From assembly GCF_014644295.1 (NCBI RefSeq), contig NZ_BMKK01000023.1:1-47768 (forward strand): a DNA stretch of 47,768 nt, in the 5' to 3' direction. The stretch's first letter is position 1, and each line of letters opens with the position of its first letter. A program made the translations under genes and the position numbers. Source of the DNA: Emticicia aquatilis (GTDB lineage Bacteria > Bacteroidota > Bacteroidia > Cytophagales > Spirosomataceae). Positions 1 through 47,768 of the stretch are shown piece after piece. Below the pieces are notes generated by a model. That model searched no databases. It worked only from the letters and a program-made list of their open reading frames with translations, and had not been told where the DNA came from.

Positions 1-68
1 AAAGGACAACTCCATTTCGCCTTAATAGGGTTCAACCCTACTTCGCTCGGCACATGCAACGTCTCTAC
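1..68. repeat. Interspersed repeat at left end, inverted copy at right end
   Basis: This segment matches the reverse complement of 47701-47768 over 68 bp with one mismatch (C at position 57, where the other copy gives A). Similarity stops at base 69. Inside it, TAGGGTTCAACCCTA (26-40) is a perfect hairpin around one central base. The inner edge ends in CAACGTCTCTAC, which recalls half of the GTAGAGACG-type palindromes common in Bacteroidota intergenic DNA (from memory, not checked). Because the repeat coincides with both window ends, an assembly break at a multicopy repeat is the simplest explanation. Confidence 0.85.
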
Positions 69-76
69 CTGTGCTT

Positions 77-2062
77 TTAAAATATCCTAATTCCACCTTG
101 AATACCCACCCAAGAAGTAAGAGTAGCTCTTTCACCAAAATAATATCCTTGTTTTTCTGAAATCTTCCAGTTGTTTAGTTTACCTAAATCAATTCCTTCA
201 TCTTTGCTCGCTAAGAAATTGAGTGTCGGAGAAACAAACAAAGCAATATGTCGAGTTGCATGAATTTCTAAGCCCAGACTCGCTTTGCTATGTTGGCGTA
301 CATTCCAATAATTGCCATTTTGTTGAATATGTGAAGAAACTACATCAAAATTCAGCCAAAATGTACGGTTTAATTTCCACGCTGTGCCTAAACCATAACC
401 GAGTGAGAAGTCTGGTTTATCCGTCATTCCAAAATTATAACCAGCCGTCAGGATATTATAGAAGCGTTTTACGCCTGTTTTAAAAGTTAAATTAAACCAA
501 TTAACTTCATCAGCACCGAGTTCGAGACGTCGATAACCGCCTTTTCCTGCAAAACTTAAAAGCCCAATCGGAATACTATTTTCGCTTTCTTTAGCAAAAT
601 TGAATAGCCCAATTTGGTAGCCACTTTTTGCTTTTTGAGCAAAATTAAAGAGTGAAATTTGCAAACCACTCATTGCTCCGCCCACAAAATTGGCTGTTCC
701 TGCGATTTGAATTCCTTTAAAATCTTTTCCTACAAAATTGGCAGTACCAGAAATTTGTAGGCCGCTACTATTACCAATCGTGGCATTTGCAGCACCTGCT
801 ACTTGAATGCTGGCATGTGCATCTTGCAAGACAAAATTACCAAATCCTGCGGCTTGAATACCCGAAAAGTTTTTGAGCGAAGCATTACCAAACCCAGCCA
901 TTTGGATTCCACCTGTGCTTCCACCATTAAGATTTCCGAATCCAGATGCTTGAACTCCGTAGAAGTTACGACCATTTATACTGCCAAACCCTGCCATTTG
1001 TACTCCTTTTACGTCTTGTCCAACCAAATTGGCGAATCCAGCAGCTTGAATCCCATAAACTTTTCCTCGAACAGCATTAAAAAATCCACCAATTTCAAGG
1101 CTACGCACGCCCAATGAATAGCCACCGATGATGTTGACAGATACATTGTTGATGACGTTTCCGCTCAGATAGTGATTAGTGCCAATAAAAGGCAAAAACG
1201 AAATCTGAGCAGGGCGATAAATGGTATCACGGATATTGTCAAGATGAATATTTTGTTTGGTCGTAATGAACCAATCCGTTAGGCGTCTTTGCGTAATTTG
1301 GAGCTGTTGTTTGGCGGTATTCCAATATTCTTGGTAATCTATTTTTGGAATCTCAATAATAATAGAATCTTTGGTTTCGATGGGTTCTATTTTAGTTATT
1401 ACAGGTTGAATAACAGGTAAACTATCCAATTTTTTGTTTGGTAATGAATCTATTTTGAAAGAAATCAGCCGAGCGATGGTATCAACCTTTGGAAGTTTTG
1501 GAGTAGCTAAAAGTTTGATATTAAGTATTTTATCTTGTTTTGAGCGAATTAAGATACGCTCATCTTGGTAGTTTTGTTTTCTGACTAACAAATTCACGTT
1601 ATTCAGTTCTTTCGGGATTTTTAGACGGTAGTAGCCATATTGATTCGATACGGCAGAGGCAAGTGTTACGGGTTCGTAGATACTCGCTTTCTCAATTTTT
1701 AAGCCCGTTTCTCCGTCTGAAACGTAGCCCATTACGAAAAAATCTTTCTGTGGCTCTTCGCTTGCTTTTTTTAGAATGATGTAATTATTGCGGTTCTTGA
1801 AAGTGGCCGTATTACCAAAAATATCGCTCAAAATCTCTCTAACAGCTTGGTTTTGTGCCGAAATCGACACTCGTTTTTCGACCGAAAATTCATCAGGATT
1901 ATACGAAAAACTAAAGTTTCCTGCACTGGCAATGCTTTTTAGTGCATTGTCGAGTCTCTCGTTCGAGATTTTAATTGAAATGATTCGTTCGAGCGGTGGT
2001 CGGTTTTGGGCAAAAACTTGGGTGATTGAGAGTAGTAAAAAAAATGTTAATAGCTTTTTCAT
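77..2062 (-). CDS. STN and carboxypeptidase-regulatory domain protein with 16-residue surface repeats
   Basis: This is a secreted or outer-membrane protein and the last gene of the ECF sigma/FecR set. It has a signal peptide ending near VFA/Q, then an STN (secretin/TonB short N-terminal) domain at about residues 28-95, which in related proteins contacts the FecR anti-sigma factor. A carboxypeptidase-regulatory-like beta domain follows (about 110-185), then a Pro/Ile-rich linker. Next come about ten copies of a 16-residue repeat of the form G-[IV]-Q-x-A-G-F-x-N. These resemble the LA_2272 family surface repeats and should form a beta-solenoid. The end (about 510-661) looks like a beta-barrel or beta-rich domain. 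No TonB-receptor plug or barrel is recognisable, so the usual FecA-type receptor is replaced. A predicted ECF promoter lies about 25 nt upstream of the start codon. Confidence 0.85.
   Translation of the reverse strand: MKKLLTFFLLLSITQVFAQNRPPLERIISIKISNERLDNALKSIASAGNFSFSYNPDEFSVEKRVSISAQNQAVREILSDIFGNTATFKNRNNYIILKKASEEPQKDFFVMGYVSDGETGLKIEKASIYEPVTLASAVSNQYGYYRLKIPKELNNVNLLVRKQNYQDERILIRSKQDKILNIKLLATPKLPKVDTIARLISFKIDSLPNKKLDSLPVIQPVITKIEPIETKDSIIIEIPKIDYQEYWNTAKQQLQITQRRLTDWFITTKQNIHLDNIRDTIYRPAQISFLPFIGTNHYLSGNVINNVSVNIIGGYSLGVRSLEIGGFFNAVRGKVYGIQAAGFANLVGQDVKGVQMAGFGSINGRNFYGVQASGFGNLNGGSTGGIQMAGFGNASLKNFSGIQAAGFGNFVLQDAHASIQVAGAANATIGNSSGLQISGTANFVGKDFKGIQIAGTANFVGGAMSGLQISLFNFAQKAKSGYQIGLFNFAKESENSIPIGLLSFAGKGGYRRLELGADEVNWFNLTFKTGVKRFYNILTAGYNFGMTDKPDFSLGYGLGTAWKLNRTFWLNFDVVSSHIQQNGNYWNVRQHSKASLGLEIHATRHIALFVSPTLNFLASKDEGIDLGKLNNWKISEKQGYYFGERATLTSWVGIQGGIRIF
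545..1075 (-). repeat. Tandem 16-residue repeat array within the STN protein gene
   Basis: About ten consecutive units with a 48-bp period. Successive units begin GIQAAGFAN, GVQMAGFGS, GVQASGFGN, GIQMAGFGN, GIQAAGFGN, SIQVAGAAN, GLQISGTAN, GIQIAGTAN, GLQISLFNF and GYQIGLFNF. Spacing is 16 residues apart from single-residue slips. The last two units change AGFxN to xLFNF, as expected for a capping region of a solenoid. Confidence 0.8.
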
Positions 2063-2092
2063 AAATTCTAAAAATGTGTTGTTTGAAGCTAT

Positions 2093-2119
2093 GACATTTT
2101 ACTTTTGATTTTCCCCTAT
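2093..2119 (-). promoter_or_regulatory. Predicted ECF sigma promoter of the STN gene
   Basis: On the minus strand ATAGGGG (2113-2119) is followed after exactly 16 nt by TGTCAT. The same arrangement precedes the sigma operon and the GIN gene. GGGGAA at -35 and GTC at -10 with this spacing fit the general ECF promoter form. Transcription would start about 20-25 nt before the ATG at 2062. Confidence 0.6.
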
Positions 2120-2170
2120 AAAAAAATGATAGAATGAGCGAATTAGTAAATGATTGAATTTTAAAAATCG

Positions 2171-3184
2171 CTATTTTTCGCAGCCATCTCCATCAATGAT
2201 GTACTTTTCTCCTTCGGGCGTAACTTTCAAATTGAGTGTTTCAGCAATTACGTTGAGGGCATTTGGTAGTGTTTCGTTAGTAAAAGTAGTGGTTAGGCGA
2301 CAGCTTTTTATGTTATTATTTTTCAGAATAATCTTCGTATGATAGTTTTCGCTTAAAACATTGATTACGTGTTCGAGGCTCGCATCTTCAAACACAAATG
2401 TTTTGGTTTTGTAGGCAAATGTATTTTTATCAAGCATTACGGCTTTTCTGATAGTATCTTTTTCGACCTCAAATTCAGCTTCTTCGCCTTTAATCAAAAG
2501 CGTCTGCTTTTTTTCGTGCTTAAACTCAACCTTACCAGACTCTACACTCACTTTTACATTTTTGGTGTAGGCTTTTACGTTGAAAGAGGTTCCCAAAACC
2601 CGAATATCTGAGCCGTTGGCGTGAATGATAAAAGGCTTACTTTCATTGCGTTGAACCTTGAAAAAAGCTTCACCTGAAAGGTTGATTTCTCTTGTATCTC
2701 CTTCAAAACCAGCAGGATAGCTTAGATTTGTATTAGCATTTAAGAAAACCACCGAGCCGTCGGGTAGGGTTTGTTCTAATGTATTTTGAGTAGTTTTTAG
2801 ACTAATGATTTCGGGTTCTTTTCTACTTAAAAACAGAGCTAAAATACCCGCCAGTAGTAATGTGATACTCGCTGCAATACGTATCGGTGTGAAGAAAATC
2901 TGCTTGGTAGGCTTCATAGCTACCACTTGTGGCATCACAGCAGGCTGCATCTTAGATTTAACCTTCTTCCAAGCAGCATCAACATTTACGTTTATTTGTT
3001 CGGCTGGATTTTCGGCTTTACTAATGGCAATTTGTGCCAAAATATAGCTGTAATCGTCGAACTCTTTTTGATTGGCAACATCTTTTTTGAGCCAAGTTTC
3101 AACCAATGCCGATTCTTGGGCATCAGTTTCCTGAGCCAAGTATTTACCTAAAAGGTCTTCGGTTATTGGTTGATTTGTGTTCAT
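2171..3184 (-). CDS. FecR-family anti-sigma factor
   Basis: Inner-membrane anti-sigma factor that should bind the ECF sigma factor encoded just upstream and relay a signal from the periplasm. Residues 1-90 form the cytoplasmic sigma-binding region. One transmembrane segment lies near residues 108-124 (ITLLLAGILALFLS). The periplasmic part holds a FecR domain (about 130-225), including a typical SGEAFFKV stretch, and a C-terminal DUF4974-like domain (about 265-330) with the LTTTFTNETLPNALN pattern. The length of 337 aa is normal for the family. It starts 3 nt after the stop codon of the NTF2-like gene, so the two are co-transcribed. The STN gene follows after a 108-nt gap that carries its own predicted promoter. 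Confidence 0.93.
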   Translation of the reverse strand: MNTNQPITEDLLGKYLAQETDAQESALVETWLKKDVANQKEFDDYSYILAQIAISKAENPAEQINVNVDAAWKKVKSKMQPAVMPQVVAMKPTKQIFFTPIRIAASITLLLAGILALFLSRKEPEIISLKTTQNTLEQTLPDGSVVFLNANTNLSYPAGFEGDTREINLSGEAFFKVQRNESKPFIIHANGSDIRVLGTSFNVKAYTKNVKVSVESGKVEFKHEKKQTLLIKGEEAEFEVEKDTIRKAVMLDKNTFAYKTKTFVFEDASLEHVINVLSENYHTKIILKNNNIKSCRLTTTFTNETLPNALNVIAETLNLKVTPEGEKYIIDGDGCEK

Positions 3185-3187
3185 TTT

Positions 3188-3550
3188 TTATTCAGAATAA
3201 TAAACATTTATCTTATAAACTTCTAAGTTTTCATTAAAAGTCATGACTTCTGCGGCTCTTTTATTAGTTGCAGTGTTTAAGTAATAAATTGTTATACCAT
3301 CAATACCAACCAAGAGTTCTATTAATTCAAACTTTAGATTTGGGATTCGTTCTAAACCAATCGTCCAATATTTTCTAACTTCCTCTTTACCCACCACAAT
3401 ACCGTTGCTTTGCGGATAAAGTTTAGCTGCCATCGGGGTAGTAATAGAAAAATCATCGGTATAATGACTCAAAATTCTATCGAGGTCATGCGAGTTCCAT
3501 GATTCAATCCATTCGTCGGCAAATGCTTTTGCAAAATCAAGTGTTATCAT
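3188..3550 (-). CDS. NTF2/SnoaL-like small protein between sigma factor and FecR
   Basis: A 120-residue protein of the NTF2-like (SnoaL-like) cone fold. It has the typical start ADEWIESWNSHDLDRILSHY followed by TDDF and the family's alternating helix and strand pattern. There is no signal peptide, so it should be cytoplasmic. Its ATG directly follows the sigma factor stop codon with no intervening base, and FecR begins 3 nt after its end, which suggests translational coupling. Many NTF2-like proteins are small enzymes or ligand pockets. Here the position suggests a regulatory role, because SnoaL-like domains are fused to the C-terminus of some ECF sigma factors in other phyla (ECF41-type). 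That function is inferred only from position; an unrelated metabolic role is possible. Confidence 0.85.
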   Translation of the reverse strand: MITLDFAKAFADEWIESWNSHDLDRILSHYTDDFSITTPMAAKLYPQSNGIVVGKEEVRKYWTIGLERIPNLKFELIELLVGIDGITIYYLNTATNKRAAEVMTFNENLEVYKINVYYSE

Positions 3551-4117
3551 CTAATTCAAAAAAAATAAAAGTAATGGTAAATATTCTGCCAACTCTACTC
3601 TCAATATTTTAAGGGCTTTTCCTATCTGATTTTCTACGGTTTTGGGCGAAAGCTCTAATTTTTCGGCAATTTCGTGGTATTTTAATTCCTCAAAACGACT
3701 CATTCTGAAAATCAATTGGCATTGTTCGGGTAATTTCCTAATAGCCTCCTCAATTTTGTGTTCGAGTTCGTTTTTCATGACCGTCTGGCTCACCGATTCG
3801 TACGAAGCATCATAAAAATTGATGGCGTATTGTTGGTGTTCTTCCCGAATCTTCAAATGTTTGATTCGATTCAAGCAATGATTATGCACCGCTCGGTACA
3901 GATACGATTTCAACGAAATAGTGATTTCTAAGTCACTGCGTTTCTCCCAAATACTTAAAAATAGATTCTGTACTATCTCTTCAGCTTCTTCTATCTCTTT
4001 CAGCATCGAATTGGCATAAGTGCATAGGCTTTGGTAATATTTCCGAAATGTTTCTTCGAAAATATGCTCATTGCCTTCTCTGATTGCACTAATTATTTCT
4101 TGCTCCGATAAAATCAC
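3551..4117 (-). CDS. ECF RNA polymerase sigma factor
   Basis: A 188-aa sigma-70 family protein of the Bacteroidota ECF type. Region 2 covers about residues 20-90 (core-binding and -10 recognition, with ANSMLKEIEEAEEIVQNLFL). Region 4 covers about 125-180 (helix-turn-helix, LKYHEIAEKLELSPKTVENQ). It ends in the hydrophobic tail LPLLLFFLN that is usual in this group. The start is a GTG at 4117; a stop codon lies in frame just upstream, so no longer form is possible. The gene leads the operon with the NTF2-like and FecR genes. A bipartite promoter-like element lies about 140 nt upstream and matches those of the STN and GIN genes, which suggests autoregulation. Confidence 0.93.
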   Translation of the reverse strand: MILSEQEIISAIREGNEHIFEETFRKYYQSLCTYANSMLKEIEEAEEIVQNLFLSIWEKRSDLEITISLKSYLYRAVHNHCLNRIKHLKIREEHQQYAINFYDASYESVSQTVMKNELEHKIEEAIRKLPEQCQLIFRMSRFEELKYHEIAEKLELSPKTVENQIGKALKILRVELAEYLPLLLFFLN

Positions 4118-4256
4118 CGATTTCTATAAATATTTTGTGCAAACATAAAGTTTTATGTTCAAATTTCTATGGTTAAAGTTGATGAAAGGCAGAAAGTATG
4201 GCCATTTGTGAATTTCTGAAACACACATTTTCTCCAATTTCTGTCTTTTAGATAAA

Positions 4257-4283
4257 GACAACTCAACCAAAAGTTTCCCCTAT
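4257..4283 (-). promoter_or_regulatory. Predicted ECF sigma promoter of the sigma-NTF2-FecR operon
   Basis: On the minus strand ATAGGGG (4277-4283) is followed after 16 nt by TGTCTT. The -35 half lies inside the short palindrome TTCCCCTATGGGGAA (4275-4289), which could also be an operator. The implied leader before the GTG start is about 130 nt. Confidence 0.55.
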
Positions 4284-4319
4284 GGGGAAGATAATTTTTT
4301 GAAAATTTTTTTTAGAGGA

Positions 4320-4346
4320 ATAGGGGGAACGGTTTGTTGGGCTGTC
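4320..4346 (+). promoter_or_regulatory. Predicted ECF sigma promoter of the GIN-domain gene
   Basis: ATAGGGG (4320-4326) is followed after 16 nt by TGTCAT. A start about 8 nt further on gives a leader of about 30 nt before the ATG at 4385. It also rules out translation from the longer TTG reading at 4334. Confidence 0.6.
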
Positions 4347-4384
4347 ATAGTACCAAACAAATCAATGAAAAAACTATTAGAAAA

Positions 4385-5104
4385 ATGAAAAATCTAAAAT
4401 TCACCTCTGTTGTATTAATAACAGCTTTGAGCCTAAGCATGAGTTCGTGTGATGTACTTCAACAAACCGTTGACCCAAAAGATGCTAAACAGACAACTTT
4501 CGATATAAAGAATTTTGATGGCTTAGAAATTGGAAATGCTTTTGAGATTACGGTTACGAAAGGTAGCGATTACAAAATAAAGGCGTCGGGCGATAGCCGT
4601 GACATTGATGATTTGGTTGTAAAAGAACGCAACGGTACGCTGGAAGTGTATTACCGCAATAATTGGAGATTACGTAGATACAAAATGAGTATCGAAATCG
4701 AAATGCCAACTTTGCGTGAAATTGATTTTTCGGGAGCAACGGAATCAAGCATTAAAGGCTTCGATAACCTCGACGAACTTGAAATAGATTTATCTGGAGC
4801 ATCGAAAGGAACATTTTATACCAGTGCAAAAACGTTTGATATTGACCTATCGGGAGCTTCAACGCTTGAATTGGAAGGGAAAGCCAATAAAATCTACGCC
4901 GAATTATCGGGTGCATCAACCCTTAATGCCTTTAGTACGAATGCTACTGATGCTTCATTGAATCTTTCGGGAGCAAGTAATAGTCGTGTGAGTGTCACAC
5001 AGCAGCTCAAAGTAAAAGCCAGCGGAGCAAGTAAAGTGCGTTATCGTGGCGATGCCAAGGTAGAATCTGACCTTTCGGGAAGTAGTAAGGTGATGAAGGA
5101 GTGA
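4385..5104 (+). CDS. Head GIN domain lipoprotein (DUF2807)
   Basis: A 239-aa surface or periplasmic lipoprotein. The signal peptide ends in the lipobox LSMSSC, so the cysteine is probably lipidated. The mature part matches the head-GIN/DUF2807 family (putative autotransporter-adhesin-like): a start of the form F-x-I-x-NFDGLEIGNAFEITVTKG, then a right-handed beta-helix built from about 20-residue turns marked by DFSGAT, DLSGAS (twice), ELSGAS, NLSGAS, KASGAS and DLSGSS. Such proteins are common in Bacteroidota; their function is not established. The ATG at 4385 is chosen because the lipoprotein signal starts there and because the predicted promoter lies downstream of the alternative TTG. The gene is divergent from the sigma operon and carries the same promoter motif. 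Confidence 0.9.
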   Translation: MKNLKFTSVVLITALSLSMSSCDVLQQTVDPKDAKQTTFDIKNFDGLEIGNAFEITVTKGSDYKIKASGDSRDIDDLVVKERNGTLEVYYRNNWRLRRYKMSIEIEMPTLREIDFSGATESSIKGFDNLDELEIDLSGASKGTFYTSAKTFDIDLSGASTLELEGKANKIYAELSGASTLNAFSTNATDASLNLSGASNSRVSVTQQLKVKASGASKVRYRGDAKVESDLSGSSKVMKE

Positions 5105-5184
5105 TAGTCCGTCGTCCGCAGTCAATTGTCAACAGAAAACATTTCTATTGAACTGTTGACTATCGACTGTTGTTTGTGGACTAT
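5104..5184. repeat. Intergenic inverted repeat of the GACTATT-type family
   Basis: The segment starts ATAGTCC and ends GGACTAT. The arms between (GTCAATTGTCAACAG and CTGTTGACTATCGAC) are imperfectly complementary. The right arm closely matches the reverse complement of 8260-8290 (about 24 of 30 positions), so this is a dispersed family. It fills nearly the whole space between the convergent GIN and 216-aa genes and could also act as a terminator. Confidence 0.65.
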
Positions 5185-5187
5185 TTA

Positions 5188-5838
5188 TCAATTCGCATTA
5201 TAATGATGTAAAAATGAGATGAGACGTTCGTAGCTCAGTAAATCTTCGTCAGTGCCGTTTTTTAGTAGAAAATGGCGATAAATATTCGTAATTGTCGCAA
5301 AATTGCAGTTATCGCTGAGTTTTGCGGCAATTATTCCTTTAAAACACCGATGTACTTGATTATACAAATATCGGCAAGGCATCGTCGGCGAATCATTCAA
5401 GGTCTCTTCAATAAAATTCAGAGAATCGGCTGTATTCAAAAATTCAAAGCCTTTTTCTTCAAAAAAGCTTCTAATTTCCTGCGTAACTTTATCAAAATCT
5501 GCTTGGTTGGCTACTTTGTATCTGAAATATTTAATTTCGAGAAACTTCCCGATGCTAATCACCAATGTATTGGCTGCTGGCCTATACCCAAAACTATTAT
5601 TGAGAAATTGCTGTGCTATTTGTTCAATAAACTCGAATCTTACGCCAAAGTTTACTTCTACCCAAAACACATTTTGTGCTTCTGAAATAGAAAAAATTAT
5701 ATTCTGAAATCCGTTTTGTGTAGATTTGCGGTACTGCTTTTGGTCAGGGACAAAACCAAACCCGTGCGATTGGAAAAAAGTATCCAATTGCTCATAAAAT
5801 TTGGTTTCAAACTGCCTATGTATCATATCTGAATTCAT
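5188..5838 (-). CDS. Unrecognised 216-aa cytoplasmic protein
   Basis: I do not recognise this protein. It has no signal peptide, membrane segment or lipobox, so it should be cytoplasmic. The N-terminal half (about 1-115) alternates helices and strands, with aromatic-rich stretches such as NVFWVEVNFGVRFEF, in a way loosely reminiscent of small DUF4304-like proteins. The C-terminal half is helical and holds two cysteines close together (PCRYLYNQVHRCF). Codon use looks like that of its neighbours. It is divergent from the TonB-dependent receptor gene with 76 nt between start codons, and convergent with the GIN gene. A second ATG four codons downstream (residue 5) is an equally possible start. 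Confidence 0.75.
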   Translation of the reverse strand: MNSDMIHRQFETKFYEQLDTFFQSHGFGFVPDQKQYRKSTQNGFQNIIFSISEAQNVFWVEVNFGVRFEFIEQIAQQFLNNSFGYRPAANTLVISIGKFLEIKYFRYKVANQADFDKVTQEIRSFFEEKGFEFLNTADSLNFIEETLNDSPTMPCRYLYNQVHRCFKGIIAAKLSDNCNFATITNIYRHFLLKNGTDEDLLSYERLISFLHHYNAN

Positions 5839-5914
5839 TTACAAATAAACCTTTGTGGTATCTAAATGTTTAGACTTTAGCAGTAAAATATGTTTTCTTA
5901 TAATTAATATACTG

Positions 5915-8257
5915 ATGTACAGAGGATTTATCACCGTCGTAATTTTGATAGGCACGTGCTTTGGAGTGATTGCCCAGTCGAGTTCAAAAAATACCCCATC
6001 GGCTTCACAAACTATCCGTGGAAAAATAATAGATTATGTAAGCGAACAACCAGTCGTTGGTGCTTCAATTACGCTTTTAAACTCTAAAAAAGGCACCCAA
6101 ACCGATGCCGATGGTAGTTTTTCGTTCGGAAAAATGCCTATCGGTCGTTATCAAGTGCAAGTAAGTTCGGTTGGCTATGAAAGTCAAACAATATCTGAAC
6201 TTTTGCTTGAATCGGGCAAAGAAATGGTCTTGGAAATCAGACTTCACGCCACTGCCAATCAATTGGCTGAGGCCGTTGTAAGAGCTCCATCGGCTAATCT
6301 TTCGGGAGCGGTTACGAGTATTCAGAGTATTTCAACCGAGCAGATTTTTCGTTATCCTGGCACTTATCTCGACCCCGCACGCTTGGCAACAGCATACGCA
6401 GGTGTAGCCAATTCAAACGACCAGGCAAACGGAATGGTGGTGCGTGGAAACTCACCCAACGGGGTTCAGTGGCGTTTGGAAGGAGTAGAAATCGTGAATC
6501 CAAATCATTTAAGCAATGCGGGAACATTTAGCGACCGAATCACACAAAATTCGGGTGGGGTCAATATTCTTTCTGCCCAATTATTGGGAAACATGAGTTT
6601 TTTGACTGGTGCTTTTCCTGCTGAATATGGTAATGCACTTTCTGGTGTAATGGATATGCGTTTGCGTAAAGGAAACGATAAAGAGCATGAATTTACGGCA
6701 CAAGCGGGCTTAATTGGCATTGATTTGGCCGCCGAAGGCCCGATTGGTAAGAATGGGGCGAGTTACTTGGTCAATTATCGTTATTCGTTTACGGGCTTGT
6801 TGGCAACGATGGGTGTAAAATTTGGCGGAGAAGACATTCGATTCCAAGATTTAGCTTTTAATCTTAATTTTCCGACAAAAAAAGCAGGGACTTTCACACT
6901 TTTTGGAATGGGTGGCTTGAGCAGCAATGTTTTTGCGGCAGTAAGAGATACATCGCAATGGGTTGTTCAAAAAGATGGATTTGATATTAATTACAAAAAC
7001 CAAATGGGGGCTGTTGGGGTGACTCACAGTGTAAATTTAGGTAAAAGAACTTTGTGGAGAACAGCACTTGTAGCTTCGGGGTTGAGTAGTTCGAGAGATG
7101 CTTATATATTGAGTAAGGCTTCTTTTGAAAAATTTCCGACTGACAACGATAATTCTAAGAAAATTAAAAATTCATTTTCTACGAGTTTGAGCTATAAACT
7201 TAACGATAATAATAGTCTGAAAGTTGGTGTATTTGTCACGCATCAGTACGACAAACTTTTATCGGTTTCGGAAAATACTTTCAAAGCTGAGGGACATGCT
7301 ACTGGATTGGTACTTCAACCATATTTAAACTTCCATTTATCTCCATTGCCTAAACTTTCGGCAAACGTTGGTTTACACTATCTCAATTATACTTATAATA
7401 AGACAAAGTCTTTCGAACCACGCTTGTCGCTTAGTTATCAACTGTCTAATAATCAGTCGATTAGTGTGGCTTATGGTTTGCATAGCCAATTGCAGCCTGC
7501 TCAATTATACTTTGCTCAATCCGATTTCTTCGATAATAATTTAGCCAATGCTTATTTGGGTTTGACAAAATCGCATCACTATGTACTGAGCCATCAATAT
7601 ACTTTCAAAAAAGGCTCATATTTCAAGACCGAGCTTTACTTCCAGAAAATATTCAATGTGCCTACTTTTAGTGGTAATTCTGCCTTTTCGGCTTTAAATA
7701 TCATAGAAGAATATCAGTCGGCCAATTTGCGTAATTTAGGTGATGGCGAAAACTACGGTATTGAATTTACTTATCAACAGTTTCTGACGAATGGTTTTTA
7801 TGCCCTTACAAATGCCACATTGTATCGTGCCTACACAATTAATGATGGTGTAAGACGAAACAGTCGATATAACGGAAAGCATATTTTTAATCTGACGATT
7901 GGAAAAGAGTGGGAGAGAAGCAAAAATCGAATGTTGGGGGCAAGTGTGCGAGTAGTATGGCTTGGAGGATATTATGAAAGGGAAATAGACGAGAAAATTT
8001 CTATTGCACGACAAAATTTGATATACAAAGATGCTTACGATTTTACGGTAAAACAACCCGATTATTTCCGACCAGATTTTCGTATTTATCTGAAAAAATC
8101 GAAGGAAAAGTATTCTCGTACGCTGGCTTTGGATATCCAGAATATAGCTAACTATCAGAATGTTTCGTTTAGTTATTATGATATATTACAGAATAAAATC
8201 GTTAGACAATACCAGCTTGGCTTGATTCCGATTTTGAGCTATCGCTGGGAGTTTTAA
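5915..8257 (+). CDS. TonB-dependent outer-membrane receptor with carboxypeptidase-like N-terminal domain
   Basis: A 780-residue outer-membrane receptor that should take up a ligand using TonB energy. The ATG at 5915 gives a good signal peptide (MYRGFITVVILIGTCFGVIAQ). The in-frame TTG-initiated extension to 5855 would bury it. Domains: carboxypeptidase-D-regulatory-like domain (about 32-115; GKIIDYVSEQPVVGASI and TDADGSFSF), TonB plug (about 125-250; MVVRGNSPNGVQWRLEGVEI), then a beta-barrel rich in aromatic-ended strands up to the final SYRWEF, whose terminal phenylalanine is the usual outer-membrane insertion signal. There is no SusD-like partner next to it, so it is not a typical glycan-uptake locus. 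The substrate cannot be told from sequence. Confidence 0.92.
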   Translation: MYRGFITVVILIGTCFGVIAQSSSKNTPSASQTIRGKIIDYVSEQPVVGASITLLNSKKGTQTDADGSFSFGKMPIGRYQVQVSSVGYESQTISELLLESGKEMVLEIRLHATANQLAEAVVRAPSANLSGAVTSIQSISTEQIFRYPGTYLDPARLATAYAGVANSNDQANGMVVRGNSPNGVQWRLEGVEIVNPNHLSNAGTFSDRITQNSGGVNILSAQLLGNMSFLTGAFPAEYGNALSGVMDMRLRKGNDKEHEFTAQAGLIGIDLAAEGPIGKNGASYLVNYRYSFTGLLATMGVKFGGEDIRFQDLAFNLNFPTKKAGTFTLFGMGGLSSNVFAAVRDTSQWVVQKDGFDINYKNQMGAVGVTHSVNLGKRTLWRTALVASGLSSSRDAYILSKASFEKFPTDNDNSKKIKNSFSTSLSYKLNDNNSLKVGVFVTHQYDKLLSVSENTFKAEGHATGLVLQPYLNFHLSPLPKLSANVGLHYLNYTYNKTKSFEPRLSLSYQLSNNQSISVAYGLHSQLQPAQLYFAQSDFFDNNLANAYLGLTKSHHYVLSHQYTFKKGSYFKTELYFQKIFNVPTFSGNSAFSALNIIEEYQSANLRNLGDGENYGIEFTYQQFLTNGFYALTNATLYRAYTINDGVRRNSRYNGKHIFNLTIGKEWERSKNRMLGASVRVVWLGGYYEREIDEKISIARQNLIYKDAYDFTVKQPDYFRPDFRIYLKKSKEKYSRTLALDIQNIANYQNVSFSYYDILQNKIVRQYQLGLIPILSYRWEF

Positions 8258-8259
8258 TG

Positions 8260-8290
8260 AGTCCACTATCAATGGTCGATAGTCAATAGT
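8260..8290. repeat. Intergenic GACTATT-type repeat
   Basis: Contains units of the form GTCGATAGTCAATAGT and a flanking AGTCCACTATC. Its reverse complement aligns with 5153-5184. It lies directly after the receptor stop codon, and the M1 peptidase starts 27 nt later. Confidence 0.6.
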
Positions 8291-8316
8291 AACGACATAT
8301 ATGAACAATAAAAATC

Positions 8317-10290
8317 ATGAAAAATATTTTTAAAGTATTTATTATCAGTTTTTTATCTTTTTTCGCTTATGCCCAAGAAGATGGTGCTGATATTTGTTCA
8401 AAATCGAAACAAGAGGCTTTTAAGCGTTTTCGGGATTTGCGAAATGCACGAGTGGCGTATCCTGGAGATGATAAAATTGATGTGACTTACTATAAGCTAA
8501 ATCTGAATATCTCGCACGCTCAACAATACCTGAGAGGCGAAGTTACAGTGGCTTTCAAACTCAAATCAGCTTCATCTACTTGTTTTTTAGATTTACGAAG
8601 CCCATTGAAAGTTGATTCGGTAAAATTGGATAATAAACGAATAACGTTTGTGCAAGATGCCAGTAAAGTAAATCTAACTTTTGATAAATCATATCCGCAA
8701 GGGCAAGCTCTTAGTGTAATTGTATTTTACCAAGGAAAGCCTAATACATCGGCGTTTGGTAGTTTTACGTTTGCAACGCACGGAAGTAGTAATGCACCAG
8801 TTGTTTGGAGTTTGAGTGAACCCTACGGTGCTCCCGATTGGTTTCCGTGTAAAGATACCCCTGCCGATAAAGCAGATTCTTCGGATGTTTGGATTACAAT
8901 GCCTGTATCTTTCGTATCGGTATCTAATGGTGCTTTAGTAAAAGTGCTTGATAATAAGGATAATACACGAACTTATCAATGGAAGAATCGTTATCCGATT
9001 GCTCAATATTTGATTTCGATAGCCTGCTCAAATTATACCGAATACAAAAACTATTATAAATACTCTGATAAAGATTCGATGACGGTTAATCATTTTGTTT
9101 ATCCCGAATCGTTCACGGCTGCTACCAAAACACAGCTCGACCAAACACCTTTTATGCTCAAATTATTTTCGGAGAAATTTGGACTTTATCCATTTATCAA
9201 AGAAAAGTACGGACACGCACAGTGTGATTTTGGTGGAGGAATGGAACACCAAACCTGTACGTCTATCAATAGTTATGGTGGAAGTTTAGTTGCCCATGAA
9301 CTTACGCACCAGTGGTTTGGCGATAAGATTACTTGTAAGAATTGGGAGAATATTTGGCTTAATGAGGGTTTTGCTACTTATGGCGAAGCCATTTATGCTG
9401 AAGCTTTGGGAGGAAAAAATGGGTATCAGGCAAATATAGCAGGTAACGCTACTCGTGCGAAACGTGCTGTTGGCACTTTATATGTACAAAATATTAGTAA
9501 CGAATCTGAGATTTTTAATAACAACAGAACTTACTCGAAAGGAGCAATGGTACTGCACATGTTACGAGGCATTGTGGGTGATGAAAAGTTCTATAAGATT
9601 CTTCAAAACTATTTGGTATCAAGTGTGGCTTATAGTGCTGCTACTACCGAAGACTTTCAGAAAGTGGCAGAAGAAACGACAGGTTTGAAACTTGATTACT
9701 TTTTTAAGGAATGGGTCTATGGCGAAGGTTATCCGAAATACACATACACTTACAATCCGAACGAAGCTTCTAAAGAATTGAAAATTACGATTGCTCAGTC
9801 GTCGGGTACAAACCCAATTGTGTTTTCGATGCCAGTCGATATAAAAATTATAATGGCTGATGGTACAGAGAGTTTATCGACTGTATTTATTGATAAAGCA
9901 ACACAGGAAATTACGTTTTCTAAGCCACAAGGAGTAATTTCGCAGGTGATTTTCGACCCAGAGAATAAAATATTGAAGGATGTAACCGAAAATAAAGTTA
10001 CATCAGCAGTGACAGGAAATGAACCTGAATCTAATTTAGTTAGTTGGAGTATTTATCCAAATCCTGCTGATAATCAAGTAGTTGTGGGTTTCGGATTGTC
10101 AAAACAAGCCGAAGTTGAGGTTGAAATATTTGATAAATTAGGGAAAAAACTGAAATCAGAAGCGGTTGAGAATTTAATATTCGGTAATTATTCCAAACAG
10201 ATTTCGTTGAACGGATTCTCAAGCGGAACATTTTTGGTGCGTTTACGCATCAACGACCAATATTTTGGAAAGACATTAATTGTTAAATAA
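8317..10290 (+). CDS. Secreted M1-family metalloaminopeptidase with T9SS type A sorting domain
   Basis: Zinc aminopeptidase of the M1 family, exported and sorted by type IX secretion. The signal peptide ends FAYA/Q. The N-terminal beta domain covers about residues 45-230. The exopeptidase motif GAMEN appears as GGGMEH near 308. The zinc site is HELTH (H327, E328, H331) with the third ligand E350 in WLNEG, the exact HEXXH-18-E spacing. The C-terminal 80 residues (from WSIYPNPADNQ) form a T9SS type A sorting domain ending LIVK. At 657 aa it lacks the long C-terminal helical domain of aminopeptidase N, like many Bacteroidota secreted M1 enzymes. It probably degrades extracellular peptides. It may be co-transcribed with the preceding receptor gene; the gap is 59 nt. 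Confidence 0.94.
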   Translation: MKNIFKVFIISFLSFFAYAQEDGADICSKSKQEAFKRFRDLRNARVAYPGDDKIDVTYYKLNLNISHAQQYLRGEVTVAFKLKSASSTCFLDLRSPLKVDSVKLDNKRITFVQDASKVNLTFDKSYPQGQALSVIVFYQGKPNTSAFGSFTFATHGSSNAPVVWSLSEPYGAPDWFPCKDTPADKADSSDVWITMPVSFVSVSNGALVKVLDNKDNTRTYQWKNRYPIAQYLISIACSNYTEYKNYYKYSDKDSMTVNHFVYPESFTAATKTQLDQTPFMLKLFSEKFGLYPFIKEKYGHAQCDFGGGMEHQTCTSINSYGGSLVAHELTHQWFGDKITCKNWENIWLNEGFATYGEAIYAEALGGKNGYQANIAGNATRAKRAVGTLYVQNISNESEIFNNNRTYSKGAMVLHMLRGIVGDEKFYKILQNYLVSSVAYSAATTEDFQKVAEETTGLKLDYFFKEWVYGEGYPKYTYTYNPNEASKELKITIAQSSGTNPIVFSMPVDIKIIMADGTESLSTVFIDKATQEITFSKPQGVISQVIFDPENKILKDVTENKVTSAVTGNEPESNLVSWSIYPNPADNQVVVGFGLSKQAEVEVEIFDKLGKKLKSEAVENLIFGNYSKQISLNGFSSGTFLVRLRINDQYFGKTLIVK

Positions 10291-10293
10291 AAA

Positions 10294-10335
10294 AATCGAC
10301 GTTCCGATTAGAGCCACCGCTTCGGCCGTTCGATT
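10294..10335 (+). terminator. Possible terminator after the M1 peptidase
   Basis: AATCGACG and CGTTCGATT form an eight-pair stem with one bulged base and a 25-nt loop immediately after the stop codon. The T-tract downstream is poor, so this could be only a weak terminator. Confidence 0.35.
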
Positions 10336-10367
10336 TCAAGTTGTTTTATAGATTATTTATACCAACC

Positions 10368-10388
10368 GAACAACTTAGAAAGTTGTTC
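10368..10388 (+). promoter_or_regulatory. Hairpin just upstream of the nucleotidyltransferase start codon
   Basis: GAACAACTT and AAGTTGTTC form a perfect nine-pair stem with a three-base loop, ending 8 nt before the ATG at 10397. It covers the place where a ribosome would bind, so it may limit translation initiation or serve as a dyad operator. Confidence 0.4.
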
Positions 10389-10396
10389 TACACCAA

Positions 10397-11242
10397 ATGA
10401 AATTATTGATACTGGCAGGCGGAATGTCGTCTCGCATGAAAAAGAATTTAGAAGGTAGTACCAGCCTCGACTCGAAACTTATCGAACAAGCCAACACTTT
10501 ACCGAAGTCAATGATTGGGCTGGGCAAAGATGGCCGACCATTTCTCGACTATGTATTATATAATGCTTCAGTAGCGGGTGTCAAGGAAGTTGTGCTTTTG
10601 CTCAATCCTAAAGATACTGTTTCGCAACCGCACTATGAAAAATTGATGCAGGGAGGCAAAAACTGGGGTTTGCAAATTGGCTTTGCTCGCCAGCATATTC
10701 CCGAAGGACGCCAGAAACCGCTCGGTACTACCGATGCCATTGAGCAAGCCCTCAATCAGTTTCCAGCGTGGAAAAGTAGCCGATTTATCGTGTGCAATGG
10801 AGATAATTTGTATCCAGTAAAAGCCTTTGAACTACTGCTCGATGAAGCATATCCCAATGCCATGCTCGATTGGGATACCGAAGGCTATACGGTTGATAGA
10901 GTAAGGAACTGTGCCATTATTAAGAAAGACTTGGAAGGTTATTTGGTTGATTTGCTCGAAAAACCAAATGATGAAGAATGGGCAGAAATCACGCAAACAA
11001 TGCCAAGAATAGGTATTAGTTGGAATATTTTTGCTTTTACAAGCTCAGATTTAATACCATTTTTGGAGAAAACTCCACTTCATCCAGTAAGAAATGAAAA
11101 AGAGATTCCTGTAACTGTGCGTATGTGGGCTAACGAAAATCAGAAAGGAATCTATACCATTCAGATTGCCGACGTACTGCCAGACCTAACGAGTAAAAGC
11201 GATATTGCCGAAGTGCAGGCTTTATTGAATTACGATATTTGA
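10397..11242 (+). CDS. Sugar-phosphate nucleotidyltransferase family protein
   Basis: Cytoplasmic protein of the NTP-transferase (GT-A-like nucleotidyltransferase) family. The start MKLLILAGGMSSRM is the glycine-rich nucleotide-binding loop. LPKSMIGLG corresponds to the lysine-containing motif that contacts the NTP phosphates. GTTDAIEQA (near 115) matches the GTA(D/G)A nucleotide-specificity motif. CNGDNLYP (near 135) carries the metal-binding aspartate. The 281-aa length is normal. It probably activates a sugar-1-phosphate to an NDP-sugar. There is an unusual insertion between the loop and the LPK motif (about residues 15-35). No glycan biosynthesis genes lie nearby, so the substrate is unknown. 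It is convergent with the MFS gene across a strong hairpin. Confidence 0.85.
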   Translation: MKLLILAGGMSSRMKKNLEGSTSLDSKLIEQANTLPKSMIGLGKDGRPFLDYVLYNASVAGVKEVVLLLNPKDTVSQPHYEKLMQGGKNWGLQIGFARQHIPEGRQKPLGTTDAIEQALNQFPAWKSSRFIVCNGDNLYPVKAFELLLDEAYPNAMLDWDTEGYTVDRVRNCAIIKKDLEGYLVDLLEKPNDEEWAEITQTMPRIGISWNIFAFTSSDLIPFLEKTPLHPVRNEKEIPVTVRMWANENQKGIYTIQIADVLPDLTSKSDIAEVQALLNYDI

Positions 11243-11254
11243 TTGAGTATGAAT

Positions 11255-11306
11255 AACGTCGGCAAGTAGTTCAGTTCCACTGTGGGTTCAAAGCCTTGCC
11301 GACGTT
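11255..11306. terminator. Bidirectional terminator between convergent genes
   Basis: AACGTCGGCAAG (11255-11266) and CTTGCCGACGTT (11295-11306) are perfectly complementary over 12 bp around a 28-nt loop. The right arm abuts the stop codon of the MFS gene. T-rich bases on either side allow use on both strands. Confidence 0.75.
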
Positions 11307-12551
11307 TTAATCAACTGCAACGATTTCTTTGGTTGGGTCGATGAAGAACCACAGGAACGAAGCCATAATCAAGCAACCTGCAATCAAGAATAACGGATAA
11401 TTGAAATTACCAGTTTGCTGCACGATTGTTCCGAAAATAATTGTAATAAAGAAGCCTCCCATTTGTCCTGCGAAATTCATTGCTCCAGTCACAGTTCCCG
11501 AATTTCGCTTACCAATATCTACACAAACCGCAAAAGCTACGGGTAAAGTTAAGTCTTTTAGTAACACACAAAGTGCCAGTAAATATCCTGCCAGTTCGTT
11601 ATTTTCGGTGAGACCTGCACCCAAAAAACAAATACTCGACGAACCAAGACCAAGTACACCAACAATTCTCCGACCCAGTTTTAAACCTAATTTTTTACTC
11701 AAAATATCGCTGGCAAAGCCACCTACAACGCAGCCAATTGCTCCGAGAAAATAAGATAAAGAAACAAAGTTTTTGGCTTGTTCTTCGCTCATGTGGCGGC
11801 CTTCTTGAAAGTAAGTCGATGACCAGTTGGTGAAGAAATAAGAAGCATAAAAGAACAAATGGCACATCAGCATTAATATCCAAACGTTTGGATTCTTAAC
11901 AATAGTTTGCCAACTGATTTTGTGACTCACGGGTGCTTGACGGCGAGCTGATTCTATCTCTTCGATTTCTTGTGGAATAATATTCTTATGCTCGGCTGGA
12001 TTATCACGAAACCAAAAATACCAAACCGATGCCCATACTGAGCCTACAATTCCAAGAATAAAAAACGCATATCGCCAACCAAATGTATGCACTAAAGGGA
12101 TAACCAAAAGAGGAGTTAAGGCTCCTCCGATGCGTCCTGCTGCCCAAATAACTGATTGAGCTCTTCCAACTTCAATAGCGGGAAACCATCGAGAAATAAC
12201 AATTGAGGCATTTGGATAGGCTCCCGCTTCGCCCACACCGAATAAAAAACGCACAATAAGTAGATACACAAATCCGAAAGCAGTGCCAGTGAGTGCCGTA
12301 AAACCCGACCACCAAAGTACTACACGGGTAAGGATTTTTCGTGGGCCGATGCGGTCACCTAAAATACCAGTTGGCAATTCAAAAAGGGCATAAGCCAGTG
12401 AAAACGCCCCCAAAATATATCCAAAAGATTGGTTATCGAGATTCAAATCAGCTTTCACGTATTTGCTTACTACATTCATGCAAACACGGTCGAGAAAAGT
12501 AATGATTGATAAAAGGAATAGTAAGAAAAGTACTCGATGTCGAATTTTCAT
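11307..12551 (-). CDS. MFS transporter of the anion:cation symporter (ACS) type
   Basis: A 414-aa inner-membrane transporter with about 12 hydrophobic segments. TM1 contains LSIITFLDRVCMNVV, where the family usually has a Y/F-x-DR motif. The loop after TM2 has ELPTGILGDRIGPRKIL, the MFS signature motif A. RFLFGVGEAGAYPNA near residue 110 is characteristic of the ACS subfamily (hexuronate, glucarate and galactonate transporters), as is the following SRWFPAIEVGRAQS. It probably imports an organic anion such as a sugar acid by proton symport. No catabolic genes lie next to it, so the substrate is unresolved. The ATG is followed at once by the first membrane segment. It is transcribed away from the adhesin cluster. 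Confidence 0.92.
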   Translation of the reverse strand: MKIRHRVLFLLFLLSIITFLDRVCMNVVSKYVKADLNLDNQSFGYILGAFSLAYALFELPTGILGDRIGPRKILTRVVLWWSGFTALTGTAFGFVYLLIVRFLFGVGEAGAYPNASIVISRWFPAIEVGRAQSVIWAAGRIGGALTPLLVIPLVHTFGWRYAFFILGIVGSVWASVWYFWFRDNPAEHKNIIPQEIEEIESARRQAPVSHKISWQTIVKNPNVWILMLMCHLFFYASYFFTNWSSTYFQEGRHMSEEQAKNFVSLSYFLGAIGCVVGGFASDILSKKLGLKLGRRIVGVLGLGSSSICFLGAGLTENNELAGYLLALCVLLKDLTLPVAFAVCVDIGKRNSGTVTGAMNFAGQMGGFFITIIFGTIVQQTGNFNYPLFLIAGCLIMASFLWFFIDPTKEIVAVD

Positions 12552-13382
12552 GAGGCTTGAGTAAATAGGGCTTTAGGATTTTTTTGAATAATCAAATGTA
12601 AAAAAAAACGTGCAGAATAATGCTTTTGGTACGGTATAAATAGAAGCATTTTTGAAGTAATAAACTCACAACAAAGTTTATGCCATAGAAACCCCGTTTT
12701 ACTGAGTTCTTATTAATCGGTAGCGTTTTATAAAGGTGTTTTTATAACACAAAAAAAAATGTATCCGCTTAAAAAAAAAACACTTCCCATTGTGACGGTA
12801 GATTATTATTGAGCGGATACATTTCTTTAAATCGTGATAAAAGCAGCCATTTTGAATTAATTATTACTTTTTGGGTGGCATGATTTTTCCGCTAAGCGTA
12901 GTGATAAAAACTAACGTTGATTTGTTTCCCTGCTCTTATGTTTATCATTAAAAAAAGAAAAGTTGAGACATGAAGCCTTGAGGTTTTATGGCTCCATCAT
13001 ATGTATAAGTTCATACAATGAATTAAGTACAACCTATTTTAAAGTAACTCAAAACGCAAATATAACTATGTTGATTATTGCTGCTGTAAACTTGTGGATT
13101 TTAGTCATAATTAATTACCGTGGAGGCGATAAAAAATCTTCGAAGCTTCCAAGTTTTCCATTACTTCTAAGAAAAATATGGCTTTTATCACAGAAGAGGA
13201 TATTAGTATTAGACAGTGTTTTTTTAGATAAAAAATCACATAGAAAGGTGGTTTTAGAATACTTTATGGCTCTTAATATCTGTTTCAAAACATGAATTCA
13301 AGCTAAAAATCTCTCTGATTTAATTCCAAATTGAGTAATTCAAGCTACTAAGAATAGCTGTTCACAAATAAAAAAAAATGTC
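12552..13382. other. 831-bp non-coding region upstream of the surface-protein cluster
   Basis: No convincing gene is seen on either strand. The sequence is AT-rich with several A-tracts. It contains a 13-bp inverted repeat (12757-12824) and looser complementary stretches (GTGATAAA copies near 12834 and 12900, and TTTATCAT near 12943). The promoter of the large gene at 13383 and that of the MFS gene must both lie here, but I cannot place them. The length and structured elements would allow a long regulated leader or a small RNA. Confidence 0.5.
12757..12824. repeat. 13-bp inverted repeat with 42-nt spacer
   Basis: AAATGTATCCGCT (12757-12769) and AGCGGATACATTT (12812-12824) are perfectly complementary. 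A-tracts lie before and inside the left arm. It may be a terminator-like or regulatory RNA hairpin, or the trace of a small mobile repeat. Confidence 0.6.
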
Positions 13383-16300
13383 ATGGACAAGTTTTACAAT
13401 TTAAACTTTTTATTGCAAAAACGTTGGGAGTATAGGGTTCTAACGTTTTGGACTTGCTTTTTAGTAAGTAGTTTCATAAATCAAGTCAATGCCCAATTGG
13501 CATTACAAAACCTTAGTTGTACTACCACTAATATAACGGCTTCAACAGGTTATGCTACTGGTTCATTGGCATCGGCTGGAGCAGGTGCAGCAGGCACAAA
13601 CTATAACTTTTTGCCGAATCAAACCTTTCTTCAAAAAGCCGTTGTACGAACTGATGCCAATGGTTCGGTTGGTATTATTAATTCAGTAACGGTTCAATAC
13701 CAAACTTATCCTGTAAATAATTCTTCGGCCATAACTACTACAGTGGCTTCCAGAAAAGGAAGTTTGTATTTGAAAGATGGTGCAACGATGAACTGTATCG
13801 GGCCAGAGATTCAGGCCTTGCGTAAAGCAAATTACAGTAGCACTTTTAACCCAGAATATGAAGGCCTAACGCCAAATACCGATTATATCCTCGTAATCCA
13901 AACAACTGTGGCATCTAACGCCATAGCTTTAATAAATTCTTCGGTTAGATATTATGGCGGTTTTGTAACAACGCCAGTTATTGCTTTTGGTAATTGTACT
14001 ACAACTACTTCAACAGGAACTTTCAAAGAAGCTATTCCTTCGACAGGAACACTTACAGTTCCTATCACCGTAACGGTTCCTGGTTCAACAACTTTTACAG
14101 TTTCAGGAGCAAACTTTACTGGTACATTAACAACAAATACTACTCTTGGCCAAACTTCTGTAACTATCCCGATTGCGTATGATGGATTGGGTTTGCCAGG
14201 TAGTCGTACACTCACGATTAGCTCAAACCGAGCAACAGGAACTTGTTCGACAACTGTTACAGTTTCGGGTGGTGCAGACTTCGATGGGGATGGCATTGCT
14301 GATTCGGTCGATATTGATGATGATAATGATGGGGTGCTTGATGTAACAGAATGTCCTTCGAGTCCGTTGGTTACTAATGGTGATTTTTCGGTTGCTACTG
14401 GATGGACGGTTGCAGGTGGATGGGGTATCAGCGGTGGTAATGCAGGTAATTATGATGACGTGGCTTCAAATCAATTATTAAGTCAAACGATAAGTAATTT
14501 AAATCTTGCAACAGTTTCGAGTGGAACAATTACTCTAAACGTGGATATTAGAACTAACGGTATAAGTAATGTGATAAATTCGACTAATACTGCAAAATTA
14601 GAGGTTTTGCTTAATGGTGTTGTATATGCGACCTTTAATAATCCTAACGGAGGAACCACTGCAACTGCGGCAGCCAATAATGGAGCTACTATTTCTGCAA
14701 CCTCATTTCCTATTTCATTAACATCAGGAACTTTTACACCATTTTCAATTAATATCCCAGCAACAGGATTACCAGCATCAGCTACATTGGCCTTTAGATT
14801 TACGGCAAATGGAGATGATTTTGCAATTGATAATGTTTCTATCATAAGAAATGCTCCCTTCTGCGACACTGATAATGATGGTATCTCGAATCAATTTGAT
14901 TTAGACTCAGATGGTGATGGTTGTTCGGATGCAGTGGAAGCAGGGGCAACTAATAATTTAACTAATAACTTTGCTTTCTCAGGACCTTATGGTACAAATG
15001 GTTTGGCAAATGCTTTAGAAACAGTAGCTGATAATGGAACTATCAACTATACCTCTACTTATGCAGCAAAAGCATTGAATAATGCGATAAATGGCTGTCC
15101 GACTATCTTTACTTGTTCGCCAAAAGCGTATTTGTTCCAGAATGCCCCAACCGATATCATAGAGGTTGATATGATTACTGGAGTAGGTACTACCGTAGCT
15201 AATGATATATATGCGGGAGCTTCTTCGGCTGGTTTTAACCCGAAAGACAATTTCTTATGGACATTCCAAAGAGCTGCTGGAACACTTGCTCGAATTGGTA
15301 GCAACTGGCAATATACAACTCATACAATTGCTGGTCTTACGGGTGATTATAATTTAGCAGATATTGATGCTAATGGTATAATGTATTTAGGTTTACAAAA
15401 TAGTGGTTCTTTTGTACGTATCGACCTAAATCCTTCATCGCCAACATACCTTACTAAACTACCTGCTTTAACTACGACTGCAACTAATATTGCTGATTGG
15501 GCTTCGTGTCCAGCAGATAATTTCTTGTACTCGATGGATATTAATAAAGTTTTATACAAGTTCGATAAAACAACGGGTGTAAGAACTACAATTGGTACTG
15601 TGACAGGTGGGGGAATCGCATCAGAAACAGTTGATTTTGGGGCAATGTATATGGATAATCTTTGTAACCTATATGTTCAAAATAATGGTTCTGGTAAAAT
15701 CTATAAAATTGGTAATGTAAATACTGGTGGTACTGCTGCTATTCTTGTTTCGACAACAAGTACAAGTAGTGCAAATGATGGTGCAAGATGTCCAACAGCT
15801 CCGCTTGGTTTTACACTAACTGCTCAAAATGGCTCAGTATTTATTGATAATGGTGTTGGTGCTGGTGGTATAGCAAGTAACTGTATCAAAGATGGTTTGG
15901 AAGTGAATACTAATATTCCAGCCCAACTTTATGCAAAGTTAATTCCTCAATCGGCAACATCAGCATTGGATGTAAAACCAGTAACAAATGGTGGCTTTAG
16001 CTTATCTGTATTTGCTAATGGTACTTACACAATTATTTTGGATGATAATAGTGACTTAAACGATATTACTGCAACACTTCCTACCGATATACTTGGTACA
16101 AAAACTTGGACAGGTACTATCACTAACGGTGCTCCATCTGTGCCTTTGTTATTCTGTTTACAAACAAACGATAAAGATAATGATGGTATCATTGATAGTT
16201 GTGATATTGATGATGACAACGATGGTATCTTAGATGTTGTAGAAAACGATGCTTGTAATCTTACGGGTGGAGTTCTTAGAGTTGGTTATATTCCTAACGC

Positions 16301-18548
16301 AAGAAACCTTAGTGGTGACACTGGTTATACTTTCGATGGACAATACATGACGCCAGGTTCTGTGCCTAAATTACTAAATACTGCTAATTTCGGCCCATCA
16401 GGTATTGTAAAAACTTCTTTTGTATTAGTCCCTATCACTGGAACTATTACTAAGTCTGTGTTAGATGGACTTAACTTAAATGTGATTTTCTTAGGCGGAA
16501 TTGATAGCCCAGGGACGGGAGTTTCGTACTTATCAGCAGGTGAGTTTACCGCAATCAAAGATTGGTCAGATGATGCAGATACAAAAGTTGTAGTGGCAAC
16601 TCAAACTCAAGCGGTACCGTGGGGAGTAACAGTGGCTAATGCAAATGTTAACCCAGATTCGCCAACTCTTGCAGGAGCTCAAACTACAATTTTTAAAGGG
16701 CCTTTTGGAAATGTTACTTCATTTACTCAAGGTGGAGGTTTTCAAGGTATTTTCTCTGGAATTCCAAATGATTGTGGAACTACCATCTTAGCCAATGACG
16801 CAAATGGTAAACCTGTATTTTTCAGAGATGCAGTTTATAAAGATTTATTAATTGGTGATGTTGATATCCTAACATCACTGGGTGGTATAACAGCTGGTTC
16901 TGCAGTTACATCAAATAATGATAAATTATATGCAAACTTATGGGCTTATATAGCTAAAGCTGCTACTTGTTCGACTGTTGATAGTGATAATGATGGAATT
17001 GCCAATAGTCTTGACCTCGACTCAGATAATGATGGTATTCCTGATAATATCGAAGCACAAGCAACTGCATCTTATGTAGCTCCAAGTGGAAATGATACAG
17101 ATAATGATGGTTTAGATGATGCCTACGAAGGTGCAGGAAATGCTGGTATTATACCAACAAATACTGACGGTATTGACAACCCTGACTTTTTAGATTTAGA
17201 TTCTGATAATGCTCAAGGCACGGATACCGTAGAAGGTGGACTTACACTTGACGGTGTTGATTCTGATAATGATGGTTTGGATGATGCAGTTGACACCGAC
17301 AATGCGGTTCAAGGGCCAGCTAACTCAAATGTTTCCACTACAATTCCAACGGGTGGTTTACTAACAGCTTACCCACATAATGCAACTCAAGTATATTGGA
17401 GAACGTCAGCTACTCCGCCAATGCCAAATATTGTTGGTGCAGCGGGTTCGGTTTTCCATGATAATGGTGCAGGTAGTGGAATCGCCAATGACTGTATCTC
17501 TAATGGTACAGAGGCAGCTAATATATTACCAATCAATACATTCTATGCAAATTTGGTTTCGGGAACAACCGTTCTGAAATCGTCACCAGTTGCTGCTGAT
17601 GGTAGTTACTCATTGACAAATATTCCAGATGGAACAGGTTATGCACTGATTATCACCAATTCGGCAACTGCAACTTCGGTTGTAATGCCAGCTGGTTGGG
17701 CTTTAGTAAGTGGAACAGGTTCTAATCCATACCAAGTAGTATCAGGTTCGGTTCAACCATCGACTGCTGCAACATTCTGTTTGAAACAAATAGCTAATGT
17801 TATCGGTACGGCAGGTGCAGTATTCAATGACAATGGAGGTACTGGTGGTGTAGCAGGAAACTGTATCAAAGATGGTAACGAAGGTACTCTCGCAATTCCG
17901 ACAGGTTTGTTTGTGAACCTATTATCAGGAAGCACAGTAGTGAAATCGTCACCAGTTGCTGCTGATGGTTCATATTCTTTAACAGGTATTGGAAACGGTA
18001 CATACACTGCAGTTTTAACTACAAGTAATATTGGTACTACGCCTATGTTGCCATTTGGTTGGGCGATGAGTTCGGGTATTGGTTCGGCTGCGGTAGTCAT
18101 CACTAATGGTGCATTAGTTGGAACTGCTCCAAGCTTCTGTATTCGTCAAGTAGCTAATATTTCTGCTCCAGCAGGAACAGCCTTTGTTGATAATGGAGTA
18201 GGTGGAGGAACAGCCTTCAACTGTATCAAAGATGGAAACGAAGGAACAACGGCTCTTCCAGCTAATACTTTCTGGGTCAATCTCGTACAAGGTGGTATCG
18301 TGAAAAAATCTTCGGTGGTTGCTACTGATGGTAGTTATGCTTTCTCAGGAATTTTTGATGGCACTTACACTGTCGTGATTACGACAAGCCCAACGGCTAT
18401 TGGTTCGGCAATGCCTACCAGTTGGGAATTGAGCAGTGGTACAGGGTCAGTTACGATTACAATTGCTAATGGTATTGTAACGCCAAATACGCCTACGAGC
18501 TTCTGCTTGAAAAACTGTGTATTTACACTACCAACACTTAATAAATAA
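13383..18548 (+). CDS. Protein A: giant secreted protein with TSP3 calcium repeats and SdrD-like modules
   Basis: A 1721-aa exported protein; the signal peptide ends VNA/QLALQ near residue 38. In order I see an N-terminal beta domain; thrombospondin type-3-like aspartate-rich calcium repeats at about 296-325, 493-520, 929-955, 1197-1225 and 1238-1310 (D-x-D-x-D-G patterns); a jelly-roll-like segment (about 325-490, starting LVTNGDFS); a DUF6923-like beta-propeller segment (about 578-805); a glutamine-amidotransferase-like alpha/beta segment (about 960-1195); and four SdrD-like modules (about 815-927, 1349-1470, 1470-1590, 1590-1712). Each SdrD-like module has a conserved Cys in N-C-I-x-[DN]-G and another in F-C. 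The chain ends 11 residues after the last module with no T9SS sorting domain and no dockerin-like block, so it may be C-terminally truncated or retained through a partner. It is the first gene of the cluster; protein B follows about 155 nt later. Confidence 0.9.
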
Positions 18549-18558
18549 TGATACATAT

Positions 18559-18580
18559 ATTAATTCCTCAAGGGATTAAT
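18559..18580 (+). terminator. Weak hairpin after protein A
   Basis: ATTAATTCC and GGGATTAAT form a nine-pair stem (one G-T pair) with a TCAA loop, followed by an AT-rich stretch. The stem is AT-rich and the T-tract is short, so read-through into the protein B gene is plausible. Confidence 0.3.
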
Positions 18581-18703
18581 TTAAAAATATAACAAAATGA
18601 ATATTCAAGAGAATAATCAGCTTGACCTGAAAAAGAAAAAGCCTCCCTCGTAAGTGTTGTCAAATATAATTTGATTGGAGAATTGCGATGTCCCAGCAAA
18701 GCA

Positions 18704-21700
18704 ATGAAAACACAGTCAAACGGCTGTATTAATCAAATTAATGCAATGAATTCAAATTATACCAAAACACACTTGAGTTTATCAGTGAAAGCATTTTTCG
18801 TAAAAATGTACTTGCTGATAAAATCTATGATTGCTAATTTTTATGAGAAAATTAGTGAGAAAATAGGTGGCAATTTTCGAGAAATCGTATTCTTGAAAAC
18901 ACCTAATTTACAGATAGAAGTAAAAGAACATCAGGGTTTTGATAGTTTTTTTACTCGTACTTTTTCAAGATTTTACTCTCGAAGTGCTTATCGAGATTTA
19001 GTAGGTACATTGGCATTGACAACGGTAACCTTATCAACTATTGCTCAGATAGCCAATGCTCCTGCTAATATAAAGTCACCTTGGGTAAATGGAACATATA
19101 CTAACATATCGGCTTCCGAGACAAATAATAACGCACCTGTATCATTAAGGTTTGTCACTGTGAGTAATGTTAATAATGTTACAAATTCGACAACATCAGA
19201 TAATGCATCAATTAGTATAACAGGTATTGGTGGTCAAGCAACTATTAGGGTTATAGATAATGATGCCGCCGATACATATCCTGCTGGAACTTTTGCAGGT
19301 TTTAGAATTGGTACAACAGGCTTATTAAGCGGAACAATTGCCTCTACTGTAATTATTCGTACTTATAATAATGGTGTTATAGCCGAAACATACAATGCTG
19401 TAACAAGTTTATTAGGTATTAATAGTAGTTTATTAAATGGAGATGGTACTGCAACAGTAGGTTTTGTGACAACTGCCGATTTTGATGAAATAAGTATTGA
19501 ATATACTACTTTGGTTGGTTTATTATTCAATGCAGAAGTATATCATGCTGTAATTGAAAAATATGCTCCGGGTTCTTCCCCATGTCAATGTGGTAGTGGA
19601 GTTAATTGCGGGTTAAATACATACGCAAATTCTACATCTGCTTTTTCAGCCTTTGATGGCCAAACTTATTCTACTTATGACCTTAATGCGTCTGATTTAT
19701 CATATAATGCTGGTCAGAGTTATGAACTTTGTACAGATTATACAACTGGAATTTCTGAGACTATCATTGGGATAAGAAATTTAGTAACTTTCTCGAATCT
19801 ATGCTCGGGTCTTACAAGAACATATTCGTTGAAGTTAAAATCTGATTGCTCACCAGCAGGTACTGCTCTTGGTGCAAACTTAGATGGAGGTTCAAGAAAC
19901 TTTAATTATTATACAGTTACACCCAATACTACATATAGAGCATGTGCAACTGTGACCATGCCAGCGTGTTCGAGTGTTGGTCCAACAGGACAGGCAGAAT
20001 ATTCTTCTTCTGCATGGTTAATATTTAATGCAACCTCATTATGTAGTGCGGGAGCAGTAGCTCCAACATTAAGTAGTACAACAATTAGTAATGTTTGTTC
20101 TGCAACTACTGTTAATCTTAATCAAGTAGGTTTAGTTACAAGTACTACTCCAGCTAATGCAAGTTTAGTTTGGTTTACTAATAATGCACATACAGGGGCT
20201 GCTTATGCTACACCAACAACGGCTGGTGTAGGTACATACTATGCTTTTTATTATGATTCTGCTATTGGCTGTTATAGTCCAGCTTCTGCTGCTGTTACAG
20301 TAAATATTATTGGTTGTTCAACCAATATTCTTGCTCTTGCGAATAGCATTTATGTTGATAATGGCGTAGGTGGTGGTACTGCAGGAAACTGCGTACGTGA
20401 TGGCTCTGAAAGTGCTAATGGATTGGTAACAGGCTTGAATGTAAATTTGGTTTCAGGTAGTACAGTTGCTTATTCTGCTCCAATTCAGCCAGATGGAAGT
20501 TACCAATTACTCAGTGTGGCTAATGGAAGTTATACTATGATTATAGCAAGTACCCCAACTGCTACCAGTGTGACCTTACCAACAGGCTGGTCGATGAGTA
20601 GCGGAACGGGGTCTATTCCTGTAGTAGTATCGGGTGGTAACTTAATCACTCCAGCAACTGCTCCAAGCTTCTGTTTAAAATATTGTCCAGTAATTTCTTC
20701 TGTTACTAATCAGTCTCCAACTATTTGTGGCCTTACTGATGGCTCAATTACACTTTCAGGGCTTCGTCCAGGAGTGAGTTACGGAATTAGTTATGTAAAA
20801 GATGGTGGAGCTGCGGTTAATACTACAATTATTGCCAATGCTTCAGGTGTGGTAACTATACCAAGTTTAGGTGCAGGGGCTTACACAAATATAACTGCTA
20901 CTGAAGGTGGATGTTCTTCTCCTGCAGTAACTTCAACTATTAGTAATCCTGCTGGGCCAGATATTTCGGGGACATTGAAAAATGACCCAACCAGCTGTAC
21001 TGGGAATGGTATTTATGGTAGTATTATCTTACAAGGTCTTACTCCAAATACGACTTATACTGTTGGTTATTATAAAGATGCTGCCACAACCGAAACAACA
21101 GGTACATTCACAACCGATGGTGCGGGTGAAATTATTTTGACAAACCTTACAGCAGGTGTTTATAATAATATTTATGCAACACTTAATGGTTGTGCATCTC
21201 CTACGGTTGATGTGACTTTGGTTGGACCAACTCCGCCAGCAGCACCAATTTTAGGGGTAAATACAATTTCAAATACTTGTCCAGCTACAAGTGTAAATTT
21301 ATTAACGCTTTCGGGTACACCGCCAAATGGCCGTACACACGAATGGCATAATGCAAATAATACACTACCATCAAGTTTAGTAGCGAATCCTTCAGCTGTT
21401 TCTGCTTCTGGTACTTATTATGTATTTGCCAAAAGTAATGCAAGTGGTTGTTATAGCTCTGGTACTCCAGTGACAGTAACAATTAATATTTGTACAGCAA
21501 CTTTATCAGCACCAGCCAATACCGTCTATAATGATAATGGCTCTGGTGGTGGTTTTGCAGGAAACTGCGTAAAAGATGGTACAGAAAGTGCAACAGGCTT
21601 GCCAGGTGGTTTATATATCAACTTAATTCAAGGTGGTTTAGTGAAATACTCTACTGCTGTAAATGTTGATGGTAGTTATGTTTTATCGGGTATTTTAGAT

Positions 21701-24700
21701 GGTACTTATACTTTAATTATCTCCAATACTGCAACTGCTACGACTTCGGCGATGCCAACAAACTTTAGTTTGAGCAGCGGAACTGGAAGTGTAAACATTA
21801 CAGTAGCAAATAGTGCGTTGACTACTCCAACAGCATTACCAGCATTCTGCGTTCGTCAAAATCCAACTTGCGATAGTATCAACGGTACAATTTCGGTAAC
21901 GCCAACTGGTGGTACAGTAGGAGCGGGTATGACACAGAAATACTTATTATTAACGCCAACTGGTGTTATTTTGCAAGAGAGTAGTGTTCCGACATTCATT
22001 GGTTTACCGGCGGGTAATTATAATGTAGTTGCGATTATCTACGATATTAAGCCATATACAGTTGGTGGAAATATCTCAGCCGTAACTGCAAGTGCCTGCG
22101 TAGGTATTTCGGCTCCAGTAAACTTTACAGTTTGTGGTTCGAGTATAGCCGCAGTAGCTGGAAGTGTATATAATGATAATGGTGCTGGTGGTGGAACTGC
22201 CGGAGACTGTATTCAAAATGGTACAGAAATCACTTCTCCAATTCCGAGTGGTTTATTCGTAAACTTAATACAAGGTGCTACTGTAATCAAATCAGCAGCA
22301 GTTCAGGCTGATGGAAGTTACGTTGTACCAAGTATTTTAGATGGAACTTACACTCTAATCATCACTAATAGTGCTATTGCAACAACTTCTGTTTTGCCAG
22401 TAACATGGTCCGTGGGTGTTGGTTCAGTACCAGTAGTTGTTGCGGGTGGTAGCGTAGTAACGCCAAATCCTGCTCCAAAATACTGTTTGAAACAAGGTTT
22501 TCCAGATATTGTAACTGTACTTAGTCAACCAACTACTACTTTGGTTGAAAATGCAGTATCTCAGTTGCCAGTTTCGGTTTCTAATCAAGGTTTATCTACT
22601 GCAACAGGCCAGTTGACATTCACAACTACCTTGCCTAATAGCCTTTCGGCTCCAGCAACATTCCTTGATAATGGTTGGACTTGTATCACTGTTCTTCAAA
22701 CAGTAAGCTGTACGAATCCGAATGCAACAGGTTTAGCTCCATCGGCTAACTATAACTTCAATATTCCGATTACACCAGTAATTGGTTCGGCAGGACAAAC
22801 TCCTCCAGTTGTTGGTACGGTTACACCTGTATTAAACGAACAAGTTACACCAAATAACACATCGCTTGTAACAATCGCTACACCTATTGTAGCAATGCCT
22901 CGCCCTGATTTAGTAACTACATTAGGTCAACCGAGTCCATCATTGCAAGAAGGTTCAGCATCTAATATTCCTGTAACAATCTCGAATATCGGAAATGCTC
23001 CAGCAACGGGGGCATTGACCTTTACATCAGCATTGCCAAATGGTTACACTGCTCCAGCGATATTTACACAAAATGGTTGGACATGTATGACTTCAGGTCA
23101 AACAGTTTCGTGTTCAAATCCGAATGCTTCGGGTATTGCTCCAACAGCCAATACTACATTTAATATTCCGATTACACCTTCAGTTGGAACAGCAGGAACA
23201 ACAACTCCAATTTCGGGTACTGTTTCTCCTGTGTTGAACGAAAACGTAACACCAAATAATACGGCAACCGTAACGCCAAGTGTGGCTGTTGCTCCGCTTC
23301 CAAGACCAGATTTAGTAACTACAATCGGTCAGCCTTCTACGCCATTAGTTGAAGGACAAGCAAGCAATATTCCTGTGACGATTGCTAATAATGGTAATGC
23401 TTCAGGTACAGGCCCGTTGACATTCTCAACTAATTTGCCAAATGGCTATACAGCTCCAGCGTTATTTAACCAAGGTGGTTGGACTTGTTTGACTTCTGCT
23501 CAGACAGTAACTTGTACGAATCCGAATACAACAGGTTTAGCTCCGGCGGCGAGTACAACATTTAATATTCCGATTACACCAGCAGTAGGAACAGCAGGCT
23601 CGGCATTGCCAGTATCTGGTACAATTGCTCCAGTTCCAACCGAAAATGTGATTCCGAATAATACAGCTACTATGGTGCCTGCATCGAATATTTTACCGAT
23701 GCCTCGCCCAGACTTAGTAACTACGATTGGTACTCCTTCGCCAGCATTGACAGAAGGTGTAACTTCAAATATTCCTGTAACGGTGACTAACCAAGGGACT
23801 GCTCCCGGTACAGGCCCGTTGACGTTTACAACTACTTTACCAACTGGTTTGACTGCTCCTGCATCATTTACAAACGGTGGTTGGACTTGCTCGACATTGG
23901 GACAAGTTGTAAGTTGTACGACTCCAAATACAACAGGTTTAGCTCCAGCAGCAACGACAACGTTTAATATTCCGGTAACGCCAGCTATCGGAACGGTAGG
24001 TACTTCGCCAATTATTACTGGTACAACAGCACCAGTGCCAAACGAAACAACTACGCCGAATAATACAGCTACAACTCAAGTTGGACCTGTACAAATTGGT
24101 GCAAGACCAGATGTTGTAACTACGATTGGTACTCCTTCGCCAGCATTGACAGAAGGTGTAACATCGAATATCCCAGTTACATTAACAAACCAAGGAAATG
24201 CTCCAGCAACAGGCCCGTTGACATTTACAACAACATTGCCAACAGGTTTGACTGCTCCAGCTACTTTTGGAATCAACGGATGGTCGTGTAGTACAACGAT
24301 TCAAACAGTAAGCTGTACGAATCCGAATACAACAGATTTAGCTCCAGCAGCAACAACAACGTTTAACATTCCAGTGACGCCAGCTTTGGGTACGGGTGGA
24401 ACAACACCTACCATCGTAGGTTCGGTTTCTCCAGTACCGAATGAGACTACTTTGCCAAATAACATCGCTGCCTTAACTCCATCTGCTCCAATTGCAATGG
24501 GATTAAGACCTGATTTAGCAGTGACTTTAGGGCAAGCAACGCCAAATATGATTGAAGGAATTCAATCTAACTTGCCTGTTTCAATTAGCAATCAAGGTAC
24601 GTCGGCAGCAACAGGTGTGCTGACATTTACAACTAATTTACCAAATGGTATCACAGCACCAGCAACATTCTCGAATGGTACTTGGTCTTGTACTACTTCT

Positions 24701-27700
24701 GGCCAGTTAGTAACTTGTACAAACCCTAATGCTTCGGGCTTAGCTCCAACTGCTATTAGCAACTTTAATATTCCGATTACGCCAGTAACTGGTACAGCAG
24801 GTACTTCTCCTTCAATTGTAGGTTCAGTAAATGTAGTGCCAAATGAAAACGTAACGGGAAATAATACAGCTTCTATTACGATTTCTCCAGCAATTCAAAT
24901 TGGTGCAAGACCAGATTTAGTAACTACAATCGGTCAACCATCACCAGTATTGCAAGAAGGAGTAACATCGAATATTCCAGTTACGGTAACGAACGTTGGA
25001 AATGCTCCAGCCACAGGACCATTGACATTTACAACTAATTTGCCAAACGGATTAACAGCACCAGCTACATTTGGTCAGAATGGTTGGACTTGTGTTACAT
25101 CAGGACAAACAGTAAGTTGTACGAATCCGAACACGAGCGATTTAGCTCCTGTAGGTCTTACTACTTTCAATATTCCTGTAACACCACAAGCAGGAACCGC
25201 AGGTACATTACCAACATTGATTGGTTCAACTGCCCCAGTTGTAAACGAAACGACATATCCCAACAATATTGGTATCATGACACCAACACAAGCAATTTTA
25301 CCTGCCGCAAGACCAGATATTGTTGCTTCGATTGGCCAACCATCACCAACATTGACAGAAGGTGTAACTTCAAATATTCCAGTTACATTAACAAATCAAG
25401 GAAATGCTAATGGTAATGGCCCGTTGACATTTACAACGACATTACCGAATAGTTTGACAGCACCAGCTTCGTTCTCGAATAGTGGATGGACTTGTACAAC
25501 ATCGGGTCAGACCGTTACTTGTACGACTCCAAATGCAACAGGTCTTGTTCCGACTGGATTAACGACGTTTAATATTCCTGTGACACCGATTGTTGGTTCG
25601 GCAGGTCAAACGCCATCAATCACAGGAACAAGCACACCTTTGTCAAATGAAACGGTTGTAGGTAATAATACTGCTTCGATTACGACTTCTCCGATTGCAG
25701 CAATGGCTCGTCCAGATTTAGTAACAACTATTGGTCAGCCAAGCCCAGCTTTGAAAGAAGGTACTCCATCGAATATCCCAGTAACGATTACGAATATTGG
25801 AACAGCTCCAGCAACAGGCCCGTTGACATTTACAACGACGTTGCCAAATGGCTATTCTGCTCCGACATCGTTTACTGACGGCCCTTGGACATGTGCAACT
25901 TCAGGTCAGACTGTAACTTGTACAAACCCTAATGCGGCAGGTATTAGCCCAACCGGAAATACAACATTTAATATTCCAATTACACCAGCTTCAACGACTG
26001 TTGGTACAACCCCAACAATTACTGGTACGACTGCTCCAGTTCCTAATGAAACAGGTTTGGCAAACAATACAGGTACAATGACGCCAACGTCACCAGTATC
26101 GGCATTGGCACGCCCAGACTTAGTTACAACAATTGGCCAGCCAAGTCCAGCATTGACAGAAGGTGTAACGTCAAATATTCCTGTAACTGTTACTAACGTA
26201 GGAACAGCCCCTGCAATAGGCCCATTGAGCTTTACTACAACATTGCCGAATGGCTTGACAGCACCAGCATCATTTACTGATGGCCCTTGGACTTGTAGTA
26301 CTTCAGGACAAGTTGTAACATGCTCTTCGCCAAATACATTGGGCTTGTCGCCTGCTGGTACAACAACGTTTAATATTCCTGTAACACCAGCAGTTGGTAC
26401 AGCAGGAACAACACCGACAATTACTGGTACAAGTATTCCTGTTCCGACAGAGACTACTACACCTAATAATACAGGTTCAATGACGCCAACTGCTCCGATT
26501 GCTCCAATGGCACGTCCAGACTTAGTTACAACAATTGGACAACCATCACCAGCATTGACAGAAGGTGTAATTTCGAATATTCCAGTGACAGTAACAAGTG
26601 TAGGAACTGCTCCAGCAACAGGCCCGTTGACATTTACAACGACATTGGCTAATGGCTTGACAGCACCAGCGTCATTCTCGAATGGTGGATGGACTTGTTC
26701 GACTTCTGGTCAGACAGTAAGTTGTTCTACTCCAAATACAGCTGGATTAGCTCCGACTGCAAGTACGACATTTAATATTCCAATTACACCGGCAGTAGGT
26801 TCAGCAGGTAGTACTCCAACAATTACGGGTACGGTAGCACCAGCACCAAACGAAACAACGACACCTAATAATACAGGTTCGATGGTGCCAACTGCTCCTA
26901 TTGCAGCTATGTTGCGTCCAGATTTGGTTACAACTATTGGCTATCCAACGCCAGCATTACAAGAAGGAATTACATCGATGATTCCTGTAACAATAGCAAA
27001 TATTGGTAATGCAGCGGCAACAGGTCCATTGACATTTACTACTACATTACCAAATGGTTTGACAGCCCCAGCTGCATTTACGGATGGTTCTTGGGTTTGC
27101 TCGACGACTGGTCAAACAGTAATTTGTATCAATGGAAATACGGCAGGTTTAGTACCTTCAACATCGACAGTGTTTAATATTCCAGTTACGTCCGCTGTTG
27201 GTACGGCTAATACAACTCCGACAATATCGGGTACATTAACACCAGTACCAACTGAGGCAATAACTGCAAATAATACAGGTACGATGACACCAACAGCACC
27301 GATTGTGTCTATGCTTCGCCCTGATTTATTAGTAAGTATTGGTCAACCATTGCCAGCATTGCAAGAAGGAATCACATCATTGCTTCCAGTAACAATAACA
27401 AATGTCGGTAATGCTTCAGCCGCAGGCTCGTTGACATTTACAACTACATTACCAAATAGTTTGACAGCTCCAACGTCATTCTCAAATAATGGATGGTCAT
27501 GTACAACTTCGAGTCAAACTGTAACTTGTACAACACCAAATGCAACAGGATTGATACCATCGGGAAGTATGACCTTTGAAATTCCAGTTACTTCAATAGC
27601 TGGTTCAGCAGGTACAACTCCAACAGTAACAGGAACCGTATCGCCAGTATTAAATGAGATAGTAACTCCAAATAATACAGGTACGATGACCCCAACTGCA

Positions 27701-29740
27701 CCAATTGTATCAATGTTACGCCCAGATTTGATAACAACAATCGGTCAGCCATCGCCAGTATTAACTGAAGGTGTTACTTCGCAAATTCCAGTAACTGTGA
27801 CTAATAATGGTACAGCCACAGCCACAGGCCCATTGACGTTTACAACTACATTACCAAATGGCTTGACAGCTCCAGCGTCATTCTCAAATGGCGGATGGAC
27901 TTGTACAACATCTGGTCAAACGGTGACTTGTACAACGCCAAATACAACTGGATTGGCACCGACAGCGAGTACAACGTTTAATATTCCGATAACGCCAGCG
28001 GTAGGCACAGCAGGTACAACTCCAACAATAGGTGGAACAACCAGCCCATCACCTAACGAAACCGCAACAGGTAATAACTCTGGCTCGATGATACCTACAA
28101 CGCCAATCGCTGCAGTTTTACGTCCAGATTTGGTTACAACAATTGGTCAACCAAGTCCAGCATTGACAGAAGGTGTAACATCGTTGATTCCTGTAATAGT
28201 AACAAGTGTAGGTACAGCACCAGCCACAGGTCCATTGACGTTTACAACTACATTGGCCAATGGCTTGACAGCCCCAGCATCATTCTCGAATGGTGGATGG
28301 ACTTGTACAACATCTGGTCAAACAGTGACTTGTACAACACCAAACACAACTGGATTAGCACCGACAGCGAGTACGTCATTTAATATTCCGATTACACCAG
28401 CGGTAGGAACAGCAGGAACAACGCCTTCGGTAACAGGAACAACAACTCCAGTGCCGACAGAAACAACAACTGCTAACAATACAGGTACGATGACGCCAAC
28501 TGCTCCAATTCAATCAGGTACACACCCTGATTTGATAATAGTATTTGGCACACCAACACCAGTATTGATAGAAAATGTATCTTCTACGATTCCAGTAACT
28601 GTAACAAACGTAGGTACTGCATCGGCGAGTGGACAATTAGTAGTGACATTCAATATTCCGAATAATACTACCAGCCCATTATCGTACAGTGCAGGAAATG
28701 GTTGGACATGTAATGCTTCGGGTGCGATTCTTACTTGTGCAAATCCAAATGCAACAGGTTTAGCTCAAGCGGCAACAACTACATTTAATATTCAATTGAC
28801 TCCAAATGCCAACACTGCTGGTCAGTCGGTTATCTTAAATGGTTCGGTTACAGCAGTTACTGGCGAGACTGTACTCACTAATAACATAAGTGTAGTGGTA
28901 GTACCAACGCCTATCAGCTCACCATCTTTGAAAGTTAGTGTGAAGGCCTTCTTACAAGGTGCAGCCGTAAACGGAACAGGTGGCTTAATGCGTGATGATT
29001 TACGTGTGAAAGGTTTGATTCCTGCGTCTCAGCCTTATACTACTACCAACGGTTATACGCACGTCAATGGTGGAGGTACAGAAACGGTAGCACCATCGGT
29101 ATTGACTGCCACGGGCAATGATGCGATTGTTGACTGGGTAATGGTTGAACTTCGTAACTCAACAACACCATCAACGGTAGTAGCCACTCGTTCGGCCTTG
29201 ATTCAACGTGATGGCGATATTGTTGATGTGAATGGTACATCGGCAGTTTCGTTCAATAACCTTACTGCTGGTAACTATTACATTTCGGTACGTCACCGTA
29301 ACCACTTAGGGGTCATGACAGCGAGTCCAGTAGCTATTTCTGCTACCACTCCAGTGGTTGACTTCACCAGTACAAGTGTCGCCAACTATGTTTACCCAAC
29401 AGGTAACTTGAAACGCAATACAAGCCCTCAAGTAACTGATAGCGGTAAGAATATGCTATGGGCTGGTAATGCTTATCGTGACGATAAAGTGATTTTCCAA
29501 GGACCTGATAATGATGTAGATGCTATCTTCTTTAGTGTAATGACCGACCCTACGAATGTAAGTAGTTTCACCAACTTTATTCGTAACAGTGTCTATGACA
29601 ACGCTGACGTAGATATGGATGGACGAGTAATCTTCCAAGGACCTAACAACGAAGTTGATTTAATTTTCTTCGAGGTACTGACTCATCCAAGTAATACAAG
29701 TCAATTCTTGAACTATATCATTTGGCAGCAATTGCCATAA
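18704..29740 (+). CDS. Protein B: giant adhesin-like protein with 16 tandem CARDB/Ig-like modules and dockerin-like C-terminus
   Basis: About 3678 aa. The start is uncertain: ATG at 18704 is used, ATG at 18746 and TTG at 18671 are alternatives. About 95 polar residues precede a hydrophobic signal-like segment (LVGTLALTTVTLSTIAQIANA), so the signal peptide would have an unusually long N-region. Then come a beta-rich N-terminal domain, Ig-like segments and three SdrD-like modules (nt 20318-20688, 21493-21859, 22135-22502) homologous to those of protein A. Sixteen tandem 134-residue modules follow (nt 22501-28923), each starting RPDLVTTIGQPSP or similar and holding a Cys pair (W-T-C and V-x-C-x-N-P-N). 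The C-terminal block (nt 28930-29740) is homologous to that of protein C and ends in two VIFQGP-x-N-x-VD dockerin-like repeats. There is no T9SS sorting domain. It is probably a long stalk-like surface protein held by a partner. Confidence 0.9.
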   Translation: MKTQSNGCINQINAMNSNYTKTHLSLSVKAFFVKMYLLIKSMIANFYEKISEKIGGNFREIVFLKTPNLQIEVKEHQGFDSFFTRTFSRFYSRSAYRDLVGTLALTTVTLSTIAQIANAPANIKSPWVNGTYTNISASETNNNAPVSLRFVTVSNVNNVTNSTTSDNASISITGIGGQATIRVIDNDAADTYPAGTFAGFRIGTTGLLSGTIASTVIIRTYNNGVIAETYNAVTSLLGINSSLLNGDGTATVGFVTTADFDEISIEYTTLVGLLFNAEVYHAVIEKYAPGSSPCQCGSGVNCGLNTYANSTSAFSAFDGQTYSTYDLNASDLSYNAGQSYELCTDYTTGISETIIGIRNLVTFSNLCSGLTRTYSLKLKSDCSPAGTALGANLDGGSRNFNYYTVTPNTTYRACATVTMPACSSVGPTGQAEYSSSAWLIFNATSLCSAGAVAPTLSSTTISNVCSATTVNLNQVGLVTSTTPANASLVWFTNNAHTGAAYATPTTAGVGTYYAFYYDSAIGCYSPASAAVTVNIIGCSTNILALANSIYVDNGVGGGTAGNCVRDGSESANGLVTGLNVNLVSGSTVAYSAPIQPDGSYQLLSVANGSYTMIIASTPTATSVTLPTGWSMSSGTGSIPVVVSGGNLITPATAPSFCLKYCPVISSVTNQSPTICGLTDGSITLSGLRPGVSYGISYVKDGGAAVNTTIIANASGVVTIPSLGAGAYTNITATEGGCSSPAVTSTISNPAGPDISGTLKNDPTSCTGNGIYGSIILQGLTPNTTYTVGYYKDAATTETTGTFTTDGAGEIILTNLTAGVYNNIYATLNGCASPTVDVTLVGPTPPAAPILGVNTISNTCPATSVNLLTLSGTPPNGRTHEWHNANNTLPSSLVANPSAVSASGTYYVFAKSNASGCYSSGTPVTVTINICTATLSAPANTVYNDNGSGGGFAGNCVKDGTESATGLPGGLYINLIQGGLVKYSTAVNVDGSYVLSGILDGTYTLIISNTATATTSAMPTNFSLSSGTGSVNITVANSALTTPTALPAFCVRQNPTCDSINGTISVTPTGGTVGAGMTQKYLLLTPTGVILQESSVPTFIGLPAGNYNVVAIIYDIKPYTVGGNISAVTASACVGISAPVNFTVCGSSIAAVAGSVYNDNGAGGGTAGDCIQNGTEITSPIPSGLFVNLIQGATVIKSAAVQADGSYVVPSILDGTYTLIITNSAIATTSVLPVTWSVGVGSVPVVVAGGSVVTPNPAPKYCLKQGFPDIVTVLSQPTTTLVENAVSQLPVSVSNQGLSTATGQLTFTTTLPNSLSAPATFLDNGWTCITVLQTVSCTNPNATGLAPSANYNFNIPITPVIGSAGQTPPVVGTVTPVLNEQVTPNNTSLVTIATPIVAMPRPDLVTTLGQPSPSLQEGSASNIPVTISNIGNAPATGALTFTSALPNGYTAPAIFTQNGWTCMTSGQTVSCSNPNASGIAPTANTTFNIPITPSVGTAGTTTPISGTVSPVLNENVTPNNTATVTPSVAVAPLPRPDLVTTIGQPSTPLVEGQASNIPVTIANNGNASGTGPLTFSTNLPNGYTAPALFNQGGWTCLTSAQTVTCTNPNTTGLAPAASTTFNIPITPAVGTAGSALPVSGTIAPVPTENVIPNNTATMVPASNILPMPRPDLVTTIGTPSPALTEGVTSNIPVTVTNQGTAPGTGPLTFTTTLPTGLTAPASFTNGGWTCSTLGQVVSCTTPNTTGLAPAATTTFNIPVTPAIGTVGTSPIITGTTAPVPNETTTPNNTATTQVGPVQIGARPDVVTTIGTPSPALTEGVTSNIPVTLTNQGNAPATGPLTFTTTLPTGLTAPATFGINGWSCSTTIQTVSCTNPNTTDLAPAATTTFNIPVTPALGTGGTTPTIVGSVSPVPNETTLPNNIAALTPSAPIAMGLRPDLAVTLGQATPNMIEGIQSNLPVSISNQGTSAATGVLTFTTNLPNGITAPATFSNGTWSCTTSGQLVTCTNPNASGLAPTAISNFNIPITPVTGTAGTSPSIVGSVNVVPNENVTGNNTASITISPAIQIGARPDLVTTIGQPSPVLQEGVTSNIPVTVTNVGNAPATGPLTFTTNLPNGLTAPATFGQNGWTCVTSGQTVSCTNPNTSDLAPVGLTTFNIPVTPQAGTAGTLPTLIGSTAPVVNETTYPNNIGIMTPTQAILPAARPDIVASIGQPSPTLTEGVTSNIPVTLTNQGNANGNGPLTFTTTLPNSLTAPASFSNSGWTCTTSGQTVTCTTPNATGLVPTGLTTFNIPVTPIVGSAGQTPSITGTSTPLSNETVVGNNTASITTSPIAAMARPDLVTTIGQPSPALKEGTPSNIPVTITNIGTAPATGPLTFTTTLPNGYSAPTSFTDGPWTCATSGQTVTCTNPNAAGISPTGNTTFNIPITPASTTVGTTPTITGTTAPVPNETGLANNTGTMTPTSPVSALARPDLVTTIGQPSPALTEGVTSNIPVTVTNVGTAPAIGPLSFTTTLPNGLTAPASFTDGPWTCSTSGQVVTCSSPNTLGLSPAGTTTFNIPVTPAVGTAGTTPTITGTSIPVPTETTTPNNTGSMTPTAPIAPMARPDLVTTIGQPSPALTEGVISNIPVTVTSVGTAPATGPLTFTTTLANGLTAPASFSNGGWTCSTSGQTVSCSTPNTAGLAPTASTTFNIPITPAVGSAGSTPTITGTVAPAPNETTTPNNTGSMVPTAPIAAMLRPDLVTTIGYPTPALQEGITSMIPVTIANIGNAAATGPLTFTTTLPNGLTAPAAFTDGSWVCSTTGQTVICINGNTAGLVPSTSTVFNIPVTSAVGTANTTPTISGTLTPVPTEAITANNTGTMTPTAPIVSMLRPDLLVSIGQPLPALQEGITSLLPVTITNVGNASAAGSLTFTTTLPNSLTAPTSFSNNGWSCTTSSQTVTCTTPNATGLIPSGSMTFEIPVTSIAGSAGTTPTVTGTVSPVLNEIVTPNNTGTMTPTAPIVSMLRPDLITTIGQPSPVLTEGVTSQIPVTVTNNGTATATGPLTFTTTLPNGLTAPASFSNGGWTCTTSGQTVTCTTPNTTGLAPTASTTFNIPITPAVGTAGTTPTIGGTTSPSPNETATGNNSGSMIPTTPIAAVLRPDLVTTIGQPSPALTEGVTSLIPVIVTSVGTAPATGPLTFTTTLANGLTAPASFSNGGWTCTTSGQTVTCTTPNTTGLAPTASTSFNIPITPAVGTAGTTPSVTGTTTPVPTETTTANNTGTMTPTAPIQSGTHPDLIIVFGTPTPVLIENVSSTIPVTVTNVGTASASGQLVVTFNIPNNTTSPLSYSAGNGWTCNASGAILTCANPNATGLAQAATTTFNIQLTPNANTAGQSVILNGSVTAVTGETVLTNNISVVVVPTPISSPSLKVSVKAFLQGAAVNGTGGLMRDDLRVKGLIPASQPYTTTNGYTHVNGGGTETVAPSVLTATGNDAIVDWVMVELRNSTTPSTVVATRSALIQRDGDIVDVNGTSAVSFNNLTAGNYYISVRHRNHLGVMTASPVAISATTPVVDFTSTSVANYVYPTGNLKRNTSPQVTDSGKNMLWAGNAYRDDKVIFQGPDNDVDAIFFSVMTDPTNVSSFTNFIRNSVYDNADVDMDGRVIFQGPNNEVDLIFFEVLTHPSNTSQFLNYIIWQQLP
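22501..28923 (+). repeat. Sixteen tandem 402-bp repeats encoding CARDB/Ig-like modules
   Basis: Unit starts (the [RHF]-P-D motif) lie near 22501, 22901, 23303, 23705, 24107, 24508, 24910, 25312, 25708, 26111, 26513, 26915, 27317, 27719, 28121 and 28523, almost always 402 bp apart. All 16 units keep both cysteines. Units near 26111, 26513, 27719 and 28121 are closest to each other. The DNA differs mostly at third codon positions, so the array is old or has been diversified at silent sites. Confidence 0.9.
28930..29740 (+). other. C-terminal dockerin-like block of protein B
   Basis: About 270 residues aligned end to end with the C-terminus of protein C. The first part holds QRDGDIVD and the SVRHRNHLGVM stretch. 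The last 105 residues hold two repeats, WAGNAYRDDKVIFQGPDNDV then VDMDGRVIFQGPNNEV, each followed by D-x-IFF and a helix-forming stretch. The second has a D-x-D-x-D-G calcium-loop start with an insertion of about six residues relative to classical dockerins. The dockerin assignment is inference. Confidence 0.6.
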
Positions 29741-29744
29741 AAGA

Positions 29745-29798
29745 GACCACTTTCATGCTTCTCTCTCTGCTGAATGAGAGAGAAGCGATGAAAGGGTC
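29745..29798 (+). terminator. Strong terminator between proteins B and C
   Basis: GCTTCTCTCTC and GAGAGAGAAGC form an 11-pair perfect stem with an eight-base loop. An outer stem of 11 more pairs (GACC and CTTTCAT with ATGAAAG and GGTC) extends it, with one bulge on each side. ATTTTC follows. This suggests that protein C is transcribed from its own promoter in the next 40 nt, or by read-through. Confidence 0.75.
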
Positions 29799-29840
29799 AT
29801 TTTCGAAAATCATTTTGTCATTTTCTTTAATAATAAGTTC

Positions 29841-32800
29841 ATGAAAAGGAAACATATACTCCTATACGTGCAGTTTCTGATAGCTTTAGCTTTTCAGAGT
29901 TTTGCACAGACTTCCACCCAACCAGTGCAATATAAATTGACACTTGAGTCCGACGGAACCTACAAGGTTTGGATGAAGTCAATTACAGCTTATACCAGTA
30001 CGAATGCACGTATCGGTACCGCCCAAGTTACTTTGGTAGTACCCACCGGTACCGGGCAGAACCAGTTTACAGTCAGTAATTTGAGCGGCAATAATAGTAT
30101 GTCATGGTCAACGAGTGCTCAAACTCGTTTGAATAATCCATCGGTTAGTGGTACGCCAACCAACTCAGATTATATCGTGTTTGGTTTTACTCAACCAGGT
30201 AATGTACTTTTTGATATTGCAGCCAACCAAGATATACTTTTATTCAGTTTTAAAAACAGTAATAATTGTATTGGGCCAGTGGCTCTTTGGACTTCAAGCG
30301 ACCCACTTCAAGTACCGAATAATGAGAACTTTAATGTTGGTAATCAGATAACCATCTTTGGTGCGGGTTTTGGTAATAAGTGGAATAGTAATTACGGCAC
30401 AAGTCCAGTGGCGTGTAATGCTCCGCCCACGAATCCAGACTTGGTTGTGACAATTACGCCACCAGCCTCATTGACCCAAAATTCACCAGCGGTATTTAAT
30501 GTAAATGTAAGTAATATCGGTACTGGCCCTTCTTCGGGAACAACTACAGTAACCACACCGATTCCAGCCGGAATGACCTATACAGGTTCGGCGGGTACTG
30601 GTTGGACTTGCTCGCAAGTATCAAGTGATGTAGTTTGTACGAATCCAAATTCTATTCCAGCATCTGGTAGCAGTCCATTTAGTATTACACTCACACCCAC
30701 TCAAACGGGAACGGGCAGTATCTCAAGCACCGTATCGGGTGGGGGAGATGCGACCCCATCTACTTCAAGTCCAGCGAATTATTCGGTGGGTGTACCATTA
30801 ACACCTAATTTGATAGTAACAGTAACGCCGCCTGCCACATTAACACAGAATTCGCCAGCGGTATTTAATATCAATGTAAGTAATGTAGGTACGGCAGCCA
30901 GTAGCGGTACAACGACTGTTACAACACCGATTCCAAGTGGCATGACCTACACAAGTGCATCTGGTACAGGGTGGACTTGCTCACTGGTATCAAGCGATGT
31001 AGTTTGTACGAACCCGAATTCGATTGCAGTAGCAGGTAATAGTCCTTACAGTTTGACATTCACTCCAACACAAACAGGAACGGGTAGCCTCTCTTCAACA
31101 GTTTCAGGCGGTGGAGATTCAACTCCATCGACATCGACACCTGTTAACTATACAGTTAATGCTCCGTTAGCTCCCGATTTGGTTGTGAGTATGACCCCAC
31201 CGGCAATTATTACCCAAAACACACCCGCTGTTTTTAATGTAAACGTAAGTAATATTGGTACTGCTCCGAGTACTGGCACAACCACCGTAACCACACCAAT
31301 TCCTGCGGGTTTGACTTACGTCAGCTCGTCTGGTACGGGGTGGACATGTTCGCAAGTATCAAGTAATGTAGTATGTACAAATCCAAACTCGATTGCAGTA
31401 GCGGGAAGCAGCCCATATAGCCTTACATTTACACCTACACAGACAGGAACAAGCAGTATTTCATCAACCGTATCGGGTGGTGGAGATGTAACCCCATCGA
31501 CATCAACGCCAGTGAATTATACGGTGAATGCTACCACACCAACATGTTTAGTAGAATATAAAATCACAACTGAGGCGGATGGTTCTTATAAAGTATGGAT
31601 GCGTCCGAATACTACCTTCACAGGGACGGCGGCAACCATCGGAACGGCTCAAGTAACGGTGGTGTTTCCTTTGCCATCGGGTGGCGTGACACCAACGATT
31701 ACCAACTTAACGAGCTTCAATAGCATGGGTTGGTCAACGAATACTTCTCAGCAAGTTTCTCAGCCTAACTATTTCTATGCAGTCTTTAGTTTCAGCCAAG
31801 CGGCCAGTTCGACGGTGTTTGATTTGAATGCAGGCGTTGAAATTCCGTTGTTTACTTTCAAAAACACGGGTACTTGTTATGGACCATTAAATTTGTGGGC
31901 AACAACCGATGCTTTCCAAGTACCCAATGCTCTCAACTTCAATGTTGGTAATCAAATTTCCATCAATGGAGCAGGCCCTGGCAATAAATGGTGCGGTAAC
32001 TATGGTTCAGCCGCTGCTTGTCCAGCAGTAGCTTCACCGAATGTGACTGTAAGTGTTACAGGCCCAACATCAACGACAGTAGGAACACCAGTGACGTTGA
32101 ATGTCAATTTGACCAATACGGGAACCGGCCCAACCACTTCTCAGTTGACAGTAACAACTCCTATTCCTGCTGGAACCACCTTTACGGGTTCAACTGGTAC
32201 GGGCTGGACTTGTACTCAAGTGAGTAGTAATGTTGTTTGTACCAATCCTAATACATTGGCTGCTAATGGTGGTACAAGTACCTTGGGTTTGACCTTTACA
32301 CCGACGCAGACTGGTACAATTAATATCACTCCGACTGTCAATGGTGGCGGTTTGACTAATCCAGTAACAGCTACGCCTTATCCAATTACAGTGAATCCTT
32401 CGGCCGTTAATCCAATTTTGGGTCTAACATTGACTGCCCCATCAACTGGGACACAAAATGTACCTTACAATTATTCAGCAACGATTGCTAATACTGGTAC
32501 TGGTCCAACCGTTGGTACAACCACCTTTACATTGGCACTGCCGACTGGCGTGAATTACGTATCGGTAACTGGTACGGGCTGGACTTGTGTTCCACAAACC
32601 ACATTTGTGACTTGTACGAACCCTAATCCAATAGCCAATGGTTCAAGTAGTTCTTTAAGTATTTCGGTTAATCCGACGATAACTGGAACAATGAGTGCTT
32701 TTGGTTATACCACTGGTGGCGGAGCCAATACCTCTTTCAGTTCATTGGTCAATACAGTGATTTCTCCAGTTAATATAGGACAGCCCAATATTGTAGTAAG

Positions 32801-35800
32801 TTCAGTATCCAATCCAGCTACTGCTACAACCAATGTACCATTTACGCAATCAGTAGTGATTGGGAATATTGGTACTGTACCAGCAACTGGCCCATTGACT
32901 TACACCACTACATTCCCAACTGGCGTTAATTTCTCGTCAGTCAATAGTGGTTGGACTTGTACACAAACTGGCCAAGCATTGACTTGTACGAATCCGATTT
33001 CACTATCCAATGGAGCATCAGTTCCATTAGATATTCAATATGTAGCTACCCAACCATTGGTATTTACCCCAACGGGTGTGTTATCGGGTAATGGTATTTC
33101 GGGAGGAAATGCGAACGTAGCAGGAACTCCAATCACGATTACTAATAGTGGTAGCCAACCATGTACAGCAGGAGATTGCGGTATTGGGGTAAGATATGGC
33201 GTCAAATTAGGAGCTGATGGCAAGACATATACAGTTTACATGAAGTCAGCCAACACCTTTACTGGTGGAGCGGCCCGTATCGGAACGGCTCAGGTTACGC
33301 TTAAAGTACCACATGGTACTGGCGGAAACCGTTTCTTACCAAGCAATATTTCGAGCTTTACTGCAACTGGCAGCATGAACTGGACTACGAACACAAGTAG
33401 CCGAGTAGATGCCCCTTCGATTGACCCAAACAACGATTATATTTTCTTTGGTTTCAGCCAAGCATCCAGCCCAGCATTATTTGATATTGTGGCGAATGTA
33501 GAATACCCATTGTTTAGTTTCCAGAATTTGAATACCTGTAGTGGTACAGTTGGTCTGTGGGAAACCACCGACCCATTCCAAGCAGGCTTCCAGAGTTTAA
33601 ATCCTGGTAATCAGATGACAATTTTGGGCAATGGCACGGCCAATGCGTGGAAATGTAATTATACTTGTGCTTTACCATGTACATTGCCCGCTGATTTGAC
33701 AGTTTCGGCTGCTCAACCAGTACCGGGCTTGTCGGTTGGTCAAACCTCAAGTATCAATGTGACTGTGACAAACCTTTCAAACACTACGAGTGGACAAATT
33801 ACTTTAACAGTAACACTTCCCACGGGTGTTAGTACACCATCTAACAGCTTTAGTGTAAGTGGATGGTCATGCACGACTGTTGGACAAACAGTAACATGCA
33901 CGCATCCAAACACCAGTGGCTTGACGCAAAATTCAAGTATTTCGGTAGGTATTCCAGTAGTACCCGCCAGTACAGTGGCTGGTCAGATTCTGACTTTCAA
34001 CTTTGTGGTTGCTTTGGCAGGAACAGAATCAAGTACGAGCAATAATACGGCTACCTTGATTACCGCTGCTGCCGTTACGGCACCGAATCTTTCTATCAAT
34101 ATGCCAGCGTTTACGCTCTATGCTGGACAAGCATCGAATGTAGTAGTAAATGTGGTAAACAGTGGCAGTGTGAATGCTACTGGAGCATTGACAAGCACCA
34201 TTACGCTTCCAGGAGGGGCAACGGCACCCGCTACCTTCAGTAGTGGAGCATGGTCATGCACAACGCTTGGTCAGGTGATTACTTGTACGAATCCAAATAG
34301 CAGTGGCTTAGCTCCGAGTGCGAGTTCAACGATTACGATTCCAGTGACTACTCCAGCCAATGCAACGAATGGTCAAATCGTAACGATTGTAGCGAACGTA
34401 ACAGCGATTTCGGGTGAAAGCAATTTGAATGATAATTCAACAACGGGAACGGGTCAGTTAATTTCTGAACCCAACTTGAAACTGGTGAAAACAGCGACAC
34501 CGTTGGCTTTACAAGGCACTCCTTTTGATTTTACCTTTACGGTGAGCAATGTTGGAGGTTCAAATTCATCAGGTACAATTACTGTGAAAGATACGCTTCG
34601 TAACGGTTTAAAATTCGTGACGTCATCAAGCAGTAATTGGACTTGTGCGAAGTTGGGTGTTGATGCCCAAAACAATGACATTGTACAGTGTACAACTACT
34701 GCTACTCACTTAGCTAATGGCGGTAACTTCAGTATGTTTACTGTACGAGTGAATCCTACATTGGCCGTAACAGCCAGTAATATTGCTTATATTAGTGGTG
34801 GTGGAGCCAGTTCGACAGTAGCCAAACCATCGGCACCTTGTAATACTTGTGCCAACGGCATCACTGGTGTATTTGTCCAACCATCACCCGATGCAACCGT
34901 AACGATTTCGCAACCAAGCCCAGTTTTAATCGCAGGTCAGGCTTCGACAATCGTGATTACGGTCAACAATATTGGCGGAACGGCCATTACCACGGCTTTG
35001 ACTACGAGTATTGTATTACCAGTAGGTATTACGATGCCAACCACCTTTACAAGTGGAAGCTGGACTTGTACGACCAGTGGACAAACAGTTACTTGTACTA
35101 ACCCCAATACATCGGGTATCCCAGTGGGTGGTAACATTCTGCTTAACTTGATTGTAACCCCACAAACAATCCTTGTCGGTACAACGCCAACGATTACAGT
35201 GAATGTATTGCCATTCAGTGGAGAATCAAATACGACTAATAATAGTGCTACTTTGGTTATTATCAGTCCAGTAGGAGCTCCATTGGTACCAGATTTGACT
35301 ATTAGCTTGAACCAACCACAAAGTAATTTAGTAGTAGGACAAAATTCTACGATGAATGTAGTGGTATCGAATCTTGGATTAGGAGCAGCGACTGGTCAGT
35401 TGACCGTAACGATGTCGATTCCGAATGGAGTGACTGCTTCTTCGGGAACATCGAATGGTTGGACTTTGACGGTCAATGGAGGAATCCTGACGGCAAACCA
35501 TCCAAATACAACTGGTTTAGCTTCGGGCGGTACAACGAACTTTGCGGTGACGCTGACGCCAAGTTCGACGATTATTAATACGCAGCCAACCTTTGTGGGT
35601 ATTGTAAGCACAGTAGCCAATGAGTCGAATGCCTTTAATAATACGGCGGTCTTGTCAACCAGTATGAGTGTAACAACGACAGGAGTGCCCAACTTGACAA
35701 TTTATGCGGTATTGAACAATAATTTTGTAGCGGGTCAAATCTCTACTTTTAATGTCTATGTAGTGAATACGGGTGTGGTATCAGCCACTGGAACTTTGAC

Positions 35801-38513
35801 CACTACGATTACCTTACCAAGTGGTTTCTCGGCTCCAAGTTCATTCTCATCGAATGGTTGGACGGGTACAACTAACGGACAAACCGTTACATTGACTCAT
35901 CCGAATACTACTGGTTTCGCACCAGCCAATATTCTGAACATTCAAGTGCCAGTCATTCCTGCAACAGTTTTGGTAGGGAATGTTCCATCGATGTTTGTCT
36001 TCAATATTGGCCAAGTACCAAACGAAATAGCAACGGTAGATAATGTATTCTACTTTATTTCGTCGAATCCAGTATTAGGCAATTCAGTACCTAACATTAC
36101 AGTAAACATCAATGCGATTATTCCATCGTTGACAGTTGGTCAGACCTCAAATCTGACAATCAACTACATCAATACTGGTACAATCATCCAAACGGGAACA
36201 TTGGTTACCAACATTGTATTGCCGAGTGGTGTTTCGGTACCTTCGTCGTTTACAAGTAATGGTTGGACATGTAACTTAATCGGACAGACTTTGAACTGTA
36301 CGAATCCGAATACGGGTGGTTTACAACCGAATTCAATATTGAATATCATCCTTCCAATGACGCCAAATGCTGGTACGGCCGGAACTACTCCAGGTCCAAT
36401 CAATATTTACATCAACGGAGGAACAGTTCCTTATATTTACACGTTTACATCGCCGATTGCGTCAGCACCAGCACCAAACATTACAGTGAATGTAGGAACT
36501 ATTCTGGCACCAATTGCTGCTGGACAAACCAACTATATTCCGGTATTCATCTCGAATGTAGGTTCGTTGAGTGCCACTGGCCAATTGACGATTAATGTTA
36601 CTTTACCAGCGGGTATATCAGCACCGACCTCGTTTAGCCAAGGTGGATGGACGTGTACGATGAGTGGTCAGACCATGACATGTACACACCCGAACACTAC
36701 AGGTTTAGCAGCAGGCGGAACGAATATTTTCTTGTTGCCGATTATTCCAAGTACTACTTTAATAGGTACAACACCTTCGATTACTATCAATGTTAATCAA
36801 GTAGTGGGTGAAATAATCACCAATAACAATACCTTTATTTATGTCATCAATCCAGCGATTGTAGGCTCATCGGCACCGGACTTGACCGTTCAAGTGTCGC
36901 AACCATCACCAGCCTTGACGGCCGGTCAGAGTTCGACAATCACGGTGACGGTTCAGAACATCGGTAGTGCAACGGCCAACGGACAATTAACGGCTTCGTT
37001 TACATTACCTGCCAACTTTAGTATTGCAACGTCGAGCTTCACGAGTGGAGCGTGGACGTGTAATGTAGCTGGGCAGGTAGTAACCTGTACAAACCCTAAT
37101 ACCAGTGGTTTGGTTTCGGGTGGAACAAGTGCCTTTACGGTTCAGCTTATGCCAAGCAATAGTGCCGTAGGTTCATTGTTGAATTTGGTGGTGAATGTCA
37201 ATACGATTGTAGGGGAGTTGAATGTTATCAATAACTTCTATACTTTGAATGTCAGTGTACCAGTGATTGTGAATCCGAATACGATTCCAAACCTTAATTT
37301 GGTATTGAGCTACAACCAATCGCTTACTTACTACCAAAATACGCCATTTACATTGAACTACTTGGCATATAATAGTAGCCTGTTGGCATCAACAACTGGC
37401 ACCATCACGGTAAGAGATACATTAAGATACGGCTTGAAATTCGTTTCAGGAACGGGTCTTGGCTGGACAATCAATAAAGTAGGGGTAGATGCCCAAGGCA
37501 ACGATATCATCGTGGCTACTTATAGTGGCGTATTGTCAAGCAATGCTTCTGCCTCTTATAGTTTGACGGTGAATCCGACGCTTACAGGAACGATTTATCA
37601 CCAAGCCTATATTTCGGGTGGTGGTATGACCCTAACCATCAAAGGTTCGGCACCGTGTATTGGTTGTTCGATTAGCCCAACTGGCCCAATCATCATCAAC
37701 CAACAGCTCAACTTCAATGTGGCGGTAAAAGCCATTTTACAAGGGCCTTACGTTGCTTCGGCGGGCATGATGCACGATAGTTTGAGGGTTAAAAACCTGA
37801 TTCCATTGTCGAATCCTTACAGTTTATTGGCGGGCTTTACCCAAGTAGGAAGTGGCACCGAGACAACTACATCGACTATTTTGTCGGTAGGTGGCACCAA
37901 CGCCATCGTTGACTGGGTATTGATTGAGTTGCGAAGTGCAGCTAATCCAAGTCTGATTGTGGCAACCAAAGCAGGTTTGATACAACGTGATGGCGATGTG
38001 GTAAGTCCAGCCGATGGAACTTCTCCACTACAATTCACGGGTATTCCAGTGGGTAGTTACTATGTGTCTATTCGTCACCGTAATCATTTGGGAGCCATGA
38101 GTGCCAATCCAGTGACTTTGGGAACAACCACGGCAACGGTAGATTTGACCAACTCGGCCCAACCAGCCTATAAGCTAACGGGTGTAACGTCGAGCAATTA
38201 CCCTCAGTTTGTATCGGGTAGTAAAGCGATGCTTTGGGCGGGTAATGCGGCATTCAACAACCAAGTTATCTTCCAAGGACCAAACAATGATGTTGATATG
38301 ATATTCTTCACCATCATCAGCGACCCATTGAATACGCAGGTTATATCGAACTTTATTTACAAAGGCTACAGTCAGTCAGATGTGAATATGGACGGTAAGA
38401 CTGTTTTCCAAGGGCCTGATAATGAAGTAGATATTATCTTCTTCAATGTATTGATGCACTCAGAGAACCCAGGTTTCTTGGCCAACTATATTATCTGGCA
38501 ACAGATACCTTAG
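29841..38513 (+). CDS. Protein C: giant surface protein with three cohesin-like domains, 16 CARDB/DUF11 modules and a dockerin-like C-terminus
   Basis: A 2890-aa exported protein; the signal peptide ends SFA/Q at about residue 22. Domain order: cohesin-like 1 (about 26-187), three CARDB/DUF11-like modules (199-565), cohesin-like 2 (569-727), three modules (732-1105), cohesin-like 3 (1110-1280), ten modules (1282-2620), and a C-terminal dockerin-like block (about 2625-2890) homologous to that of protein B. Each cohesin-like domain contains IGTAQVT, a D/F-Y-x-x-F-x-F-S/T-Q strand, FD-[IL]-x-[AN]-N/G-x-[ED], [LF]-F-[ST]-F-[KQ]-N and an ending N-x-GNQ-x-[ST]-I-x-G-x-G. Modules near residues 1540 and 2485 are closest to classical DUF11 and share a DTLR-x-GLKFV stretch. 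There is no T9SS sorting domain. The layout suggests an adaptor scaffold that binds several partners and is itself docked; this role is inferred. Confidence 0.9.
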   Translation: MKRKHILLYVQFLIALAFQSFAQTSTQPVQYKLTLESDGTYKVWMKSITAYTSTNARIGTAQVTLVVPTGTGQNQFTVSNLSGNNSMSWSTSAQTRLNNPSVSGTPTNSDYIVFGFTQPGNVLFDIAANQDILLFSFKNSNNCIGPVALWTSSDPLQVPNNENFNVGNQITIFGAGFGNKWNSNYGTSPVACNAPPTNPDLVVTITPPASLTQNSPAVFNVNVSNIGTGPSSGTTTVTTPIPAGMTYTGSAGTGWTCSQVSSDVVCTNPNSIPASGSSPFSITLTPTQTGTGSISSTVSGGGDATPSTSSPANYSVGVPLTPNLIVTVTPPATLTQNSPAVFNINVSNVGTAASSGTTTVTTPIPSGMTYTSASGTGWTCSLVSSDVVCTNPNSIAVAGNSPYSLTFTPTQTGTGSLSSTVSGGGDSTPSTSTPVNYTVNAPLAPDLVVSMTPPAIITQNTPAVFNVNVSNIGTAPSTGTTTVTTPIPAGLTYVSSSGTGWTCSQVSSNVVCTNPNSIAVAGSSPYSLTFTPTQTGTSSISSTVSGGGDVTPSTSTPVNYTVNATTPTCLVEYKITTEADGSYKVWMRPNTTFTGTAATIGTAQVTVVFPLPSGGVTPTITNLTSFNSMGWSTNTSQQVSQPNYFYAVFSFSQAASSTVFDLNAGVEIPLFTFKNTGTCYGPLNLWATTDAFQVPNALNFNVGNQISINGAGPGNKWCGNYGSAAACPAVASPNVTVSVTGPTSTTVGTPVTLNVNLTNTGTGPTTSQLTVTTPIPAGTTFTGSTGTGWTCTQVSSNVVCTNPNTLAANGGTSTLGLTFTPTQTGTINITPTVNGGGLTNPVTATPYPITVNPSAVNPILGLTLTAPSTGTQNVPYNYSATIANTGTGPTVGTTTFTLALPTGVNYVSVTGTGWTCVPQTTFVTCTNPNPIANGSSSSLSISVNPTITGTMSAFGYTTGGGANTSFSSLVNTVISPVNIGQPNIVVSSVSNPATATTNVPFTQSVVIGNIGTVPATGPLTYTTTFPTGVNFSSVNSGWTCTQTGQALTCTNPISLSNGASVPLDIQYVATQPLVFTPTGVLSGNGISGGNANVAGTPITITNSGSQPCTAGDCGIGVRYGVKLGADGKTYTVYMKSANTFTGGAARIGTAQVTLKVPHGTGGNRFLPSNISSFTATGSMNWTTNTSSRVDAPSIDPNNDYIFFGFSQASSPALFDIVANVEYPLFSFQNLNTCSGTVGLWETTDPFQAGFQSLNPGNQMTILGNGTANAWKCNYTCALPCTLPADLTVSAAQPVPGLSVGQTSSINVTVTNLSNTTSGQITLTVTLPTGVSTPSNSFSVSGWSCTTVGQTVTCTHPNTSGLTQNSSISVGIPVVPASTVAGQILTFNFVVALAGTESSTSNNTATLITAAAVTAPNLSINMPAFTLYAGQASNVVVNVVNSGSVNATGALTSTITLPGGATAPATFSSGAWSCTTLGQVITCTNPNSSGLAPSASSTITIPVTTPANATNGQIVTIVANVTAISGESNLNDNSTTGTGQLISEPNLKLVKTATPLALQGTPFDFTFTVSNVGGSNSSGTITVKDTLRNGLKFVTSSSSNWTCAKLGVDAQNNDIVQCTTTATHLANGGNFSMFTVRVNPTLAVTASNIAYISGGGASSTVAKPSAPCNTCANGITGVFVQPSPDATVTISQPSPVLIAGQASTIVITVNNIGGTAITTALTTSIVLPVGITMPTTFTSGSWTCTTSGQTVTCTNPNTSGIPVGGNILLNLIVTPQTILVGTTPTITVNVLPFSGESNTTNNSATLVIISPVGAPLVPDLTISLNQPQSNLVVGQNSTMNVVVSNLGLGAATGQLTVTMSIPNGVTASSGTSNGWTLTVNGGILTANHPNTTGLASGGTTNFAVTLTPSSTIINTQPTFVGIVSTVANESNAFNNTAVLSTSMSVTTTGVPNLTIYAVLNNNFVAGQISTFNVYVVNTGVVSATGTLTTTITLPSGFSAPSSFSSNGWTGTTNGQTVTLTHPNTTGFAPANILNIQVPVIPATVLVGNVPSMFVFNIGQVPNEIATVDNVFYFISSNPVLGNSVPNITVNINAIIPSLTVGQTSNLTINYINTGTIIQTGTLVTNIVLPSGVSVPSSFTSNGWTCNLIGQTLNCTNPNTGGLQPNSILNIILPMTPNAGTAGTTPGPINIYINGGTVPYIYTFTSPIASAPAPNITVNVGTILAPIAAGQTNYIPVFISNVGSLSATGQLTINVTLPAGISAPTSFSQGGWTCTMSGQTMTCTHPNTTGLAAGGTNIFLLPIIPSTTLIGTTPSITINVNQVVGEIITNNNTFIYVINPAIVGSSAPDLTVQVSQPSPALTAGQSSTITVTVQNIGSATANGQLTASFTLPANFSIATSSFTSGAWTCNVAGQVVTCTNPNTSGLVSGGTSAFTVQLMPSNSAVGSLLNLVVNVNTIVGELNVINNFYTLNVSVPVIVNPNTIPNLNLVLSYNQSLTYYQNTPFTLNYLAYNSSLLASTTGTITVRDTLRYGLKFVSGTGLGWTINKVGVDAQGNDIIVATYSGVLSSNASASYSLTVNPTLTGTIYHQAYISGGGMTLTIKGSAPCIGCSISPTGPIIINQQLNFNVAVKAILQGPYVASAGMMHDSLRVKNLIPLSNPYSLLAGFTQVGSGTETTTSTILSVGGTNAIVDWVLIELRSAANPSLIVATKAGLIQRDGDVVSPADGTSPLQFTGIPVGSYYVSIRHRNHLGAMSANPVTLGTTTATVDLTNSAQPAYKLTGVTSSNYPQFVSGSKAMLWAGNAAFNNQVIFQGPNNDVDMIFFTIISDPLNTQVISNFIYKGYSQSDVNMDGKTVFQGPDNEVDIIFFNVLMHSENPGFLANYIIWQQIP
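30436..37700 (+). repeat. Sixteen CARDB/DUF11-like modules of protein C in groups of 3, 3 and 10
   Basis: Module starts lie near 30436, 30811, 31177, then 32035, 32410, 32788, then 33685, 34081, 34467, 34885, 35287, 35688, 36086, 36473, 36875 and 37288. Cohesin-like domains interrupt the series at about 31546-32020 and 33170-33680. Thirteen modules keep the Cys pair of the W-x-C ... C-x-N/H-P-N motif; the modules near 35287, 35688 and 37288 lack both cysteines. Confidence 0.8.
37710..38513 (+). other. C-terminal dockerin-like block of protein C
   Basis: Homologous over its full length to the C-terminal block of protein B: QRDGDVVS, SIRHRNHLGAM, then WAGNAAFNNQVIFQGPNNDV and VNMDGKTVFQGPDNEV, each followed by D-[MI]-IFF, and an identical end IIWQQ-x-P. 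The first repeat has N at calcium-loop positions 1 and 5. The second has D-V-N-M-D-G, the classical dockerin start. Confidence 0.6.
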
Positions 38514-38584
38514 TTGTTGATTAGTTACTGTCGGACCGCCGATGCGGTTGATTAGTATAACAAACAATTTAATAAAGAATACTC

Positions 38585-38625
38585 TACTACTTCTGCCTCC
38601 CCGATGGGGAGGGCAGGGGTAGGGC
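38585..38625. repeat. GC-rich intergenic hairpin element
   Basis: CCTCCCC (38596-38602) and GGGGAGG (38606-38612) form a perfect stem with a GAT loop, flanked by GGCAGGGGTAGGG. It is far more GC-rich than its surroundings. From memory, similar GGGGAGGGCAGGGGTAGGG elements recur between genes in Cytophagales; I could not check this. It may end transcription after protein C. Confidence 0.5.
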
Positions 38626-38671
38626 TAAAAAAATAACATTAAACTCGTGGCGACGAACCGCAAATAATACA

Positions 38672-39508
38672 ATGAAAAAACTATCAAAATTGGCATTAGT
38701 TGCTTTATTGGCAGGAGCAGCGATAAACGCTCAAGCTCAGGTTAAGTTTAAAATTACTCGCAAAGACGACCTAAAGACGTATGTGGTGAGTATGTTGCCA
38801 GAACAAACCTTGAAAGGAGCAAAAAATACTATTGGAACGGCCCAAGTGACGCTTCGAGTGAAGTCGGATAAAGCATTTATCTTGAATAACTTGAAGTCGG
38901 CAAACCAAGAGGCCGAGTGGCAAACGGGAGCTGCCATGAAGTCACCCGATGGAGCGGGGGATTACGATTATGTATCAATCAACTTGAAAAACGTTGGGAC
39001 GAAAGCCTTCACATTTACCGAAGGTCAAGAAGTGGAGTTGTTTTCTTTTCAAAATGCAGGAGAGCAGCTCGATGCCAATGTAGAGTTGATAGATAATAGT
39101 AATGATGAACTAATCAAAACTCACGGAGCGGAGTTCAACGTAAAAAATCATATCAGTGTTTTAGGTTTTGGACACAGAAATGCTTATTCGGGCAATGCCG
39201 GTTCGTTGATGAATCCTGAGGAAGTAGCCAAGAAACTTCGTATTCAGAAGGTATTCCCTAACCCAGCGGTTGATAGAACGACAGTAGTTTATGAAAACCT
39301 GTTGGACGAAACGGCCGGGGATTTATTCTTAACAATCATAGATTCGAGAAGTTCACGAGAACTTGTACGCAAGAAAGTAAAAATGGGAGCAGGAGAGTTT
39401 AGCATTGATTTATCTCTCGAAGATTTGACCGAAGGCAGTTATTTGGTTCATATCGAAAAAGATGGTTTACGCATCGGTTCGGCTCAAAAGCTGATGGTCG
39501 TGAAATAA
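38672..39508 (+). CDS. Protein D: short cohesin-like surface protein with T9SS type A sorting domain
   Basis: A 278-aa exported protein. The signal peptide ends INAQAQ near residue 23. Residues about 24-175 form one copy of the domain found three times in protein C and once in protein E: IGTAQVTLRV, DYDYVSINLKN, EGQEVELFSFQNAG and FNVKNHISVLGFG. The last 85 or so residues (from KVFPNPAVDRT to LMVVK) are a T9SS type A sorting domain, which normally leads to attachment to lipopolysaccharide on the outer surface. It has the make-up of a minimal anchor, one cohesin-like domain plus one sorting signal, next to two giant proteins with dockerin-like ends. It could equally be an independent small surface protein that shares an adhesive domain with its neighbours. 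Confidence 0.9.
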   Translation: MKKLSKLALVALLAGAAINAQAQVKFKITRKDDLKTYVVSMLPEQTLKGAKNTIGTAQVTLRVKSDKAFILNNLKSANQEAEWQTGAAMKSPDGAGDYDYVSINLKNVGTKAFTFTEGQEVELFSFQNAGEQLDANVELIDNSNDELIKTHGAEFNVKNHISVLGFGHRNAYSGNAGSLMNPEEVAKKLRIQKVFPNPAVDRTTVVYENLLDETAGDLFLTIIDSRSSRELVRKKVKMGAGEFSIDLSLEDLTEGSYLVHIEKDGLRIGSAQKLMVVK

Positions 39509-39541
39509 GATGCATACGTAACCAAACAAAAAGTAGGAGAT

Positions 39542-39577
39542 AGAGGTGCTCGTGAATAAAATTTCATGAACACCTCT
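39542..39577 (+). terminator. Terminator after protein D
   Basis: AGAGGTGCTCGTGA and TCATGAACACCTCT form a 14-position stem with one mismatch and one G-T pair around an eight-base loop, followed by TCTTGTTTT. Confidence 0.7.
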
Positions 39578-39721
39578 TCTTGTTTTGGTGAGGTTTTTGC
39601 TATAAAAACATTAATAATACCTTGATTATCAATAGTCTTGGTCTATAATGCTTTTCCTAATAAAAATGTGAATGAATGATACCACCGAATCATTTTTTCA
39701 TAAAAAACACTTGTTTGTGCC

Positions 39722-41263
39722 ATGAGATTTTTGCGTTTTTTTTGGATGATTGCTGCTTTGGCATGCTTGCCTAAAATAGCATTTTCGCAAATAACCATAA
39801 AAACGACCTTAGAACCCGATGGCGTGACCTATAAAGTTTCGATGGTTTCGGATAGAAGTTTTACGGGTAGTGGTTCGTACATTGGTTCTTCACAGATTAC
39901 ACTCGTAGTGCCACACGGAAGTGGCAATAATTATTTTCAACTATCAAATATTAGTTCGCCAATTTCGAATATGAAATGGCTTTTTTCGGGTAGAGCCGAT
40001 GCTCCCGCCGAAAACCCTGATTACGACTATTTGTTTTTTAGTTTCAATAATTCGGTTTCGCCTCCAGTGAAATTCGATATTATCGCAAATCAAGAAATAG
40101 TTCTTTTTACATTCAAACGCACAAGCCAATGTGCAGGCCGAGTTTACAACTTCAATAATCAGAATGACCCATTTTTATTTCCTAATTCGCTGGGTATAAA
40201 CCCTGGTAATAGTATATCAGTGTTTGGAGCGGGTGGAAACGCTTATGGAGGGAATCAAGTACCACAAACATTAGTGAATCTGAGTGTCGATGATATTAAC
40301 CCATGTGCTGGCAATGAGGTAGTTTTTACGGCCGCTCCTACCATTAGTGGTAATTATTATTATCAATGGTATGTCGATGATAAACCACAAGGTTCGCCAA
40401 GTAGTAGTCCAGTTTTTAAGTATTCTCCGCCAAAACAAAACACAGATTCTCAGCCCAATGTTACAGTTAAGTTATTGGAGTCTGTAACAAACCCTTGTGA
40501 TGCGTACAGTGCCAGAAAGGCTTTGAAAATCAATGTGAAAGGCATACCCGATAATAAGATTGCTTTTGCAGGAAGTGATTGTATGCTTTTACCAACAACT
40601 ATTTCAGTCAAAAGCGATGTATCTGCTCAATATCAATGGCAAGAAAACGGAAATGATTTATTGAACGAAACAAAAAATACGCTTGAAGTAAAGAAAAGTG
40701 GTAATTATACAGTAAAAATCACAAAAAATGGGTGCGTGATTACATCAAGTGTCCAAAAAATAGCTGGAGTTGGCGATGCAGATAAAATAAGTCTTAGTGC
40801 GGGCAGTGACACAACCATTTTGGCTGGTGAAGCAGTAAAACTCAAGGCCAATAGTACTAATGCTCTCTATTTTAGTTGGACTCCCGCTAACGATTTATCC
40901 GATGCCACGATTCAACAGCCAATCGCACGGCCTTTAGAAACGACCAAATATACCCTCACAGCTAATAACGATTCGGGTTGTCCTTCAACAGCAAGCGTAA
41001 CGATTAATGTGTTGCCTGCTATTTATATTCCTAATGCTTTTTCACCCGATAATGATGGATTAAACGATACTTGGAAACTCGAAAACCTAAGTTTTTATAC
41101 AGATGCTACAGTAGAAGTTTTCAATCGTTGGGGTAATACTATTTTCTACTCAAAAGGTTATTCAACTGCTTGGGACGCCTCGGGAATTGATGCTGCCTCT
41201 TATTCGTATGTTATCAAAACCAAGTTTAAGACTTATCGTGGAATCGTGACTGTGCTTAGGTAA
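39722..41263 (+). CDS. Protein E: cohesin-like, PKD/Ig-like surface protein with T9SS type B (gliding-associated) C-terminal domain
   Basis: A 513-aa exported protein; the signal peptide ends AFS/Q near residue 22. Residues about 24-180 are the cohesin-like domain shared with proteins C and D (IGSSQITLVVPHGSGNN, DYLFFSFNN, FDIIANQEIVLFTFKR, NPGNSISVFGAGG). Three Ig/PKD-like segments follow (about 182-275, 278-345 and 350-430), each with a Q/S-W strand such as YYQWYVD or FSWTPAN. The last 85 residues, starting IYIPNAFSPDNDGLNDTW and containing EVFNRWGNTIFYS, are the gliding-motility-associated C-terminal domain (type B T9SS signal). Such signals usually go with secretion by type IX export and, for gliding adhesins, with cell-surface association. 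It is separated from protein D by a terminator, so it is probably transcribed on its own. Confidence 0.92.
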   Translation: MRFLRFFWMIAALACLPKIAFSQITIKTTLEPDGVTYKVSMVSDRSFTGSGSYIGSSQITLVVPHGSGNNYFQLSNISSPISNMKWLFSGRADAPAENPDYDYLFFSFNNSVSPPVKFDIIANQEIVLFTFKRTSQCAGRVYNFNNQNDPFLFPNSLGINPGNSISVFGAGGNAYGGNQVPQTLVNLSVDDINPCAGNEVVFTAAPTISGNYYYQWYVDDKPQGSPSSSPVFKYSPPKQNTDSQPNVTVKLLESVTNPCDAYSARKALKINVKGIPDNKIAFAGSDCMLLPTTISVKSDVSAQYQWQENGNDLLNETKNTLEVKKSGNYTVKITKNGCVITSSVQKIAGVGDADKISLSAGSDTTILAGEAVKLKANSTNALYFSWTPANDLSDATIQQPIARPLETTKYTLTANNDSGCPSTASVTINVLPAIYIPNAFSPDNDGLNDTWKLENLSFYTDATVEVFNRWGNTIFYSKGYSTAWDASGIDAASYSYVIKTKFKTYRGIVTVLR

Positions 41264-41271
41264 ACAAAAAA

Positions 41272-41293
41272 GAAGCTGCCTTTGGGCAGCTTC
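41272..41293. terminator. Bidirectional terminator between protein E and the S41 peptidase
   Basis: GAAGCTGCC and GGCAGCTTC form a perfect nine-pair stem with a TTTG loop between convergent genes. There is an A-tract on the left for the minus strand, and a pyrimidine-rich ATCTCTTT on the right for the plus strand. Confidence 0.8.
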
Positions 41294-41307
41294 AATCTCT
41301 TTAACTC

Positions 41308-42762
41308 TTATTTTGACTTAGGCAAAGTTGCAAACATATCCTTCCGATTATCGGCAGGGTTATCAGATATGTTTTCTTCAAGTATTGCCGCTTTATCAAT
41401 TGTTCGATACGAACGATTGGTAGATGCTGACGCTTCGGCCGGAATAACCACACCTGTAATTACTTCTAAAGCCTTCTTCAATAATGTTTCGCTTTCATCG
41501 CCCCAAGGCTTGAACGGATATACATTATCAGATACCGTATAGTTAGGCGTAAAGCCTGTTTTTGTGCCATAAGCCGATTCTCCTTTTGAATTTACAGTAC
41601 GCAACACAATTGGTTGCATACCCCAAGCCCAACGAGCAGGGGTTTGGTCGTCTTTGATGGTTATAGAACCTACATTTTTACCGTAAGTGTTTTGTCCAAC
41701 AATCACCACATCCATGTATGGGCGTAAACTGTTGATAACCAGCTCACTGGCTGAGGCTGTGCCGTTTGAAGTAAGCACTACTAAGCGGTCGAGATTGAGG
41801 TTATTAGTTTGAACCGTAAACTTCGTTGGATTTGAAACCGTTGGATACTTAGCTTTCACATTTGCATTCCATTCATCTTGGTGAATTACATTATTAGCAC
41901 TCGGATTCTTTACAATCAATGATGAAAGCAAATCGGCCGATGAAATCAAACCACCGCCATTGAGTCTCAAATCAAGCACTAATTCGTTTACACCTTTGGT
42001 TTTAAACTCAGCAAAAACTTGTTTAAGTTTATCGTCATAAGCACCCAAAAACTGCGTGTAGAGCAAATAACCGATTTTTTTATTGCCTTTTTCGATTACT
42101 TTCCAATACTGCACTGGGTCGTTTTGTACAACCGCTTTGGTTGCTGTAACCGTTTTTCCCGATAAAACATAAGTACCGTTTTTGTATTCAGCAAGACCAA
42201 AAGTAGCTGTTTCGTTACTACTAATCAATGTTGCGTAATTTGTGCCGTTTATTTGTGTACCATTTACGGTCAAAACAATATCGCCACGTTTCAGACCTGC
42301 TTTGTCGGCTGGACTGTTAGTAATAACATTAGAAATAAAAAATACTACGTTAGTCTGAGTATTATCAAGATAAACTGCTGTGCGAGAAAAACCAAATGAG
42401 GTACTTACACCACTCAATGAGTTTGTTAGGTCGGTGATGTTTTCACGAATCCACGAAAAACGGTCGGTGTTAGGATAATCATACAAAAGAGAATAAAAAT
42501 AATACTTCTTAATATCATCTTCACCGTCTTTACCTGTTACAAGTGTTAGGTCAGTTTTATCTTTAGCGGGTAATTTATCTGACCATAAATACCATTCTTT
42601 GAGCTGGTCATAAACCCAACTATTAGCAGCTGCATTGGGGCTGGTAGTTGTGTTAGTTGTTGTACCTGTCGTTGTAGTGGTAGGTTCTAATGTATCTTTT
42701 TTACAAGAAATAGCCCCAATAACCAAAATTGACAATAAAAACTTACTTAATTTGGCCTTCAT
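41308..42762 (-). CDS. S41-family peptidase lipoprotein (C-terminal-processing-protease type)
   Basis: A 484-aa secreted serine peptidase. The signal peptide ends in the lipobox GAISC (Cys20), so it is a lipoprotein, followed by a Thr-rich linker (about 28-45). A short N-terminal helical domain with WVYDQLKEWYLW is typical of Bacteroidota S41 proteins. A PDZ domain lies near 110-205 (NSPADKAGLKRGDIVLTVNG). The S41 catalytic domain covers about 215-420: LDLRLNGGG, then TASASE with serines at 337 and 339 holding the nucleophile, and YGKNVGS with the likely catalytic lysine. It probably cleaves envelope or outer-surface proteins. It stands alone: convergent with protein E, and followed upstream by the bestrophin gene on the same strand. 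Confidence 0.92.
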   Translation of the reverse strand: MKAKLSKFLLSILVIGAISCKKDTLEPTTTTTGTTTNTTTSPNAAANSWVYDQLKEWYLWSDKLPAKDKTDLTLVTGKDGEDDIKKYYFYSLLYDYPNTDRFSWIRENITDLTNSLSGVSTSFGFSRTAVYLDNTQTNVVFFISNVITNSPADKAGLKRGDIVLTVNGTQINGTNYATLISSNETATFGLAEYKNGTYVLSGKTVTATKAVVQNDPVQYWKVIEKGNKKIGYLLYTQFLGAYDDKLKQVFAEFKTKGVNELVLDLRLNGGGLISSADLLSSLIVKNPSANNVIHQDEWNANVKAKYPTVSNPTKFTVQTNNLNLDRLVVLTSNGTASASELVINSLRPYMDVVIVGQNTYGKNVGSITIKDDQTPARWAWGMQPIVLRTVNSKGESAYGTKTGFTPNYTVSDNVYPFKPWGDESETLLKKALEVITGVVIPAEASASTNRSYRTIDKAAILEENISDNPADNRKDMFATLPKSK

Positions 42763-42850
42763 GATTTTAATATTTGTTGATTATAATGACGTAAGTTATA
42801 AACGATAGGTTGCGATAAATGTTTTTGTTATTGATAAAATGAATGAATTT

Positions 42851-43723
42851 TTAGGAACGAAATATTTCGACTAAATTTCCTTTTACATTCTTAACAATAG
42901 AGTCAAGCTGTAAATCATTATTATCAGTACCAAATGGGTCTTCAATTTCTTCGGCAATCATTTCTATGCCTGCAAACGCATAGAATATAAGCGTAACGAT
43001 TGGTGCTGCCCAATGTTTAAATTCTAATACAAAACCAAACGGCATCGTAAAGACATACAAAAATATCATTTTTTTGATAAAAATATTATAAGACGACGGA
43101 ATAGGCGTATTGCGGATTCGCTCACAAGCCCCTAAATTGTCGGTAAACGAGCTTAATTCATTATTCAAAATCAATAATTGCTCGGCATTGATAACACCAG
43201 ATTTATACAAACGATTGATTTCCAAATAAATGGCTTGTCCAATTCGGTTGGGGGTGTGTTTATAATTTACGTAAAAAGCTTCATCATAGTTGGCTATATA
43301 CTCTAAATGTTTATGATTGACATTTCCTCGGAGGTGGTCTTTTACGGCATGAATGTAGTTTCCAATCAAAACTCTAAAAATTTCTTTACTGTCATGTCCT
43401 TCTGGTAGTATTGCACTAAGTTTTAAGGCTAAATTTCGAGAATTATTTGTGAAACCTCCCCAAATCTTGCGGCCTTCCCACCAGCGGTCATACGAACTAT
43501 TGGTTCGGAAAACTAATAAAAGTGAAAGCACAAAACCTACCAAAGAGTGTATAGCCAGTGGATTTTTAAGAGGTAAAAAATGAAAAATATCATTTTCGAG
43601 ATACGATATGAATGCCGTATAGGCCATTACGCCCAGCATAGCAGGTAAAAGTTTACGGAATGTATCGGCTTTGTGGAAATAAAAAATAAGTTTCCACCAA
43701 TCTTTTGGGTTATAAATGAGCAT
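42851..43723 (-). CDS. Bestrophin-like (UPF0187) membrane channel protein
   Basis: A 290-aa inner-membrane protein of the bestrophin family, whose members form pentameric anion or cation channels. The start MLIYNPKDWWKLIFYF is typical; an in-frame upstream extension of 21 residues (to 43786) is unlikely. Hydrophobic segments lie near 26-45, 55-72, 210-225 and 232-252. Family motifs are seen: SLVGFVLSLLLVFRTNSSYDRWWEG near residues 60-85 (R-x-N-x-x-Y-x-R-W-W-E) and MPFGFVLEFKHWAAPIVT near 220. The late acidic stretch AGIEMIAEEIEDPFGTDNNDL is the conserved cytoplasmic region. The ion and physiological role are unknown in this group. There is no obvious operon partner; the S41 gene follows on the same strand after about 90 nt. 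Confidence 0.92.
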   Translation of the reverse strand: MLIYNPKDWWKLIFYFHKADTFRKLLPAMLGVMAYTAFISYLENDIFHFLPLKNPLAIHSLVGFVLSLLLVFRTNSSYDRWWEGRKIWGGFTNNSRNLALKLSAILPEGHDSKEIFRVLIGNYIHAVKDHLRGNVNHKHLEYIANYDEAFYVNYKHTPNRIGQAIYLEINRLYKSGVINAEQLLILNNELSSFTDNLGACERIRNTPIPSSYNIFIKKMIFLYVFTMPFGFVLEFKHWAAPIVTLIFYAFAGIEMIAEEIEDPFGTDNNDLQLDSIVKNVKGNLVEIFRS

Positions 43724-43831
43724 AAAATTGATGTTAGAAGTGCTTTTAGCTTGGCTTTTAGGTAATTGGATAAATATAATCAACAATTTTGCATACAGCT
43801 AAATAACTGTTTATTAGTTAATTGCCTTACT

Positions 43832-43855
43832 GTGGACTTTTCGACTATTGACTAT
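43832..43855. repeat. Intergenic GACTATT-type repeat
   Basis: GTGGAC followed by TCGACTATTGACTAT. It shares its units with the repeats at 5104-5184 and 8260-8290 and lies in the 254-bp divergent region between the bestrophin and acetyltransferase genes. Confidence 0.5.
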
Positions 43856-43977
43856 TTTTTGATTTTGAAACAACAAAGATAAACTTTTTATAATTTCTTT
43901 ATGGAGTATAAAATATTCATTGCATTATTGTAGAATGAGAGATTCTTGATAATGTACTTATTCTTAGATTACTAATA

Positions 43978-44412
43978 ATGAATGTCCTATTAAAAAAAGT
44001 AACTTCCGAAAAAGTTTCGGAAGTTTTGGCTCTCCTGACAGCCGCAAATTTGCCAACGAATGATATTGATGAAGGCGTCGAATTATTTTTTTTAGAAGCA
44101 AACGAACAAGTGATAGCAACAGCAGGCTTAGAAATAAAAGATAAGTTTGGGCTATTACGTTCGGTTAGCGTACTTCAAAATCAAAAAGGAAAAGGGTATG
44201 GGCAGTTGATAGCCCAAGAGCTGGAAGCTTATGCCAAAACCCAGCATATCAAACAACTTTACCTTTTAACAACAAGTGCAAAAGAATTTTTTGAACAAAA
44301 GTGTAATTATGAAGTGGTTGAACGAATGAATGTTCCGCTTGAAATTCAGCATAGCCAACAATTTTCATCAGTATGCCCGGCATCAGCGGTAGTGATGAAA
44401 AAAAACATATAG
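43978..44412 (+). CDS. GNAT acetyltransferase, ArsN2-like
   Basis: A 144-aa cytoplasmic acyl-CoA-dependent N-acetyltransferase. The GNAT acetyl-CoA loop is NQKGKGYGQLIAQEL (about 68-82; the Q/R-x-x-G-x-G/A pattern). The overall pattern matches the ArsN2 group: LPTNDI near the start, AGLEIKDKFGLLRSVSVL in the middle, LYLLTTSAKEFFEQ (about 99-112) and FSSVCPASAVVMKK at the end. ArsN2 proteins are found in arsenic-resistance operons. Here no arsenic gene (arsR, arsB, arsC or arsM) lies nearby, so the substrate may be different. Short SixA-type and small membrane-protein genes follow in the same direction. Confidence 0.85.
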   Translation: MNVLLKKVTSEKVSEVLALLTAANLPTNDIDEGVELFFLEANEQVIATAGLEIKDKFGLLRSVSVLQNQKGKGYGQLIAQELEAYAKTQHIKQLYLLTTSAKEFFEQKCNYEVVERMNVPLEIQHSQQFSSVCPASAVVMKKNI

Positions 44413-44535
44413 TATTGGTATTCAATAATTTAGTTTTTGGGATGAAAGTTTTGAAAGTAAGTTCAATAAAATTTCAGTAAAAATTAAGTTTTTTTTCAGC
44501 AATGCTTGTATATTCGTGCCAAAACCATCGAAAAT

Positions 44536-45048
44536 ATGAACAAAACCCTTTACTTAATTCGTCATGCTACTGCTGAAGATGGCGGAAACACTCCAATGTT
44601 TCGTGATTTTGACCGTGAACTAACCTCGACGGGCATCATTGAGTCGGCTCGTATGGGTAAGTTTTTAGAAGCGAAGGGCATTAAGTTCGACCTTATTGTG
44701 AGTAGTGCCGCCGAACGTGCAAAAGCCACCGCAAAGATTTTTGCTGAACAACTACACTACGATGCCGATGCCATTGTAATTGATGATGCCATTTATGGCG
44801 GTGGTCCACGCAGTTATTTGGCCGCTGTCAATCAATTAGACGAATCGGTTAGCTTCGTGGCCGTTTTTGGTCATAATCCTGATATTACTTTTTTTGCTGA
44901 GTATCTTACTCGTGCAGATATTGGTGGCTCAATGGATAAAGCAAGCGTAGTGATTTTGGAGTTTGATGACATCAAATGGGCTGAGGTATCAAGCAAAATG
45001 GCTAAGTTTTTGGGTTATCATTCGCCACAAAATATCACTCATTCATAA
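44536..45048 (+). CDS. sixA: SixA-type phosphohistidine phosphatase (histidine phosphatase superfamily)
   Basis: A 170-aa cytoplasmic phosphatase of the histidine phosphatase superfamily. The catalytic motif LIRHATAE sits at residues 6-13, with the nucleophile His near residue 8. A conserved Arg follows in SSAAERAKATAKIF (about 57-70), and the second catalytic His in VFGHNPDITFF (about 112-122). Short length and the RH(A/G) start fit SixA, which removes phosphate from His-containing phosphotransfer domains; many Bacteroidota homologues are uncharacterised. ATG at 44536 places the motif where the family has it; the in-frame upstream start at 44506 is not needed. It lies 123 nt after the acetyltransferase gene. 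Confidence 0.9.
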   Translation: MNKTLYLIRHATAEDGGNTPMFRDFDRELTSTGIIESARMGKFLEAKGIKFDLIVSSAAERAKATAKIFAEQLHYDADAIVIDDAIYGGGPRSYLAAVNQLDESVSFVAVFGHNPDITFFAEYLTRADIGGSMDKASVVILEFDDIKWAEVSSKMAKFLGYHSPQNITHS

Positions 45049-45110
45049 AATATCCAAAACTCTTTTAGTCGAAGTAGTGTTTTAAAAGAGTTCAGAAAAA
45101 AGTATTTATC

Positions 45111-45266
45111 ATGTCACAAAATAATAGTTCAAATAATCGAAATCGAAGCCTTTTTCGCATCATTTTCCTGATTTTTTTGGCGATAGTCATATATTTTTTG
45201 TATGATATGTCTCGCCAAACCACCGCACCGTGGAATAAGAAAAAGAATATTGAGAAGTCATTTTAA
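45111..45266 (+). CDS. 51-aa single-span membrane protein
   Basis: A short open reading frame 62 nt after the phosphatase gene. The polar start (MSQNNSSNNRNRSLFR) is followed by one hydrophobic helix (about residues 17-31, IIFLIFLAIVIYFLY). A basic tail follows, with TAPWNKKKNIEKSF at the end. By the positive-inside rule the orientation is not obvious, since both ends are basic. It stops just before a strong bidirectional terminator, which supports it as the last gene of the acetyltransferase-phosphatase run. I do not know its function. Confidence 0.6.
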   Translation: MSQNNSSNNRNRSLFRIIFLIFLAIVIYFLYDMSRQTTAPWNKKKNIEKSF

Positions 45267-45306
45267 AAAGGGAACGTACCAACGTTTCTTTTTTTGATGT
45301 AAAAAA

Positions 45307-45343
45307 AAGCAGTAATTCTCTATCTATGAGAAAATTACTGCTT
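45307..45343. terminator. Bidirectional terminator before the GbsR/MarR regulator
   Basis: AAGCAGTAAT and ATTACTGCTT are complementary, with a further CTC/GAG pairing inside. An A-tract lies on the left, and the flanking genes are convergent. Confidence 0.75.
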
Positions 45344-45387
45344 GACCCCAAAAACTCCAAAAAACCATGACCGTGATAGTCATGTTA

Positions 45388-45903
45388 CTATTTATTAAAG
45401 ATTTTTATAAAATTATTTATCAACCAATTTTCATCTGATTTTAGCAAAGAAGTCATAGTATTATCGGCAAACACCGAAACCTTACTGATGTCGTTTACTA
45501 TCTTCAGGAATTCTTCTTTCTCGGCAGTATCGGGTTGAATTCCCTCCTTGATATCTTCCATTGCCTCGATTAATGGTCCGATTTCTCGGCGTCGTCGCTC
45601 TTTAGCAATTTGCTTGGCAACTTTCCAAATGTCCTTCTCTGCTATGAAGTACTCCTTTCTTTCGCCTGGTAGGAGTTGTTTGTAAATCAAACCCCAATCC
45701 ATCAAATCTCTGAGGTTCATGTTCACATTCCCTCTCGAAATTTGTAGGTCGGCCATGATTTCATCAGCATTCATAGACTTAGACGAAAGCAAAAGCAATG
45801 CGTGTATCTGAGCCATCGTGCGGTTTATACCCCACTGCGTGGCCAGCGTACCCCATGTATGGATAAACTTGTCTTTTGCTTCTTTTAATTCCATTAATGA
45901 CAT
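45388..45903 (-). CDS. GbsR/MarR-family transcriptional regulator
   Basis: A 171-aa winged-helix DNA-binding protein. The start resembles GbsR-type regulators: KFIHTWGTLATQWGINRTMAQIHALLLLS (about 12-41). A helix-turn-helix follows at about 43-75 (MNADEIMADLQISRGNVNMNLRDLMDWGLI), then the wing (LLPGERKEYFIAE) and a C-terminal helical region that should form the dimer. GbsR-like proteins in other bacteria repress osmoprotectant genes, but many homologues control other targets. No transporter or choline gene lies nearby, so its targets are unknown. It is divergent from the M24 peptidase gene across 381 bp. Confidence 0.9.
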   Translation of the reverse strand: MSLMELKEAKDKFIHTWGTLATQWGINRTMAQIHALLLLSSKSMNADEIMADLQISRGNVNMNLRDLMDWGLIYKQLLPGERKEYFIAEKDIWKVAKQIAKERRRREIGPLIEAMEDIKEGIQPDTAEKEEFLKIVNDISKVSVFADNTMTSLLKSDENWLINNFIKIFNK

Positions 45904-46284
45904 TTTAGTTTTTTAACTTTTATATATAAGCACGTAAGTGTATTTGTACCCCAAAGTAAAATAACCTTTTTGAATTTTCAAAATATTCTGAAAGTTTTTT
46001 TGTATTTATTTTCTTGAACTTATTGAGTGGCATCAAAAGGTAACTCTTTGATTTATAGTTATTTAGAGTATAACAGCCTAATCATCAATACATTTTGTGT
46101 GTAATTTGGATGGAAATAAACCTGTCGAAAAAGATAAAAAAAACTTAAAAATATCATAAAAAGGTTTTTTGGAGTATTAAAAAAATAAGTTTGTTTTGAC
46201 ACAAAAATGAATAATAAACCTAAATTTATAATGACAAATTGCCTATCTTTTCTTTATTTCGTGGTATAAAAAAATCAACAAACC
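45904..46284. other. 381-bp AT-rich divergent intergenic region
   Basis: No gene is seen. It should hold promoters for the regulator (minus strand) and the M24 peptidase (plus strand). Near 46136-46170 an A-tract ending AAAAAAC faces GGTTTTTT across a short AT spacer, giving a possible weak hairpin. No convincing Bacteroidota -33/-7 promoter pair could be assigned. Confidence 0.5.
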
Positions 46285-47658
46285 ATGTTTTCAGTACAGA
46301 CCTACACCGAGCGTCGTAACGCACTAAAAAAAGCAGTTGGAAGTGGCTTAATTTTGATAATGGGCAATGAAGAAGCTCCCATGAATTACCACGACAATAC
46401 TTATCGTTTTCGTCAAGATAGCAATTTTTTATATTTTTTTGGTATTAGCCAAGCTGGGTTAGCTGCCATCATTGATGTAGATTCGGGTGAAGAAATTATC
46501 TTCGGACATGAATTTACGATGGATGATATTATTTGGGTAGGACCGCAGCCAACATTGGCCGAGCAAGCCCGTATGGTGGGGGTATATCGCACAGAAGAGC
46601 CTTCAAAATTGCCAGAAAGACTCAAGAAATCTTCAAAAGTACACTTTACGCCACCGTATCGCTTCGATAATATGATTCGTATGAGTGAGTGGCTGAGTAT
46701 TCCGACTACCCAATTAAAAGAAAAAGCATCGGTTGAGTTGATAAAGGGAATTGTGGCTATACGCTCAATCAAGACCGAAGAGGAAATCGTGCAGATGGAA
46801 GATGCCGTGAATATCACGCGTGAAATGCACATTACGGCCATGCAACTCACTGCGGCTGGCAAAAAAGAATACAAAATTGCGGCGGCTATTCATGCCAAGG
46901 CTCGTGAAGGTGGCGGAGATTTGGCTTATCCGATTATCTTTTCGGTAAATGGGCAAACGCTACACAACCATTATCACGGAAACACAATGACCGAAGGACG
47001 TTTGGCTATCAACGATTCGGGAGCTGAAAATACGATGTTTTATGCTGGTGACATTACTCGCACGATTCCAGTCAGCAAACGCTTTACCGAAAAACAAAAG
47101 GAAATCTATAATTTGGTTTTGAAAATGGAAACGGAGTCGATTGCAGCACTCCGACCAAATATTCAATACCGAGAAATCCACCTTTCTGCCAATAGAATTA
47201 TGCTTGAAGGTATGAAAGATTTAGGCTTTTTGAATGGCGATGTGGAAGAAATGCTCACTTTAGGCGTACAAGGACTTTTCATGCCACATGGTTTAGGCCA
47301 CGCAATCGGCCTTGATGTGCATGATATGGAAGATTTGGGCGAAAAATATGTGGGTTATCGTGATGGGCTGGAACGAAGCACGCAACTGGGACTTAAATCG
47401 CTTCGTATGGCAAAAGAACTCGAAGCGGGTTTTGTACTGACGGTTGAGCCAGGTATTTATTTTATTCCAGAATTAATAGATAAATGGAAATCAGAGAACA
47501 AGTTTACGAATTTTGTCAACTACTCAAAACTCGATGCTTATCGTGATTTTGGCGGAGTCAGAATTGAAGATAACTGTTTGGTTACGGAAACGGGTAGCAA
47601 AACGCTCGGAAATCCAATTCCGAAAACTGTTGAGGAAGTTGAGGCTTTGAGAGGGTAG
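46285..47658 (+). CDS. Aminopeptidase P family protein (M24B, Xaa-Pro aminopeptidase)
   Basis: A 457-aa cytoplasmic dimetal peptidase that should release an N-terminal residue before proline. The N-terminal creatinase-like domain covers about 1-170, with NYHDNTYRFRQDSNFLYFFG typical of aminopeptidase P N-domains. The pita-bread catalytic domain follows. Metal ligands are seen: D244 (NDSGAE), D256 (AGDITRT), H339 (GLGHAIGLDVHD), E388 (VEPGIY) and E428 (RIEDN). The D-to-D spacing is 12 rather than the 11 of E. coli PepP, one extra residue before the Y-A-G-D loop. The length is normal. No signal peptide is present. It stands alone before the right-end repeat. Confidence 0.94.
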   Translation: MFSVQTYTERRNALKKAVGSGLILIMGNEEAPMNYHDNTYRFRQDSNFLYFFGISQAGLAAIIDVDSGEEIIFGHEFTMDDIIWVGPQPTLAEQARMVGVYRTEEPSKLPERLKKSSKVHFTPPYRFDNMIRMSEWLSIPTTQLKEKASVELIKGIVAIRSIKTEEEIVQMEDAVNITREMHITAMQLTAAGKKEYKIAAAIHAKAREGGGDLAYPIIFSVNGQTLHNHYHGNTMTEGRLAINDSGAENTMFYAGDITRTIPVSKRFTEKQKEIYNLVLKMETESIAALRPNIQYREIHLSANRIMLEGMKDLGFLNGDVEEMLTLGVQGLFMPHGLGHAIGLDVHDMEDLGEKYVGYRDGLERSTQLGLKSLRMAKELEAGFVLTVEPGIYFIPELIDKWKSENKFTNFVNYSKLDAYRDFGGVRIEDNCLVTETGSKTLGNPIPKTVEEVEALRG

Positions 47659-47700
47659 TGGTAATAGTTTGCCATTGACTGTATCTTCTCGATAAAAAAA

Positions 47701-47768
47701 GTAGAGACGTTTCATGTGCCGAGCGAAGTAGGGTTGAACCCTATTAAGGCGAAATGGAGTTGTCCTTT
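47701..47768. repeat. Interspersed repeat at right end, inverted copy of the left end
   Basis: Reverse complement of 1-68 with one difference. It starts GTAGAGACGT directly after a run of seven A bases, 42 nt after the M24 peptidase stop codon, and runs to the last base. Confidence 0.85.

Follow-up and report, generated by a model that had tools for sequence, protein, structure and literature searches.

Clostridial cellulosomes use type II cohesin/X-dockerin pairs, with CipA as scaffoldin and anchors such as SdbA, and a 2009 study reportedly provides a general precedent for cohesin and dockerin modules outside cellulosomes. In print, the nearest precedent that came to our notice is a scaffoldin of Cloacimonadota whose C-terminal domain serves surface attachment. 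In that paper, dockerin-bearing proteins dock on the surface-attached cohesin scaffold, and a review of the type IX secretion system (T9SS) is cited for the scaffoldin's C-terminal domain. The planctosome of freshwater Planctomycetes has been proposed as a cohesin/dockerin complex that is not a cellulosome and that includes an adaptor carrying both modules (PMC6461901). PMC6247017 covers two soil species; beside it stands our finding that the PF00963 (Cohesin) model is matched in 82 of the 296 genomes of a sample of the phylum Bacteroidota, a breadth to which the unannotated pair of modules described here would add.

The locus that we analyzed comes from Emticicia aquatilis (GCF_014644295.1, contig NZ_BMKK01000023.1), and the window, meaning the whole stretch under analysis, is positions 1 to 47,768 of the forward strand. 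Four consecutive plus-strand genes in it probably encode a non-cellulosomal surface docking system, with cohesin/X-dockerin-like modules that would bind each other. Protein B (18671..29740, 3689 aa) is a putative passenger with CARDB-type repeats and a C-terminal X-like plus dockerin-like block. Protein C (29841..38513, 2890 aa) is a putative adaptor scaffold with three cohesin-like domains, DUF11/CARDB repeats and an X-like plus dockerin-like end. Protein D (38672..39508, 278 aa), a putative anchor, has one cohesin-like domain and a T9SS type A sorting domain, and protein E (39722..41263, 513 aa), a second putative anchor, has a cohesin-like domain, Ig_7 and a CHU_C/type B sorting domain. A preliminary description of this DNA had given coordinates for C, D and E that were correct on re-check; B belongs to the same set, upstream of 29841..41263. 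Its underlying observation is real and its interpretation is partly supported, and the division of labor that it proposed, with B as passenger, C as adaptor and D and E as anchors, is borne out by the modules and sorting domains.

From the modules, the sorting domains of D and E, the presence of a SprA gene and the order in which a dockerin-like end is followed by a cohesin-like domain, all of which are observed, we infer binding, its calcium dependence, the pairing of plugs with sockets, the passage of B and C across the outer membrane, and a function. We suggest that D and E would leave the cell via the type IX system by their sorting domains and remain on the surface, where the mature N-terminus of each would present a single cohesin-like socket. 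C would plug into D and/or E by its C-terminal block and, as an adaptor, present three further sockets, and B would plug into C by its own C-terminal block. Giant CARDB/DUF11 proteins without a detectable T9SS signal would then be held non-covalently on the surface, presumably in a calcium-dependent manner, and the docking may serve adhesion or form a surface layer.

Like the clostridial type II pairs, this proposed system has a beta-sandwich socket, as predicted from a structural model in which cohesin entries lead the matches; a plug in which an X-like sandwich precedes a two-loop end, with X-dockerin chains among its structural matches; and a scaffold that combines sockets with its own plug, beside separate anchor proteins. 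In contrast to the clostridial modules, those described here have no significant PF00963 or PF00404 sequence match, and their calcium-type loops are about 4 residues longer than in clostridial dockerins. The anchors carry T9SS sorting domains, the plug and socket genes adjoin, and the passengers are repeat proteins of giant size in which no enzyme was matched. The Cloacimonadota system likewise has dockerin-type proteins on a surface-held cohesin-type scaffold; however, its cohesins and dockerins are found by ordinary domain annotation and its passengers are enzymes, whereas neither module is so recognized here, and C has no sorting domain and is seemingly held by separate small anchors. The proposed planctosome, too, is non-cellulosomal with an adaptor carrying both module types, but it has peptidase passengers and lamin-tail-domain attachment and belongs to another phylum (PMC6461901). 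Finally, D and E resemble T9SS type A and type B cargo in having the corresponding sorting domains, but, unlike ordinary cargo, they would hold proteins that have no such signal.

The domain of about 165 residues has three copies in C and a single copy in each of D and E and is alignable over its full length, so that the claim of one domain in five copies stands. In C, the first copy (29907..30428) lies directly past a signal-peptide-like N-terminus, the second (31533..32033) was placed by alignment and a profile search of the genome, and the third (33171..33692) was taken for structure prediction; the copies in D (38732..39229) and E (39782..40288) were placed by alignment, profile search and tree. 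The other four copies have 52, 48, 32 and 43% identity to the first. Two of the ten possible pairs were run by BLASTP, C1 with D (E=3e-17) and C3 with E (E=6e-33), and by this measure of sequence their similarity is far above chance. The motifs said to be common to all five copies generally hold, except that the third C copy ends NPGNQMTILG, with M in place of I, and that the E motif is LFTFKR, with R in place of N. The strongest stray Pfam match of the domain, to Pyocin_S in 3 of 44 members (best 1.3e-5), was discounted because it probably does not tell what the module is.

The predicted fold leans towards the suggested resemblance to cohesins, and direct sequence comparison gave no significant match. 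At E<=1, PF00963 matched 0 of 44 domain members (set A5) and nothing in the organism's own genome, and an hhalign comparison of the domain with 23 Bacteroidota PF00963 cohesins gave P=0.051, no better than the 0.068 of one control (range of controls 0.068-0.49). Bridging profile comparisons from the domain to PF00963, which took 20 of 24 outgroup following frames, gave P values of 0.0044-0.029, including 0.02-0.029 with other sets, where the controls gave 0.30 and 0.69; another form gave P=0.053. Searches of PDB sequences yielded seven matches for set A5, all unrelated (E>=0.25), nothing at E<=10 for set A4, and two matches for set A3, both unrelated. The model of the third C domain (pLDDT 90.2, pTM 0.87), by contrast, leans towards a cohesin fold: 17 of its top 22 Foldseek matches in the PDB are cohesin entries (14 distinct), with a best E of 7.1e-3, TMq of 0.33-0.45 and all E >0.001. 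Cellulose-binding domains (6qfs, 1exg, 6xx1) are also among the matches, in favor of a carbohydrate-binding, CBM2/CBM3-like sandwich beside a dockerin-like block that binds something else. We consider that quite improbable, as the cohesin entries are more numerous and higher ranked, and the linkage of domain and block would be left unexplained.

The putative plugs of B and C are 52% identical across a 271-column block. In B, a transthyretin/Ig-like X-like domain (28928..29458), whose structure was predicted on the homologous C block, stands ahead of the dockerin-like loop pair (29459..29737), which has extended calcium-type loops and the extreme C-terminus ...WQQLP. The X-like domain of C (37713..38234; alignment, predicted structure) is likewise followed by a pair of extended calcium-type loops (38235..38510), and the protein ends ...WQQIP. 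When halves of 50 related blocks were compared by hhalign, the two loop repeats proved to be mutual duplicates (probability 98.3%, P=1.1e-14). Across the 50 blocks, the second loop reads D100-x-N84/D14-x-D72/N24-G100, fitting D-x-[DN]-x-[DN]-G, and the first is weaker, with N90/D10 at the first position and D78 at the fifth. The block has the duplicated calcium-type loops of Dockerin type I; its loops carry a conserved D/E at position 16 and exceed the 12 residues of the canonical dockerin calcium loop.

The description of these ends as dockerin-like holds for their loops and, weakly, for their relatives, but not for profile matches of the window's own ends: PF00404 (Dockerin_1) matched 0 of 16 block members (set A6) at E<=1 and nothing above the cut-off in the genome. 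Outgroup ends elsewhere in the phylum are homologs of the loop pair (hhalign with 25 of 28 ends, probability 95.4%, P=1.8e-8, over a stretch that includes some flank before loop 1), and 10 of these 28 ends match PF00404 at E<=1, weakly (best 5.8e-4). The outgroup sample comprises 28 of 29 loci, L141 being left out for want of a single open frame. Structural comparison, which the preliminary description had proposed for both modules, came out for the block less clearly than for the third C domain. Among the top 24 Foldseek matches of the C block (TMq 0.18-0.26; all E >0.001), 8 are X-dockerin or cellulosome-complex chains, the best of these at rank 2 (E=1.7e-2), with a pollen allergen at ranks 1 and 3, and the dockerin-like half of the model is of low confidence (pLDDT mostly <50). 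Searched with B, C and 16 blocks, NCBIfam yielded no family for the ends; Pfam matches to Y_Y_Y in 2 of 16 block members (best 2.8e-5) were discounted on the same ground as those to Pyocin_S.

Sorting domains fall where they had been described. That of D (39251..39472) matches PF18962 at 27.9 bits against a cut-off of 27, and that of E (41024..41248, residues 435-509 in Pfam) matches CHU_C, PF13585, at E=2.3e-17; no sorting model from Pfam or NCBIfam matched the whole of C or the last 1246 residues of B at E<=1. A type IX pore gene is present, in that one 2423-aa frame of the genome matches SprA_N (E=1.6e-146). Among relatives, 68 of 77 distinct complete cohesin-like proteins were scanned, those left out being frames >1300 aa and three proteins with a dockerin-like end; 28 of the 68 match Por_Secre_tail, 7 match CHU_C and 15 have a putative CVP-CTERM sorting domain.

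The strongest evidence for the docking system is genomic, namely that the order of plug and then socket recurs in relatives. In the window's family, the next gene carries a cohesin-like domain after 108 of 115 C-terminal blocks. Among the matches listed, which for the domain were 150 places of at least that many, 72 of the 115 blocks are followed by the domain on the same strand within 500 nt, in the next gene; two had a domain upstream and none had one on the opposite strand. A next-gene domain was also found in 23 of 30 further blocks re-checked with an iterated HMM, in 11 of 11 further re-checked blocks, and in two further loci, L021 and L061. Five of the 115 have no detectable domain next door, three of these being beside RHS-like frames; of the remaining two, one is at a contig end and one has a doubtful domain match only. 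Of 222 genomes of the family, 60 have the domain and 95 have the block. With blocks at E<=3.2e-61 only, 52 genomes have both, 8 the domain only, 3 the block only and 159 neither (Fisher p=3e-38, without correction for relatedness); weaker blocks, many of them confined to the X-like portion (model positions 2-187 or so), were dropped from this and the next-gene counts. Outside the family, where 24 of 28 outgroup loci had a following frame >250 aa, the genes that follow homologous ends are mostly T9SS-tailed.

This linkage weighs against an alternative that we regard as unlikely, in which the block is a secretion or stabilizing cap, either a calcium-folded end piece or an uncharacterized sorting signal, and the domains are sticky adhesin domains, all encoded in one adhesin operon without mutual binding. 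As might be expected of a sorting signal, the block is strictly C-terminal, closing the open frame in 49 of 50 distinct cases, and its last residue is always P, preceded by Q-[LI]; B and C have no other recognized export route, and some domain-bearing proteins have neither a sorting domain nor a dockerin-like end. However, a cap or signal has no need of the domain-bearing neighbor that is so regularly present, the outgroup ends look like dockerins, which are known as binding modules, and next genes outside the family mostly have a T9SS tail, which also speaks against this alternative.

Trees are in keeping with a docking system of two tiers. B-type blocks form a clade of 5 (0.963), all preceding scaffold genes, and C-type blocks a separate clade of 8 (0.985), all preceding D-like anchors. 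The D domain groups with type-A-anchor domains, including those of Spirosoma and Saprospiraceae D-like proteins, and the E domain falls in another clade, with 8 members (support 0.999). Dockerin-like and cohesin-like distances correlate over 45 pairs (r=0.83; 2000 permutations reached at most 0.22), and such agreement is expected of conserved gene blocks without binding as well.

The layout had been called cellulosome-like, but an adaptor with passengers is a narrower arrangement than a cellulosome. A genome-wide count, which had been recommended, found two dockerin-like ends, those of B and C (other matches E 0.046 or worse), and seven cohesin-like domains by profile search, two of them outside C, D and E and both on contig C19; the genome thus has 7 putative sockets to 2 putative plugs. 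As had been stated, no glycoside hydrolase matched: in Pfam, B and C matched only CARDB/DUF11 and minor beta-sandwich or unrelated models. With two such ends and no hydrolase in either protein, the complex is not one that collects enzymes. A true cellulosome-like complex with its enzymes encoded elsewhere in the genome might be read from the three sockets of C and from Saprospiraceae giant proteins with 4 and 6 copies of the domain. We rejected it as very improbable because in this genome the end is confined to B and C, with no PF00404 match above the cut-off to add others, and neither matches a glycoside hydrolase.

Beyond the docking system itself, we put forward with considerable doubt a joint reading in which the locus is a two-storey form of a Bacteroidota-wide docking code, whereby signal-less giants terminate in an X-dockerin-like plug and are followed by a gene for a T9SS-sorted socket protein. 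This partner might also export its passenger: the two would pair in the periplasm and pass, folded together, through the type IX pore by virtue of a single sorting signal, and signal-less proteins would thus reach the outside by hitch-hiking. Having a plug as well as three sockets, C could also chain head to tail into a fiber or layer. Through the docking system itself, if it is real, the surface toolkit of Bacteroidota would gain a means of displaying very large proteins that have no sorting signal of their own, and the next gene would be a testable partner for many large secreted proteins with unannotated C-terminal ends. If the pairs bind, they would be new orthogonal protein-docking pairs, and outer-membrane crossing by signal-less proteins would become directly testable.

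Protein A (13383..18548, plus strand, 1721 aa) is encoded upstream on the same strand as a possible operon member; profile searches of the genome found no cohesin-like or dockerin-like module in it. The promoter pattern (1 match against 1.40 expected) and sigma-70 scans (23 matches against 26.1 in shuffles) are uninformative on operon structure. The terminator scan found no site in the B-C, C-D and D-E gaps, and a 9-pair stem-loop (41272..41293, no strand assigned) lies just 3' of E, ahead of a convergent gene; it is weak evidence because the region holds fewer such sites than its shuffles (5 against a mean of 9.8). The gene set is carried by a relative of Spirosoma.

The five genes A (13383-18548), B (18671-29740), C (29841-38513), D (38672-39508) and E (39722-41263) lie on the same strand, with gaps of 122 (A-B), 100 (B-C), 158 (C-D) and 213 nt (D-E). 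A scan of the last three gaps and of the sequence after E found no terminator-like site in the gaps, in a region that is as a whole poorer in such sites than its shuffles; a stem-loop (41272-41293) lies 3' of E. As the preliminary description held, and as alignment bears out, one domain occurs five times in three adjacent genes; it is about 165 residues long, with three copies in C, one in D and one in E. B and C both finish in a homologous block of some 270 residues, in which two calcium-type loop repeats come after an X-like domain. The proposed division between these and the sorted proteins also stood: no T9SS sorting domain was detected in C or in the last 1246 residues of B, and D and E carry sorting domains of type A and type B, respectively. 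The frame of B starts with about 105 residues that precede a hydrophobic, signal-like stretch (18671-19060), so that either its N-terminus is unusually long or the true start is further downstream. Upstream, on the same strand, lies the gene of an M1-family peptidase (8317-10290) that itself bears a T9SS type A sorting domain.

The simplest account of the set is a plug-and-socket one, with D and E as putative anchors, C as a putative adaptor and B as a putative passenger, which would work like a cohesin/X-dockerin system. The genome (6.75 Mb, 36 contigs) encodes a SprA homologue, and Por_Secre_tail was matched in 56 places, 50 of them above the cut-off, or about one gene in a hundred as an order of magnitude. 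Counted genome-wide, the dockerin-like ends are those of B and C: no third copy of the block was found, the next-best matches having E-values of 0.046 and 0.142. There are two further copies of the domain, both on another contig (C19), as the N-termini of two adjacent DUF11-type proteins. These lie in locus L011 at 6301-11097 and 11133-13499, with DUF11-type repeats and C-rich tails. Their surroundings showed no dockerin-like end, which leaves them as putative sockets with no neighbouring plug.

Across 222 genomes of the family, Spirosoma included, the domain was found in 60 and the block in 95, and the two are closely linked. We considered 115 blocks with E-values of at most 3.2e-61, spread over 55 genomes. 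Among the domain matches listed, 72 of the 115 have a domain on the same strand that begins 96-437 nt downstream of the block; two have one within 500 nt upstream, and none has one on the opposite strand. With an iterated domain model trained partly on these same loci, a diverged copy was recovered in the next gene for 23 of the 30 blocks with no listed domain within 5 kb. All 11 blocks with gaps of 836-4944 nt proved to have a copy as well, in the first following frame of at least 150 aa (about 740 nt on in one of them, L207). Together with two additional block-then-domain cases (L021 and L061), 108 of the 115 blocks have a domain in the next gene. The other seven comprise one at a contig end, one doubtful case (G249, with a partial domain match at E 4e-5 in one scan and none in another) and five with no domain; in three of these five (L175, L187 and L191) what follows the dockerin-like end is an RHS/YD-repeat-like frame rather than a cohesin-like gene. 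In 50 distinct blocks, 49 of which close an open frame, the pattern of the second loop is D100-x-N84/D14-x-D72/N24-G100-x-[VT]-x-[FY]-Q88-G94-x-x-N90-[D72/E26] (numbers are percentages). The first loop repeats it more weakly and ends in D100, and the final residues of the block are Q92-[LI]-P100.

Three Spirosoma loci (L017-L019) share the order dockerin-ended protein, scaffold (two domains plus the block), D-like protein, fourth domain protein with a CVP-type tail, and E-like protein, and L021 and L022 hold parts of it. In L021, from Spirosoma utsteinense, a stop splits the B-like gene into two frames (1816-4131), the first with a diverged cohesin-like domain; in G508 the matching block has a TAG within it. 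Among nine Saprospiraceae/Bacteroidetes loci, a dockerin-ended giant lies upstream of the D-like gene in five (L025-L028 and L030; about 1 kb apart in L028); none was seen in the sequence examined for the other four, in three of which (L024, L029 and L031) the domain lies roughly within the first 1 kb of the contig. L031 and L032 encode Saprospiraceae giants with four and six domain copies, possibly large scaffolds; their frames (1744-10878 and 9917-20434) exceed 3000 aa and are open at the end of the sequence examined. Por_Secre_tail is matched by 28 of 68 complete domain proteins, CHU_C by seven, and a putative sorting domain that NCBIfam names CVP-CTERM, a name we found in no open-access paper, by 15. 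This short tail, C-x-C-x-P-[FIV]-x-[IV]-x-K, closes many such surface proteins (L011, L017-L020, L176, L189 and other relatives).

In the domain tree, a D-type clade (n=23, support 0.904) spans Saprospiraceae, Spirosoma and the window, an E-type clade (n=8) has support 0.999, and the scaffold domains stand apart from both. In the block tree, window B and four B ends of the Spirosoma type form one group (0.963), every member of which precedes a scaffold, and window C groups with seven others (0.985), all preceding D-type anchors. For 45 adjacent pairs, block distances and domain distances show a correlation of 0.83, against a permutation maximum of 0.22. This agreement is consistent with two plug-socket specificities, and is also expected of conserved gene blocks.

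By sequence, not one of the 44 domains taken from the window and from 15 public loci was matched by Pfam Cohesin at E<=1, Dockerin_1 matched none of 16 C-terminal blocks, and PDB sequence searches with both modules returned nothing relevant. Profile comparison of the domain with 23 Bacteroidota PF00963 cohesins gave P=0.051, one control being nearly equal at 0.068. Sequence alone therefore does not show the domain to be a cohesin. Predicted folds are suggestive, short of proof, of cohesin and X-dockerin likeness. The AlphaFold2 model of the third C domain is confidently all-beta (mean pLDDT 90.2, pTM 0.87), and 17 of its top 22 Foldseek chains in the PDB (14 entries) are cohesin or cohesin-dockerin, the others being CBM2-type domains, a chitinase and an Ig-like protein; the best E-value is 7.1e-3. 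In the model of the C-terminal block the X-like part is well folded, the loop part is mostly below pLDDT 50, and two short helices follow the two loops. X-dockerin or cellulosome-complex chains rank 2, 4, 6, 8, 14, 22, 23 and 24, with a pollen allergen at 1 and 3. Entries 3kcp, 4wi0, 4u3s and 4fl4 are common to both lists, through different chains in the first three. The cohesin and dockerin folds first proposed find a partial echo among the top hits, but no domain hit falls below 0.001 and the loops are modelled with low confidence.

We do not class the modules as PF00963 or PF00404, because both models were tested and neither was matched; of the cellulosome-like layout originally suggested, the arrangement of anchor, adaptor and passenger holds as the simplest account. 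We recognised no published description of such an arrangement in Cytophagales in the open-access literature searched. The closest parallel found there is a scaffoldin of Cloacimonadota that has a surface-attachment domain at its C-terminus (PMC8542988).

Beyond the family, PF00963, not found in the window's genome, was present in 82 of 296 phylum genomes, in contrast with two papers that report cohesins and dockerins as absent from the particular Bacteroidetes studied. The domain model matched two of the 296, the window's own and G226, where a block lies 201 nt upstream; the block model matched 41, many by the X-like part only. From these matches we examined 28 loci with block-like ends, two of them in the window's family. 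Dockerin_1 was the commonest family among the ends, matched by 10 of 28 at E<=1 (best 5.8e-4), and profile comparison found them homologous to the window-type loops (P=1.8e-8). The N-terminal domains of the next-gene proteins may weakly resemble the window's domain (P 0.0044-0.0075) and PF00963 (P 0.02), with controls at 0.30 and 0.69, a likeness not significant alone. The next frame exceeds 250 aa in 24 of the 28 loci, some such frames stopping at the locus end; 16 of the 24 match Por_Secre_tail and six CHU_C at E<=1, counts that may overlap. In the phylum sample, most C-termini made of an X-like and a dockerin-like part precede a T9SS-tailed gene.
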